Assembly: GCA_027923505.1 (NCBI GenBank)
Contig: BROI01000011.1
Coordinates: 62,001 to 126,000, forward strand
Length of the DNA stretch: 64,000 bases
Direction of reading: 5' to 3'
Source of the DNA: Mayamaea pseudoterrestris
Taxonomy: Eukaryota > Bacillariophyta > Bacillariophyceae > Sellaphorales > Sellaphoraceae
Part shown: positions 1 through 64,000 of the stretch, in pieces
Layout: every line of letters begins with the position of its first letter
Position numbering within the stretch: the first letter of the stretch is position 1
Made by a program: the position numbers and the translations under genes
The notes under the pieces: model-generated
Databases searched by the model: none
Seen by the model: the letters and a program-made list of their open reading frames with translations, nothing else
Told to the model about the DNA's origin: nothing

Positions 1-1
1 C

Positions 2-1132
2 ACCAAGACGCCGCCTCCTACTTCGTCCTCCTCGTCGTCGTCCAAAAAGAGTCGCCAGCGCCTTGAGAAACTTGGAATTGATCAAAGCAAGCAGGTTCCA
101 GTAGCGCAGTGGGTCATTTTGCTCTTACTCATGGCCTATGGCGCTTGGAAGCTGTATGCGAGCAAGCAGCAACATGCTGCTGCTGCTAACAAAAAGACTG
201 CCACGAATCGCAGCGTTACGAGCAAGGTTAAGACTGGTAATTCCAAGAGTAAGCAGCAGCAAGCCAAGGGCAAGAATGGCGCGCCCAAGCACGAAACTGC
301 CAAGAAGACTCCAAAGGCTGCCACCGAAACCACTGGAACCAAGAAGAAGAAACCAAAGACCAAGCCAAGCAAGCCGGCGGTCACCTTCAAGCAGGATTCC
401 GAGGAGGAATCCGATTCCGACTCGTCGTCATCCTCGAGCGACCGCGCCAAGCCGGCCGTCAAGCCAAAGGCTCCTGTTACCATGCAAAAGGCCAAGAGCG
501 CTCCCGCTCCAGTTCAACAAGCTGTGCTTGAAAATGACATTGTGGAGGATGGCTGGCAGACAGTCAAGGGAGGCAATGGCGTTGCAAACGACAAGAAGCC
601 AAAGGCAAACAAGCTCAATGGCAGCGTCAACACTCCGAGCGCAACGCAAGAGTCGGTAGCTGACGCGCCACCTTCTGTAGCTGTTCCGGCTACAGTGGCA
701 ATGTCGGATGCGGCAGTTGTCAACGCCAATCCGAGCAATGGAGTCGCTACTTCCGAGCCTGCTGCGATTCCACAGGAGGTTGGCTTTGTCGCCGCTCCAA
801 CGTCATCCAAGAACAAGAAGAAGAAGAAAAAGAGGTTGACGAGTGATGCGGGATCGACGATTAGCAATTTGTCCGCCTCGTCGTCAACGGCATCCCCCAA
901 CACGGAGGCGGATGCAGCCTTGGCGGCTCGTTTGCAGGAGGCGGAAAACAATTTTGACGCGCCAGCCGAGGAGGACGATTGGGCCCAGGTTAGCAAGAGG
1001 TCCAAGCCAAAGCGAGAAAAGGCCAAGGAAAGCGAAGCGGCGGCTGCAGTTGCAGCCGAAGGCGACGTTGACGTTGCTGCAAGCGTTGCCGCCATTGAGG
1101 CAGAGGGAGGTGAGACGCAAGAGGAGGAATAA
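2..1132 (+). CDS. Lysine-rich single-span membrane protein, 5' end missing
   Basis: The frame is open from the left edge, so the start lies outside the window; 376 residues and a TAA stop are visible. A Ser/Lys-rich stretch leads into one hydrophobic segment (VAQWVILLLLMAYGAWKLY, about residues 34-52), followed by a long low-complexity region rich in Lys, Ala, Ser and Glu. Two related Trp motifs, DGWQTVKGG and DDWAQVSKRSKPK, sit in the disordered part and may be short binding motifs. The Lys blocks alternate with acidic blocks and the C-terminus is acidic. The design (one membrane anchor, long basic tail) resembles ER-anchored ribosome-binding or lysine-rich CEACAM1-associated type proteins, but no domain is recognisable, so the function is left open. 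The downstream neighbour is convergent, about 220 bp away. Confidence 0.75.
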   Translation, partial: TKTPPPTSSSSSSSKKSRQRLEKLGIDQSKQVPVAQWVILLLLMAYGAWKLYASKQQHAAAANKKTATNRSVTSKVKTGNSKSKQQQAKGKNGAPKHETAKKTPKAATETTGTKKKKPKTKPSKPAVTFKQDSEEESDSDSSSSSSDRAKPAVKPKAPVTMQKAKSAPAPVQQAVLENDIVEDGWQTVKGGNGVANDKKPKANKLNGSVNTPSATQESVADAPPSVAVPATVAMSDAAVVNANPSNGVATSEPAAIPQEVGFVAAPTSSKNKKKKKKRLTSDAGSTISNLSASSSTASPNTEADAALAARLQEAENNFDAPAEEDDWAQVSKRSKPKREKAKESEAAAAVAAEGDVDVAASVAAIEAEGGETQEEE

Positions 1133-1304
1133 TTGAGTTCAATTTGTCGACTACTCTACGACGGACATGATAGTATAGTTGCAGCATCAAGATGATCTTG
1201 ACGCTTTAGTTGTTATAAATTGATAATACTTATTTTGTGTTACATTTCGTGAATTAAATTTTGTGCAGAACAAGGGCGAGTCGTCATGTCGAGTCGCTCG
1301 TTTC

Positions 1305-1414
1305 GTTGGGAACGGCTGCGCAAGTGCCACTTACAACCTGTTCATCTGCATCATTGATCGTTGGAAACTGCTGCGCTATTGTCACTGACAACCTGTTCAT
1401 CGGCATCATTAAGT
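1305..1414. repeat. Imperfect 55-bp tandem duplication
   Basis: Two adjacent 55-bp units begin at 1305 and 1360, each with a GTTGG...CTGCGC start and a shared ACAACCTGTTCATC core. They agree at roughly 80 percent of positions. The unit at 1360 codes for the C-terminus of the neighbouring minus-strand protein; the unit at 1305 lies mainly beyond its stop codon. Confidence 0.85.
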
Positions 1415-2454
1415 TGTTGTATACCAAGGCAAACTTTTGCTAAAGATAGAAAGGCCTGCGAATACGTGAATTCGCCTCGTCTCGGCTCAAGAATAACTCC
1501 GCGTTGCTGCAGCTTCTCCATTAGCTCGTCGGCACTTAAACGCTTCCAGTCCATCAGCTCCTTTTCGTATTGCAGTCGCTCGTCGGTATTGCGTCGTCGG
1601 TTGAGTAGCAGCTGCTTGGCCGCATGCTTGGTTTCCGCTTCGATTCGTCCAAACAGTCGGCCTCGTTCAAACGCTCGCGCCGTTCCATTCTGTGATTCCT
1701 GCAAGCACTTTGATATGATGCGCTGCTTGACGATGCGACGAACATCGCGCAAGACTTGGTGAATGTCATGATGTGTATTTCTCCATGCTCGTGGATCCTC
1801 AATGATGAAAAGTGGAATGTCTTGCTCGTCACATAACTTCTGCAACAGCCGCATCGCCTTTGGGACTGCCTGCAAAGCCGCACCATTGGCAATGACTGCG
1901 TGCGGCTTGTTCGCGTCAACAAGACGACTACCAATTGATGCTGCCGTGGCGTTTGTAAAGACACTCATCCATCCTTCGCTGCTACCACGAGACGCAGGGT
2001 ATTCCGCTTGATAGGTGCGGCCATAAAACCAACGATTCCACCACCTTGCTGGCTGCAAGGTTGCATCAAATGAGACACGGCCCGATAGGCGCAGTTCCAA
2101 TTCCTCCATCCAAGCGTATTGGTTCCATGGTGCGACAAGCTCCTGTTCGACGACTGAAAGACTGCTACTCTCCTTGTTGTTCACGGCAAGCATTGCCGCG
2201 TCCTCGTCGCTCGTCTTTTGTATTTGCTGGCGCTTCCGGTCGGCAAGCTCCTTGCTTGCCACCCGCCCAAGTTTGGAGCGAATGCTCTTCGAGGACGAAA
2301 TTGTAGCAACTGTTTTTTGATTGTTTGGATTCAGAGCTTGCACATCAGCCTGCAATACTTGAACACCAGGCGGGCGATCATCACTACTGCTCGCAGCGGT
2401 TCGACATTCCAAAAGACTAGTCACCCAAGCCTTTTGCTCCACTGACAGGCGCAC

Positions 2455-2485
<31 letters not shown>

Positions 2486-2955
2486 GGCGCGGTGATTGCA
2501 TTGGAATCAAGCGCCAGGGTCACTTGCTTGTCGGGCGCAACGCCATGTGGATAGACTCTGTCAAGCGCCATCTGACAAGAACCTCCCTTGAAACCGCCCG
2601 ACAAATCGACATTGACAGCAACAATACGTAGCGACGAATCCTGCAGTAGACTTGCTTGCACTTTTTGCTGCTGATTTTTGGAGTTTGGTTTCAATGATAA
2701 TGCGCTAGAGCGAAGGTACGGTTTGCTCGCCAATTTGTTCATGAAATCAATCTCAATCTGATACTCCAGTGAGTCCTTCGTATTGCTTCGCATATCATTA
2801 TCTTCCATGGACGTGTACGATGCGTGAGCTGCTGCTAGCAAGAGGAGCGATGACGCTGTCAAGGCCGTCACGCTTGAAAGAACAAACGGCGATTTGCTGC
2901 TCCACGTCTGCTGTGCATGTCGGCGCATGTACTGCAAGGGTTGAGCCGAGAGCAT
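1351..2955 (-). CDS. Membrane-anchored or secreted protein of unknown function with polyQ tract
   Basis: 534 residues from the ATG at 2955; the reading frame extends upstream only to a non-ATG codon, so this start is preferred. A hydrophobic segment near residues 23-45 (VLSSVTALTASSLLLLAAAHA) looks like a signal anchor or late signal peptide. A run of ten Gln coded by CAG/CTG-type repeats lies near 2455-2485. The second half has an alternating pattern that could be a Rossmann-like fold (PHAVIANGAALQAVPKA, then IPLFIIEDPRAW). Near the C-terminus, LSADELMEKLQQRGVILE resembles the helix-turn-helix of SAP-like modules; this is only a resemblance. The extreme C-terminus lies in a 55-bp tandem duplication. 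No family recognised. It is divergent from the plastid protein gene. Confidence 0.7.
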
Positions 2956-3307
2956 GATTTCAAGTAAGAGGAGTATCGAGAATGCAAAGTTCACTGTTGC
3001 AAGCGATCGCTGAAATGGCCTCGGGTAGTGAGAGAGTCACACCATGTTCGTTGCCAAGGTTGATGTCTCGGTGTCTCGCCAGTTTCGTCGTATCAGAACC
3101 GGTACGATTTTTTTCATAACCGCTCCGACAAATAAACTCTGCTACGTCATCAAGTTTGTCCACTGGCGTTCGTAAAAACCTATTTGGTGTGATTAGATGG
3201 TAACTCTTCGAACGCCACTAAGTGCCGATCTTTCGCTTCAACGAGCGCCGCTCGGCGGTTCGTGGCCATGCCGCTCCTCGCGCTGCAATACCCACACGAG
3301 AATCACC
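2956..3307. other. Divergent intergenic region
   Basis: 352 bp between two divergent start codons, so it must hold the promoters of the polyQ protein (-) and the plastid protein (+). Short ORFs here lack coding character. No TATA box or known element can be assigned. Confidence 0.5.
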
Positions 3308-4047
3308 ATGAAGGTTGCAACTGCTTGTCTCGTTTCCATTGCGTCCGCTTCGGCGTTCGTGCAACGACCCAGTACCTTTGGAGTTGCTTGTGAGTAATAG
3401 AAAAGAGAGGTTTAAAAATAATTTCTCGTGATGCCCTTGACAAAGAGGAGAGTCTCTTGACGTGTCAACAGCTGCTGCAACTTTTGCAAACAATACAATG
3501 AATGCGAGAAAAATCGTCTCTTATTACACGTCGTTATAATTACTTTGATCCATGTCGTCACTAAATTACTTCTCCTCGTCACGTCATTATCACAGCATCA
3601 GCACTATCCATGGCTGACAAGGAGGAGTACGACTTGAAGTTTGGATCAAAGAACTTGTATATCCCAGCCAAGTTTGGCGATGGCGGCCAGGGACAATTCG
3701 GTGCCCGCAGTCCCAACGACTGGCGCGTTCCAGGCACCAGTCCGGTCGGCCAAGCAAGTTACGCTGGTGCGGCGGACGGTGGCGATGAGCCATGGTTTTC
3801 CGAAGCAATCTCCACCGTGTCGCTCGACTTGAAGCAAGCAGAGTCTGCGCTAAAGGCATTCACCAAGGACGCTGCCAACTTTAAAATGTCCGAATTCGCC
3901 AAGGAAAATAACCTTGACGACAAGGACGGCGCCATGAAGAAGCTTGTGGATTCCATGGGATACGACAAATTTTTGGAAGCCACGTCCAAGCAACTTGCCA
4001 AGGAATGGGAGAAGCTTTCCGGAAAGACTGAAAAGGCTGAGAAATAA
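3308..4047 (+). CDS. Plastid-targeted small soluble protein, function unknown
   Basis: Two exons, 3308-3389 and 3596-4047, with a GTGAGT...CACAG intron of 206 bp; 177 residues. An acceptor 6 bp downstream (CATCAG) would also keep the frame. Exon 1 encodes only the presequence: a hydrophobic signal peptide and the ASASAFVQ motif, whose Phe is the expected cleavage mark for import into complex plastids. The mature part begins near SSALSMADKEEYDL. It is hydrophilic: a Gly-rich N-terminal stretch (GDGGQGQFGARSPNDW) followed by amphipathic helices rich in Lys, Asp and Ala, with no membrane span. A stromal or lumen-facing photosystem-associated subunit is possible, but no named family can be assigned. 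Confidence 0.8.
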
Positions 4048-4595
4048 ATGCTAAACTATATTATTTGACATAGCGTTAGTAGTAACACCCTCAATCGATT
4101 CAGTGTGCGCGTTTGGACGACCAACGGGCAGCGAGGTGCAGCATGGGAGCATTCATGACTAAAACGTCGGCTATTAGTTGTTAGTTTGACTTTAGTTGAC
4201 GAGTACCAAAGTTGTATGCTCTGCATACCCTGCTGCAATGCATTAGATAAGTTGTCAGAGCAATAGCTGCAAGCAAAAGGAGTGGAAATAACGCGGTAGC
4301 TTCAATGAGTACCGTAGCGACGTGAATCTCCGCACCGCACGCAAAAGCTGCCCGACCATGACGATTGGAAATACGCGACAAGGAAACGCTCGTCACAGCA
4401 GGCAGTCACATTGGAAGGAATTACTCATATCAATTCATTTAAGCCGAGTGTTTTTACGCCTCTACAGTGAGGTACGGTAAACGCAGCAGCGGCTTTGAAG
4501 CTTCAAATTAAACTGAAAATCTTTCCAAGTCAACGGCTACAATCTACGTTCAACAAACAGTCACTTGATTTGACTCCATTGCATCAATCAGCATC
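4048..4595. other. Intergenic region, nothing recognised
   Basis: About 550 bp between two plus-strand genes. It should hold the 3' UTR of the plastid protein and the promoter of the ankyrin protein. A 71-codon minus-strand frame with one hydrophobic stretch (4181-4396) has no other support. Confidence 0.4.
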
Positions 4596-4687
4596 ATGCC
4601 CTGGTTTTGGAGCAAGCAAAATGACGATGAGTATGACACCGAGTCTGACTATGAAGACGATGAGGATGAGGATGACTATACCGGAAG

Positions 4688-4718
<31 letters not shown>

Positions 4719-7118
4719 AAGGGCAAGGAAACCATTGGCGAGACTATAATAAGTAACGAAACAGCAGACGCTGCAGCAGCAGAAGGAGCTACAGAAGAAG
4801 TTACAAACTCAAGCAAAGAGAAGAAAGTCAATAACAATTCACTCGACGCGGATTCCTACCACTATCCAACCGCATTAGGTAATGGCACGTCGCCGACTGC
4901 TTCATCATCGAGGCGACACCCTTTGGACGCTTCGACGACACTTTCGCAGGCCGAGAGTCACGACGAGTCCACCATACTGGATGACGCTTTTTCGTCGTCG
5001 AGCGATCAAGACGATGAGAGTGCTAGCAGCAGTAATAGCAGCGACAATGCACCGGACGAGGACATTGCTTCCGGTCGCATTCCCGGAGCCGTCACGCTGC
5101 CCAAGCAGTTGCATGATAATGATGCTCATGCAGTCACTGCTGGCTCTCTTTCGAATATCGTCACTCCAATCAAACAGGAGCACAAGCTTCGACGACGCGT
5201 CGATAGTGCCGTTTCGTCGCTGCATGATGATGACGACGATAAGAGCACCAGCAGTTCGAACGACGACTTGAACATTGACTTGGAGGAGCGCTTGCTAGCG
5301 GCTGAGACTATTGAACGGAATGAACCACCAGATGACAATGATGATCAATCAGCGGACAATGAAGACGACGACGACAAGAATGGCATGGACCAAACCTCAC
5401 TCACGGAGAAGCGATCGCTGCTGCTCCTCGCCGCCGAGCATGACCGGGTCGACATTCTACAGGCCATATTAGGAGCTTCCGATGCAGCAACATCTAGCAA
5501 CTTGCTGAATCCTCTCGATGGTGTTCCGCCGCTGCATTTGGCCGTTTCGTACGGATCAGTCAATGCCACCAATTGCTTACTGCGCATGGGAGCCAATCCA
5601 AGCATTCGGCCGAACAACTTGTCGGAGAATAAGGGAAATGCAGCTACACTGGGCAAGAACATGCAGCGCTTCGACGGATTGTCGGCGTGGGAAGTGGTCT
5701 TTGGCGTCACGACGAATGTCAAGAATGGGTCCAATAGTGAAACTCACGGCAAACTCAACGACGCTGACAAGATGAGCACCACTTCATCGGCCCGTCGCCG
5801 CAACAAGAATGTTCCCATTGTATCACTTGCTCCATCCAAACAGGAAGGCGTGCGGCATGCGTTCACGGCCGAAGCGTTGCGATGCATTGGATCGGACGAA
5901 ATACATCGGCTAGAGCAATTGTTGCAGTCGGGCATGCCTCCATCGATTGACATTGGCGGCAAGAGCTTGTGCGATTGGTCCGTCACAATGGAAGCGGTGA
6001 AATGCGAAACATTACTGACGCAGCAGCAGTTGTTGGAGTCAGATGATGCGCAGCAGCAGCAACTTGAAAAAGCAAATAATGAAGAGGCGGTGTCGAATGG
6101 GCACACGACAAGCAATACGCAGCAACAGAAATATTATGAACCTCGCATACTTGACCGCGACCAGGAGCATGACTCGCTGGCGCAACTCGCCAACCGTCTC
6201 GATGAACTCGACTCACTTGGTCAGGCACTGTCCATTAGCTTGGACGGCTTGGCCGAGGAGGTTAGTGTTTGTAACGGCTTGCTGCTCATGGGTGGAGGTG
6301 CGTCAGCGTTGGCCGCTCACGTACGCAGCTTGAAGGACGGCAAGGAACGCAAAATGGCGGAACTGATGCGACTGCAGGAAGCGTACGAAAATAGTCAGGA
6401 TGAGCTTGCCTATTGGGTGCAGCAGGGTGGGCCAGATGCTGTCAAGGTTTCGCAAACCATGACATTGCCGCCGCCAATACAGTCGCGAAGGAACCTGATA
6501 CGATCAATTGCCAAGGACGACGAGGTAGCGGAACGAAAGCAAATGAAAGCCCAAGTGGCTGCCAGTGACCACAAGATCTGCAAGCTTCGAGCTTCCATCA
6601 CTGACCTTTCGGAAGTGCTTGCGCGTGAACTGGCCGAGGTGGAAAAGCGCGGACTTGATGGCGGCATTACTTTGGTCCGTGGCTTGCGCGAAGAGATTCG
6701 AGAGATCGAATTTGCCTTGTCGGAAGTGTCCAACGCCGAAGCAACTTGTCGGACCAAGATTAACTTGATCCAGTCCATAATTAGTTCTGCTGCTGTTAGT
6801 CCCAAGAGCAAGGAGCAGGGTGCTAGCTCGTCGGATAACAGTCGAGGACCCGATTCGAACAGTTTCTCCCAACAAGACGGAACAAGTCACGCTGAGCCAA
6901 CATTCGCCGACGCGCCAACAAGTAGCAACAGTGACAATGCTGCATCCTCATTGCCAGAGTCGCAAGCCATTGCTAGTGGTCATTCCACCGCCTTGACGAT
7001 TCGCCATGAAGGCCACCAAGGCTTGTTTCCGTTTTCACTATGGGAAATTATCAAGCGAATCATTGGTTTCATTGATGAGCCACGACGAGCCACCTCTCAA
7101 CCCATCTTGGTGGTTTGA
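4596..7118 (+). CDS. Acidic ankyrin-repeat and coiled-coil protein
   Basis: 840 residues in one exon from an ATG with no in-frame upstream alternative nearby. The N-terminal third is strongly acidic and Ser-rich, with a run of eight Asp from a GAC repeat near 4692-4716. Residues about 270-340 form ankyrin-type repeats: SLLLLAAEHDRVDILQAIL and PPLHLAVSYGSVNATNCLL, the second with the classic PLHLA turn. A long helical, probably coiled-coil part follows (about 540-740) with heptad-like Leu spacing. The C-terminus is Ser-rich and ends in a short hydrophobic patch, LFPFSLWEIIKRIIGF, which could be a membrane-associating helix. It is likely a cytosolic scaffold or adaptor; the partner cannot be told from sequence. 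Confidence 0.8.
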
Positions 7119-7290
7119 GAGCTGTGCACGCGTGGAGTCGACTGATGATGAATGATACGGCAATATGCGACAAACTCTTACAAGTTGCAGCATGCGTCGT
7201 GTAACTTGTTTGTCTATATTAAATTAAAACTTTCTATCATTTGCTTGTACTTTACTTTCAAGCTCCATCAACCAACCAAGCTATTATCAA

Positions 7291-7767
7291 TTACCACTCA
7301 TGCTCATCGTCGCTATCCACCAAGAGACGAACGCGAATCGATGCAACCGGAGCGTCGTCACCATGGCGCCTTTGTCGCCACGGCTTGCCAAGAAAACTGC
7401 AAAAGGCTCGAACGGCTTTGGAAATGATGCAAGTGGTGGGTACAATGGATAATCCGTCGTCAAAGTCTTGTAGGTCCATCCACAGTTCATTGCTTTCATC
7501 TAGTGGATTCGGAATGACAATGGACAACTTGCATCCATCAGCAGGAACGTGGCCAGACTGCAATGAAACGGCCATTTGGAGCATGCTGATTCGCTCCTGT
7601 ATGTTTGGTCGTTTCGCCGGTGGATCGGGATGTTTGCTGCGACGACGACGAAGCCGCATCAAGTGCTGCATGAGGCTCGCTTCATCCTGCTGCTCAGCCA
7701 TCAATCTCTTCTTTTTCTTCTTTTCCTCCTTTGCTGCTCTGAATCGCTTCATAGTCAAGAGACCCAT
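7291..7767 (-). CDS. Small basic protein of unknown function
   Basis: 158 residues from the ATG at 7767. The N-terminus is very basic (KRFRAAKEEKKKKKRL, then RLRRRRSKHP) and helical, which would suit nuclear targeting or nucleic-acid binding. The middle (KLSIVIPNPLDES, LWMDLQDFDDGLSIV) has the strand pattern of a small folded domain, and the C-terminus is acidic (DSDDEHEW). It is convergent with the ankyrin gene (172 bp between stops) and divergent from the SSF1 gene. A 277-codon frame on the other strand covers the same bases but reads as low-quality composition. No family recognised. Confidence 0.55.
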   Translation of the reverse strand: MGLLTMKRFRAAKEEKKKKKRLMAEQQDEASLMQHLMRLRRRRSKHPDPPAKRPNIQERISMLQMAVSLQSGHVPADGCKLSIVIPNPLDESNELWMDLQDFDDGLSIVPTTCIISKAVRAFCSFLGKPWRQRRHGDDAPVASIRVRLLVDSDDEHEW

Positions 7768-8077
7768 GCTTATATACTTTATCTATCACCAGCAAGCAAG
7801 GTCTCCTCTTGTCGTAGCAGTGAACGTCCTTCATGGTGAGGGTTGTGGCGCATCATGGTCTTGTCCGTTTCTTCGCACGCGCACCCATTGTTTGGCGAGG
7901 GTGGTGAATGTCGTAGTGGTTATGTCACGCATCTTAGCGGTACTTGATGCGACACGCTCCGAGAGCCAACCATGCATCATCGCCGGCATTGCATTTCAAA
8001 ATTCTTTCGCAGCTCCTCGCCTGATTTACCTCCTTTCTTTCGTCACCAACTGCTATATATACTACTACTCTTAAACA
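7768..8077. promoter_or_regulatory. Divergent promoter region of small basic protein and SSF1
   Basis: 310 bp between divergent start codons. A TATATATA run at about 8052-8060 lies only some 20 bp before the SSF1 ATG, too close to be a usual TATA box unless the 5' UTR is extremely short. No element can be assigned with confidence. Confidence 0.35.
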
Positions 8078-9406
8078 ATGCCAAAGAGAGGAAACAAGCG
8101 CCGCAAGAAGCGTACGCATGTCAATGACAATGTGAATGAAGCCGGTCAATCCGCGCTTGCCACCAAGGACGACAAGATTCCGCGCAGTCTCATTATGCGT
8201 CGCGGACGCACGGCGGCGGAAGTGGCGGAACTCGTGGACGATTTGCGGCATTTGATGCTTCCCTATACGGCGCTGCAGTTTCAGGAAGATCCCAAGAATC
8301 GGAAATTGAGTCTCGCGCAGTATGCCACGGCGTTTGCACTGCCCATGGGAGTGAGTCACTTGATGAGCTTTTCGCAAAATGAGGATCGACTGAACCTGAG
8401 ACTGGCGAGGACACCGGATGGACCGACACTGAGCTTTCGTGTACACAAGTTTAGTCTTAATCGGCATATCAAGAGTCTGCAAAAGAGACCCGTGTCCTAT
8501 ACAGCCGCGCTGCAAGCGAATCCTCCCATTGTGGTGACGAACAATTTTGGAAACGATGCTGCCGCCAACGCTCCCGTCGCTCCACATGTGAAACTACTGC
8601 GAGTCACGTTTCAGAATCTGTTTCCAGCCATTAACGTTGCCACCGTCAAGCTCGTCGAGTGTCGGCGCGTCGTACTGTTTGACTACGTTGACGTTCCCGA
8701 CGAACATGACGCGACCAAAACCATTCGCATGGTGGAAATGCGACACTATGCCGTCAAGGCCACTCCCGTTGGCGTCAACAAGCGAGTACGACGACTGGTG
8801 ACATCCACGAAAAAGCTGCCAAACTTGAACAAGTGCTCCGACGTTTCCGACTTTATCGCAGGCACGTCTGGTTTCGTGTCGGACGCGCCCAGTGACTCGG
8901 AACCGGAGGATGGAGCACAGCAGCATGTGACACTACCGGATCGCTACGTGGGCAAGGGGAACAACAAGGCGCAAAAGAGTGCGTTAAAGCTGGTGGAGAT
9001 TGGGCCGCGCTTGACCATGGAACTCATTAAGGTGGAAAAGGGACTTGGCGGTGGCGACGTTTTGTATCATGCGTTGGTGCACAAGACTCCGGAGCAGGCC
9101 ATGGAGATTAAGAATAAAAAGCATCAAGAAATTCACTTGAAGGAGGAGCGCAAGGCTATTCAGCAGCGCAACGTTGATCGCAAGCGCAAGGCACTGGAAG
9201 AAAAGATGGCCGTCAAGAAGCAACGCAAACTGGCCAAGGAGGAGGAGCGCATGGAGCGACTGCGCAATGGTACAAGTGGTGGAGACGATGGAATTGATGA
9301 TGTTGAAGACAAAAATGGGTCTGCCAGTGGTAGTGGGGACGATGAGAGTGATGCTAACAGCGGCAGTGAAGATTCCGCCAGCGACGAGGAAGTGCCGTTG
9401 AACTAA
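8078..9406 (+). CDS. SSF1: Ribosome biogenesis protein SSF1 / Peter Pan (Brix domain)
   Basis: 442 residues, single exon. The Brix domain covers about residues 35-280: the opening IPRSLIMRRGR, the DLRHLMLPYTALQFQEDPKN block and ALPMGVSHLMSFS match Ssf1/Peter Pan proteins closely, as do PTLSFRVHKFSLNRHI and LRVTFQNLFPAINV. The family acts in the nucleolus in 60S pre-ribosome maturation and ITS2 processing. The N-terminus (KRGNKRRKKRT) is a likely nuclear signal. After the domain come GPRLTMELIKVEKGL, which is typical of this subfamily, then a Lys/Glu-rich helix and an acidic Ser/Gly tail. A stretch near residues 150-165 (GNDAAANAPVAPHV) looks like a lineage-specific loop. The assignment is secure at family level. 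Confidence 0.93.
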   Translation: MPKRGNKRRKKRTHVNDNVNEAGQSALATKDDKIPRSLIMRRGRTAAEVAELVDDLRHLMLPYTALQFQEDPKNRKLSLAQYATAFALPMGVSHLMSFSQNEDRLNLRLARTPDGPTLSFRVHKFSLNRHIKSLQKRPVSYTAALQANPPIVVTNNFGNDAAANAPVAPHVKLLRVTFQNLFPAINVATVKLVECRRVVLFDYVDVPDEHDATKTIRMVEMRHYAVKATPVGVNKRVRRLVTSTKKLPNLNKCSDVSDFIAGTSGFVSDAPSDSEPEDGAQQHVTLPDRYVGKGNNKAQKSALKLVEIGPRLTMELIKVEKGLGGGDVLYHALVHKTPEQAMEIKNKKHQEIHLKEERKAIQQRNVDRKRKALEEKMAVKKQRKLAKEEERMERLRNGTSGGDDGIDDVEDKNGSASGSGDDESDANSGSEDSASDEEVPLN

Positions 9407-9498
9407 AAGAGTACCATGTAGTACTGCTGTTCCATCGGTGCGTGCTTAAAAATGCAAAGAATAATAAAATTTACCGCCAAAAATGCGCCGAAAGGCTT

Positions 9499-12400
9499 CT
9501 AGCTGATTATGCAATCAGACTCGTTCGGTTTCCGCCCAGCGCTACTACGTTGACGTTCTTGAATCGTTGCCAATTCATCGCCTTGTGTACACATACGGCC
9601 GTCGATTTGGCCCGCCTGAGATTGCGAAAACGTTTCGGCTTCCTGTGCTTGCCTTTGCATGTTAACCCCTTTCGACGAATTGCTACCGCTACTCTTGGTC
9701 GGACCGAGCGAGAGTGCGGCAGAAGTGACACCGCCAATCACAGCACCAGTAGCCGTCGCGACTCCTTGCGCGGCCGATGTCACTGCACCAGCTCCTTCGT
9801 GGGCGGCGCCTCGAACAATAGCCGTTGTGCCAGTCACAAGCTGCTCTCCCGTATTTTGCACGCCGAAAACTACGCCGCGCGTATCGTCGCGAACGTCGTC
9901 TATCAAACGTGCCGCCACCGTCTTGGAACCTTCCTCCAGCTCCTCTTTTCGGTAATCTAGCGCCTGTAACGCAGCGTATATGCGTGCTTCTTGAAGCACG
10001 CGATGCTTTTTCAGCCATGGCATAAAGGCCTGCACAAAGACTTGTCGCCACGCAGCTCCAGCTGGATTAACAAACGACTTGGACTTGATCCGCATCAAGC
10101 ACATTTGCGTAATGCGCTCTATGTAGGGATGTCTATGAGCCTCATGAACCAGCAGCTCCTTGACAAAGTGGATTGGAACTGCGTCAAATGCATAACCGCC
10201 AACGTGAACATTCGGCGAAAGATACGGCACGTCAATCCGACCAACCCAGAATACAGCTGCCAAGAGAAATTGAGTAATGCGTCCAATCAAGACACTCGCA
10301 CCCAATCCAATGAACCAGCATTCGAGCGCCAATGTGCCAATGTTGTAGGATCGAGGATGAGTCCGATAGAAGCCACGAAAGCTCCGACGACAAGTTTTTG
10401 TCAGTAGCGTTTTGAATAAAATAGTGATCGTGAGTCCCAGACCCCATCCGAGAACTCTCAGCATGAACGTCTGACTAAATTCCCATATGAAAAGAAAAAT
10501 AAATAAGGCCACGAGGGCCCAAAACAAGATGGCAGCTCCAACTAGACCGTAAATTGCGTTTCCAGTGTTCATGTGCGTCTGTAGTTGCGAAGAAAGAGAG
10601 AGGCGTGAGCATGAAGTGACTGTTGTAGCACACACGCATCCTATTAGGAACAACGTACCGTATCAATTGCCGTCCTATACAATCGAAAGTACGGCGAGCC
10701 AAGACTAGCAAGCTGGCCAGTTCGAAACTTCATGATTGTCGAACATGCGCTAGGAATATAGAGCGCAACTAGAAGGACTATGACGACTATCACGACAAAG
10801 TCCGCTGGATAGAATGCTGTCTCAATGTTCTGCCTCGTAGGAATTAGTCTGTTCGATACAAGAGTCAAGATGTGGATGGCGTGAGCAACAGGTATGACGC
10901 TGGCATCAGCAGGTGAGTTCACACAAATCTTCACCAGACTTACTGCATTACCCAGTCTGGCGTTTCAGGCGCTAGCTCAATTCGCTTGTCCTCGCAATAT
11001 TGTGCCAGTCTCTCAGTGAACGTGAATGATCCAAACCTTCAAGTAAGAGAACAAAAGGTGAGCATAGCCGAGCAGCCATAGTCGTCACGGTTTTCACACG
11101 CAATGACATACCCAAGTAAAATGCCAAGTACAACCTGCGCCGTCTGGAAGACAAGGATTCTTGTTGGAATCCATAGCCCTTCCGTATCGAACAACTGTCG
11201 CGAGTAGATTTTCTTGGCCGTCCAGAGAAATCCACCCGCAGGCTCATCGCCACAGCCCCGCAATACGAAATTGAGCATGGTCTTGTCCAAACTGGCTTGT
11301 CGCACACTCAGTTGTGCAGTGGACATGGAAATACGTATGTTAAATTTAGATTCCGATGCATGGAGGAACATTGCGTTCTGCAGTGTTCTGTTGAGCTTTC
11401 GTGATGCTGCCTGTTTCAAACGAAACTCGCCGATGGTATTCGACGTGGACGTCAAGGTTCGCAGAAACAATGGAGCATCGTCTGGACATTGGATCAGACT
11501 CATACAAAACTGAAAACAAAAACCAACCACAAGTATAGCACCGGCGACAAACGTCGTCCGCTGGAGATGCTGCCAGAATGCAACGTCAACCAACTCTTCC
11601 GCCGCATTGTATGGAGTGGTTCGTCCTTGCTTAAAGCGAGTCACAACAAGTGGCGGCACGACAAGATACACCACCGTAAGCAGTACAATAACAACCAACC
11701 GTCCCGGCTTCCGTCCGCGCGCCGCATTCCCAAGTGATAGCGGGCCCATGATAACTAATCCAAACAGTGTCGCACAGACAGCAAAGGCGAACCATTGCCA
11801 TAGCACTTTGGCAAAGATGCAGCCAAAGCTGTCAACGTCCGCCGACCCATACTTTTCACACGGAACCGCCACCAAGGTTCGTGCAAGCGCAATGTATGAG
11901 AGCGTCATGAGAATGTAAAACACCCAAATCATGATTACCATGTGAATGGAGGAGTGTGCATCAACGACGTAGTCAATGCCCGTGTGGTCAACCATTGGAA
12001 TATTTTTGTCGCTTTCGCTACTTGCTTTGAAAGTATTTGCAGCGTCAGAATCATGGCTCAATGGGATTGACTCGACGGCGTCACTACTAATCTTCTGCTG
12101 CTCTTCGTCAAAGGCCTCGCCTTGCGTGTTGGCAAGTCTACTCTTCGTCTTTTGTGGATTGTCGTCAATTACCTTCGCAACATTTAGTCCATCGATGCCT
12201 TTGCTGCCTTGAGCATCGCCATAGGTATTCGGAATATAATCCTCTTGCTCAAATACATCGTAAAACAGCGTCGTCAATCGATGCTCATGTCCAACTTGCC
12301 ATTCCTGAATGTCGCTCGTCAAGGCCTGCAGCAGTGCCTCCTCGTCGAATCGTCCCGAGTCGGTCGTTGCAGCCTGCACCATGCTCTGCAAAAGCGTTAC

Positions 12401-13375
12401 ATCCTGCGACAATTCTAGCTCCCCAACCTCTATCAAAATGCCTTCGACAAGGTCAATGGTCAGAATGGGCGGCCATTCGTTTCCATCTAGTCCGTTTTGG
12501 TCACGAGGTTGATCCTGCATCGAACCAACATCCTTCAACATCATTCGCAAGCCACTCGACAACAAGCTTGATGGAACTTCGTCTCGTGGATCCACTGCTG
12601 CAAGAACTGATTCTTCGGCGGATTGCTGCTGTTTTTTCTGCTGATAGTTGCGAGCAAATTGCGCCAGCGTTGGAATGAGCAAAACGGCGAAAAGCTGCAC
12701 AATGTCGAAATAGGCTTCCGGAACGTCATCGTCGCTCAAGTGAATCATCGGATCGACAACCTTTGCAGACTTGCTACTACCACCGACTGTAGTTTGATGC
12801 GTTTCATCTGCATTTCTACTTGCACTACTAGCAGTAAAGTGTCCGTCCCATGCTTCCACCTCATCTTGTGCTGCAGCAGAAACGACATGCAACGAAGCGC
12901 TCCCCTTTTCGCTGAGGCGGCTGCTTGCACCATTCAGAATGGACGACTCGAACGGCTGCTGCTGATTGCTATGACTGCTTGAATTATCGCTACTTTCATG
13001 TCGTTTGCGATTCCTTCCTCCTCGCTTCTTCTTCTTTTTTGCTGCGACTCGTTCCATGCCTTGCCTCGCAATAACTTCCTGCAACATCAATTCGGCGCGC
13101 GTCGTTCCAGCCAATCCATTCACTAATTCTCTCGCTTGACGCCTCGATATTTTGATTCCATACCGACTCGTCAATAGTCGCTGCACATCGACACTTCCAA
13201 CGAGTCCATTGTCGCGTGGATGCTCGCAGGTTTGCAGCAAGGCGCTCAGATATTCCAGTTCCTTGGCGTCGGCAAAGGCCCCAACGTTTCGCTGAAAGTG
13301 AATGCCGGTTCTGCTTGTCGTAGATGCTGCTGCTGCATTGCTACTGCTGCTGGATGTTGCAGTAGATGAAGACAT
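9499..13375 (-). CDS. Large multi-pass membrane protein, STRA6-like
   Basis: Four exons: 13375-11112, 11036-10944, 10848-10659 and 10578-9499. The introns (75, 95 and 80 bp; GTATGT, GTAAGT and GTACGT donors) all keep the frame, giving 1208 residues. The N-terminal part is Ser/Ala-rich with an EF-hand-like helical region (residues about 25-90) and a Lys-rich block. A first span lies near 225-245, then an acidic loop, then many spans from about 495 to the end of the membrane part near 960. The C-terminal block has the order FVKELLVHEAHRHPYIER (about 990-1003) and AGAAWRQVFVQAFMPWLKKH. By eye this parallels the C-terminal region of the vertebrate retinol receptor STRA6 (FLKIEV...HP, then ARWGLAYTLL). 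The last 150 residues are hydrophilic. It is probably a member of an expanded diatom family; ligand unknown. Another reading is simply an uncharacterised polytopic family. Confidence 0.72.
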
Positions 13376-13741
13376 GATGGTACTGTACTGAAGAACTTGT
13401 AAATGCTCTTGGAGAGAAAACTGGAAGCAAGATCCTGATGTTGCTGTTCGCGGATGAATCCTGCACGCCGCGCCGCCGCGACGGCCTCCAACGAAACAGC
13501 TGAAAAAGTCAAAATGTCATGAATGTTGTGGTTTTCATGTCCGTTGTTGAACACGATGCGACATGAATGCTTCAGGAACTTGTGCATCCATCATCCGGCA
13601 CCATGATGCCATGATGGCTTGTCACAATCGTCGCGTCACAGCCAACCAACACTATTGCTTGGCGACAAACTAATAAGTCGCATACAGAACACAGAACTGC
13701 ATAAACATTTATAATCATTAACAAGACGCTAGATTTTGTAA
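13376..13741. promoter_or_regulatory. Divergent promoter region of STRA6-like and NRT2 genes
   Basis: 366 bp between divergent start codons. The nitrate transporter promoter is expected here and is probably nitrogen-regulated, as NRT2 genes usually are, but no motif can be named from sequence alone. Confidence 0.4.
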
Positions 13742-15530
13742 ATGAGTCCAGAACCTGAAACTGAAACTGCTCCAGAGGCTGCCGAGCAATCGGCAACCAT
13801 TACTATTGACAATGGCAATGACGCCGACATGATGGTCGAAAAGCCATGGTAAGATAATGCAAGCGAGCATTCTGCTAGATAACGGAAAAGAAGAAGCTTC
13901 GTCGTCACCAAACATGTCAATGCAGTATCCGTTTTTGGAAGCGCTCATTCATTCGTTCGTTCGATCCACTCACATTATCGCGCCACTCTCACTCTCACTC
14001 TCATGCTAATCAAGGAAAAAGTATTCCACCTACGCACTAGCCATTGATCCCGACCAAAACGACAAGGCTGTTGCATTCAAGGTTTGCAGCTCGACTCGTC
14101 CGCACATGCGCGTCTTTCACTGCGCCTGGTGGTCACATTTCAATTCCTTTTTTCTTTGGTTCAGCATTACGCCACTGCTGGTGGAGATTCGAGACTCGCT
14201 CAACTTGACCAAGGAGCAAGTATGGACGTCATCCATTCTTGGTGTGAGTGGAAGTACCATTATGCGCTTCATGCTCGGGCCGCTGTCCGACAAGTATGGA
14301 GCACGCACCTTGATGAGTCTCATTTTGATTTCGGCCGCCATTCCGACGGCCTGCACAGGACTGATTCAGAGTGCCAATGGATTGTATATTTTGAGGTTAT
14401 TTATAGGAATTGCGGTGAGTTGATTAAATAGTGAAATCCGCTGGTGAAAAAGCCGTCAAGGTTGACTTAATTCACCATTTGCTCTTACTCTTGCACACAC
14501 ACAGGGCGGCAGCTTTGTCACGTGCCAGTACTGGTTGAGCATGATGTTTGCCAAGCAAATTGTTGGCACCGTCAATGGCATTGGAGCCGGCTGGGGAAAT
14601 ACGGGAGGAGGAGCCTCGCAACTCATTATTGGAACCGCGCTCTTTCCGCTCTTTCAGGACGTGTTCTTCAATGGCAATTCAAACTTGGCGTGGAGAACCG
14701 TTTGCATTGTACCAGCCGTAATTGCCATTATGACTGGCATTACCGTATACTTTATCAGTGACGACGCACCAAAGGGCAACTACCGCGAGTTGCAGCGCCG
14801 CGGCTGCATGCCGGAAATTTCGGCTTCTGCATCGTTTCGATCCGGTGCCATTAATTTCAATTCATGGATCTTGTTCTTTCAATATGCCTGCTGCCTTGGC
14901 GTGGAACTGACAATGTACAATGCGGCTGCCTTGTACTTTGCTGATGAGTTTGGTCAATCCACGGGAAAGGCAGCTGCGATTGCGAGCACGTTCGGCTGGA
15001 TGAACATTTTTTCGCGCGGCAGTGGCGGATACGCCAGTGACTGGGCTAATAAGAAAATGGGAATGCGAGGTCGATTGATTGTGCAAACGACGTTTTTAGC
15101 GTTGGAGGGCGCCATTCTGTTGGTGTTTGCGAATGCAAAGTCACTGGCTGGCTCGATTGTGGCCATGACGGTGTTTTGTTTGTTCGCGCAGGCAGCGTCG
15201 GGTTCGTCGTTTGGGATTGTTCCGTACATTAATCCGCAAAACACTGGAAGTGTCTCGGGAATTGTCGGCGCCGGTGGCAATGTGTGTGCTATCGGTTTTG
15301 GGCTGGGCTTTCGGCAGCTATCCTACAAGCAAGCGTTCACGCTCATGGGAAGTCTAGTGCTGGTAAGTTCGCTTCTATCAGCTTTTGTAAATATCAAGGG
15401 ACATCGCGGTATTCTATTTGGACAGGATGAAAATCCCCGCAACGCTGCTCCAGAACCACAGTCGACGTTAATGGTACCGGAAAAGGACCCAGAAACTGCG
15501 GCACCGGATAGCGACAAGGCCAAGGCATGA
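13742..15530 (+). CDS. NRT2: High-affinity nitrate/nitrite transporter, NRT2 family (MFS)
   Basis: Three exons: 13742-13848, 14015-14414 and 14505-15530 (introns of 166 and 90 bp), 510 residues. It is a major facilitator that brings nitrate across the plasma membrane by proton symport. PHMRVFHCAWWSHFNSFFLW opens the first span as in NRT2 proteins. LGPLSDKYGARTL is the MFS loop 2-3 signature. The two nitrate signatures are present: AGWGNTGGGAS (about residues 197-207, TM5) and GIVGAGGNVCAIGFG (about 421-435, TM11). Length fits the family. The acidic N-terminus and the Pro/Glu-rich C-terminus are cytosolic tails. A later ATG in exon 3 would lose the first spans and is rejected as the start. Confidence 0.93.
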
Positions 15531-15892
15531 TGACGCCAATTTTGGTTTGCTTTTTTGAAGTTTTTTCGCGCTTAAAGCGTCATAGTTAAGCATTTCGATT
15601 TTGTTTACACTTTTGTTACAAAGGTTTGGTGTTTAGGCTCATTGCATGCGTATATTCTAACTCGAATTACGTGCGGAGCAACTAAAGTTGCAATGCGCCG
15701 GCTTGCTTGCATGAAACGCCCGTCGATCCACCCGACGCCAATTCGGACGCCTGCCGGTTCCAGTCACGTTACGACACTCACTGTAATCGTCGGACGGCTT
15801 CACCATGGACGAGCATCATCAAACGGCCGCCCATTCAAGTCTCTCAGAATGTCCTTCCTTTGTATTGTAAATTCTATACTACAGCGATATAA
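15531..15892. other. Intergenic region, nothing recognised
   Basis: 362 bp between two plus-strand genes, holding the 3' UTR of NRT2 and the promoter of the coiled-coil protein. No coding or structural signal was seen. Confidence 0.4.
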
Positions 15893-17206
15893 ATGACTCC
15901 TTCCAATTCCTTCACAAATACAGCATCATCCTTGCGATGGCGAGCTCGTCTGACCAAGGACGCCACGACGACTCCCAATGACGATTCCAATCTGTTGACT
16001 CTCTCCACGACGACTTCGTTTGATTCCGTCACATCCATGAAACCATCATCGAAACGATGGACTCGACAACGAATCATTCAACGAATAATATTTTTCATTT
16101 GCAGTCTCTGCATAGTTTCATCGCTCTACAGTTTGCTGGCGAGTCGCACCATCTTTGTTTGCGTCACGGCTGGCTTGAGCGTCTTTTCGACGCTGGTGTT
16201 AGTGCGGCAACGACTACTACTATCGCATGCTCCAACCGTTAAATCACAATATATTTCCATGAGAAAGCAGCTCCAGTCGTTGCGACTCAAGAATGAACGG
16301 CTGCTGCAGCAGTCGAGTCAATTGGAGGATGACGCGGAAAAGATGAAAACGTTGGAGCAGCAGTTGAAATTACTAGCAGCACGAGGAGCCAAAAGTACTG
16401 CTGCTGCTGCAACTGCTAGCAATCAGCAACACAATGCAAGCAGCCTAACGACGACTGTCTTGCAGTATGCCAAGCTCCAGCAGCAACTGATCAACTTGCT
16501 GGCGACGCAGGTTCAATCCACCATGCTCAAGGCGTTGGTGCTGGCGCATCATGTCGACGATGACGAAAAGGCGACGAAATCATTGCAGCAGCAGCTTGTT
16601 CCACCAATGTATCGATTAAGGATGGAGCAACTTGACCGGCTCGTCAAAAAGCTTCACACCATTCCTGGAGTGACGAGCGTTCACACCGCGTACCTGCAAG
16701 ACTTGCTTCATTGGGAACCGCCACGAACAATTGCTGCCAATGACAACGATGGCGACGACAATGACAATATACAAGCGCACCGCCGCTACGAGACTGCTCT
16801 CGCTGAACATGACAATGGCGAATGCACCAAGCTCGTCCCAATATTGATGCATCAAGTGGAAATGGACGCGACGCTGCAAACGTTGTCTTGCAACAAGTCC
16901 AGGCAAAAGCTAGCCTTTGGAACGACGCCGCGGGGCACCCATGCGTTCTTCACACCCTTTCGCAAGGATTATCATGTCACTGATAACGATGATGCAACTA
17001 CGAAGAATACTAGTCTTGGATCAAAGCCGACGAATCGACAACAACCACCGGTGGTGGTATTTGGTATGCACATTGACGGCATGGTCCATTCACGAGTAAA
17101 GGAAGGATTGGAAGGAAAGGAAGGCGACCGATGGAACGGAAAGGAGACGGTGGTTGATCGTCCAAGAACCAAACCAAGCCCAAAGGGAAGTTTGCATAGT
17201 TGTTGA
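15893..17206 (+). CDS. Two-span coiled-coil membrane protein, unknown function
   Basis: 437 residues, single exon. After a Ser/Thr-rich N-terminus there are two adjacent hydrophobic segments, IIQRIIFFICSLCIVSSLYSLL and TIFVCVTAGLSVFSTLVLV (about residues 63-100), forming a hairpin. A coiled coil with clear heptads follows (RKQLQSLRLKNERLLQQSSQ, about 123-165), then Gln-rich helices and MEQLDRLVKKLHTIPGVTSV. The C-terminal 120 residues are polar and low in structure. The pattern suggests both ends in the cytosol, with the coiled coil available for oligomerisation or tethering. No domain family recognised. Confidence 0.72.
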   Translation: MTPSNSFTNTASSLRWRARLTKDATTTPNDDSNLLTLSTTTSFDSVTSMKPSSKRWTRQRIIQRIIFFICSLCIVSSLYSLLASRTIFVCVTAGLSVFSTLVLVRQRLLLSHAPTVKSQYISMRKQLQSLRLKNERLLQQSSQLEDDAEKMKTLEQQLKLLAARGAKSTAAAATASNQQHNASSLTTTVLQYAKLQQQLINLLATQVQSTMLKALVLAHHVDDDEKATKSLQQQLVPPMYRLRMEQLDRLVKKLHTIPGVTSVHTAYLQDLLHWEPPRTIAANDNDGDDNDNIQAHRRYETALAEHDNGECTKLVPILMHQVEMDATLQTLSCNKSRQKLAFGTTPRGTHAFFTPFRKDYHVTDNDDATTKNTSLGSKPTNRQQPPVVVFGMHIDGMVHSRVKEGLEGKEGDRWNGKETVVDRPRTKPSPKGSLHSC

Positions 17207-18559
17207 CGAATGTGTGTCATTACCACTGGGCAGTTTATGTTCGCGAAGCTAGTAAATGGACTGTACATTTATTTCGATTTACAGTTAAGCGTTGGTGATA
17301 GTTTCGATTAGCTCCTTGATCAAGAGCTCTACATGGACGATGACACTAAATGTTCATAAACCGCCGAGGTATGCGCGTCGAAATAACGTCATTGCAGCCC
17401 AAATCGAACGATGGCTCCTTGTCATCAGGGCAAGAGTCGTAGCTATCGTGAAGCTGGATCTGACACATTGTAAGACCGTGGAAAGTGGAAATACTCGCAG
17501 CGCGCAGCTTCACTCAGTTACCATCGCATCATCACTTTCTCTAAAAGCTTCCAAGAAGAGCGTCGCTCGCATGACTGGACTCTCTAGTCGAGGACTTTGT
17601 TTTAGAGCCATGAGCTTGCTTCTTCGCCAATTTTTGGATGGCGATCCGGACGACGATGTTTCGCTTGAGAGGTGCATGGAGTCGTCGCTGTTGAGCCGGG
17701 GTCGCTTGACTTGATGGACCGAAACGCTGGAAGGACTATCCGTAAGGTGCTTGCGATCCATATTGGTAAATAGGTAGGCCATGATTGTTTCGAAGGGGTT
17801 GGATGCTATTGTGAGACGGGAGTTGTCCGGCAGTCCGGCAGAGCAAATCAACGAAAGAACACTCCATCCTTCGGTTTCACGACTGTCGGTCACTAATGAT
17901 ATTCTTCGCTTAACCATCAACGACTAGTGCCTCGAGTACAGATATGCCCCAGCGGATAACTCCGTCATCGACAAAATATCTACATTGCCCGGCATGACCG
18001 ATTTGATACAATGACGGAGTCGTAAAGCCAATTTAGGCCAATCATGTTGCGTCGAATGATCGATGGAATGTCAAATGCGCGAGCCCCAAAGTCATTCGGT
18101 CATACTCGTATCATTATCCCTTCACCTAACGATTTGACTATTCCTCCAGTAGCAATACCGTCGGTAGGAGGAAACGCAATTAGCTGCAAACCGCGCTTTC
18201 TGTAGTAGAATGTTTACAAATTATGTGTTGTCGTCTGGCAGCTCAGCTCATTTACAAAATTGGATCTCAATACACATGCGATTGGCAATCCTAGGGGAAG
18301 ATGCGACATGTGCCAACGCTTTCGAAGTATTTACAACCAGGAGAGAAAGGAGCTTTCTAAAAAGGACCTACAGATCGTCATTTGTCCATTCACCAGTCCA
18401 GTGGTGAACTGCGCTATGTTACGACGTAAAGTGTACTTGTACCAGAGTTGTCAGCTGTCATTTTTCGACGGGCACCCATGTTCTTTCTGATAAGTCAAAT
18501 CAGTTTCTATATATGGACGACGACGAGTGTCAATTTTATCTATGTGCAACAGTAATCAA
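17207..18559. other. Gene-poor stretch with one doubtful small ORF
   Basis: About 1.35 kb between convergent genes. One 136-codon minus-strand frame (17510-17920) is listed separately. The rest shows only short frames without coding character and no repeats that I can see. Confidence 0.4.
17510..17920 (-). CDS. Possible small Ser-rich protein
   Basis: 136 residues from an ATG. The first half has a mixed, protein-like composition (LVTDSRETEGWSVLSLI, then SNPFETIMAYLFTNMDRKHL); the second half is Ser-rich with a basic patch (HQVKRPRLNSDD) that could be a nuclear signal. No domain is recognised, and it could equally be an exon of a longer gene or a chance frame. Confidence 0.35.
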   Translation of the reverse strand: MMVKRRISLVTDSRETEGWSVLSLICSAGLPDNSRLTIASNPFETIMAYLFTNMDRKHLTDSPSSVSVHQVKRPRLNSDDSMHLSSETSSSGSPSKNWRRSKLMALKQSPRLESPVMRATLFLEAFRESDDAMVTE

Positions 18560-20448
18560 CTAGAGAATCTCGATAATCTCCGGCACTTTTTTGGCAAAGG
18601 TAGGCGGAGGCTTCATCGTACGAATAACATCGAGAGCACTTAGCTTGGCACCGGATGTTGGAGGATTAGGAGCATTGGTGGTGAAAGCGGCAGCAGCTCC
18701 AGTAGCAAATGTGACAATCTTGGTCGCGGTGGCTGGCCCATCCACAACGATAACGCAGTCGTCGTCATCACTATTGTCGTCTACATTGGTCACATCAGCT
18801 GGATGCTGCAACGTCCAGGCATCGTGAGCTTTCAAAAAGGCAAGCGGAACGCCATTCTTGTTTTGCTCCTTTAAGTTGAACATGACATCCTGGAGCGATT
18901 CAATGACCTCCGTGAGCCAAGCATAAGAAGGACTTATCGTTGCCGCTGCATTCAAAGCCGCCGCAGCTGAGTTTTTTGATACTCCAGTGGCAGCGGCAGC
19001 GTCCGCTTTTGCTGACTCACCGCAAATGCGGGGGACGACGCAATCAACAAAGTACGCTCGTGGAAGGTCGCGAAACCATTTCATGGACCGCTTTTCCAAC
19101 TGCAGCAATTCAATCAGTTTCATCTTGGCGTCTGAATTCGTCGCCACCGTGCTCAATACTTGTCGCGTTGCATCATGATTCAAAATCCACGACGAAGCAA
19201 ACATGGCTGGATCCGTTCGCCAAACGTCCAGACTCCCGCTTTGGAGCTGCTTCAACTGTTCATCTTCAATCGCGCGTCGGCGCTTGCGAGCGTCCTCCTT
19301 GCGCGACACTTCGGATTGGCGACGTGCTTCATCCATCTTCTTGGCTTCGTCTAGCTCCTCGCGCGTAGTAATAATGTCAATCATGACAGAGTCGACTGAA
19401 ACATGCATCTGTTGCGTTGCTGGTACTTTGGCAAAGACTGGATGCTTGCGTGGTGGAGCTTGTCGTTGTTGCTCCTGCTGCTTGGCGACTAGTTTTCGAA
19501 TCGATGTGAGCACTTCGAATGTATCCGAAAATCCCATACCTTGCAACTGTCCTAGCAAATGTCGTTCCTGATCGTTATGTGGCACTTCATCGGGCAGTGC
19601 GTACTCCGTTTTGACGTAGACTGGAGCCGTTCCCGGTGCTGCTGCAGCTGCGTGAAAAGAATTGTTTGAAAACGAGTTTGCAAAAGCCATCTGGTCTTGA
19701 TGATGGTTCGCAGCCGCCCCGACTGCGTCATAATCCAGTCGCCCATGTACATGCCGTCGCTTAGGAGACTTTTGCCGCGAGCGAGGAACTGAAAAAGCAG
19801 CCCCATCCGTAGTCAAATCAAAGCTTGTCCGTTTCCGCGAGTTTGGACTAGCCATTGCTCCAGGAGTAGCTTTGCTTTCGGCTGCATGAGACATTGAATG
19901 ATGCATGTTCGGCATGGCAGCATTAGCTTGTCGGACGGCAGACGCAAAGGCTGGAGATTGCATCGTGCTTGTGGCTGCTCCAGCCGTCACGCTGGCGTAG
20001 CTTGGTGCAGCCGCCGCCACATGCGCTGGCGGTGCAGGATTCGGAGGAAGCAGCAAGGTCGCCGCTGCCAAGGCTTGAACTGCTTCTGGATTCACAGTCG
20101 TGCAGGATTCATCCGTATAAAAGTAACTGTTGATCTTGTCAACGAGGATGTGCTTGCGGGCGCCGGAAAAGTTGCGAGGACGGCCGGACGGATGATCACA
20201 GACGAATGGTAGATCCTTGAGAGCAGTCAAAACTTTCTTCAATTGATCCACTGCAAAATTAAAAAGAGGCATTAATTAAAGTATATAAGAAAACCAACAG
20301 AAGCGCTTAATGTCGAAGTGGAGCAATGGTGAGCAGCAAGCGACTCACCCTTCAAGTCGGCGATACGTCCATAATACATGCAGTGATTTCCATATCCAAT
20401 CGTTCGGATAATCCAATCGCAAATTTCATCTGGTAATGGAGTCGTCAT
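18560..20448 (-). CDS. Putative nuclear regulatory protein with UBA-like helix region
   Basis: Two exons, 20448-20349 and 20250-18560 (98-bp intron, GTGAGT to TGCAG), 596 residues. The start MTTPLPDEICDWII is chosen because the frame joins cleanly to exon 2 as DLK-VDQLKKVL. The first 80 residues form a compact helical module ending LVDKINSYFYTDES, comparable to a SAP-type DNA-binding helix pair, but this is weak. An Ala/Pro-rich linker follows, then a basic patch (PRSRQKSPKRRHVHGR) fit for nuclear import. HLLGQLQGMGFSDTFEVLTSI resembles a UBA three-helix domain. A helical C-terminal region (RTDPAMFASSWILNHDATRQ onward) and an acidic DDNSDDDDC stretch close the protein. A role in transcription or ubiquitin-linked control is inference only. 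Confidence 0.65.
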
Positions 20449-20835
20449 TTTTATGTTAACGGCTTGAGTGAAAGCGGCTGCGATATTGAGATTTTTAGCA
20501 AGGAGACATGCAGTGAAAAACCTCACTCGCTCTTTCCCATGGTGGCGCCGACGCGTCGAATTTTTGGCGGGTGTCGCAAGGGGAGCGACGGATATCGGAT
20601 GGCGCGACTAGTTTAGCTAGCTGGTTACTGTCTACAAGGTCCAAGGGTCATTCCACAACCGAGAGCTTTACAGCTCGCAATTTAGTACAATGGCCAACGC
20701 TTTATTCGTCATATGTAGGTTTGCTTCTAGTTAGATACAATAAAAACAAGTGATCAACATCAAAATGGAAACGGCAGGCGTCGCAGCTCCCCGTCATTAC
20801 AAAACTTCGCCAGCTTTCCTCATTACGGACGGTAT
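20449..20835. other. Intergenic region, nothing recognised
   Basis: 387 bp between the end of cyclase-PDE copy A and the start of the putative nuclear protein. It must carry the promoter of the latter. A short G/C-rich patch (20549-20610) has no clear secondary structure. Confidence 0.35.
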
Positions 20836-23800
20836 TCAGCAAAACAGCATGCCAGCATCACCGCTTGAATCTACCAAATCTTCGCATTCACGCACTAGCT
20901 CGGCAACCACTTCCTCTCCACGAACTTCCCATTCCGCACGGTTTCTCGTCGCATAGTTTAAACACTCATCACTGTTTACGCCAAACACCTTGCATTCCTT
21001 CAGTTTCTTTGCCAAGGGTATGACATAATTATCAAAAAAGCCTAATTCGCCCTTGTACCAGAAAGATGCTGGATCCACAGCCATTCTATTGGAGCGGTAC
21101 GCAATGGTGAGTTCTCGGAAAAGCAAGCGATTCCACTTGCGGTAGATATGCCAATGCTGCATGGTATGAGACACATCAGAGGCCTGGATGATATGCTCAA
21201 GGACAATGGTTGCACGCAACGTGTTCTGGTCAATTCCATTGCATGCTTCCGGCGCAAACGCCTTCTCCCACCGGCTCTTGCGTAAGGCACCCAGCTGAGG
21301 ATCAAAAATGTCCGTTGCCATCACCTCATTCACAACAATTTGACGAAAGCGCTTGTATTCAGTCATATTAGCAAACAACATGCGCCGCAAGTCGGCAAAC
21401 TGATCCGTCATGAGCAGCGTCGACGCAATCTCGAGCGAATTTTGCTCCGCCAAGCTTTGGTGCTTGAAATGGTCCGCCAATAAGGGCTCTTCCTTGGCTG
21501 ATTGAACATTCGAAACACCGCGATGGTCAACATCGTGAATGAGAGCAGAGAAGACAATTGCAAAGTGAGCCAACGGGTCCGAGTTGATGCCCAGTGTATA
21601 ACTGTGCAAAAGCGCCAGCGTCTTGTCCTTGTCGTTGATGCACGCCTTGACTTCTTCCTCGTCGGCCACTTCCAAATCCGGTGCGACGATACGCTTCAAG
21701 TGTTTAGCAACGCTCATGGTGACATGACAGGCATGTTCAAAGTTGTGAAAGGGATTGCTGTCGCGATACATGCTGGCAATGATGGAAACGTACTCCCGCA
21801 ACTGTTGGTGGACGGTAGAATTAATCTCAATCTCGCGCCAGTCGCAATCCTTGATGTCAACATCAGCGTCAAACTTGGCAAGAGTAATGGACTCGACAAC
21901 CTCATCAATGCCAATTAATCCTCCAGACAAGTCAAAGGACTGGTCGACATTGTTATCATTCGACTGGCTTGGCAAGAACGGCGAAGCGGCTCTCTTGACA
22001 ATTATTTGCTTGAGAAACTCGGAAAGGAGCTCCGTCATCCAATCCACCTTGCGATCACGCCTGAGTGCAGCTTCCGCATTCTCATTCGACGGCACAGCGG
22101 CATCAAGCATAACATCGTCCTGGTCGCTACTGTGCGTGCCGCTGGAGGCGACACTGTTGGACAACTTTTTCGTTTGAGTGCGCAGCCAAAAGGTTCGAAG
22201 AACTCCCTTGCCCTTGGCATTGACAGCATCTTCACGGGGCGTCAGCCAGTGGCCTTTGCCAGCCAATGTCAATAAGGTTGCAGTGTCTTGTGACACTTGG
22301 ATCCGTTCTCGAACGCCAGTTCTGTGTTGATTAAAGCAAAGGATGAGAGTGTGCATGCGAGCTACCGTCCAGCACTTGAAAACCAGACAGTGGATACTTA
22401 CGACTCCATGCGCGAAGCTGTATTGACAGTATCTCCAAATAGCTAACGACAAGTGAGCGCGGTGTGAGTATTGAGATAAATTGCCGCTGCAAACGAAAAA
22501 GGCGACCTATAAGAAGTCGCTTACCTGAAATCGGCTCTTGTCGCCTCTAAGGACGCCAGCAGTCACTGGTCCAGAATGCAAACCAACTCGCATACGCAAG
22601 TCCGTCGTATCCGGACCAAGGGTTGTCTCCAGTTTCTGGGTGACTTCAGTCATTTTGATCATGCACTCACTGGCGAACCGAGCCATGATAACGGCGTGGC
22701 TTGCCTGTGGATCGGGCAAGCCAGTCACAGCCACGTAGCAATCGCCGACGGTCTCAACTTTGAAGACTTTGCGGCTCTTGGCAATTTCGTCAAACGAGTT
22801 GTATATAGCTTCCAACAATTGGAATACTTGGGATGGGTCCCTGGTTGATGACCAAGCTGTGAAGCCTGCGGATAGAATGAGGCAGATTGACGTTAGCCAT
22901 TGCTAAAATCACTCTACAGCGCAAACTTAAAATGTGATGCGCATGCACTTACCCGAAATGTCCGCGAATAGAACGGTACAAGCAGGGAATAAGTCAGCGA
23001 TACATGATTTGCCTTGCTCGTCGCCTCCAAGGAATTTGTTCAGCTTTTGATTCTTGGAAGATAAAAGGTCGTTTTGGGGGCTGTGTTGCATCAACTTGTC
23101 GGCCACACTTTTTGGAAACAGGGACTGGACAATCTTGGTGGTTTGCACGGCGCGGTGCAATACCAAGTTCTGCCGGCGCTCCACCAAGCGATCATAGACC
23201 AAAAACATTACAAAGGTGAACACAAAGACCATGGCAACGGCAAAGGTGATGAGCGCCGGCAGGTTGGTCCGGTAGTCATCCAGCATGAGTTGCGTCGGGT
23301 ATGAAGTCATTTGATACGTGCACTCGTCTTGATAGAGTGGAACGCCATGCGGACTGCCATCATCAACTGTGGCAACGTCGGCAAACGTGGCAGTCTTTCT
23401 CATGTGTTCAAACTTGTCGTCATGCAAATCGCCCAAACCAACTGGATCTGGTTCGTGCCCTGTAATCTTGAAGGTGTAAACGTCGCCGCAGTTATTGTCG
23501 AGAACCATGTTGATGCCGCGAATCTGGTCTGGTAAAACGTTGACAAAGTAGCTCTCCCATCGAATCAGCGCCACTAGTAGGGCCACTGGCTTTTTGGTTG
23601 CCTCATCAAAGCTGTCAAAGATAGGCAAGTAGATTCGCGTTAATGGGCTTGTAACGTATGGGAAGACGCGCTTCTTGGAGATGGAGAGTAGCGTAGTGTA
23701 GAGCTTGGTTTCGATTTCATCCACTGGGAATTCAAAGTTGCCCATGGTCACCGAGCCTGTCGAAATGCTTGCATTGGCAGCGTGCGTCGCAGAAGGATCA

Positions 23801-24693
23801 GTCAAGAGGTTGCGATTAACGAGTGTCCGTATAAAGACAGGTGACGTTTCCCATGTAGGCAAGAATGGTCCATTGGAGCGTTCAATAATGGCATCTCCCT
23901 CCTCGTCGAGTGTGAATATATGATTCGCCATTCCGTTCAGCGTCAGGGTCTCTTCGAGCGTCACCCGCTGTACAACCTCCTTGGCGTCAAACTTTAAGTC
24001 GTACTGGCCGTAGCTCAAGCTCTTTTCGTACTCCAAGTCGCGCGCATGCCACTGGGCTGCGTCACCGTGAAACGAATACTGCTCCCACTCGTTGCGCTGT
24101 TCCAAAGTGACGAGCGGGTGCATTGTCACCAACAGGGCTCCGGAGATTGCGCGTGTTGGAATGGCACGATGTTGAAATGCCGATAGTGTCGTAAAAGGGT
24201 ACGATGTGTTGGAATCCAAAGCATGAGCTGTTGCTGCGACTGTCAAAGAACTTACTGCTCCAAGCTTTCCTTCCGCAATGTGATGGAACGTTTCTGCGTC
24301 AAGAGGAGAGAATTCGAGTGACGAAATGTCAGACGATTAGACAAATGGCAAGCAAGTCCTCCTCGATCGGATCAAGTCTAGCGGTGACAGCAAACATCGA
24401 CCATCGCAGTGCATAATAAACGTACCGAGCAGCTTTTCGGAGGATGAAAAGTAAGTACTGGCAAAGGAGGAGTACTGCGCTTTGGAACTCACGAAATAGA
24501 CAACGGTGGAAATAGCAATACCGGCTAGAAGCATGATGAGCAAGACGGCTCGTTTCAACATTGTAACATGCTGACTCTCGCGTTGAAACATGAGCTCCTT
24601 CTCCTCGAGCATTTCTTGTCCACTCCGACTCGATGCATTGGATGTGCTCAAGTCAGCCTTGGATCCACTGCTTTCGCTGCTGCTGGAGCTCAT
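20836..24693 (-). CDS. Receptor-type nucleotide cyclase fused to cyclic-nucleotide phosphodiesterase, copy A
   Basis: Five exons: 24693-24426, 24293-22953, 22865-22525, 22442-22402 and 22321-20836; 1158 residues. Order: Ser-rich cytosolic N-terminus, TM1 (about 46-68), extracellular sensor of about 365 residues, TM2 (about 435-456), class III cyclase (about 523-670), and class I phosphodiesterase (about 780-1110). The cyclase keeps both metal aspartates (FADISGF and ETVGDCY) and the Asn/Arg pair (NTASRMES). The first purine-selecting residue is Glu, as in guanylate cyclases. The second, normally Cys or Asp, is Gln (RFQLFGD). The phosphodiesterase has HNFEHACH, HDVDHRG and SDVSHTMQH metal ligands. 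The protein would both make and destroy a cyclic nucleotide under control of an outside signal. It lacks two introns found in copies B and C. Confidence 0.9.
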
Positions 24694-26505
24694 GGTGTCG
24701 TAATCTTGGAACGATCTTGTTGCCGATTGATTTGTGAAGCGAAAGCTGCCTTCCTTTAGGACGTTAACGCAAGCGTCTTGGGAGTCATTGACGCTTCCAA
24801 GCTGGCGCAAGGGCAATAAGGGCATAAGTAAAAGAGATGGTCCGTGACTTAAGGAAGGCTTCGATGAAGGCCAAACGAAGGAATGACGTTTGAGCGTCTC
24901 AAATTTTAATATTGCCTGTGCAGTCTCTGAACGCACGTTTACCAGTGTGGGGTATTTTTGGTATAGAAATGTCTCTCTTACTCAAGTTAATGCCAAGTGA
25001 CACATTCAACAGCGAGTTCCTTCCTCATCGACGAACTTTTGATCTTGATGGGAGGCCCAGCAGTTTCTGTACCTACCGGTAGTACAATCTTTCTCAGTCG
25101 ATTCAGATGATCGAAAATGACGTGCGCGGAGTACGATTAACCAAACCAGTTGACCACTTTCTTGGCCAGGTGCAACCGAATCTTTCCATGCAGGATTGCA
25201 GACGCCTCAGCCTCAACGACCAATGACAGCAGCGAGATTGAAGGGCTCGCCAGATATTGTCGCAACATTCAGCGTACCGGTTACCGGTATGCAATGGACG
25301 CACACGATGCTTTATATACTGGTAGTACAAGTTGGAGACGCTCGGTTGGCCAGCTGCTGCTATGCGCTATGCGCAATGCGGATTGCAGATGGCGGCTCGT
25401 TGCTCGCGAAGTTCGGTCATACCAAACATTGAGCTACCGTAGATTCCTTTGCAATCACTACCCAAAGCTAATTGAGCAAATCAGCATATTTTGGTCGCGC
25501 AACTGGCTGGAATAGACGAAGACGAACGGTCGAACGGTTGACAGTTGACAGTTGACATTGGCTTGGCATTGTTGCGTGCGACGAATTTTATGCGCTTGCA
25601 TTTGAAATCTCAGTCTGCAAGCCTAGAAAACCTATGAATTGTATGAGCGTGCTCTTTAAAGCAGTATTGCATCATCCAATGAATACCAAGTAGAAGGAAG
25701 TTGGTCGTCGCGTCGTCGCAACTCGAATGTAAATCGTCCGTGATGACGCTCGTCGCTGATTTGCACTGCGACTTAAAAAATTGTCTTTTCAGACGCGCTC
25801 TATTCCTGACGATCCTCGAGACGATGGTCGCGCATTCCTTCACATCATCATCAAGATCACCATGGCATCAAGAGCCGTCGCCAGCTGGGATAAATGCCAT
25901 TGAATGCGAATGTATTATCAAGCCGCGAGCTTCAACCAGCCAAGGACGGATCATTTTTCTGAATGAATGGAGAATTGCATGATTTGATTGATGCGACATG
26001 GCGGAACCAGCGAAAAAGGAATCGGCTTGCCTGCTGATTCTTCCACGGTTTCGATGCCACTGCCGATTTTTAGCAAGCGAAACATGATCGACGAGCAGTT
26101 TTTGCAGTATTCTTTACCCGAACTGACGCGAGTCAAAGGTTGACTCTTTCTCGAGCGATTCATTGACACGAGAAAGGGAGTCGTCTCGCTGCCTCGCTGC
26201 CAGCATGAACGCTACGGATCCAAGTACAATAGCCAATGGCTCGTTGCATCGAGCTGCACGTACAACGACGCCGCTGCATGTAGCGAAGCAACAGTAGCGC
26301 CCTACTGCGTCCTACGCTCCTCGATCGAGTGACGCAAGACAAGACTACTCAACAATCTACAAATCAAAAGACGCTGGAAAAACTACCGCGGATTAAGTTT
26401 GATTACGGTTTCTACTTGCTTGGAATAATGACATGCATGGACGACGGATCAAAAGATGACATTCAACTGCCCCATCCGTCGCCTTTAAAAGCTTTCTTGG
26501 CTTTC
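24694..26505. other. Spacer between cyclase-PDE copies A and B
   Basis: About 1.8 kb with only short frames on both strands and no recognisable domain. It carries the promoter of copy A and the 3' UTR of copy B. It contains the palindrome TACCGGTA at 25074-25081 and 25282-25289 and a short tandem repeat of GACAGTT near 25537-25557. Confidence 0.5.
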
Positions 26506-29500
26506 TTACAAAAAGAGTCGTTCCTGATTGCCGCTCGCCGACGGATCCAAGTCGGCAAACTCACGAATCAACTCGGCAACGGCTTCCTCTCCCCTGGCTT
26601 CCCACTCGGCTCTGTTACGGACGGCATAATTCAAGCACTCGTCACTGTTCACGCCAAAGACCTTGCAATCCTTCAACTTTTTGGCCAAGGGAATGATGTA
26701 GGAATCAAAAAAGCCCAACTCGCCTTTGTACCAAAAGGACGCTGGATCGGCAGCCATTTTGCCGGAACGGAAGGCCAAGGTCAACTCCTTGAACAAGAGG
26801 CGGTTCCATTTGCGGTAAATGTGCCAGTGCTGCATGGTATGGGAGACGTCGCTTGCCTGGATAATGTGCTCCAACACAATGGTCGCCCGCAAAATGTTCT
26901 TGTCCACATTGGGAGTAATATCAGTCGAGAATGCTTTCTCCCAACGGTTCTTCCTCAAGGCATTGAGCTCCTTGTCAAAAATATCCGTCGCCATGACGGC
27001 ATTGACCATGACCTGGCGGAACCGGAGAAACTCCTCCTTGTTGGCAAAAAGGGTCTGGCGCAAGGCAGCAAACTGCTCGGACATTAACAAAGTCCAGGCA
27101 ATCTCCAGAGAGTTCTGCTCGGCGAGGCTTTGGTGCTTAAAGTGCTCAGCAAGGGCTGGCTCCTCCTTCTCCAGCTGCATATTGGAGATGCCACGGTGGT
27201 CGACATCATGAATAAGCCCACTGAATACCAAGGCAAAATGAGTGATCGGGTCCGAGTTTATGCCATGGGTATAGTCATGGATGAGCGCCATTGCTGCCTC
27301 CTTGCTCTTGCTGCAAGCCTTCTTCTCATCGTCATTAATCTCAAGCTCCGGTGTGGCAATGCGCTTCAAATGCTTGGAGATGCTCATGGTGACATGGCAG
27401 GCATGCTCAAAGTTGTGGAAAGGGTTGTCTCTGTACATGGAAGCAATGATTGAGACGTACTCACGGAGCTGTTCCAGAATAGTGGAATCAATCTCAAGGT
27501 CGCGCCACTCCGTTTCCTTGCCGTCGGCGTTGGCATCAAAGCGAGGCAACAAGATAGCTTCCACAACCTCATTAATACCGATGAGATCCTCGGACATTTG
27601 GAAGGAAGTGGACTTGGTCGTTGGATTGGCATCGCGCTTGGCTAGGATCTGCTTAAGGTATTCTCCAAGAAGCTCGGCCATCCAGTCGACTTTGCGGTCG
27701 CGCTTGAGGAGCTCTTCGGCATCGGCGCTCATTGGAACCGCGTCAATCATGGCGTCATTGTCGCTGCTATGCGTGCCACCACTGGAGGCTACACTGCCGG
27801 CCTTTTGCTTGGCTTGGGTACGCAACCAGTATGTTTGAAGGACGCCTTTACCCTTGGCGTTGACCGTGTCTTCGCGTGGGGAGAGCCAATGTCCCTTGCC
27901 AGCAATTGTAAGCATGTTGGCTGTCTCTTGTGACACTTGGATTCGTTCACGTGTGCCGGTCCTGCAATGAATCGAAATTGGCTGTGTGAGGAATGGACCG
28001 AGCGCAAGGGGACGAATGTGGGTAAAGCACATCAACAACTTACGATTCCATTCGCGAAGCAGTATTCACAGTGTCTCCAAAAAGCTGTGTGAAAAAGGAA
28101 AGAACCTTAGATTGCTACATCGTGTTGTCGTCGCGGCGCCCAAAAAACTTTTCAACTTACCTGAAAGCGACTTTTATCACCGCGCAGAACCCCTGCAGTT
28201 ACAGGACCAGAGTGCATTCCTACTCGCATGCAGAGCTCGGCGGTGTCGGGTCCAAGTGTCGTCTCGAGCCTTTGTGTTACTTCCTTGATCTTGATCATGC
28301 ACTCACTAGCAAAGCGTGCCATGATAACCGCATGGTTTGACTGCGGATCTGGCAATCCGGTGACAGCAACTGCAAAGGATTGAAGTTTAGCTACATCTCT
28401 GTACGAACGTACGCAACGACGAATTTTTTGGTGACGTACCATAGCAATCTCCAATAGTCTCGACCTTGAACACCTTGCGACTCTTAGCAATGTCATCGAA
28501 TGAGTTGTAAATGGCCTCCAACAACTGGAAGACTTGGGACGGGTCCCGCGTCGACGACCAGGCAGTGAAGCCTGATGATGAAATGGGGCCAAGGGAGTGG
28601 GTGAGCAATTGTCGACGCTGTTAAGACCGAACGACTTTGAATTAACAAGACTTACCGGAAATGTCAGCAAAGAGGACAGTGCATTCCGGAAACAAGTCAG
28701 CAATGCATGATTTGCCTTGCTCGTCGCCTCCCAAAAACTTATTTAACTTTTGGTTCTTGGATGACAGAATATCGCTGTCAGGGCTTTGCTGCATGAGCTT
28801 GTCAGCGACGCTTTTGGGAAAGAGAGACTGCACAATGGCTGTTGTTTGCTCGGCTCTTTGGAGAACAAGGTTTTGGCGTCGCTCAACGAGACGGTCATAA
28901 ACAACAAACATGATGAAAGTGAATGCAAAGACCATGGCAACGGCAAAGGTGATGAGGGCAGGCAAGCTGGTACGGTAATCATCCAACATGACCTGACTTG
29001 GGTAGGAAGTCATTTTAAAGGTGCATTCATCTTGGTTGAGCGGAATTCCGGTCGGGCTGCCGTCGTCCACGGATGATACATCTGCCATGGTTGCCATGCG
29101 GGCGTAGTGATCAAATTTGGTTTCATGCAAGTCTCCAAGACCCACCGGATCTGGCTCCGTTCCGGTAATTTTGAAAGTGTAAATGTCACCGTCGACCGCC
29201 GAACAAGTGCTCTCTAAAACCATGTTAATGCCGCGGATCTGCTGGGGCAAGACATTGACAAAGTAGCTTTCCCAGCGGATGAGGGCAGACATGAGTGCGA
29301 CTGGCCTCTTTGTGGCCTGGTCAAAGCTATCGAAGACAGGCAGATAGAAACGCGTCAACGGACTGGTGATGTAGGGAAAGGGACGACGTTTTGAAATGGA
29401 AAGAAGTGTGGTATATAGCTTCGTCTCTGCGGCAGTGTATACGACAAGCGTTAGCAGCGGCGCGGCTGAGTCTAATAGCGACAAGCAAAGCATTTTAGCA

Positions 29501-30590
29501 TACCTGGTGTAGCGTCGCTCTGTCCGTAGTCATCGCCGGCAAATTCAAAACCGCCAATGACGACTGTCCCAGTTGCGACCGTTGCGTTTGCGTATCTGGC
29601 CGCATCTGGATCGCTGAGCAAGTTTCTATTGACAAGGGTGCGGATAAAAACTGGCGACGTCTGCCAAGTTGGCAGGTACGGCCCTTTGGAGGGGTCAATG
29701 ATTGCGTCTCCTTCGTCGTTGAGAGTAAAGATGTGGTTTGCCAAGCCATCCAAGATCAGGTTTGGATCCGGTGACACTCGTTGTTTGACGTCCTTGAGAT
29801 CGAAGTTGACACCAAATTTATCATAATGTAGCAGTTTTTCGTAGTCTAATCCTTCCTCGTGCCATCCAGCATCCTCGCTTGTGAAGCTATAGGCCTCCCA
29901 CTCGTCGCGCTCGCCTGAGGAAACAAGCGGATTCGTGGTGACAAGGAGAGCGCCGGAGAGTGCGCGGGTGGTCAACGCTCTGTGTTGAAACCAAGACAGG
30001 CTCATTTCTGGCCATTCGTTCTCGTGGTCCACTGTAAAACATGTTTATAAGGATCGTGAGTATCATTTTGAACTAGTGCCGACTGATGTCCGCCCGCGGC
30101 ATGCTGCTGTACAGGCGGCGCATCATCCACACGATACTTACAAGCGTGAGCCGTCATTGCCACAGTCAATGAAGAGAGAGCCCCAAGGCGGCTTTGCGCG
30201 ATCTGCTGGAAGGTGGCTGTGTGTAGACGATTGTGAAAGTGTGTGAGAGTCGTGCTCATGACGATCGCTCAACTCGCTACCAACCAACCGATACCGACAC
30301 TCACCAAGCAATTTCTCAGAAGCGCCAAAATACATTGCAGTAAAACTCTGCTCTTCACTGCGCAAAGTGATGAAATATACGACGGTGGAAATTGCAATGC
30401 CTGCCAGCACCATGATGAGGAGAACGAAGCGCTTCAATCTTGTCACTTGCGCCGACTCGTTCTTAAACATGGCCTCCTTCTCCTCTAGTAGCTCTTGACC
30501 GCTCTTGGTAGAGGCATTTGAAGTGCTGAGGTTGCCGCTGTGACCGCTACTGACGCTCTGTTCATCGCTCTCGCTGGCTTGAGAGTTCAT
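26506..30590 (-). CDS. Receptor-type nucleotide cyclase fused to cyclic-nucleotide phosphodiesterase, copy B
   Basis: Eight exons: 30590-30305, 30216-30142, 30031-29504, 29426-28656, 28571-28440, 28369-28161, 28084-28044 and 27961-26506. All junctions keep frame; 1165 residues. Domain order matches copy A. The cyclase core has FADISGF, ETIGDCY and NTASRMES; the second purine-selecting site is again Gln (RFQLFGD). The phosphodiesterase has HNFEHACH, HDVDHRGISN and SDVSHTMQHW. The site where most class I enzymes have the invariant Gln of the purine pocket reads KGELGFFD, with Glu. The phosphodiesterase part is nearly identical to that of copy C, pointing to recent duplication or gene conversion. 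One intron (29503-29427) has no counterpart in A or C. Confidence 0.9.
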
Positions 30591-32554
30591 CGTTCTTATA
30601 AGAGGATTTCTGAATGCGACTGGCGAGGTAACCGGATCTGTTTAAACTTGCGCTTGATTGCGGATCTTTTTGCCTTGCACTTGCTGGAATGCTGTAAGCT
30701 GTAATGCTCGATTGATAATTATATTGCGTTTGTTGCTTGTTTCAGGCGAGATTGGCTCGGATGAAAAAGTGAGCGGAAGGTGCTCGATTGCGTCGGGAAG
30801 TTGATTGAATCGGTGATGCCATTTTCACGACCTTCAATATCAATGGAGTTGAACGAGAAGCCGTTCCAATATAGCCTTTCCCGACGAAGAAGGCGAAGTG
30901 TTCGAGTTTATAGCTCGTCACTCGACTCCGAGGGTCCTTTGAGACTATTCAAACTCTGCTTCATTTCGTCAATTAAATCCTCATGTGTTCTTTCCCGCAT
31001 GAGAGGTCCAAAGCCGGATGCATGCCGACGACGCTCGCTGCTCTTTGATGTTAATTGGTGTCACGTCAATTGCCTAACGTGCTCAGCACGGATAAAAAGA
31101 GCGTTCTCTCGGCTCAATGACATCTCCGGGATATACGCCCTTACATTCTTGAACGAGATTGTCTCTAGGGTGTGGTTGACTGGATCTTTCGCTACTCCCA
31201 CTCCTACTTGTACCGAAATTATTGCGTGTCCATGTTCAAAGGCAACCTAAGCCTGCGGATATCTGTGTTTAAAGTTTATGGTGGCTGTGCATAGATTTTT
31301 CATGGTTGCTGCACTAGTTTACATGATATCTATCATGCGGCATCATTGCCCGATCGCAACAATTGCATCGCTTGCATTCATTGTTAAGGGACAATTTTCC
31401 GTACCTTCTCCGGTACTGTAGGGCAACTGATTTTACAATACATAAAATAGCAAGTGCAGGCAACGCATGCGGAGCGCTGCCAGCACGCCACAACTATAAC
31501 CAAAGTATATGCATCGCCTTGGATGAATGGATTTGAAAAAGGAGGATCATATTATTGTGTTTGTTTGACACGACAGGCTCGCTCGCTATGGACTCGGCCG
31601 GCGTGTGTGTCAGTGCCAGTACGATTTGATGAAGCAGTGTTTGTGACGAGGCGCCGACGGCTCATCACTATGGCTGTTGCCATAACCACCATGGCGCTTT
31701 TCCTCTGTACTAATAAATAGCGCGGCGTTAAACTCCGAATATGATTGGATCGAGCAAATACTCGGATGCCTATTTTCGATATAGCGAGCTCACTACGTGA
31801 TCAGGGCGCATGCGGGCGCAGCGATACGACTTGCTTGTTGCTTATGTTCGATTCTACTTGCTTTGACAAAGAGAGCAATAGTATGCTGCAGGAAATCATA
31901 ACAGCACCATTGGAGCACTCTCAGAGCTTCCCCTTTCGCATCGCTGACTGACTCTTCGCGCCGGCATGATGATTGACGCTCCAGCTCCGTGTTGCTTGAT
32001 ATGAATCGGCATCGTCTACGCATCGCAAAGGCTTAGGGCCAACTGCGAATCAACGAAGAAGCTACGATGCTTTGAAATCATACTTACAGTCATGGCGTCG
32101 AATAAAAGACGTGCGACAGCGCAGTCGCTCGTCGCCAGCCTCGCTCCGAAGCAACAGAACATTTTTGACATATTCCAACCATGGGTGCATCGATGCCCGA
32201 TGCCGCTGAGTTCGTGATACGCGTACACGGCTATTGGACTTGCGCACGCCAGTCTATACATTCGAACTGCCAAAAAATACCCTCACGACGCGACGATTTG
32301 ATGGCATGATTCATGATGAATTTGGGAGACGCGAGGCGGTGATTGCTGATCCAGCCTGTGCTACTCGACAATTTACAAGGGAAGGAAAGTTTGCAGCGAG
32401 AGCTGGGTGCCTGCCATGCCATCGTCGTCCGTAGGAAGGACTTTAACAGCGGTGGTTCCAACTCCTACATGAGCAATCTTTTGTTTAAACAATAAAGAAT
32501 ATCAATTCGGGGTTTTATAATATTCATATGATTTCGACACGACGGTTGGCCGAC
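30591..32554. other. Spacer between cyclase-PDE copies B and C
   Basis: About 2 kb with no supported gene. It holds the promoter of copy B and the 3' end of copy C. A 156-codon plus-strand frame (30780-31250) has no domain, and its composition does not resemble the neighbours. Confidence 0.5.
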
Positions 32555-35500
32555 TTAAAGAAAGAGTCTTGCCTCATTGCCGGGATCCTGGAGGTCTGCA
32601 AACTCTTTCACTAGTTCAGCAACCGCCTCCTCTCCCCTGGCTTCCCACTCAGCTCTATTACGAACGGCATAGTTCAAGCACTCATCACTGTTGACGCCAA
32701 AGACCTTGCAGTCCTTTAACTTCTTGGCCAAAGGAATGATGTAGGAATCAAAAAAGCCCAATTCGCCCTTGTACCAAAACGACGCCGGGTCAGCTGCCAT
32801 TTTACCGGAGCGGTAGGCCAAGGTCAGCTCTTTAAAGAGGAGACGGTTCCATTTGCGGTAAATGTGCCAGTGCTGCATGGTATGAGACACGTCCGAGGCT
32901 TGAATGATATGCTCCAAGACGATGGTTGCCCGCAAAATGTTCTTGTCCACATTTGGGGAAACCTCGGCGGAGAAAGCCTTTTCCCAACGGTTCTTCCTCA
33001 AGGCATTGAGCTCCTTGTCAAAAATATCCGTCGCCATGACGGCATTTACCATAACTTGACGGAAACGAAGGAACTCTTCCTTGCTGGCAAAAAGGGTTTG
33101 CCTTAAGCCAGCGAACTGCTCGGACATCAACAGAGTCCAGGCAATTTCCAAGGAGTTCTGCTCGGCTAGACTCTGGTGCTTGAAGTGCTCGGCAAGAGCA
33201 GGCTCCTCCTTCTCCAGCTGCATGTTGGAGATGCCCCGGTGGTCAACATCATGTATCAACCCGCTGAACACCAATGCAAAGTGGGTGATTGGATCCGAGT
33301 TAATACCATGGGTATAGTCATGGATGAGCGCCATGGCTGCTCCCTTGGACTTGCTGCAGGCCTTCTTCTCGTCATCATTAATCTCAAGTTCCGGTGTGGC
33401 AATGCGCTTCAAGTGCTTGGAGATGCTCATGGTGACGTGACAAGCGTGCTCAAAGTTGTGAAAGGGATTCTCGCGGTACATGGAAGCAATGATGGAGACG
33501 TATTCTCGCAGCTGACCAAAGACGACGGGGTCAATCTCGATATCATGCCAGTCGCCCTCAGTTGACTCCTTGTTGGCGTCAAAGCGAGGCAGTAAAATGG
33601 CTTCCACCACTTCGTTGATTCCAATTAAATCCTCCGGCATCTCGATACTGCCAGCCGGACGTGCCTTGGATGATAACGGATCGACTCGTTTGCCAAGTAT
33701 CTGCTTCAAGTACTCGCCAAGGAGCTCCGCCATCCAATCAACCTTGCGGTCGCGCTTGAGAATGTCTTCTGCCTCAGCACTTGCAGGGACGTCCAAGTCC
33801 ATTGCCATGTCATTGTTGCTGCTGTGGGTTCCACCACTAGAGGCAACGCTCCCCGCCTTTTGTTTGGATTGAGTGCGAAGCCAATACGTCTGAAGCACTC
33901 CCTTGCCCTTGGCATTAACAGTGTCCTCGCGCGGCGACAGCCAATGGCCTTTGCCGGCCAAAGTCAAAATATTTGCGGTCTCTTGCGACACTTGAATCTT
34001 CTCTCTTGTACCAGTCCTGTTGGAGAAAATGATTGAATGCACTGTCAGTTCTAGTCGCGCGGCAGTGAAAGCAGGTGCAAACAAGTAGCGTCTACTTACG
34101 ATTCCATGCGGGAAGCAGTATTGACAGTATCCCCAAACAACTGTTTTGAGAAAGAGCGAGTGATGTGAGTATGTCTAGTGTGTTGTCAATGTGAGCTCGA
34201 GACGAAAAAATAACACACTCACCTGGAAGCGACTTTTATCGCCTCTAAGGACACCAGCTGTCACAGGTCCTGAATGCAAACCGACTCGCATGCAAAGCTC
34301 CGCAGTGTCTGGACCGAGGGTGGTCTCAAGGCGTTGAGTCACCTCCTTCATCTTGATCATGCACTCACTGGCAAACCGGGCCATGATAACGGCATGATTC
34401 GCTTGCGGGTCTGGAAGGCCGGTCACAGCAACTACAAAGGCAGCGGAAGATGTGAGCTTCATGGAGATATTTGTATTACATCAACTCCTAGAAACGTACC
34501 GTAGCAATCGCCAATCGTTTCAACCTTGAACACCTTGCGGCTTTTAGCAATGTCATCAAAAGCGTTGTAAATGGACTCGAGTAGCTGAAACACTTGAGAT
34601 GGGTCGCGCGTCGATGACCAAGCGGTGAATCCTGCGGTAGTAAGAAGAAGATGGTATCGGTGAGCGACTGGTCAGTGGAGTAGAATACAAGATGGCAACC
34701 AACAACATACCAGAAATATCAGCAAAAAGTACGGTGCACTCGGGGAACAAGTCGGCAATTGTCTTGGTGGCTTGGTCGTCGCCACTGAGAAACTTGTTGA
34801 GGCGTTGGTTTTTGGACGCGAGCGGATCCATATCTCTCGTCTCCTGAATCAACTTGTCGGCAACGCTCTTGGGGAACAGAGATTGAACAATGGCCGTTGT
34901 TTGTTCTGCCCTTTGAAGCACCAGATTTTGTCGACGCTCGACCAGTCGATCGTAGACGATGAACATGAGAAAGGTAAAAGCGAACACCATGGCGACCGCA
35001 AAGGTGATGAGCGCCGGCAAGCTTGTGCGATAGTCGTCAAGCATCACTTGGGTCGGGTACGAGGTCATTTGGAAGGTGCATTCGCCTTGGTTTAACACGA
35101 TTCCATTTGGACTACCATCATCAACCGTCTCAACATCGGCCATGGTTGCCATGCGGGCCAAATGATTAAACTTGGGGTCGTGGTGGTCGCCCATGCCGAC
35201 TGGATCGGGTTCGTGTCCAGTAATAACAAAGGTGTAAACGTCGCCATCAGTTGCTGAGCAAGTGCTCTCCAACACCATGTGGATGCCTCGTATCTGCTCC
35301 GGCAATATATTGACAAAGTAGCTCTCCCAACGAAAAAGTGCCGTCATTAACGCCGTTGGCTTTTTGGTTGCTTCGTCAAAGGTGTCGAAGATAGGAACGT
35401 AAACCCTTTGGACGCGGAGGAGAAAGAGCGACGTTAGAAAGGGATCGTCGTGAGACCATGCACTGACAAGAAAATGATATTCTTACCGAGTCAGCGGGCT

Positions 35501-36606
35501 TGTTACATATGGAAAGACGCGTTTCTTGCTAATTGAGAGAAGCGTAGTGAAAAGGTTTGTTTCCGTTTCATCGACTGGAAATTCAAAGCCGCCAAACACA
35601 ACTGTCGACGTCAAAAGACTGGCATTCGCAAATTTGCTGGCAGCAGCGTCGGTGAGAATATTGCGATTAACCAGCGCTCGCAAAAAGACGGGTGAGGTTT
35701 CCCAAGTAGGAAGGTATGGACCTTTGGAAGGATCAATGATGGCGCCGCCAGTGTCATCCAAGGTGAAAATGTGATTGGCAACGCCGGTCGAAAGATTGAG
35801 AGCAGGATCGTGCGTCACTCGTTGAGAGACATGCGACAAGTCAAAGGAGACTCCATAATCGCCGTAATCAAGCTCCTTCTGGTAGTCCAATCCTTCAGTG
35901 TGCCATTCGGCTTGGGTGAACGAGTAATTTTCCCAGCTTTCACGCTCATCTTGCTCAACCAACGGGTTGATGGTTACGAGTAGAGCGCCCGACAAGGCGC
36001 GAGTCGTCAAAGCTCGATGCTGGAACCAACTGAGGCTCGTCCATCCCTTCTTGTGGTCTACTATGAGTTATGGGAGGACAATCACTGTAAGAACTGAGGT
36101 TCGTGTCGAAGTTTCGAAGCAATGCGAGGAAACATTTTTATGAACAACTCACACATATGGGCCGTCGTGGCGACAGTCAATGAGCTCACGGCGCCAAGGC
36201 GCTGCTCAGCAATCTCCTGGAAGGTCGCTGCAGAAGAAAGAGTTGAAAGGAGCGTTAGCGCGACGAGTAATATAAGAGACGGACGACACAATTATTCCAA
36301 CTCAAACTTACCAAGCAATTTTTCCGAACTGCCATAGTAAGTTGCAGTGAAGTTATTGATTTCCGAATTACGCGCCACCACATAGATAACAGCTGAAACT
36401 GCTATGCCGGCAAGCAGCATGATGAGGAGGACTAAGCGCTTCAATCTTGTGACTTGCACGCTCTCGTTTTTGAACATTGCTTCCTTCTCCTCCAATAGCT
36501 CCTGCCCGCTCTTGCTAGAGGCATTGCTGGTGCTGAGGTCCGCTTTGGATCCAGTGTTGCCACTGCTTTCGCTGCGCTCGTCACTCTCGCTGTGCATTGA
36601 GGCCAT
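32555..36606 (-). CDS. Receptor-type nucleotide cyclase fused to cyclic-nucleotide phosphodiesterase, copy C
   Basis: Eight exons: 36606-36312, 36227-36153, 36060-35487, 35405-34711, 34631-34500, 34431-34223, 34140-34100 and 34016-32555; 1160 residues. TM1 near residues 55-78 (RLVLLIMLLAGIAVSAVIYVV); the extracellular sensor has the conserved order SWFQHRALTTRALSGALLV, ANHIFTLDD and TSPVFLRALVNRN; then TM2, cyclase and phosphodiesterase as in the sister copies. Cyclase and phosphodiesterase catalytic motifs are all present, including the same Gln and Glu replacements. The sensor may belong to the CHASE or Cache group of ligand-binding folds, but this cannot be settled by eye. One intron (35486-35406, after SPLTR) is unique to this copy. 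The start MASMHSESDE was chosen by matching the Ser-rich starts of A and B. Confidence 0.9.
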
Positions 36607-37266
36607 GGTGGACTCGTATCGTATCGTGTTGACTGTGATTCCCTTCGTTTCGCTCAAAATTGTGAGCCACGATTTCGCGTCCACGCTGGCATTTGCTTTG
36701 ACAAGCCCACTTCGGATCGTGTTGATTACTTGAAGTGAAATGTGCATAGTGACACGATTTCTGTTCCAAGGAACGAGGTCCGGGCATAAGTTGTGACACC
36801 GATGGGAACCTTGTCGGGTCAGGCGACCGTCACAAATAAGCAAGCACGCGGCGACTGGCGTCGAAGGATCGTCATCTTCAATTCTTTACAATGACTCAAT
36901 AAAAGCGCTCGTGCTTCATGAACGCGAAGGATGCTTGTTGACATTTTTTAGAAGACACTTCAAACGCACACTGATTAACGGGAACGGCCAGAAACGAGAA
37001 TACCACCCATTCCTTGAGTTTGGCTTGGTCGTGTTTGAAGCCTCATGACGACCCAAATCGTTTGCCGAGCGAATATCCAAGCAGCGAGCCAAATATTAAC
37101 CGAATACCGGTACGAGATCCGAATCGCGGTGACGTGTGATGTGATAGCAGCATTGAAGTTTAGCTAACTGGTACAATTATACAGCGTATCACTGTACATG
37201 CATAGCATTCTATTGTCGTATGTAACGTAGCATGTCTAATATACAAAAGGATATCCGATTTTCGCT
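36607..37266. other. Intergenic region upstream of cyclase-PDE copy C
   Basis: 660 bp between the 5' end of copy C and the 3' end of the ankyrin gene. It contains the palindrome TACCGGTA at 37105-37112, about 500 bp upstream of the copy C start. No coding signal beyond a short upstream extension of the copy C frame. Confidence 0.4.
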
Positions 37267-38561
37267 TTACTGCTTGGCACTGATGCGATGAATGAGTTGG
37301 TTCATTTCCTCAGGATCAAATCCAAAGTCTTCCTCCTCCTCGTCGCCATCCTCCGAGTCGCTCAAATCGGATTCCTCATCCGAGTCACTGTAGTCTTCGT
37401 CGTCATCATCCGAATCATCGTTAGCAGTGGTAGCATCTTGCCTGTCCTGCTCCATCATCATGTAGCGAGCTTCCGTTGGCTTCATCTTGCCGCTGACCAC
37501 CATGCGAGCCAGCTCCAGTGAAAGAGCGTTGGCTGGATCAGAGATTGGATTCGAATGCGCCGGCTTGGTGCACAATGCAGGTTGCTGCTCCTGCTGATCC
37601 TGTCCTTGCTGCTTTTGCTTCAGGTTTGGCCAAAACTGGTCCTTGTGCTTGGCAAGCCACTGCAGCCACTCGTTCCAGTGGTCCTTGCGTATGTAGTCGA
37701 GCGGCAGTGAACCGCGCGAGTCTTGCATGCGCATGAGGCTTGGGTCAGCCTGCAGCAAGAGTTCCACAAGCTCCAGCGCCGGCTCACTGGCCCAGCAGGC
37801 GTCGTGAAGGGGCGTGCGTCCAAAGTCGTCCGACACTTGCACCGAGGCGCCGGCGTCGAGCATGACTTTGAGAAAGTCCAATTGTCCGCGACGACAGACC
37901 ATGTGCAACAGAGACTCGCCGAAGGAGTTGCATGGATTTGGTGAAATGCCAGAGTTCATAATGGATGTAAAGGCTTCAATGTCGTTGGTTTTGATAAGAT
38001 CGGCCAAGTAGCGATCGTACGATGCTTGTTGAAGTTCTGATGGCTTGTTGTAGTAGGCAGTTTCAAGTGTCTTGAAGGGAGTACTTCCATAGCCTCGCGT
38101 ATGAAGCATGCCGTCCATGTATTGGCGGGGTGAAAGTGTTGGTGCTGGTGGCTGAGAAATGAAAGCGAGGGAACAAACGTGTAAGAGAAGAACGGGGCAG
38201 TACGAGACGAGAGCAGTCATTCTCGCTTGCATATGCTTACCTTGCGCGCCTTGCGGACACTGCCATTGGTATGCGAGCTGGCTGGACTCAGTTCAACGCT
38301 CATGTCTGCCGTCGATTCTTCCGCTAATGGAGGTGGCGGAGTGTTGCAATCCTTGCGTCCAAAAATGACGCGACGCATGAAGGAACGCTTCTTGGAGGTC
38401 GATGACGACATGGAAGGCAAGTGCATGGAAGGTTTGGTAAAGGTTTTGCAGGCAATTTGACTGGGCGGTGCAACATGGACTTCCTTCCCGCGATTGCTCG
38501 CAAGGAAGATGCTCTGCAGCGCCATGGGGATGCGCGACTTGTGCTGAACGGTTACCGTCAT
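37267..38561 (-). CDS. Ankyrin-repeat protein of a conserved diatom-type family
   Basis: Two exons, 38561-38241 and 38151-37267 (89-bp intron), 401 residues. The N-terminus is basic and Ser-rich. The core begins with RGYGSTPFKTLETAYYNKP, a block I associate with a widespread diatom ankyrin family. Ankyrin repeats follow: SFGESLLHMVCRRGQLDFLKV, DFGRTPLHDACWASEPALEL and a closing DSRGSLPLDYIRKDHWNEW. A Gln-rich linker leads to a strongly acidic C-terminus (DDSDDDDEDYSDSDEESD). The short ankyrin stack suggests a protein-protein adaptor; the acidic tail may reach basic partners. The other strand of exon 1 has no competing gene. Confidence 0.8.
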
Positions 38562-39311
38562 GGTGAAGCAGCAACTAATATGTGTGGATCGAGAGGTGTG
38601 GTTGCAGTTATGTCTGTGGTGAGCAGCGAGAGAAAGCGACGATTGTCAACGGTGAAACGTCAATTTGTGAGCAGCATTGCAGGAGATGTGCCTCGTATTG
38701 CCATTGCTCGACTGCCACGCCCACGTTCGTAGTTCCACTCATCGACGTGGCGCAAAATGGAGACCAAGGCTGTTGAAATAGGTAATTGTGGAAGCCTTCG
38801 TCAGTGAAATACTTAACAACTTCCACATGTTCTTACTTCCGAGAGCAGGACATTTTGGCTGAGGTGGCGCCGTCAGGTAGCATGCGGAGAGCCACGAAGA
38901 AGTCGGTGAAGCCAAAGCCAAATGGCTCGTTAATCGGGCCATTGAGTATTCAGGATAAAGGAAGCCTCATTAGCCAGCATGACGCCGAATAGATACGATA
39001 TGTGTCATCATCTCGAAACTGTATGCCACCTGTTAGCAGTCACTGGTTTGACACGATCCTTCGCCGCACGTACTTGAAGTTGTTATCCGTTGCGATCTTT
39101 TCAGTCGTGAAAATCATGTACCGGAGTGACATTAAAGTGGACGATTGAACATTGGACCGCAACTGGATTGACCGCTTGGCGTCTCGCAAAAAAACGACTG
39201 CTGCTATCATAGTGGCAGCAGTCGCGCAGGTTCCCAAGCCGACGCACAGTAAACTACTCGTATGTGTAAGCTCAAAATCATCATAGCTAGCTGTGTAATG
39301 TCACTTCAACT
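38562..39311. other. Intergenic region, nothing recognised
   Basis: 750 bp between the 5' end of the ankyrin gene and the 3' end of the TSUP gene. Several 65-75 codon frames overlap on both strands; none has a recognisable motif. Confidence 0.4.
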
Positions 39312-41140
39312 TTATCTCGACGATGCTCGCAGCGCCATGACAGATTCGGCCGTCATGCAAACAGCAGAAACGGCAATGACAATCCCAATGCTAAACGCAA
39401 TGTACGAATGTCGCTGATACCGTTGCAACAGCAAGGCGATAGCCGACTGTCCCAACAAAGCTGAAACGAAGCCAATCAACAAGCAAGCAATCGCATAGTC
39501 GTGCGAAAGTAGGCCAAACACCATGAAACTAATCGTCGCCGTGCTGCTTGTGAAAAAGATCATGCAGGCCGACGTTGCCGAGGCGACTTGCGGATGGACA
39601 CTGAGGGCGAGTAGCAAGGGACCCATGACCATTCCTCCTCCTGATAGACAAAGAGAAAGAAAAAAGGAATGAGTGAGTGAATGAGTATGAGATTGCATGC
39701 AGTTTAAATTAGCGTCGTTGTCATATCATTCTTTGGCGACTATTGAATTTGACCCGCGAAAGACGCACTGCGTTAACACTCAGTGACATACCAATGCCAA
39801 AAAGCCCTGCCACCAAGCCAGCAACAGTAGCATACAATGGGTACTTGATGGTATTGTGCGTGTCCCATGAAATGTCGGAAACAACCACTGCACCAACACC
39901 AGTGTCGAGTCGACTCAACACGACGCGACGGTTCCACAACACAAAGGCGACGATCAAGACCAAAATTCCAAAATTTGCCGTCCAAAAGCAAGTGGTTCCG
40001 CAGTGTGGCAATGGTTTGACGGATGGAAGTTCGGATGCATCGCTCACTACGTCGGGACTGGCCGACATGCCTTCGCCGAGCGAGCCCTTGGCCAGATTGA
40101 TCACCGTCACCACGGCAAAGAGAGCTGTCAGTTTCAACGCATCGACCCAAACTTGATGCGTATTTTCGGAAACGTTTGGTGTCGACTGTCGGTGCAGCTG
40201 GTTCTTGGTGCTACTTGATGCAGCAGCTGCGCTCGAGCCGGCGGCTCCGTAGCTACCACCACCGCCGCTTCCAATGCCAAGCAGTTTCTGCTGCTCCTGC
40301 ACGCGCAACGCATCCTCGGCGGCTCGCTTGGCCACCGTTTCCTTGTCGTACAGCTTCTTGGCCTTTTGCAGCGTCAGGTACGAGGTCAAGGATAGCAGCG
40401 CTAGTAGTAGAACCACCAAGACGGCTGCTGGAAGTAGCGTATTGAGCATGGCACCTACCAAGGTTCCAGCCATGGTCATTGGCTCTAATAGCAGCAACAA
40501 GTCCCAGTCAATGCATGGTCGTGATGGATGCAGCGGGTGTTTCTTGGGAGCATTGATCAGATTGTTTGCGAGACTAGCTCCGAGAACAGTCACTGCGGTT
40601 AACGGAATGGCAGCCTTGACGTTGAATCGCATCACAAGCGTATAGACGGGAAGTAGAATGCCTGTATAATGCATAAAGGAGGAGAATGAGTTGCAATGGA
40701 TTAGCAAACGTTGCGAATGAGTTCGTGCAGCTCGCTTTTTATACGTAATAATGCAGCCAAGGGACAGCCTCATCGCCTAGGATCTTCCTTCCAAATCTTG
40801 TACTTGATTATATTCTCTCCCGCGCATGTCTCCTCGATTCATTCCACTCCATACCATCATTCGTTACGCTCTACGCACCTCCTCCTCCAATCCCTCCAGC
40901 CGCCGCCACGGCCAAGCCAACAATGGCAACGCCAAACCCGAAATACTCGTGCTGATCCAATGGAAACAGTGGAGGCAGCTTGGCATTGTGCGCATCAAAA
41001 ATGTTTCGCTCCGAGAATGCAGGTGCTTCGTTGCGAATTGGATGCGCCTGATGAGAAACAATCAAGCCGGAGGCAATGAGCGTCACGAGCGCCACGCCCG
41101 AGATCCACGCGAGTCGCTCGCTGGAGAGCAACGGAGGCAT
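39312..41140 (-). CDS. TauE/SafE (TSUP) family membrane transporter
   Basis: Three exons: 41140-40879, 40661-39792 and 39640-39312 (introns of 217 and 151 bp), 486 residues. The start MPPLLSSERLAW places a signal-like hydrophobic stretch at the very N-terminus; an upstream in-frame ATG (MPGADS) is possible. The two family repeats each open with a Gly-rich motif: AGGIGGGGILLPVYTLV in the first half, split by intron 1, and GLFGIGGMVMGPLLLALSVHP in the second, split by intron 2. HPQVASATSACMIFFTSSTA is typical of the second repeat. The halves are joined by a long polar loop rich in Gly, Ala and Ser. The family exports sulfite, sulfoacetate or other small sulfur- or carbon-containing anions; the substrate and membrane here are unknown. 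Confidence 0.87.
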
Positions 41141-41536
41141 GACTACGCGACAATCAAGTGACGATGGTTTAATAATTGAAGCCGTTAGTTTGCAGCAGTC
41201 GATGCTGTCGGCACCTGGCATTGTGTCATCCGTCAGGCTTCGAATGGATGGACGGATCAAGTCGTGCGGAGCGTCATTACCGGTAAGACGCGGTTAAGAG
41301 ATGCTGCGACGTTTCGTCGTGCTATCATTTGCGCGAGGCAGCTACCCATGTTTGCCGTATGTATATCACTTTCTTTTCCTTCAGTTCTAACAAGTACACC
41401 ATCGGCCCTATTCATAGTGTCTACAAGTACATGAAGGTGTAGAAAGGGTCAAAGATAGGATCATTTACAGTATTATTGTAAACAAAATGACGCGCGGCTC
41501 AATCTCAATGCAATGCGTCGCATGAGAGATCCAAAT
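41141..41536. other. Intergenic region, nothing recognised
   Basis: About 400 bp between the start of the TSUP gene and the 3' end of the light-harvesting gene. No repeats or coding signal beyond a short 5' extension of the TSUP frame. Confidence 0.35.
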
Positions 41537-42450
41537 TTAAAACTGCGAGGTAACCGTATCAACATGGTCCGCCACCATGCCAAGGTTGACAAGAATCTCC
41601 TTTTCGTTCACTAATTCTTGCGCAACAATGCCAGCAGCGCCAAGCATGGCCAAGCGTCCATTCTGGAGCTCCTTGGTTTGCATTTCAGCAAATTCGGCGG
41701 GGTCGGTGGGCTTGAGTCCAAACGGGTCAAAGCCAACATCACCGGGGTAGTAGTCGGGGTTGAGGAACTTGCCCGAGTCCATGGCGTTGCTGGGAGCTCT
41801 CCATCCGCGGAGCGCGCGGTTCAATTCAAGCGTTCCAATGGTAATGGCGAGAATTTCAAAGAAGAATGGCGCGGCGGTGCGAACGACATCGAGGTGGCGG
41901 ATGGAGGGACCAATGTCGCGGGCGGCGCTTCCAAAGAGTGGATGAAACTTGAGTGGCTGCTCCGTCACAAGCATGCCAACGGTGGCAAGCATGGCGACAC
42001 GTCCATGCTGGAGCTCGGCCTCGCGGTACTCCTTCATCTTTTCGAGGCTGGCCGATTGGGCAAATCCAAGGGGATCAAAACCTTCCGGAATGGGGTCAAT
42101 GGCGCCTGGAAGACCATAGGCAAACGCATTGTCATCGGGTGACCATCCGTTCATGGACTTGGCAGAGTCGAGCTGCAAGTTGGTCTGGCCCTGCATGTTT
42201 TTGGTGCAGCGAAAAGACGTGGTGAGTACTGGTGCAAAACGAAACATTCCCTCCATCGTGGGTCTAGTGAACAGCTCGCAGTCATGAACAGTCGAAAGAT
42301 CCTTGTAGATTCCATGGATCATTTGTTTCATTTATCATTTTCACAATCGGCAGTCGCTGCGCCGCGACACGCAACAGATTGACTTACATTCTTGGACGGA
42401 GCAAAGGCAGCCGCAGAGGCAAGGAGGGAGGCGGCAAGAGCGAGCTTCAT
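41537..42450 (-). CDS. Chlorophyll a/c-binding light-harvesting protein (LHC superfamily)
   Basis: Two exons, 42450-42388 and 42190-41537, with a 197-bp GTAAGT...GCAG intron; 238 residues. Exon 1 encodes exactly the signal peptide and the ASAAAFAP motif for import into the complex plastid. The mature protein has the LHC fold: helix 1 EYREAELQHGRVAMLATVGM (about residues 75-95), a middle helix APFFFEILAITIGTLEL, and helix 3 MQTKELQNGRLAMLGAAGIV (about 190-210). Helices 1 and 3 carry the paired Glu/Arg that bind chlorophyll and lock the helices (ExxHGR and ExxNGR). GFDPLGF and GFDPFGL precede helices 1 and 3. The protein harvests light in thylakoids for a photosystem; the Lhcf or Lhcr subgroup cannot be settled by eye. 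Confidence 0.93.
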
Positions 42451-42788
42451 GGTTGTAGAGATGCAAATGTATGTTAAACGATCAAGTTTGTAGATTGTGA
42501 GAGGAGAAAATCGATCGGAAGATTTTGCTCGAGAGAGATCGGATCTTTTTCCTCGATTTCCGAACGCAATGGAATTGGTGAACCTTTGACAAAGGCGATG
42601 TGTCATTTTGCGAAAGAAACAAAATGGGACTGACGTGTTGTGACGTGGTTTTTAAAGTGGTGCTACGACATCCTTTTTTGTGTGAGAGAAACGCTGCGAC
42701 ATTCTGTCACGCTTGGTGACCATGACCATGGCGGCGCTCGACGCTGGCAAAACATGAATCCAAGCAGTATCGAGTACGGTAACGAAAT
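42451..42788. promoter_or_regulatory. Divergent region with LHC promoter and direct 20-bp repeat
   Basis: 338 bp between the LHC start (-) and the first propeller protein (+). Two copies of a 20-bp motif starting GATCGGA and ending TCGA lie at 42513-42532 and 42537-42556 with 4 mismatches, about 65-105 bp upstream of the LHC start codon. They could be binding sites for a regulator or part of the 5' UTR. Confidence 0.45.
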
Positions 42789-44573
42789 ATGCTAATGCCC
42801 CTGTTTCCATCGACGACAGCAGCAGCATCTCGTTCCATTCAAGGCCCATTATCTCGACGAGCCGGACAGCAGCAATCACATGGCAGCAGCAAGAAGAATA
42901 ATGAAGCTTGCTCGCCATGGAACAATCGACTCGTCAAGTGCAGCATCGGTGCCAGTCTATTGATTTGCATGGCAGCAAATGTATGGCTGTTTGCAAATGT
43001 TGGACGTAATAGCAGCAAGGAGACAACGAGAATAAAGGCCAAGCAGCAAAGTGAATTGACATCAGGTGCTTCCTCGTCGTCGTGCCGACTCCGAGAGTAT
43101 CCATCACATCGCTATTATCACTGGAGTCGCGAACTTTCGGACAAGTCGAAGCATCCTTCCTTCTTGACAGATTCCGAATACATTTACGGAGAATGGCCGA
43201 AAATACTTGACATGATTTCTCCCCCGCAAAAGCTTTGCGTCGATCAGTCCGACTGGCTGCCAAAAGATGCATCATCATCGAGAGTAAGCACCGTCAATAC
43301 ACTTCCATTCGCCGATGGCACCAATCCAAGCATTGTATCCATGCAGCGACTGCTACAATACGCTCCAAGTGTACACGAAACGATTCATAAACTACATCCA
43401 ACTGCCAAATACATTGCAACCGCCTGCATGACCAATAGTCAATGCACTTGGCCGGAAGCCACGCCGCCGCAGAAACCAATCGTCGTTTTGACCGTTTTCA
43501 TGATTCTTGACGCTTCCTTTCAGTCGCTCCACCAAACGACTATTACATTAGAACGAGATTCCGCCTGGGGCAGGCAGCCGCAACCATTGCAGCAAGTGGA
43601 TCAGCACGCGACGCCAGCGCTGGACGACGCGCGCCTGTTCGTCCACGACCATCAACTATGGATCAGCTACCGGGAAGGTCACGTTTTTGGTTACGAGTCG
43701 CAAGTATTGAATCCAGTGCATTTCAGTGTGGAAGAAACGTTGAGCGTTTACATCAAAACATCCGAAACGACGTCGTTTTGCTGCGGCCGCAACATGGCAC
43801 TCATGCAGGATGCAAATGACGACGACGCCAAGCAATCTTCATCGTCAAGTAGTAGTATCCTGCGAGCACTCACGTGGGTGGATCCAGTCACGGTGGAAGC
43901 GGTAAATACCACGCCGCTGCTGCAGCAACAAAGCAAGCCGAACAAGGGTCGTCGACTACGTGATTTAAAGTTGCACGAGAATGAGACGGCGCTTCGTGAT
44001 GCGTTCATCAATGGCAGCACTACTATGGATGCATATCTGCCACTGCAACTACAAGACCAACCATTCCATCGACGTCTCGCATCCAGTATCAAGAAGAAAA
44101 AGTCTCACATTCACGGCACGAATGCCTTTATGGTTCATTTACCGGACCGCAACGAGTACTTTGGCATTGGGCACTTTCATCGGCCGCCCGATCGCGCGCA
44201 GAATCCGTACGCACGGTTCGGTCACCACTATACGCACTGCTTTTACACCATTACGGACCAACCGCCGTATGTCTTGACAAACTTGAGTCCCGAATTTTTG
44301 CTTCCAGCAGCGGCAGCTAGTGGTGGCAGTCGCAAGGAGCTAAATGCGGCGGAAATGATTCAGTTCCTGAGCGGCCTCGAGATTGTCGACAGCAAGAGCT
44401 CGAGCGAAAAGGACCGCGTCGTTGTGATTGCCTATGGCATCAATGACTGCGAGGCTGCCGTGACAACCTTGCCGTGGCAAACGGTGGTGTCGCTCATGCG
44501 GCCGGTTCGTCAAAATGCTGCTGCTGCTGCTGCTTTACAGGTAGTGGATTACATGCAGCCACTGCGACCATAA
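42789..44573 (+). CDS. Type II membrane protein, probable beta-propeller carbohydrate enzyme, copy 1
   Basis: 594 residues, single exon. A Ser/Gln-rich cytosolic tail is followed by one signal anchor (CSIGASLLICMAANVWLFANV, about residues 54-74), placing the bulk in the Golgi lumen or outside. The luminal part begins with REYPSHRYYHWSREL and contains DGTNPSIVSMQRL, DDARLFVHDHQLWISYREG, FCCGRNMALM and WVDPVTVEAV. It ends with HGTNAFMVHLPDRNEYFGIG, GHHYTHCFYTITDQPPYVL and IAYGINDCEAAVTTLPW. The repeated strand pattern and the YGINDCEA ending recall five-bladed propellers of the GH43/GH130 type or glycosyltransferase-associated proteins. The exact enzyme activity is unknown. A paralogue follows 220 bp downstream on the same strand. 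Confidence 0.77.
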   Translation: MLMPLFPSTTAAASRSIQGPLSRRAGQQQSHGSSKKNNEACSPWNNRLVKCSIGASLLICMAANVWLFANVGRNSSKETTRIKAKQQSELTSGASSSSCRLREYPSHRYYHWSRELSDKSKHPSFLTDSEYIYGEWPKILDMISPPQKLCVDQSDWLPKDASSSRVSTVNTLPFADGTNPSIVSMQRLLQYAPSVHETIHKLHPTAKYIATACMTNSQCTWPEATPPQKPIVVLTVFMILDASFQSLHQTTITLERDSAWGRQPQPLQQVDQHATPALDDARLFVHDHQLWISYREGHVFGYESQVLNPVHFSVEETLSVYIKTSETTSFCCGRNMALMQDANDDDAKQSSSSSSSILRALTWVDPVTVEAVNTTPLLQQQSKPNKGRRLRDLKLHENETALRDAFINGSTTMDAYLPLQLQDQPFHRRLASSIKKKKSHIHGTNAFMVHLPDRNEYFGIGHFHRPPDRAQNPYARFGHHYTHCFYTITDQPPYVLTNLSPEFLLPAAAASGGSRKELNAAEMIQFLSGLEIVDSKSSSEKDRVVVIAYGINDCEAAVTTLPWQTVVSLMRPVRQNAAAAAALQVVDYMQPLRP

Positions 44574-44793
44574 ACTTCTACCAGGTGTCTTTTTGCTTTT
44601 CATCATTTGTTTAAGTATGTAGAGTACTTGCTAACATGGTAGAAGATGCTACTCGTATTGCTCTTTCTACGGTACAAGTACAAGCTACGTACGACTAAAA
44701 GTACGCCGGCCTTCGTCCAGTAACGATGCGACGGCATTAGCGAGCATGCGACCGATATCATTTTTCCATGTTCCAGTGTCATGATGAATCTCG

Positions 44794-46695
44794 ATGCATT
44801 TTGAGGCACTGCATCAAGCAAGTATTAATATGCACGCAATCATTCAGTTGCTCCTGCGCATCATGCCATCATCCGTTGCTACCGGTAGTGCTCGTCCCGT
44901 GAGTGGGCCGCTGAGTATCAATACTCGTAGTGCCAGTCGTCGTCGTCGCTACCTTGGAACGAGTCAGCAGCCCTTGCGATGGACGCGACAAAACTATATT
45001 CTCATGGGGACTCTCAGTTTGATGGGGCTATTTGTATTTGGAAGTTTTGCAGTGGATATTGTGGGTTTTTATATCGAAAGTTATCGGATTGGAAACTCTC
45101 ATGTGGAGCGTGACAATCAACGTACACAATACTTGAAAAAGGTACAAGAAGAAAGGGAGCAAAGCGAAGCGGCGAATGCACGTTTCCAAGCCTACGATCC
45201 TTGCTCGTTTCGAAACTATTCCTTGCATCGTTACTACGATTGGGTGCCAAACTACACGATTCTTAATCCAGTCAGCAAATGGTGGCTACCAAGACATGCA
45301 GAGTTTCTAATGGTGACTGACTACTTGTTTCGAAAGTGGCCGAAAATGTTACGAGATACGAGTCCTCCGCGCAAGCTATGTATTGATCAGTCCGCATGGC
45401 GTCATGAACGTAAATATACACGTACAGCAGCAGCTGGTTCTCGAGTGGAGTTTTTCACTCCAGTTTCGGATGGAACCAATCCGAGTATCATTTCGCGGCG
45501 CCGGCTGGAGCAATACGCTTTCAATCATACAGCGTTTCTGTGGGCCAAGTTTCCAAGTGCAGCCTACCTTGCGACGGTGACGCTACCGGTGAATGGACAA
45601 TGTATTTGGCCCGCCGCGCCGATGAACAATGAGACAATGGCTGTCAACCAACGGCGCGATTTGTTTCGAACAATATTGTTGGTGTTGAATGATTCGTTTC
45701 AGCGCTTGGAGGAATGGACCATTGCTTTAGTACCAGACACAACATGGGGACGCCTACCGACGGGCCACCGTATTCAGGAAACGGAAAATAATTGCATCGA
45801 AGCTTGTCAGTACACTGGCGTTTCTTATTGGCATGGGACCACGCCGTTGATGGAACATGTCCAACTGTTCATTCATAATGAGCGATTGTGGATCACGTAC
45901 CGTAACTCGTCCATGTTCAATCCCGACGCGCAAGCGATCAATCCCTTGCACTGGCGTGGAGAAGTCGGAGTGGAAATCAAGGCGTCGGAGACGGCTACAT
46001 TTTGTTGTGGGCGAAACATGGCGTTGCTGCAGCACTTTAAACGTGCATCATCAGAGCCGCCGCTGTCGTCGTCGCCGCCACTTTGGGCCTTGACTTCGGT
46101 TGATCCAGTCACTGTGGAACAAGTGGATACGACGCCACTTTCAAATCGGACCAGAAGCAAGTGGCAACGACGACGACGATTGCAACAGAAAGCCTCTATT
46201 GAGTTTGCACGTTCCAATAAATCACCCATGCGCGGCACCACAGGCTTCATGGTTCACTTGCCGGACCGACGCGAATACTTGGGCATTGGCCACATGCATA
46301 GACCATTTTCCGAAAACGAAGGACCGAATCAATACGCATGCGGCGGACATCATTTCACGCATGCCTTTTTTACCATTTCGGATGAGCCGCCGTATAAATT
46401 GACGAGTCTGAGTGTCGAGTTTATGCTGCCAGCCGCAGTGGACAACAACAAAACGTTTAACGCGGAAGTGATCCAATATTGGAGCGGTCTGGAAGTGGTT
46501 GAAGCTGATGAGAAGGAACGTATGGTTGTAATTGCATATGGCTTGAACGCATGCGAGTCGGCTATTACGACGTTGCCGTGGTCAAAGGTGGAATCTGTGC
46601 TGCATCCAGTCAACGACAAAGAGGATGGAAGTGCGGACGCCAAGCAAATAGTTGATTTCATGGCGCAATTTGCATTTCCACACGGTACTGGTTGA
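44794..46695 (+). CDS. Type II membrane protein, probable beta-propeller carbohydrate enzyme, copy 2
   Basis: 633 residues from the first ATG; a later ATG (MPSSVATGS, near 44863) could be the real start and would give a tail like that of copy 1. The signal anchor is YILMGTLSLMGLFVFGSFAV. Matching blocks to copy 1, in order: NYSLHRYYDW, SDGTNPSIISRRRL, VQLFIHNERLWITYRNS, FCCGRNMALL, SVDPVTVEQVDTTPL, GTTGFMVHLPDRREYLGIGH, GGHHFTHAFFTISDEPPYKL, IQYWSGLEVVE and IAYGLNACESAITTLPW. Here the conserved NDCEA of copy 1 is NACES, so an Asp is lost. The copies are clearly homologous but well diverged, so the tandem duplication is old. It ends only 65 bp from the convergent Pls-type gene. Confidence 0.77.
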   Translation: MHFEALHQASINMHAIIQLLLRIMPSSVATGSARPVSGPLSINTRSASRRRRYLGTSQQPLRWTRQNYILMGTLSLMGLFVFGSFAVDIVGFYIESYRIGNSHVERDNQRTQYLKKVQEEREQSEAANARFQAYDPCSFRNYSLHRYYDWVPNYTILNPVSKWWLPRHAEFLMVTDYLFRKWPKMLRDTSPPRKLCIDQSAWRHERKYTRTAAAGSRVEFFTPVSDGTNPSIISRRRLEQYAFNHTAFLWAKFPSAAYLATVTLPVNGQCIWPAAPMNNETMAVNQRRDLFRTILLVLNDSFQRLEEWTIALVPDTTWGRLPTGHRIQETENNCIEACQYTGVSYWHGTTPLMEHVQLFIHNERLWITYRNSSMFNPDAQAINPLHWRGEVGVEIKASETATFCCGRNMALLQHFKRASSEPPLSSSPPLWALTSVDPVTVEQVDTTPLSNRTRSKWQRRRRLQQKASIEFARSNKSPMRGTTGFMVHLPDRREYLGIGHMHRPFSENEGPNQYACGGHHFTHAFFTISDEPPYKLTSLSVEFMLPAAVDNNKTFNAEVIQYWSGLEVVEADEKERMVVIAYGLNACESAITTLPWSKVESVLHPVNDKEDGSADAKQIVDFMAQFAFPHGTG

Positions 46696-46759
46696 TAAAA
46701 GTTTTGATAAGCATTTATAAATAGTGGAGGCAGCAACTGCTGCCGATCACCGTCTTACT

Positions 46760-49700
46760 TTACACAATGTCAACGTATGAACCCGTTTCTGTAGCTCGGC
46801 TCTCGCGCGATGCAATGCTGCTCGTATCGTAAGAATACACACGACTTGCCGGAGCGCCTTGCCAAATCGTATCCGCTTCTATAACCTCTCCTGTCATGGC
46901 CAGACTCTTTTCCAGGAGCATGGCTCCCGATTCGACAGTCACACCTTGCTGTACCCGAGAGCCAGTCCGCAACGTGACATTGTTCTCCAGCTTGATAGGC
47001 ACCAGCTCAAAGTTACCCCGCGTGTTCAAGTGACAGACAACCGACGAGCAGTCTACGACGCAGCGGTCGCCCATAACGACCATATCAATTTCGGGTGGAA
47101 ATGGATCCGCTCCTGCTGGATAGAGACAACAATCATCTCCGAGTTTGCCTCCCATCATGCGAAAAAGTGTGGCAAGATACGGTGTGCCGGCAATAAAGTC
47201 GAGAAAGTTGACCTTGCCACTTTGGCGGACCTTTGATACAATCTGGTAGCACTCCCAATTTTGGGCGTATGGGTCTTCATGGTAATTGTATCGACCTTCC
47301 TTTCGCGTGCCCATGAATGCCCACTTGGCGCCAATCTCCACCAGAAGCCACATTGCGACGCGGATGCAATGCGTGAAGCAAAAGGCAATGAGCATGACAG
47401 TATATACCTCTGAAAAGGTTACGTAGTCGCGCTGGTAAACGCGACCTTGTATAGCTCCGTACCAATAAAAGGCACTCAAGTGTAGCGCTCCGAGCATTGA
47501 AAAGCAATCTAGCGCAGCGATGATGCTCTTGGTAACAAGAGTGAACGAGATAATGAGTGGCAGTGGCCAAACAAAGTAGTTGGCTTCTCTCTGATAGAAG
47601 GCCTTTCCAAAGGGACGTAAGGTCGAGTCGTCGCCAGTCATTTGCAGCATCTCAACTTTGACATCAGCAGCAAGGACAGGTCCGTCATAGTCTTCAGCGC
47701 CCCTCTCAAGCATTACAGGTTCGCCGCTCTTGGCTCCAAACGAAACACTCGCTTCGGGTAGATACCTCCCTGCCGGACATAGTGTATTAGATCCAAGCAC
47801 GGCGTTTTTGCCGATTATTGAACCAGGGAGGACAACAGTATTATCCGACACGTTAGCTCCCGCACAAAAGACGATTTTCTCCGCTGAGTCAGTCGTTGTT
47901 GCGAGTATTGTCGACCGGGAACCAAATACAACATCGTCACCAATCTCCAAAAGGTCGAATTCGCCAGAGAATATTGGCTGATGGCCTGGCCAAAAGACTC
48001 GCTTTCCGACTTTGGCGCCAAGCGCGCGGTAAAGACAGCTGACAAGCTCATAATGCCGGCCGACAAGCTCCGTGTAATCCTGCATTCGTTCTCTTGTGAA
48101 CAGATCTTGAGCAAGTTTGTGGCGAACAAGTTGCCATTGGGAACATGTATCACGTGGACCAGGTTGGAATTTGCCAATGACTAGCCGTTTGACCAAGACT
48201 GCGGCTAACATGTACATGAACGGTGCAGCAATGGCACGAGCCACTCGAATTCCAATGTAAAATGGAATGCGACGAGGATCGCAGAGCCACGCCATCAAGT
48301 CGTTAATGCTGTCAAAAGCCTTCCCTTGACGCCACGGCATAGATACCATCCAATACAGAACGTAGAGAGCCGGAAGATGGCTAATTGTATCAACCATGAA
48401 CATGATTGGCCTACAGATGAAGGTCTGCGATATCCAAGTTGGCTCTGGTAGCGCTTGTCGATTGTACTTTGAATGTTTGACGTCATGGCCCGGCTCGATC
48501 AGGGATGCATTAACTTCGTACGAACTCGTCGCTGGACCCAAGTGATGGAAATCTGGAACGGCAGTGTATGGACAAACGACCGACTTTACTCCAACGCTTG
48601 CAAAGTCGCCAACTGCGACTGGCCCAAGCATCATGCAACCATTGTCAACTCCAAAACCTCGAATGGTTGAGTACTCAACCGCCGCTCCTTCTCCAATCGT
48701 CACTAGATCGTACTCGGCAATATCCGACTCCAAACTTATTCGTGCATTCTGTCCGATTGTGGCGCCGCACAACTTGTAGTAAAAGCAAAGCAAGCTTTCC
48801 GTCGAGCCAAAAATGCCGCGTCCAATCAACTTGCGCATCACATCTACAAACCACCATCGTAGGTAAGATTGGCCCCAGATCGGGTAACGGCCAGCTTGAT
48901 ACTTTCCAATTATGGTCCATTTTAATGCCACAAAGACCAGAGGCGTAATTGTGATCCAAAGAAAATGATATGTGATCAAGGTCGCAACAAAAAGAATGAG
49001 ACTGTGAACGCTCGGCACCTTGTACAAAACAAATACCAGCGACCGAAAGAATAGGAAGAATCGAGTCAGCTGCCACACTGGATAGACAACTAATAGAGGA
49101 ATCAGTTGAAACAATGAAGCGAATAGACCAGAAGAATTTTCGAGGCGTGTATGATCAAATGGCTTGCCATGCGGTCGAAACTTTTCGGAGAATATCGTCG
49201 AGACTGCCATAGAAGCAGTGTAGCCGTCGGATGCGTCAGCACGATCTGATCCGTCCACTGACTTTCCTTCTTTTCGCTCGCGAACAATCTTGGCAATCGC
49301 GATGCAGTTTGTATGGTGGAAGACTTCAGAGCCTCCGAACGACACGTTGTGAATCTTACGGACCTTGCTTGCAAGCTGTGATGCCAGCATGGACGACCCT
49401 CCGACGTTGAAAAAATTGGTTGTCCTGTACAGCACAGGGAAACAGTGAGATCACTAGAGCCATCTTGTAGCTTCCTCAACAATTTTACGGCAACAACTTA
49501 CGGTGCGGGCAAACAATCAAGGTCTAATAATTCCTGCATCAGCTCTTGCAACGAGCTCACAAGCGGATCAGTCGGTCCAACACCAAACAATTTCTCTTCT
49601 TGTTCAATCGACCCAACTGCGTCGCAAGATTGCGGCGGTGGTAGTTCCTGATCCGGTTGGCGCAGGGTACAAACATGACTTGGAACGGCGAACGCATCCA

Positions 49701-52005
49701 ATCTCTCCTTAGCCACCCTGACTACGAGGAGTCGTTCAATATTGTACACGTGACACACAATCGCGCCAATCTTGTTTGGATGCGGCACCACGATTAGATC
49801 TTTTTGTGGCCCATCAACGAGCGCTTCTCGCAAGATATCCTGGACTCGAGAACATTGAACGCTTATTCGCTGACATGGAATTGCGACAGAAACTGGTGTA
49901 CCCTGCGGAGGACATTCGGCTTGAAACGTTCGCTCAATCGGGTACATTGTGTCATTAAGCTCGGGTAGTCGTAGACGCTGCGCTAGCTTGACGCGAAGAA
50001 CCTTGTTCGTGTGCGATTTTGGCAGTGTCGACATGTACACGACACACTGCGGCCACTTTGGCGCTGTCAGCCTTCCTTCACCGAGGAAAGCATGCAATGT
50101 TGTCAGATCAATCATGGGCATGTTCGGGACAGGAATCAAAACTATTCCAACTACTTCTTGAAGTATCGAATGCGGCGTCGAAAAGGCAATACAGTTCTGC
50201 ACGAGTGGGTGTTCATTGACGGCTTCTTCTACCTCCAATGGCGAAATAATTTCGCCGCCTCGGTTAATGACTTCCTTCGATCGCCCCGTGATGTAAAGAT
50301 ATCCGTCAGAGTCTTGGTATCCAATATCGCCAGTGTTAAACCAGCCGCCAGGCAGAAATGTTTGTTGTTGCTGCTGTTCCCCTGCCATGAGACCATATCC
50401 GCGAAAGCAGGGTGCACCTCGGACACAAATCGCCCCTTCCTTGCCCGGTGACATGGCTTTCATACCATCCACGTCATAGATGGCAACTTCTGGACCCACC
50501 GCGACGCCACTAGTTCCAGGCTTTTCTAGCTGATACGTCGCTGGCGGACTCGTAATCGGCATACACTCGGTCATTCCGTAACTCGGCAAAACGTTCGCCT
50601 GAAAGGCTTGTCGCAACTCGCGCGCCAAGCTTGGCAGTAACCCTCCTGCGGCGTTTGCAATCATGCGCAACTTGGGGTGAGTTCCCGACGGAATGCGTCC
50701 ACATCCCTTGCTGTCGATCAAGCCTTCCGCCTGACCAGTCTGCAGAATAATTTGATGCATCGTTGGCGCCGCATAGTACCAGGTAAATCGTTCTTCCTTT
50801 AGCAAGCTCCAAAAGACGGCAGGATCAAATGATGGGCAACAAATAACGCAGCCTCCACTGAGTATAGGCGAAAAGACTTGTCGAATAATGCCTCCGACAT
50901 GAAATAACGGCATGAGGTTCAAGTTGATATCATCCGACGCGAGTTGCCAGCTAATGGCGATGCAGGATGTTGCAACCAAAACATCAGCTAGTAAGTGTGG
51001 AACAAGCTTTTTGCTTCCCGTAGTTCCGCTCGTGAACAAGACAAGAATTTCGTCATTGTGGCCATTGGGTTGCATGCTGCTGCTGGCATGTTCGTCATTG
51101 TTCTCATTGTAATTGTACGCACGCTGCTGATACTGCACTGCCGGATCATTTCCGAAGCTTGCCTTGATGGCAGACTCTTCCTCAGCGTTTCGTCCAGCGG
51201 ATCGATCTGCTTCATTCGTCAAAGTAGCGTGTGGGGTGGACGCATTTTGTGCGGGTCCATTGTTGGAGTCACCCATCATGCCAAGGATACGTCGCGGACT
51301 GGATGGAACGACGCTAGGGTATTTCGCAATCGACTGCTGCTGCTGCGGTTGCTGCAACACGAACAAGCCGGCGTGTTTCGCGTCCTCCTGCAAACCGCAG
51401 TAGGCAATTCCCAGCTTCTCCGCCACTTGCTGAATTCCATTGCTCTTGCCGCTACTACATCCTTGTTGACCAATCACCAAGTCCACCGACGCCAAAACCA
51501 AGTCGCTCTCCAGCTCCGCCACGGCTCCAAACGCGTTCAACGGCACGCACGAGCACCACGTCGTCAAGCACAAAATCGCCAGTGCCAGCGTCGGCCCATT
51601 CTCCAAGCACAAGGCAACCCGATGCCCACGTCGAATACCCAGTTTCTGTAGCGCCAAACCAGTCTGCTCCATGCATGTTCGTATTTGCTCAATGTCGAGG
51701 GGTAATCGACCATCAATGCTTGCCAGCGCCGCTGGAAGAGGTCCGCTGCTAGAGTTGCTACTTGTCGATGCCTTGGGCAAGGCTTCCAATAGATTGCGAA
51801 CCTGCGGCAGTACGGCTTGCGCGACATGAGTTCCGATAATGCTTCCATTTGGTTGCAGCAAATGCTTGGCGAGTCCGACCAGCGGTGGGAGTGGCGTGTT
51901 GGTATGCTTGCTTGCTTGACTCAATCGAGCGTGGTAGGAACTCGCAGCTGCCGCGTCCAAGACGGAGCTTGATCGAGAGAGCGAGGCCATGATGGAGGAT
52001 GACAT
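46760..52005 (-). CDS. Adenylation-carrier protein with Pls-type membrane and hexapeptide-repeat region
   Basis: Two exons, 52005-49502 and 49424-46760 (77-bp intron), 1722 residues. Residues about 85-690 form an acyl/aminoacyl-adenylating domain: LFTSGTTGSKK (A3), YGMTE (A5), FNTGDIGY (A7), GRSKEVINRGGE (A8) and the late lysine in SHTNKVLR (A10). MPLFHVGG and the AAPTMHQIIL block make it most like acyl/oxalyl-CoA ligases. A carrier domain follows with TNFFNVGGSSMLASQL, where Ser846 should carry phosphopantetheine. The rest (about 900-1722) matches the C-terminal part of Pls-type peptide synthetases: several membrane spans, GKYQAGRYPIWGQSYLRWWF and left-handed hexapeptide repeats. There is no condensation or thioesterase domain. 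It may activate an acid and pass it to an amine or polymer at a membrane. Confidence 0.88.
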
Positions 52006-52602
52006 TGATAATGATACAGTCAAGTGTTTTGATGTGATGTTTCGTCCGCAATCTTTCGGATTAATCTCTCGCAACGTTCTTGGTTTTGCAATCCGTGCTA
52101 CAGTGGCTGAATCGTGTCGCAAGAACCAACACTTTCGAGAGCGACCGACCGGTAACACTCTCTCTGTTCGTCTCGGAGTCTTATCAACGTGTTTTATGTA
52201 TGTGCTCGACTCTCACTTCCACGAGAGAATGGCAGCAAGAGAGGTGCGCAAGTAGGAATTGGATCACAAGATTGGATCAAACCGGAGTCGTCTGGATCGC
52301 CTGCGAGATAACTGAATAACTGAATAACTGATAAATAACAGGCAGCTTGCTCTTGAACGTCCAGTAGAGCCAAGCTGCTAGTCTTGGTCTTGCTATGGAG
52401 CGGAATCTGTGTGATGGAGCGAGGGGCGGAGCAGGATGGATGCCGACGTCGCCAAGAGAATCAAGCGGCATTGAAAATTACGTCTACTTAACAAGATACT
52501 TTCTGAACGGAGCATTTGAAATTCAAGCCTTCGCCAACGTGTACCGTTACGACAGCCGACTAACGCGACCTCACATTCTTTGAAAGGCTTCATTCGTTCA
52601 CC
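52006..52602. promoter_or_regulatory. Divergent region of Pls-type and FAD oxidoreductase genes
   Basis: 597 bp between divergent start codons, a possible shared promoter. It includes an 8-bp tandem repeat of about three and a half units (AACTGAAT type) at 52308-52338. The Pls frame stays open upstream of its ATG but has no further ATG there. Confidence 0.45.
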
Positions 52603-54159
52603 ATGGCAATCCTCTCGCAACGACAGCAATTTTCATTCACATTAGTATGGATATGCTGCATGTACTTTATGAATATTCGACATGCTTGTGCCCTTTCATC
52701 CAGAGCAGCGCATCCTAAACAGCCTCCCCGCAGTCACCAAACATCACCACCATTGTCACGCTCATCATCGCAACGACAAAAGGTCGCCATTATTGGGGGC
52801 GGCATTGCCGGATTATCCTGCGCACAGCAACTAGTCAATCATTCAAAATATCAAGTGACTGTCTTTGACACCGGAAGACTTCGGCCGGGAGGACGCTGCG
52901 CCAGTCGATTACCAAATGATGTAGCATCAAAGAAGGATGCAGCGTCGCCGACATTTCCCATACTTTCGCAGTACTGTATTGACCACGCGGCGCAAATAAA
53001 TGACGTTGAAACAGAGAAGAAGAGCAATGAGCATTTATATGGAGCATTTCAAAAACAAGTGTGCCAATGGAAGGAGCGAGGAATTTTAAAGGAGTTTCCA
53101 AAAAACTCGCTGGTCCAAATTCAGGTCGACAAGCATGGAGTTGCAACCTCAATCGAGCCCGTAGCTTCATCATCATCGTCGTCGTCGTACCTGCACGCTC
53201 CGCAAGGCATGGGGTCAATTCCAATTTCCATTCTCAACGCTATAGAAAGTGTTTCTGGAAACGATGATGGCAAGTTTGTCTATCGACAAGACGTTTGGGT
53301 CAGTCCATCCAACGGTTTGCGCTACTTGAATCAAACGCGCGACTGGCAAATTTCATCCAATGGCAAGTCATTGGGTCGCTTCGATCAAGTCATTATTGCA
53401 CACAACGGCAAGTGCGCCGACCGGTTAACAAGTGCCACGCCCGCTAAGCTCATCAACAACCTGCTCAAGGTCAAGTTCGCTCCAACGACAACAAAAAAGT
53501 CACAACGCATGACGCTCAATAGCATTTACAGTTTAAGCTTTGCACTACCGCGCGGATCAAATCTTTCGAAGCGATTGGCGAGCGAAAGTGGAAGTCCGTT
53601 CATGTGCGGCATGATTCAAAAGCATCCTAGCTTGTCCTTTCTCACCTGCCAAACTAACAAGCTTCAGCAACCGGCTGCAGATTGCGAGCATGAAATCTGG
53701 ACGATTTTAAGTACAGCAAACTTTGCATCGCAGCACAAGGCGCCGCAAGAGTTTTTGCCCCAAGATGTTATCGCAAACGTATCCAAACTGTTGATCAACT
53801 CGCTCGAAGAGTGTTTGGGCATGTCGCAACAATCTATACATGCAAGCATACTCGAGCATCGCCTCCAACTTTGGGGTGCAGCTCTTCCACTCAATGTGTA
53901 TCAAAGCGGTGAAGACAAGAGGGATGGCTTTCTTTGGGATGGCAAGTTTCAAATTGGTGTCTGTGGTGACTGGCTAATGGAGCCCAGCATTCGCGGAGCA
54001 TGGACGAGTGGACTGCAACTGGGACGATTGCTTACAAACGATGACCGACGCGACAATGCCCAAAGTAAGCAGTTCAAAGGTGCGTTTTATAGGAGCGATG
54101 CCGCGGCGGAAGCGGGGATTGGAGCATTTGATTTGCCGATTGCGGTGGCGGAAAGGTAG
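52603..54159 (+). CDS. FAD-dependent oxidoreductase, renalase/amine-oxidase-like
   Basis: 518 residues, single exon. A hydrophobic N-terminus (FTLVWICCMYFMNIRHACA, residues 12-30) is a likely signal peptide for entry to the secretory system or plastid. The dinucleotide-binding motif VAIIGGGIAGLSCAQQL starts at about residue 61, with the acidic end of strand 2 in VFDTGRLRPGGRCASR. The C-terminal flavin motif is GVCGDWLMEPSIRGAWTSG, as in renalase-like and flavin amine oxidase proteins, which oxidise NAD(P)H isomers or amines. Substrate unknown. It is divergent from the Pls-type gene, suggesting possible co-regulation. An Asn/Ser-rich insert and a poly-Ser stretch (near 53165-53190) are unusual for the family. 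Confidence 0.85.
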   Translation: MAILSQRQQFSFTLVWICCMYFMNIRHACALSSRAAHPKQPPRSHQTSPPLSRSSSQRQKVAIIGGGIAGLSCAQQLVNHSKYQVTVFDTGRLRPGGRCASRLPNDVASKKDAASPTFPILSQYCIDHAAQINDVETEKKSNEHLYGAFQKQVCQWKERGILKEFPKNSLVQIQVDKHGVATSIEPVASSSSSSSYLHAPQGMGSIPISILNAIESVSGNDDGKFVYRQDVWVSPSNGLRYLNQTRDWQISSNGKSLGRFDQVIIAHNGKCADRLTSATPAKLINNLLKVKFAPTTTKKSQRMTLNSIYSLSFALPRGSNLSKRLASESGSPFMCGMIQKHPSLSFLTCQTNKLQQPAADCEHEIWTILSTANFASQHKAPQEFLPQDVIANVSKLLINSLEECLGMSQQSIHASILEHRLQLWGAALPLNVYQSGEDKRDGFLWDGKFQIGVCGDWLMEPSIRGAWTSGLQLGRLLTNDDRRDNAQSKQFKGAFYRSDAAAEAGIGAFDLPIAVAER

Positions 54160-54360
54160 ACTACTTTTTTCCGGATCTTGCACCAGCTAACTGTGCTTTC
54201 GCTCGAATCCTGATGTATGGTGCGCTTTGCACCTTTTTATTCGTAAAACCGTGTTACAAAGAGAGTTAAAAGCTTGCACTAGCATCGTGAATTATCAATA
54301 GATGCATTTATGCATTTATCTATCTTATCAGGCTAACTCGTTAGGTTTTGTAGTTCTGGC

Positions 54361-54552
54361 CTAGCCCTCTTCGTCTTTTACCTTTTTTACCAAGTCCAAA
54401 ACGAATGCGTCGTCGCGCATCACTCGTTCAAGCGCCTCGGCCCGAGACTTTATACAGGACTTGCATCGCTGGCAACCAGGACCTTTGTCGAGTTGGCTCT
54501 TGCTGAAACTCCATTTGTTCTTTTTCTTTTTGCAACTGAAACATTCAGGCAT
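54361..54552 (-). CDS. Small Stc1-like zinc-binding protein
   Basis: 63 residues: MPECFSCKKKKNKWSFSKSQ at the start, then CQRCKSC. Cys4/Cys7 and Cys27/Cys30 (with Cys33) form a CxxC...CxxC zinc site, with the F-S-x-x-Q spacing seen in Stc1-type zinc fingers. In fission yeast Stc1 links RNA interference to heterochromatin; in other lineages short Stc1-like proteins have no known role. The helical, acidic C-terminus (VLDLVKKVKDEEG) is short. The ORF is complete, with Met and stop, and is not a shadow of another gene. Confidence 0.65.
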   Translation of the reverse strand: MPECFSCKKKKNKWSFSKSQLDKGPGCQRCKSCIKSRAEALERVMRDDAFVLDLVKKVKDEEG

Positions 54553-54867
54553 GGTGCAACCACTTGCAATATGTGGGCGCAGATAAGTTTACGCCAGGTT
54601 GCGTTTCCCGTTCTCTAGGTGAGAGCCTACCGAATTCGTAATTCGTACGAGGTTCGAATCGTTTTTAAAGTAAATCCATTCGTCTTGAAACTCATCCGCA
54701 TGATTAACGATGCTCAACAGATATGCCCGATAGGAACGACCGAATGAGACAGAAACGGGGTTACTAAACCTGATAGCTGCGAGTTCCCCACCAGCGCGCA
54801 ATCACATGGATAGACATTCGGCGAAACCGACCAAGGCACTCCAAGCCAATCCGCATTAAACACCGCT
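54553..54867. other. Intergenic region, nothing recognised
   Basis: 315 bp between the Stc1-like gene and the end of the SGNH gene. A GGTTCGAATC string near 54650 resembles a tRNA T-arm but has no matching stems around it. Confidence 0.4.
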
Positions 54868-56841
54868 TCAATTAAGCTTAATGCACTCGCGAGCTGACAG
54901 GGTCAAGATCTTGGCCTTGTTGCCTATCCGTTCTGCTACTTGCGGCAAGGTTTTTACTCTCACCAAGCATTTTCCGGTGCATCCTGGTAAATCGTCAAGA
55001 GTAAGCTGATTGTCGGACCAAACAGAGATTCTAGCCTCCCAAAGGGAATCGAGCTGAACAGTTCTTTCGCTACCAGTAACCTCGTCCAAGACAGTTACTT
55101 CCATCATACCCATTCCTGCCCAGTAGGATCGGAGAATGGCCAGGTACACGACATAGCAAGGACGCTCCGGCAAGTCAACATCAAACTCAAGGACTTCGCC
55201 CCCATCCACATTCGATGCAATCCAACCCATTTTGGTGGCAAACTTGCCACCGTCGTACGTAAATTGAAAGCCTGGCGTATTGTTGGCGGCTTTCAGAACA
55301 TGGCAGAACGCATCCTCGCATTCCGCGTCCTCGACCAAGGCAAAGTTGCTACGTGTGAGCAACGCATTGGGCGTACCAAGCCAGCCCACCAGTGGCAGAT
55401 TTTGTGGAGCGACAGCTGAGGATATTGTTGATTGCTGCGTATCCGACAGCTGCTGTCGCTGACAGTCATCCTTGACTGCCGTCGCAAGGGCTTGGACGAT
55501 GAAATCTTTGGCAATGGCGTGACCTCTGGCACTAGGGTGAACAGCGTCCACCGAAAATAGTTCAAGAAAGCAATATTCTCGTCCCGGCGGTGGCAAGGCA
55601 TTCATATCGCAGTTGTGCCCCGATTCTTCCATGATGTCGCATACCGTCAAACACTTTCTGGCGCTATATGTCCGGTTGTAGTAGTTGCGAAACTGTTCAA
55701 TCATTGTCTCCGGACGACACTCGTGACAACCATAAGGAAACGGCTGGATACTTTCACCAATGGGCACTGTATATAGCTCTGTTGCGTTCAATTTATGGTA
55801 CATCAAATCAAAGATTTCCGGAAGCATTGCATCCGCGTACGAAATCATGGGCACCTGATAGTGCTGAGCCACACCCATGTGCAGCATTTGGGCCGTCTTG
55901 CGCTGCAAGATTGACGATCGAAACTCGACAAACATGATGGATGCTTCAGGAAAGGATGACAGTAGCTTGTAGACAACAACTTCGGCGCAAAGTGCCAAGT
56001 CCTCAAAGTTTTGGAAAAAGACGTCCATTTGCGAAACAGCGTAGTGAACATGATCCTGTCCTTGGTAGTCATTCACGGCATACTCCAAAGTCACCACGTC
56101 GGGTACTTTCATATTCTGCGTTCGATTCAAAAAGTCTAGCATGGTGGTCATGCGCTTGGCAAGGTGGCAAATATCAGCGCCATGCTGGGCCATGTTGTGA
56201 ACGCGGTGACGCTCGTCTTGGTTTGGCATTGGATATTCCTCATTGAGCCAATGCTCCAGCAGTCCCGTATATCCTTCGGAACCAATATTCATATTTAACT
56301 CTACTCCATGTGATTTGGTAATGGACCCGCCAAAGGAAACCACGTGTATGGGTTTTTTACGCTGCCGGAGCTTTTGTGCGACTTGCGCAAGTCGATACGG
56401 GTGACCCCAATTGGCTCTCGAGCGTCGCATCGAGTCTTGCGTAAGACCAGGTGTCTGACGACTGGTGGCTTGTACAAAGGCAGACTCGCAAACGTCGGCT
56501 TGGACTAGAGGAGTAGTTGGAGCAGCAGGAGGAGGAGTGGATGGAATTTCGTTTGCTTTGCTTGCTATTGCTGCTTCGGCATGTTGACTGACATTTTTTA
56601 ATTGGCTTTTGAGCCTTTGTATTTCCTTTAGCAGTAATTTGACTTGTTCATCGTCTTGTTTGTTGCTTTCTGAAGCATTTACGTGATTTATAACCGTTCC
56701 AATGGCAGGCTGATGCTGCAGCATGCCGGAGAATTGCATGCTACTCGAGCTGTTGTATATTGAGTATAACAACGATGCTGCCACTACAGCTAGTAGAAAG
56801 AAAATGGCTCGGGATCCTGAACATTTGTTCTTCGTCTTCAT
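54868..56841 (-). CDS. Type II membrane SGNH hydrolase-like protein
   Basis: 657 residues, single exon. A short basic tail, a signal anchor (AIFFLLAVVAASLLYSIYNSS, about residues 13-33) and a short coiled coil are followed by RSRANWGHPYRL and an SGNH-type hydrolase domain (about 160-480). Candidate catalytic blocks are FGGSIT (nucleophile Ser), the oxyanion region near NMAQHGAD, EYAVNDYQ (Asn) and VDAVHPSARGH (Asp/His). The family removes acetyl or other esters from sugars or lipids, so a luminal or cell-surface polysaccharide esterase is plausible. The C-terminal 150 residues form a beta-rich module (GGEVLEFDVDLPERPCYVVY and on). The gene starts about 100 bp from the transposon-like element. 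A close paralogue is at the right edge. Confidence 0.83.
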   Translation of the reverse strand: MKTKNKCSGSRAIFFLLAVVAASLLYSIYNSSSSMQFSGMLQHQPAIGTVINHVNASESNKQDDEQVKLLLKEIQRLKSQLKNVSQHAEAAIASKANEIPSTPPPAAPTTPLVQADVCESAFVQATSRQTPGLTQDSMRRSRANWGHPYRLAQVAQKLRQRKKPIHVVSFGGSITKSHGVELNMNIGSEGYTGLLEHWLNEEYPMPNQDERHRVHNMAQHGADICHLAKRMTTMLDFLNRTQNMKVPDVVTLEYAVNDYQGQDHVHYAVSQMDVFFQNFEDLALCAEVVVYKLLSSFPEASIMFVEFRSSILQRKTAQMLHMGVAQHYQVPMISYADAMLPEIFDLMYHKLNATELYTVPIGESIQPFPYGCHECRPETMIEQFRNYYNRTYSARKCLTVCDIMEESGHNCDMNALPPPGREYCFLELFSVDAVHPSARGHAIAKDFIVQALATAVKDDCQRQQLSDTQQSTISSAVAPQNLPLVGWLGTPNALLTRSNFALVEDAECEDAFCHVLKAANNTPGFQFTYDGGKFATKMGWIASNVDGGEVLEFDVDLPERPCYVVYLAILRSYWAGMGMMEVTVLDEVTGSERTVQLDSLWEARISVWSDNQLTLDDLPGCTGKCLVRVKTLPQVAERIGNKAKILTLSARECIKLN

Positions 56842-56940
56842 CTTGCAGAAAAATCAGTTCGTCTGCAGTCTGCAGTCTCTTCTAGCGTGACTGCAGCACC
56901 GCAGAATTTCAAATAATGCCTGCTAGACGACGCTTTCGTG

Positions 56941-56987
56941 TACGAGGTCCGGCTAGCGATAAATTCACACGCGATAGCCCGTGTTAA
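56941..56987 (+). repeat. Left terminal inverted repeat (47 bp)
   Basis: Begins TACGAGGTCC and ends CGTGTTAA. It is the exact reverse complement of 57907-57953. Confidence 0.95.
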
Positions 56988-57906
56988 TTAGCGTTCTCGC
57001 GGTGGATCACGCGATAAATTTCACGCGCGCACGTCATTTTTCGTCGACCATGGCGCATCATTGCCGTCGCTCTACTAGTATTCTTCTACAATGCCTCCAC
57101 TACTATACATGAATCGCAGACCTTAATAAGTAGGAATCTATGACACTGATCCTGGATACGTAGATCCCACAGACAAGGAAGGGTATCAGTCCTTGATGGA
57201 GCGACGAGAGCAAGCCAGTCTTGTAGGCGGTGTCTCCCTTGCATCAGGATCAAAGAACCAGCCAGCAATATACAACAAAGCGTCGGCGCAAAGCATCCTC
57301 TCTAATCTGTACTATAATATGAATTAGAGGTGGCGCGACATGACAAATTGATAGTTGAGCTCGACAAACGACATTGCAATCCTTTGTTGCTGCCTGCTTC
57401 GTCGCCTTGAACTTGTCGGCCTTGCACCAGCGTTTAAATGAAACAGACTGCAAACTTTGGAGTAATAGCTTGGATCAAGACGAATTGACTATTACAAGGC
57501 GCATCAGTTGATTCTCCATGGTGTGTCGACGATTCGGCGGCAGCAAGCCTTGCGGCATGCTCATGCTGTCGTTGTTGACGAGCTGGAACACTTCAAGTGT
57601 CATTGAAACGGAGTACGCGACGCCATAGATTGCTAGCTTTGAGACTGCAAACTACAGGAGACTGCTTCGCAAGAGTGAATGATCATTCTGAGTCGTCAAT
57701 GGACTAGAATTCTCGTATGAATGAGGAGTGCACGCGCATTTACACGGTCGCTCGCGATGAAAGAATGGCCCATTTTAGCGAGTATAAACTATAATTTGAT
57801 AGTCCATTATCATTCAATACATCATATTATAGCTTGTAAGTGGTTGATAAGTCGTAACTATGCTTCTATCAGGTGTTAATGGTCGTTTTGGTGGGTGGCC
57901 GTCGAT

Positions 57907-57953
57907 TTAACACGGGCTATCGCGTGTGAATTTATCGCTAGCCGGACCTCGTA
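57907..57953 (-). repeat. Right terminal inverted repeat (47 bp)
   Basis: Exact reverse complement of the left repeat, starting TTAACACGGG and ending GGACCTCGTA on the plus strand. Confidence 0.95.
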
Positions 57954-58389
57954 TGCAAAAAAACCGGTCAGTAGCTCGGTCGTCGCAGCAAGTCAACAAC
58001 GATATGCTTGGGATGCTAGCGTGATCAGCGTGGTCTAAAGTCGGCACATTGCTGTGATGGAACAGAGGGTCATCATGGCTCGCCTCGAATGACGGTGGTT
58101 TGCTCAAAACGTCAGAGTTAGTAATCATCCAATCAAAACTCACCAAAATTGGCACGACTCCTTTTCATGATCGCAGCGTACGTCGTCTCAGGCATTACCA
58201 CTCCGACACGTGCGTCAGACGCGCGTCACGCTTCGCGCGGAGCAAAATCCACCATGATCGAAGGCTGTCACGAAGCGGCCCAAAATCTTGCTTCTGTAGA
58301 TAAAAACAAAATACATTGCTTACAGCGAGAGTCAAATCAAGCTCCGTAAAAGAAAATCGCAAAATTGACTGCAATATAATTAACAATTC

Positions 58390-61300
58390 ATGCCTCCAAT
58401 CGACGATCCATCCGCGCTGCAGCTCGATCCGGAGCCCCCATCTGTGAGAGCTTCTGCAGCAACAACAACATCTCCTACAACAGCATTACCAGGCCGCGTC
58501 GTTCGCTTGAACTTTTACTGCATTGCCGAACTACCGATTGGAAGTACGCTCCGCGTGACGGGTAGTACGCTCTGGGCGCCGGGAACGCTGGCGCATGATC
58601 CGTCCGATGCGGCTGCCGTGTACGCGCACGAGCAAGCCCAGGGGTTTACCACCAATACGCCGTCTCCGGATGATACAGTCATGGTCATGGATGAATCGGA
58701 ACATGCAAACGTATTGACTGCGTGTGCTGGAAGTGGAGCAGGCGGAGGAAGACCATTGTATGCGAGTAGCATTGAAATGGTAACGACGCCGGAAACGTAT
58801 CCAGTGTGGAAGACGCGTCGGCCCGTCATTTTGGTGGTTCACGCGCATGACAACCATAACAAGGGCGGAAATACGAGTAGTAGTAACCTTTCCGCGCCGC
58901 CTCGCCGCCGCATTCAGCATCACTACTACCGCTATCTAGTGGTCTGTCCAGGAGCAGCTGCCGAAAATGTATTGGAGCAGCCAGCGGATTTATTAATGGA
59001 GGATGTTAGTTTGGGCAATTTGATTAGCACCTCCAATGAGGAGTTTGGATCGACACCAGTCATGCAGTGGGAGGATCCATTTTCAAGCATTCTCTCCAGT
59101 ACAAGCTTGGCGGATGCTAGGGCCAATTCCATTGCGGAAGCTAGCGCTGTTAGCATGGCGAGTAGCTTATTTGGAACGACGTCGAGTAATGCCAACGGTG
59201 CGACGGCCAAGGATTATAGAAACTTGCCGTATCGAACATTGGATATTGATCTTGCGACGAATCAGCCTCTTTGGGACGATGGAACTGGAAGTGGAGACGA
59301 GGAAAATGGAGTGCATATGGATCATTGGAACGTTGCGGATGATGTCACCTTTCGTCCATATCGGATTCGGGAAGTGGTATGTGCATGCGCGAGTAATATA
59401 CAGCTGCAAAGGATTGTTTGTAAACATTCGCAAGACTCACTTGGTAAAATTTTCAATCATTGTTTCCTGTTCTTCAACCATTCTTCAATTTCTCTCAGAT
59501 TCACCAAGAGAACCGCCGCAAACTTCTTACACGCAGCGTTTCCAGCGTCGTTGGAGACGATACCGACATGGCGACGGATCGACTCGAGGATGAGGATCGC
59601 ATTCTTTCGTCGTCGAATATCATGGCGAGTGGCGACGCGACTCCAGTCTTTTCAGCAAGTAGTCGCATCTTCTTTGTTTGCTACCACTTGCCCGTTGTCG
59701 TTGCGCAAGATCCAATCACCAAGGATTGGAGAGCTTCATGGAGCGAAAGTATTTTGGCAAGAACGGAAGGTTCGCGCATATTGGCCATGTATGAGAGCTA
59801 CTGGGTTGGAACAGTGACCACCTATCCGCCATTGGAAACGGCAGAGGACAAGGATGCTGTTAGCAAGCTGCTGAAGGAAATGAATTGTGTTCCAATATTT
59901 TTGGATACGGCCATTCGTCAAGCGCACTATTATGGATTCTGCAAGCAAGTCTTGTGGCCAGCTTTCCATAATATCGACTTGTTGGACTTGTCAACGAGTG
60001 GATGGTTGTCGGACCCAAACGGCAATGGTCACGATGCAGATTCAAGTACCTCTGGAACGGCCCCTGCGAGCAGCGACTGGGACCAGTCGCGCCTCGAACA
60101 CTGGTGGCTGGCCTACAATGCCACGAATGCGGAGTTTTGTCGCGTTTTGGCCAATTACTTTCGACCGGGCGACATTTTGTGGATTCATGATTACCACTTG
60201 AGCATTTTGCCCAAGATGCTGCATTCGATTGAAACGGAAACGTATGGCAAGTGCGTCACGCGCAAGGTTTTCTTTCTGCATATTCCATTTCCGACGTCGC
60301 AAATCTTTCGCGAGTTGGAGTGCGGCGAAAGTTTGCTCCAGGGCATGTTGCATGCGGACGTGGTCGGCTTTCACGCATTTGACCACGCTCGTCACTTTTT
60401 GAACGCGGCCAAGCGCATTTTGGGTCTCAATTATGAAAGCATTGCTGGTGGGTTGATTGGAGTCAACTTCCAGGGCAAGACAGTCTTAGTATCCATGAGC
60501 AATGTTTCGATTGAGCCTCGCATGGTAGATGTCGCCCTGATGCTGCCGACGGTTGCGGAAGGGAAGAAGGCTTCAAAGAAAAAGCATGACGGCCGCATCA
60601 TCATTGGGGGCGTAGACATTGGCCAGCGCTTGTCGGGAGTGGCTCTCAAGTTTCTAGCCTATGAACGCTTACTGCAGGATTATCCAGTCTGGCAGAGTAA
60701 GGTCGTTATGGTGCAGCGTGTTTTGCTTCCTGGATCCCGCAAGGTGGACGAAAAGGCGACGATTGCTGAGCTCCGAGCGATTGTCAAGCGCTTGACAGAT
60801 AAGTTTGGGTCTAAGGTCATTGACTACGAAGAATCGGCCGGGTCGTCTTTGCCGTTGGATCAGCGGCTGGCGTTGTGGAAATCGAGCGACATCCTCATGT
60901 GCACACCGATTCGTGAAGGCCTCAATCATTGGCCGTTGGAATTCATTTACGCGCACAAGGCTCCGGAGAGTCCAGGGGTTGTGATCATGTCCGAATTTTC
61001 GGCGGTGAGCTCGATTTTGAATGGGGCGCTCCGTGTCAATCCCTTTGACATTCAAATGAGTATTATTACAATCGACAAGGCACTCAGCATGGAGCTCCAG
61101 GAACGTGAAGGTCGTCGCTTCCGCGACATTGACTTTGTCCAGGGCAGTCCATCGGATCGCTGGGTCAAGAATGTTTTACGCGATCTGCGCGATGCGACCT
61201 GTCGCCAGTCGGCGGCAAACCAGAGCGAGACGAACTCGCAGTCTCAAACACCTTATGGGACACCAAACCCCAAGTCACAGGCATTAATCGACAGTACCGC

Positions 61301-62330
61301 GGCATTTCTGAGCCGAGAAAGTAATGCGGCGTTTGTTCACTTGTCCATGAGCACATTGCAGCGAGCGTACAATGCCACCAAGCGTCGAGTCATTTTCACG
61401 GACTTTAATGGAACCATTGTTATGAAAGAACCGCCAGGCAAGTACTTGAAGCGAGAAATTCTTGGTTCGAGTGGAAACAAGCCGCCGCCAGCGGTCATTG
61501 AAGCTCTTCAGCAACTTGTGGAGGATCCTCGAAACACTGTCTACGTAGTGTCTGGCGACTCATCGGAAAATGTGCTTAGTGCGCTAGGCCACATCCCCAA
61601 GCTCGGTTTGGCTGTCAGCAATGGAGGTAGATACTCGCCGCCCATTTCTCCAGAACAGCCTCAGCGCCGCTGGCTAACGTTTGACTTGGGTGTGGACTGG
61701 GATGCTGTCAAGCGCGTTGCGCTACCAATCTTATCCAAGTACACGGCTCGCTCCAATGGATCATTCGTCAAGCTCACGTCATTTTCGATTGGCTGGTCGT
61801 ACTACTCGTGCGACCCGGAGTGGGGGTCGTTGCAGTCGGCTCATTTGGTACTCGAGCTTGAGAATGAGCTTCGAGCCTTTGACGTTCGGTTTGTGACGCT
61901 CAAGGGCATTGTGGAAATTGTCCCTCGAAAGCTGAACAAGGGTTTGATTGTCAAGCGAGTTTTGCGCGAAGTAGCCGCGCAGCATCCGGAAGGAGTTGAC
62001 TTTATTTTGTGCATGGGAGATGACATTTCGGACGAGAAGATGTTCACGTCAGTCTTTTCGTACATTGCCGAGCTGGGCGACAGTTTCCGAACTGCTGGAC
62101 CTCCGGTTGTGCGAGACGATGGCACATTTGAACCTCCCGTTCCTGACAATTCCGTCGTTCCAGATCCCTTGTTTGCGTACACGGTTGCCGTTGGCAAGAA
62201 GTCGAGCCATGCATCGACCTATGTCAATAGTGCCACGAACGTTGCGAATGCTCTCGTGTTGCTGGCAAGTGGACAAGCGCCAGATGAGGGAATTTGGGAT
62301 CATCATACCACGGAACACTTGTTTGGTTGA
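58390..62330 (+). CDS. Trehalose-6-phosphate synthase/phosphatase-like protein with starch-binding-like N-terminus
   Basis: Two exons, 58390-59376 and 59499-62330 (122-bp intron), 1272 residues. The N-terminal part (about 35-200) has a CBM20-like pattern: STLRVTGSTLWAPGTLAHDP and TYPVWKTRRPVILVV. A GT20 trehalose-phosphate synthase domain spans about 385-780 (HDYHL at 559-563, FFLHIPFPTSQIFREL, REGLNHWPLEF), and a HAD phosphatase domain about 960-1240 (CMGDDISDEKMF). Several catalytic sites differ from active enzymes: the opening SNRLP is CYHLP (390-394), the VDRLDYIKG motif is VDIGQRLSG (701-709), and the phosphatase DxDxT reads DFNGT (964-968), lacking the second Asp. This resembles regulatory class II plant TPS proteins. 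Its role may be sensing or scaffolding rather than making trehalose. Confidence 0.9.
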
Positions 62331-62859
62331 CGAGTGGCGTATCGCTTGCGTCATTGATCTCCTACATTACCTAAGCCTTGATACCTAGTCTATGCATGAT
62401 TAACCATTGTAGCTGTATACTCGTTTCACTGTCAATTCACGTAACATCATTGTAGACTGTATCCGACTTGAGTTTGAATCTATCCAGCGTGCTTATAGTA
62501 TATATAGAAGGCTTACAGTTGACCGATGGTTTCGAATACGTAAACGTAGTACAGTTGCGTCACACTTTCAGTACCGCTACGACCACATGACAGTCAAAGG
62601 CATTGACACGCACCATGAGTAGACTGCGAAATGCCGACGAGGAAAGGCGGCGTTTGTCCCTTCCTCTTTAGTCTGAACATCCCTTTCGTTTTGAAAACCG
62701 ACTATCAGAAAACGATTTTCGCTGCTAGAGGAAAAGGGAGTTTGTGTATTTTTTCTTTGAGAGTTTTCGAGATTGAAAAGCATCGAGCAATCAGGCAAAC
62801 GACGTTTCTGCATTTCGGCGTATCATTTCCTTTCCATAACTAAAACTTGGCAATCAATC
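62331..62859. other. Intergenic region upstream of second SGNH gene
   Basis: 529 bp holding the TPS 3' UTR and the promoter of the second SGNH gene. A TATATATAG run at about 62499-62508 is TATA-like but lies some 350 bp from the start codon. Short frames only. Confidence 0.35.
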
Positions 62860-64000
62860 ATGAAGCTTACAACGACGAGACTCTCATTCGGTCTGTTAGT
62901 GACGGCGATTGCGTCATTTCTCTGCAGTTTGTATTTCAGCAGTCGACTGTCGCTTGGTGCAGTCCATGGAGGTGGAGCAGGAGTCATCGATGGGACGAGT
63001 CATGACGCGGCCATCGTTTTGAATCGCTTCGAGCACCACGCGGCAGCAGTCTACTCCAAGAAACTGAAAGAGCTATTGAATGAGAATCGAAAGTTACGTC
63101 TGGAACTACAAGGAAGCAAGCAGTCACATGCAGCAGTGATTAGCAACAAGACATTGGCAACGAGTATGACTGCTGGTGCTACTGTCAACGACGTTTGCGA
63201 CGCAGCCTTTGCCCAAACAACCAAAGATCAAACCCCCGGACTGTCTCCAGACTCCATTCGTCGCTCCCGAGCCAATTGGGGTCACTCATATCGACTGGAT
63301 CAGCTTGCTCAAACACTCACGCGTCGTCAGCGCCCGCTGCAAGTGGTTGCCTTTGGAGGCTCCATTACCGTGGCCCACGGCGTTGTGCGAAACTTGACCT
63401 ACGCTGGCTCTGATAGTTATACGGGTCATTTGGAACATTGGCTGAACGAACATTATCCTATTTTAAATGTCGGAAATAGCAAGGGCCAAAAGCAGCGGCA
63501 AACGAACGCATTGAAACGACACCGCGTCTACAACATGGCGCAGCATGGATCTGACTCTTGTGCACTGGCAAAGCGCATGACAAGCATGATCGAATTCTTG
63601 CGACGATCCCACGAAGCGTTTGAAGAACCAGACATGATACTGTTGGAGTATTCCGTCAATGATTATCAGGGGCAGGATCATGTGGATCACGCTGTTTCAA
63701 AGCTCGATGTATTCTTTCAAGGCTTTCAAGATATTGCCTTGTGTGCCGAGGCTGTCGTCTACAAACTCCTAACAGAATATCCAAACGCTGCAGTCGTTTT
63801 TGTTGAATTCCGGACCGCCATTCTGGAGCGCAAGACTGCACAAATGTTACACATGGGTGTCGCGCAGCACTATCAAATACCTGTCATTTCATATGGAGAC
63901 GCCGTCTTTCCCGAGTTCTTTGAACTAGTAAACGACAAGTTGAACATTAGTGACCGATATACAGTGCCCATCGGAGAGACACTGCTTCCATTTCCCTACG
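62860..64000 (+). CDS. Type II membrane SGNH hydrolase-like protein, second copy, 3' end missing
   Basis: The frame runs open from the ATG at 62860 off the right edge (380 codons seen). It follows the first copy block by block: signal anchor near residues 8-26 (SFGLLVTAIASFLCSLYFS), a coiled coil (KKLKELLNENRKLRLELQ), TPGLSPDSIRRSRANWGHSY, FGGSIT, NMAQHGSD, LEYSVNDYQGQDHV and VFVEFRTAILERKTAQMLHM. The nucleophile and Asn blocks are intact; the Asp/His block lies beyond the window. A loop near GNSKGQKQRQTNALKRH is longer than in copy 1. The TPS-like gene lies between the two paralogues. Confidence 0.82.
   Translation, partial: MKLTTTRLSFGLLVTAIASFLCSLYFSSRLSLGAVHGGGAGVIDGTSHDAAIVLNRFEHHAAAVYSKKLKELLNENRKLRLELQGSKQSHAAVISNKTLATSMTAGATVNDVCDAAFAQTTKDQTPGLSPDSIRRSRANWGHSYRLDQLAQTLTRRQRPLQVVAFGGSITVAHGVVRNLTYAGSDSYTGHLEHWLNEHYPILNVGNSKGQKQRQTNALKRHRVYNMAQHGSDSCALAKRMTSMIEFLRRSHEAFEEPDMILLEYSVNDYQGQDHVDHAVSKLDVFFQGFQDIALCAEAVVYKLLTEYPNAAVVFVEFRTAILERKTAQMLHMGVAQHYQIPVISYGDAVFPEFFELVNDKLNISDRYTVPIGETLLPFPY

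What the first reader, a model, noticed from the sequence alone, without database searches (positions are those of the whole stretch)
46760..52005. Adenylation-carrier enzyme ending in a Pls-type membrane/hexapeptide region in an alga
The protein joins an acyl-CoA-ligase-like adenylation domain, a carrier with GGSS, and the multi-span hexapeptide region known from Pls-type peptide synthetases such as epsilon-poly-lysine synthetase. It has no condensation, reductase or thioesterase domain. The product could be a new membrane-made amide or poly-amino acid.
Basis: partly seen in the sequence, partly recalled or inferred. Interest (0 to 1): 0.75.

Follow-up and report, generated by a model that had tools for sequence, protein, structure and literature searches.

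The report
Hybrid acid-activating membrane enzyme in alga
An algal gene joins a front end that looks built to activate plain organic acids to the membrane-bound back end of enzymes known for making poly-amino acids, but with many of that back end's conserved residues changed, so it probably makes a different and still unknown product.

Summary
One minus-strand gene (46760-52005; 77-bp intron 49425-49501) encodes a 1722-residue adenylation-carrier-membrane/hexapeptide protein. The carrier is split by the intron and passes Pfam's cut-off only when the exons are joined, so this is one transcript. The C-terminal 770 residues are collinear with the terminal domain of Pls/PosA poly-amino-acid synthetases (TIGR02353, E 2e-61; model: six long helices in three pairs, three strand-rich regions). 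The poly-amino-acid reading is not supported. The adenylation domain is of acyl-CoA-ligase type (nearest solved relative oxalyl-CoA synthetase, E 2e-57). Where 111 of 111 assessable prokaryotic Pls-type rows (124 examined) have Asp, the alpha-amine anchor, it has His. The terminal domain scores 208 of 423 bits and has lost seven polar residues that are invariant in 62 prokaryotic rows, keeping His798. Best reading: a membrane acyltransferase that loads an acid without alpha-amine on its own carrier and passes it once to an acceptor at the membrane. Substrate, acceptor and product are unknown. No eukaryotic sequence collection was at hand, so how widespread the hybrid is remains open.

The parts
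49502..52005 (-). Exon 1: N-terminus, adenylation domain, linker, first part of the carrier
   Evidence: splice; Pfam on joined protein
50395..51678 (-). AMP-binding domain (residues 110-537), acyl-CoA-ligase type, with extra low-complexity sequence before the A3 motif
   Evidence: Pfam PF00501 E 1.9e-47; best PDB oxalyl-CoA synthetase E 1.7e-57; A4 FHVGG, A5 SYGMTE, A8 GRSKEVINRGGE
50002..50235 (-). AMP-binding C-terminal subdomain (residues 591-668)
   Evidence: PF13193 23.0 bits, just under its cut-off 24.5
49504..49968 (-). Linker of about 140 residues before the carrier plus the carrier's first residues, without any Pfam match; AlphaFold confidence below 50
49307..49551 (-). Carrier (residues 819-874), interrupted by the intron; GGSS with the presumed phosphopantetheine Ser846 at 49391-49393
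   Evidence: PF00550 29.9 bits joined, 18.9 for exon 2 alone
49425..49501 (-). 77-bp GT-AG intron
46760..49424 (-). Exon 2: rest of the carrier and the membrane/hexapeptide terminal domain, with stop
46835..49138 (-). Pls/PosA-type terminal domain: six long helices in three pairs (exon-2 residues 96-133/139-171, 334-365/383-416, 620-658/667-704)
   Evidence: TIGR02353 208 bits; alignments A1 and A3; AlphaFold pLDDT 69, pTM 0.78
48524..48766 (-). C1 beta-helix region
47729..48016 (-). C2 beta-helix region; invariant Asp502 and Asn545 are Ser here; it also carries the Pfam Hexapep match
46844..47152 (-). C3 beta-helix region; invariant His798 (47030-47032) kept; Gln796, Glu801, Lys806, Tyr826, Lys844 replaced

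Best explanation
It is a membrane-anchored, self-loading acyltransferase. Shown by sequence: an acyl-CoA-ligase-type adenylation domain with most of its core motifs, an intact carrier serine, and a Pls-type terminal domain, predicted as three beta-helix regions on six helices. Inferred: the adenylation domain turns a carboxylic acid without an alpha-amino group into its acyl-AMP and passes it to the carrier's phosphopantetheine arm. The arm then delivers the acyl thioester to the beta-helix domain at the membrane, where the retained His region helps an amine or hydroxyl of a membrane-associated acceptor attack it once, giving an amide or ester. Without a second nucleophile on the donor no chain would grow, so this works like one turn of a Pls enzyme and not like a polymerase.
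For: Joined carrier and collinear domains. Adenylation domain nearest to acyl-CoA ligases: the 25 shown of 103 NCBIfam matches are CoA ligases, synthases or synthetases, and the three best PDB sequences are oxalate-CoA ligases. His in place of Asp (105 of 105 assessable of 118 rows have Asp; 6 of 6). PosA's side-chain-amine Glu is missing too (102 of 105 rows have Glu). PosA D217A has no detectable activity (PMC10522769, passages). Foldseek's six matches at E<=0.001 are hexapeptide acetyltransferases, a carbonic anhydrase, two complex-I entries (one chain is named gamma carbonic anhydrase) and a serine acetyltransferase, each covering only part of the model (TM to target 0.33-0.55). Fold scaffold and His798 kept.
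Against: No substrate, acceptor or activity was tested. Five conserved polar residues within eight positions of His798 (796, 801, 802, 803, 806) are gone, so this site may not be catalytic; non-polar conserved residues (five Trp, several Gly and Pro) are lost as well, which also fits plain divergence or decay. The A3 loop lacks the usual Pro and Gly around its Lys. A beta- or omega-amino acid would also lack the alpha-amine anchor and could still polymerise. The adenylation-domain model is poor (pLDDT 54), so the pocket rests on sequence alignment only.
Confidence: 0.45

Rival explanations
1. A poly-amino-acid (homopolymer) synthetase like Pls, PosA or PDAP synthetase: it activates a diamino acid and joins it iteratively.
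For: Same order of domains and same terminal-domain architecture. Homologues are reported in fungi, Metazoa, 'Alveota' and Amoebozoa, some with unknown substrates (PMC10522769, passages).
Against: Asp is His, Glu+4 is missing, A5/A8 motifs differ, TIGR02353 at half the cut-off, seven invariant polar residues of the terminal domain changed.
Confidence: 0.08
2. An omega- or beta-amino-acid enzyme (for instance beta-alanine): the adenylation domain needs no alpha-amine Asp, and the terminal domain makes an amide (once, as the insect enzyme Ebony does, recalled) or an oligomer.
For: The Asp-to-His change fits any acid without an alpha-amine. The Pls terminal domain is an amide-forming domain (PMC9205021, passages).
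Against: No positive sequence sign of an amine-binding residue was found; the pocket could not be modelled well.
Confidence: 0.17
3. An oxalyl or other short-dicarboxylate transferase, because the adenylation domain is closest to oxalyl-CoA synthetase.
For: Three best PDB sequences are oxalate-CoA ligases (E 1.7e-57 to 4.7e-47); the His at position 214 of the second one is kept.
Against: Of the three oxalate contacts that I recall for the Arabidopsis enzyme (His214, Ser289, His319; recalled, no paper read), the alignment puts Ala and Pro at the last two.
Confidence: 0.12
4. The terminal domain is no longer catalytic; the adenylation-carrier part loads an acid on the carrier for a separate enzyme and the rest only anchors it in a membrane.
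For: 31 of 71 columns conserved in at least 90% of 62 prokaryotic terminal domains are changed, among them 7 of the 11 conserved polar columns from 780 to 846; longest end branch in the tree (2.72).
Against: About 770 residues stay open and collinear, with Asp780, Asp786, His798, Glu846, Gly-Thr 746-747 and the KW and YPxWG motifs kept, which suggests selection on more than an anchor. No carrier-partner family was seen among the neighbours scanned.
Confidence: 0.13
5. Two neighbouring genes wrongly joined.
For: No transcript was available.
Against: The carrier spans the splice and passes its cut-off only when joined (29.9 against 18.9 bits); exon 1 has no in-frame stop before a canonical donor.
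Confidence: 0.03

Closest known systems
Pls/PosA/PDAP cationic homo-poly-amino-acid synthetases (TIGR02353 terminal domain)
   Same: Adenylation-carrier-terminal domain order, no condensation or thioesterase domain; six helices in three pairs and three beta-helix regions (predicted); much of the glycine scaffold and the C3 His kept.
   Different: Adenylation domain of another class (His for Asp), TIGR02353 score below cut-off, seven invariant polar residues lost, some 300-400 residues longer than most of the bacterial open frames seen, in an alga.
Fungal epsilon-poly-lysine synthetase Epls (Epichloe; PMC7179176, passages)
   Same: A eukaryotic adenylation-carrier-C1/C2/C3 protein.
   Different: Epls keeps the lysine pocket of bacterial Pls (51% identity to S. 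albulus Pls, as the paper says); this protein does not. Not aligned here: its sequence was not held.
Oxalyl-CoA synthetase (AAE3/Pcs60; the name Pcs60 recalled)
   Same: Best sequence match of the adenylation domain, with the core motifs aligned.
   Different: Fused to a carrier and membrane domain here; two of three recalled oxalate contacts changed.
Hexapeptide (left-handed beta-helix) acyltransferases
   Same: Nearest solved fold for single soluble regions.
   Different: Here three regions in one chain on six helices, with a carrier in line.

Membership tests
Pls/PosA homo-poly-amino-acid synthetases | Adenylation-carrier-terminal domain, no condensation or thioesterase domain | tested here: met
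Pls/PosA homo-poly-amino-acid synthetases | Six transmembrane helices in three pairs with three tandem beta-helix regions | tested here: met
   six long helices in three pairs and three strand-rich regions in the model (pLDDT 69); a plain hydropathy scan reaches its threshold in five of the six helices, not in 334-365; a prediction only
Pls/PosA homo-poly-amino-acid synthetases | TIGR02353 above its curated cut-off | tested here: not met
   208.1 of 423.1 bits; 14 full-length bacterial rows also fall below it, at 347-380 bits
Pls/PosA homo-poly-amino-acid synthetases | Asp (PosA 217) and Glu (221) in the adenylation pocket | tested here: not met
   His in the window, Asp in 105 of 105 assessable of 118 examined rows; Glu in 102 of 105, Arg aligned to it in the window
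Pls/PosA homo-poly-amino-acid synthetases | Invariant polar residues of C2 and C3 | tested here: not met
   502, 545, 796, 801, 806, 826, 844 (62 of 62 rows each) changed; His798 (62 of 62) kept
Pls/PosA homo-poly-amino-acid synthetases | Makes a homopolymer | not testable with these tools
   needs an assay
Acyl-CoA-ligase branch of adenylate-forming enzymes | A3, A5 (YxMTE), A8 (GRxKExI..GGE), A10 Lys | tested here: met
   A5, A8 and the A10 Lys align with the oxalate-CoA ligases; A3 keeps TSGTT and Lys but not the Pro and Gly beside the Lys
Oxalyl-CoA synthetase | Oxalate contacts His214, Ser289, His319 (recalled) | tested here: not met
   His, Ala, Pro in the alignment
Phosphopantetheine carrier | PF00550 over its cut-off with the GGxS serine | tested here: met
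   29.9 bits, cut-off 20.8; GGSS

The most novel reading that the evidence does not exclude
The protein stands for a eukaryotic class of membrane enzymes in which the Pls-type terminal domain has been re-used, with a rebuilt active site, to transfer a plain organic acid from an in-line carrier to a membrane acceptor. It would show that this domain is a general carrier-dependent acyltransferase and not only a poly-amino-acid polymerase.
Probability: 0.3. Interest if true: 0.72.

Novelty: new variant of a known kind. Interest (0 to 1): 0.5.

Why it matters
The characterised enzymes with this terminal domain that I saw described in the passages read (epsilon-poly-lysine, delta-poly-ornithine and poly-diaminopropionate synthetases) make poly-amino acids. 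A natural hybrid with an acid-activating front end and many changed conserved residues would help to separate which residues of the poorly understood terminal domain serve transfer and which serve polymerisation, and it points to an unknown algal metabolite.

Tried and rejected
Poly-amino-acid product: rejected as main reading. Oxalate as substrate: weakened by the pocket alignment. Two separate genes: rejected. Resemblance of the C-terminal half only to unrelated acyltransferases: rejected, since TIGR02353 scores 208 bits over three stretches while the best single hexapeptide family scores 36.

Searches that led nowhere: the window's own peptides in genome contigs and viral contigs, alignment A2 in viral contigs, a DNA pattern for the window's C3 motif in viral contigs (0 matches; I had a vague memory of similar fungal motifs, not confirmed by any search), defence models, viral fold library (no match at E<=0.001), linker against Pfam. 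In 'phages' only two records matched, both at 23% identity and labelled Acinetobacter phage. The adenylation-domain model was too poor to use and was not fold-searched. The terminal-domain tree puts the window on the longest branch, in no well-supported clade of up to half the rows, so its origin is undecided.

Papers: passages of PMC7179176, PMC9205021, PMC4668381, PMC10522769, PMC7073580, PMC10366177, PMC2823734 and PMC8949500 were seen, and section 12 of PMC7073580 whole; the others only in search listings. Among the rows listed by searches I saw no title or abstract start describing this hybrid; some searches listed only part of their hits (25 of 45, 15 of 1,048, 20 of 171), the library is open-access only, and supplements were not readable.
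Full report
Gene model. The finding's coordinates are those of a complete minus-strand gene: ATG at 52005 (a second in-frame ATG at 51990), a 77-bp intron at 49425-49501 with GTAAGT donor and CTGTACAG acceptor, TAA ending at 46760, 1722 residues. The two exons belong together. The carrier domain is cut by the intron: joined it scores 29.9 bits against Pfam PP-binding (cut-off 20.8), exon 2 alone 18.9, and the last 155 residues of exon 1 match nothing. No whole genome is held for the window.

Adenylation domain. It is of acyl-CoA-ligase type. Of 103 NCBIfam matches at E<=1 the 25 shown are all CoA ligases, synthases or synthetases. The best solved relatives are three oxalyl-CoA synthetases (oxalate-CoA ligases), E 1.7e-57 to 4.7e-47. 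Of the 118, 105 had a recognisable A3 motif in the frame examined and 13 did not (truncated, frame-shifted or wrong frame). All 105 have Asp at the position where the window has His. Six more rows, from searches of two other phyla (5 of 296 and 1 of 300 genomes had a match at E<=1e-30), also have Asp. Six of these 111 rows repeat others: four pairs are identical over their last 300 residues, and L120 and L124 are the L025 and L041 genes again. PosA's second key residue, Glu, is present in 102 of 105; in the window an Arg aligns there, beside a two-residue insert. The A5 and A8 motifs (SYGMTE, GRSKEVINRGGE) differ from the prokaryotic ones (YGPTE in all 105; the commonest A8 forms are GRIDxQVKxRGF-like) and align with those of the oxalate-CoA ligases. 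In PosA the Asp binds the alpha-amine and its Ala mutant has no detectable activity; [quoted passage not shown]

Terminal domain. Exon 2 matches TIGR02353 with E 2.2e-61 in three stretches, but at 208 bits against a cut-off of 423. It aligns end to end with bacterial Pls-type terminal domains at 19-26% identity. A structure prediction from 37 sequences (pLDDT 69, pTM 0.78) gives six long helices in three pairs and three strand-rich regions, the arrangement reported for a model of PosA: six membrane helices under three packed left-handed beta-helices like those of sugar-nucleotide acyltransferases (PMC10522769). A hydropathy scan reaches its threshold in five of the six helices. Foldseek against the PDB finds only partial matches: six at E<=0.001, hexapeptide acetyltransferases, carbonic-anhydrase-type proteins and a serine acetyltransferase, with TM to target of 0.33-0.55. 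By sequence no Pls-type terminal domain is among the 26 matches or the 60 listed of 123.

Changed conserved residues. I aligned the window with 62 prokaryotic terminal domains: 43 of L001-L008 and L009-L088 (the set made non-redundant at 78% identity, with L002 put in and L006 taken out by hand) and 19 of L098-L118 (L109 and L117 left out; L089-L097 not used). 71 columns are conserved in at least 90%; the window keeps 40, of which 18 are glycines. In a narrower set of 36 it keeps 51 of 96 columns conserved in at least 92%. Kept polar residues include Asp780, Asp786, His798 and Glu846. Lost are Asp502 and Asn545 in C2 and Gln796, Glu801, Lys806, Tyr826 and Lys844 in C3, each present in 62 of 62 rows; Asp802 (60 of 62) and Arg803 (59 of 62) go too. 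Non-polar conserved residues are lost as well, five Trp and several Gly and Pro among them, so the pattern is not confined to likely active-site positions. From residue 772 to 830 the alignment has only one single-residue gap and a two-residue insert in the window. [quoted passage not shown]

Mechanism. The anatomy supports acid activation, carrier loading and delivery to a membrane-embedded beta-helix domain. Pls makes a bond between a carrier-bound monomer and a freely diffusing acceptor (PMC9205021, passages); this protein could do the same once, with another donor. Substrate, acceptor and even catalysis at the terminal domain are inferences. Oxalate is unlikely if the contacts that I recall are right: of His214, Ser289 and His319 only the first is kept.

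Place among known things. It works like a Pls-type enzyme in layout but fails three of the family's defining tests (cut-off, pocket, terminal-domain residues), so I do not file it as a member. The cut-off alone would not decide: 14 full-length bacterial rows with Asp where readable also fall below it (347-380 bits). PosA's authors found relatives in fungi, Metazoa, 'Alveota' and Amoebozoa, some with unknown substrates; every pocket code quoted in the passages read begins with D, and the word 'alga' does not occur in the text; their supplement was not readable. A survey of algal genomes lists 'Other(A)' proteins in three diatoms, three extra ones in Phaeodactylum, whose further architecture is not given in the section read (PMC7073580, section 12); these might be of this kind. 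In the tree the window has the longest end branch (2.72) and no secure place.

Limits. No eukaryotic sequence collection could be searched, so 'new' means not seen in the collections and papers named here. All functional statements rest on sequence and prediction.

Noticed in passing
window 52564-54159 +: FAD/NAD(P)-binding oxidoreductase (NAD_binding_8 E 2.3e-9) divergently transcribed from the enzyme gene, likely start codons about 600 bp apart (52603 and 52005); could be co-regulated.
   Followed up: partly
window 42783-44573 and 44788-46695 +: Two tandem proteins of about 600 aa, alike by eye, without any Pfam match at E<=0.01, ending close to the enzyme gene's 3' end.
   Followed up: partly
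window 20836-35482 -: Tandem array of three similar cyclic-nucleotide phosphodiesterase-like ORFs (20836-22506, 26506-28065, 32555-34174; only the second was scanned: PDEase_I E 4.5e-23, weak Guanylate_cyc), each with a further similar ORF upstream.
   Followed up: partly
window 49504-49968 -: About 140-residue linker between adenylation domain and carrier without family match; by eye it faintly resembles a second adenylation C-terminal subdomain.
   Followed up: partly
L105-L118: 14 full-length but sub-cut-off (347-380 bits) TIGR02353 terminal domains in one bacterial class; the 12 put in the tree form a clade of their own. Possibly an uncharacterised Pls subgroup; those readable keep Asp in the pocket.
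   Followed up: partly
L026, L041: Pls-type terminal domains on contigs labelled as archaeal genome bins (Euryarchaeota, Bathyarchaeota).
   Followed up: no
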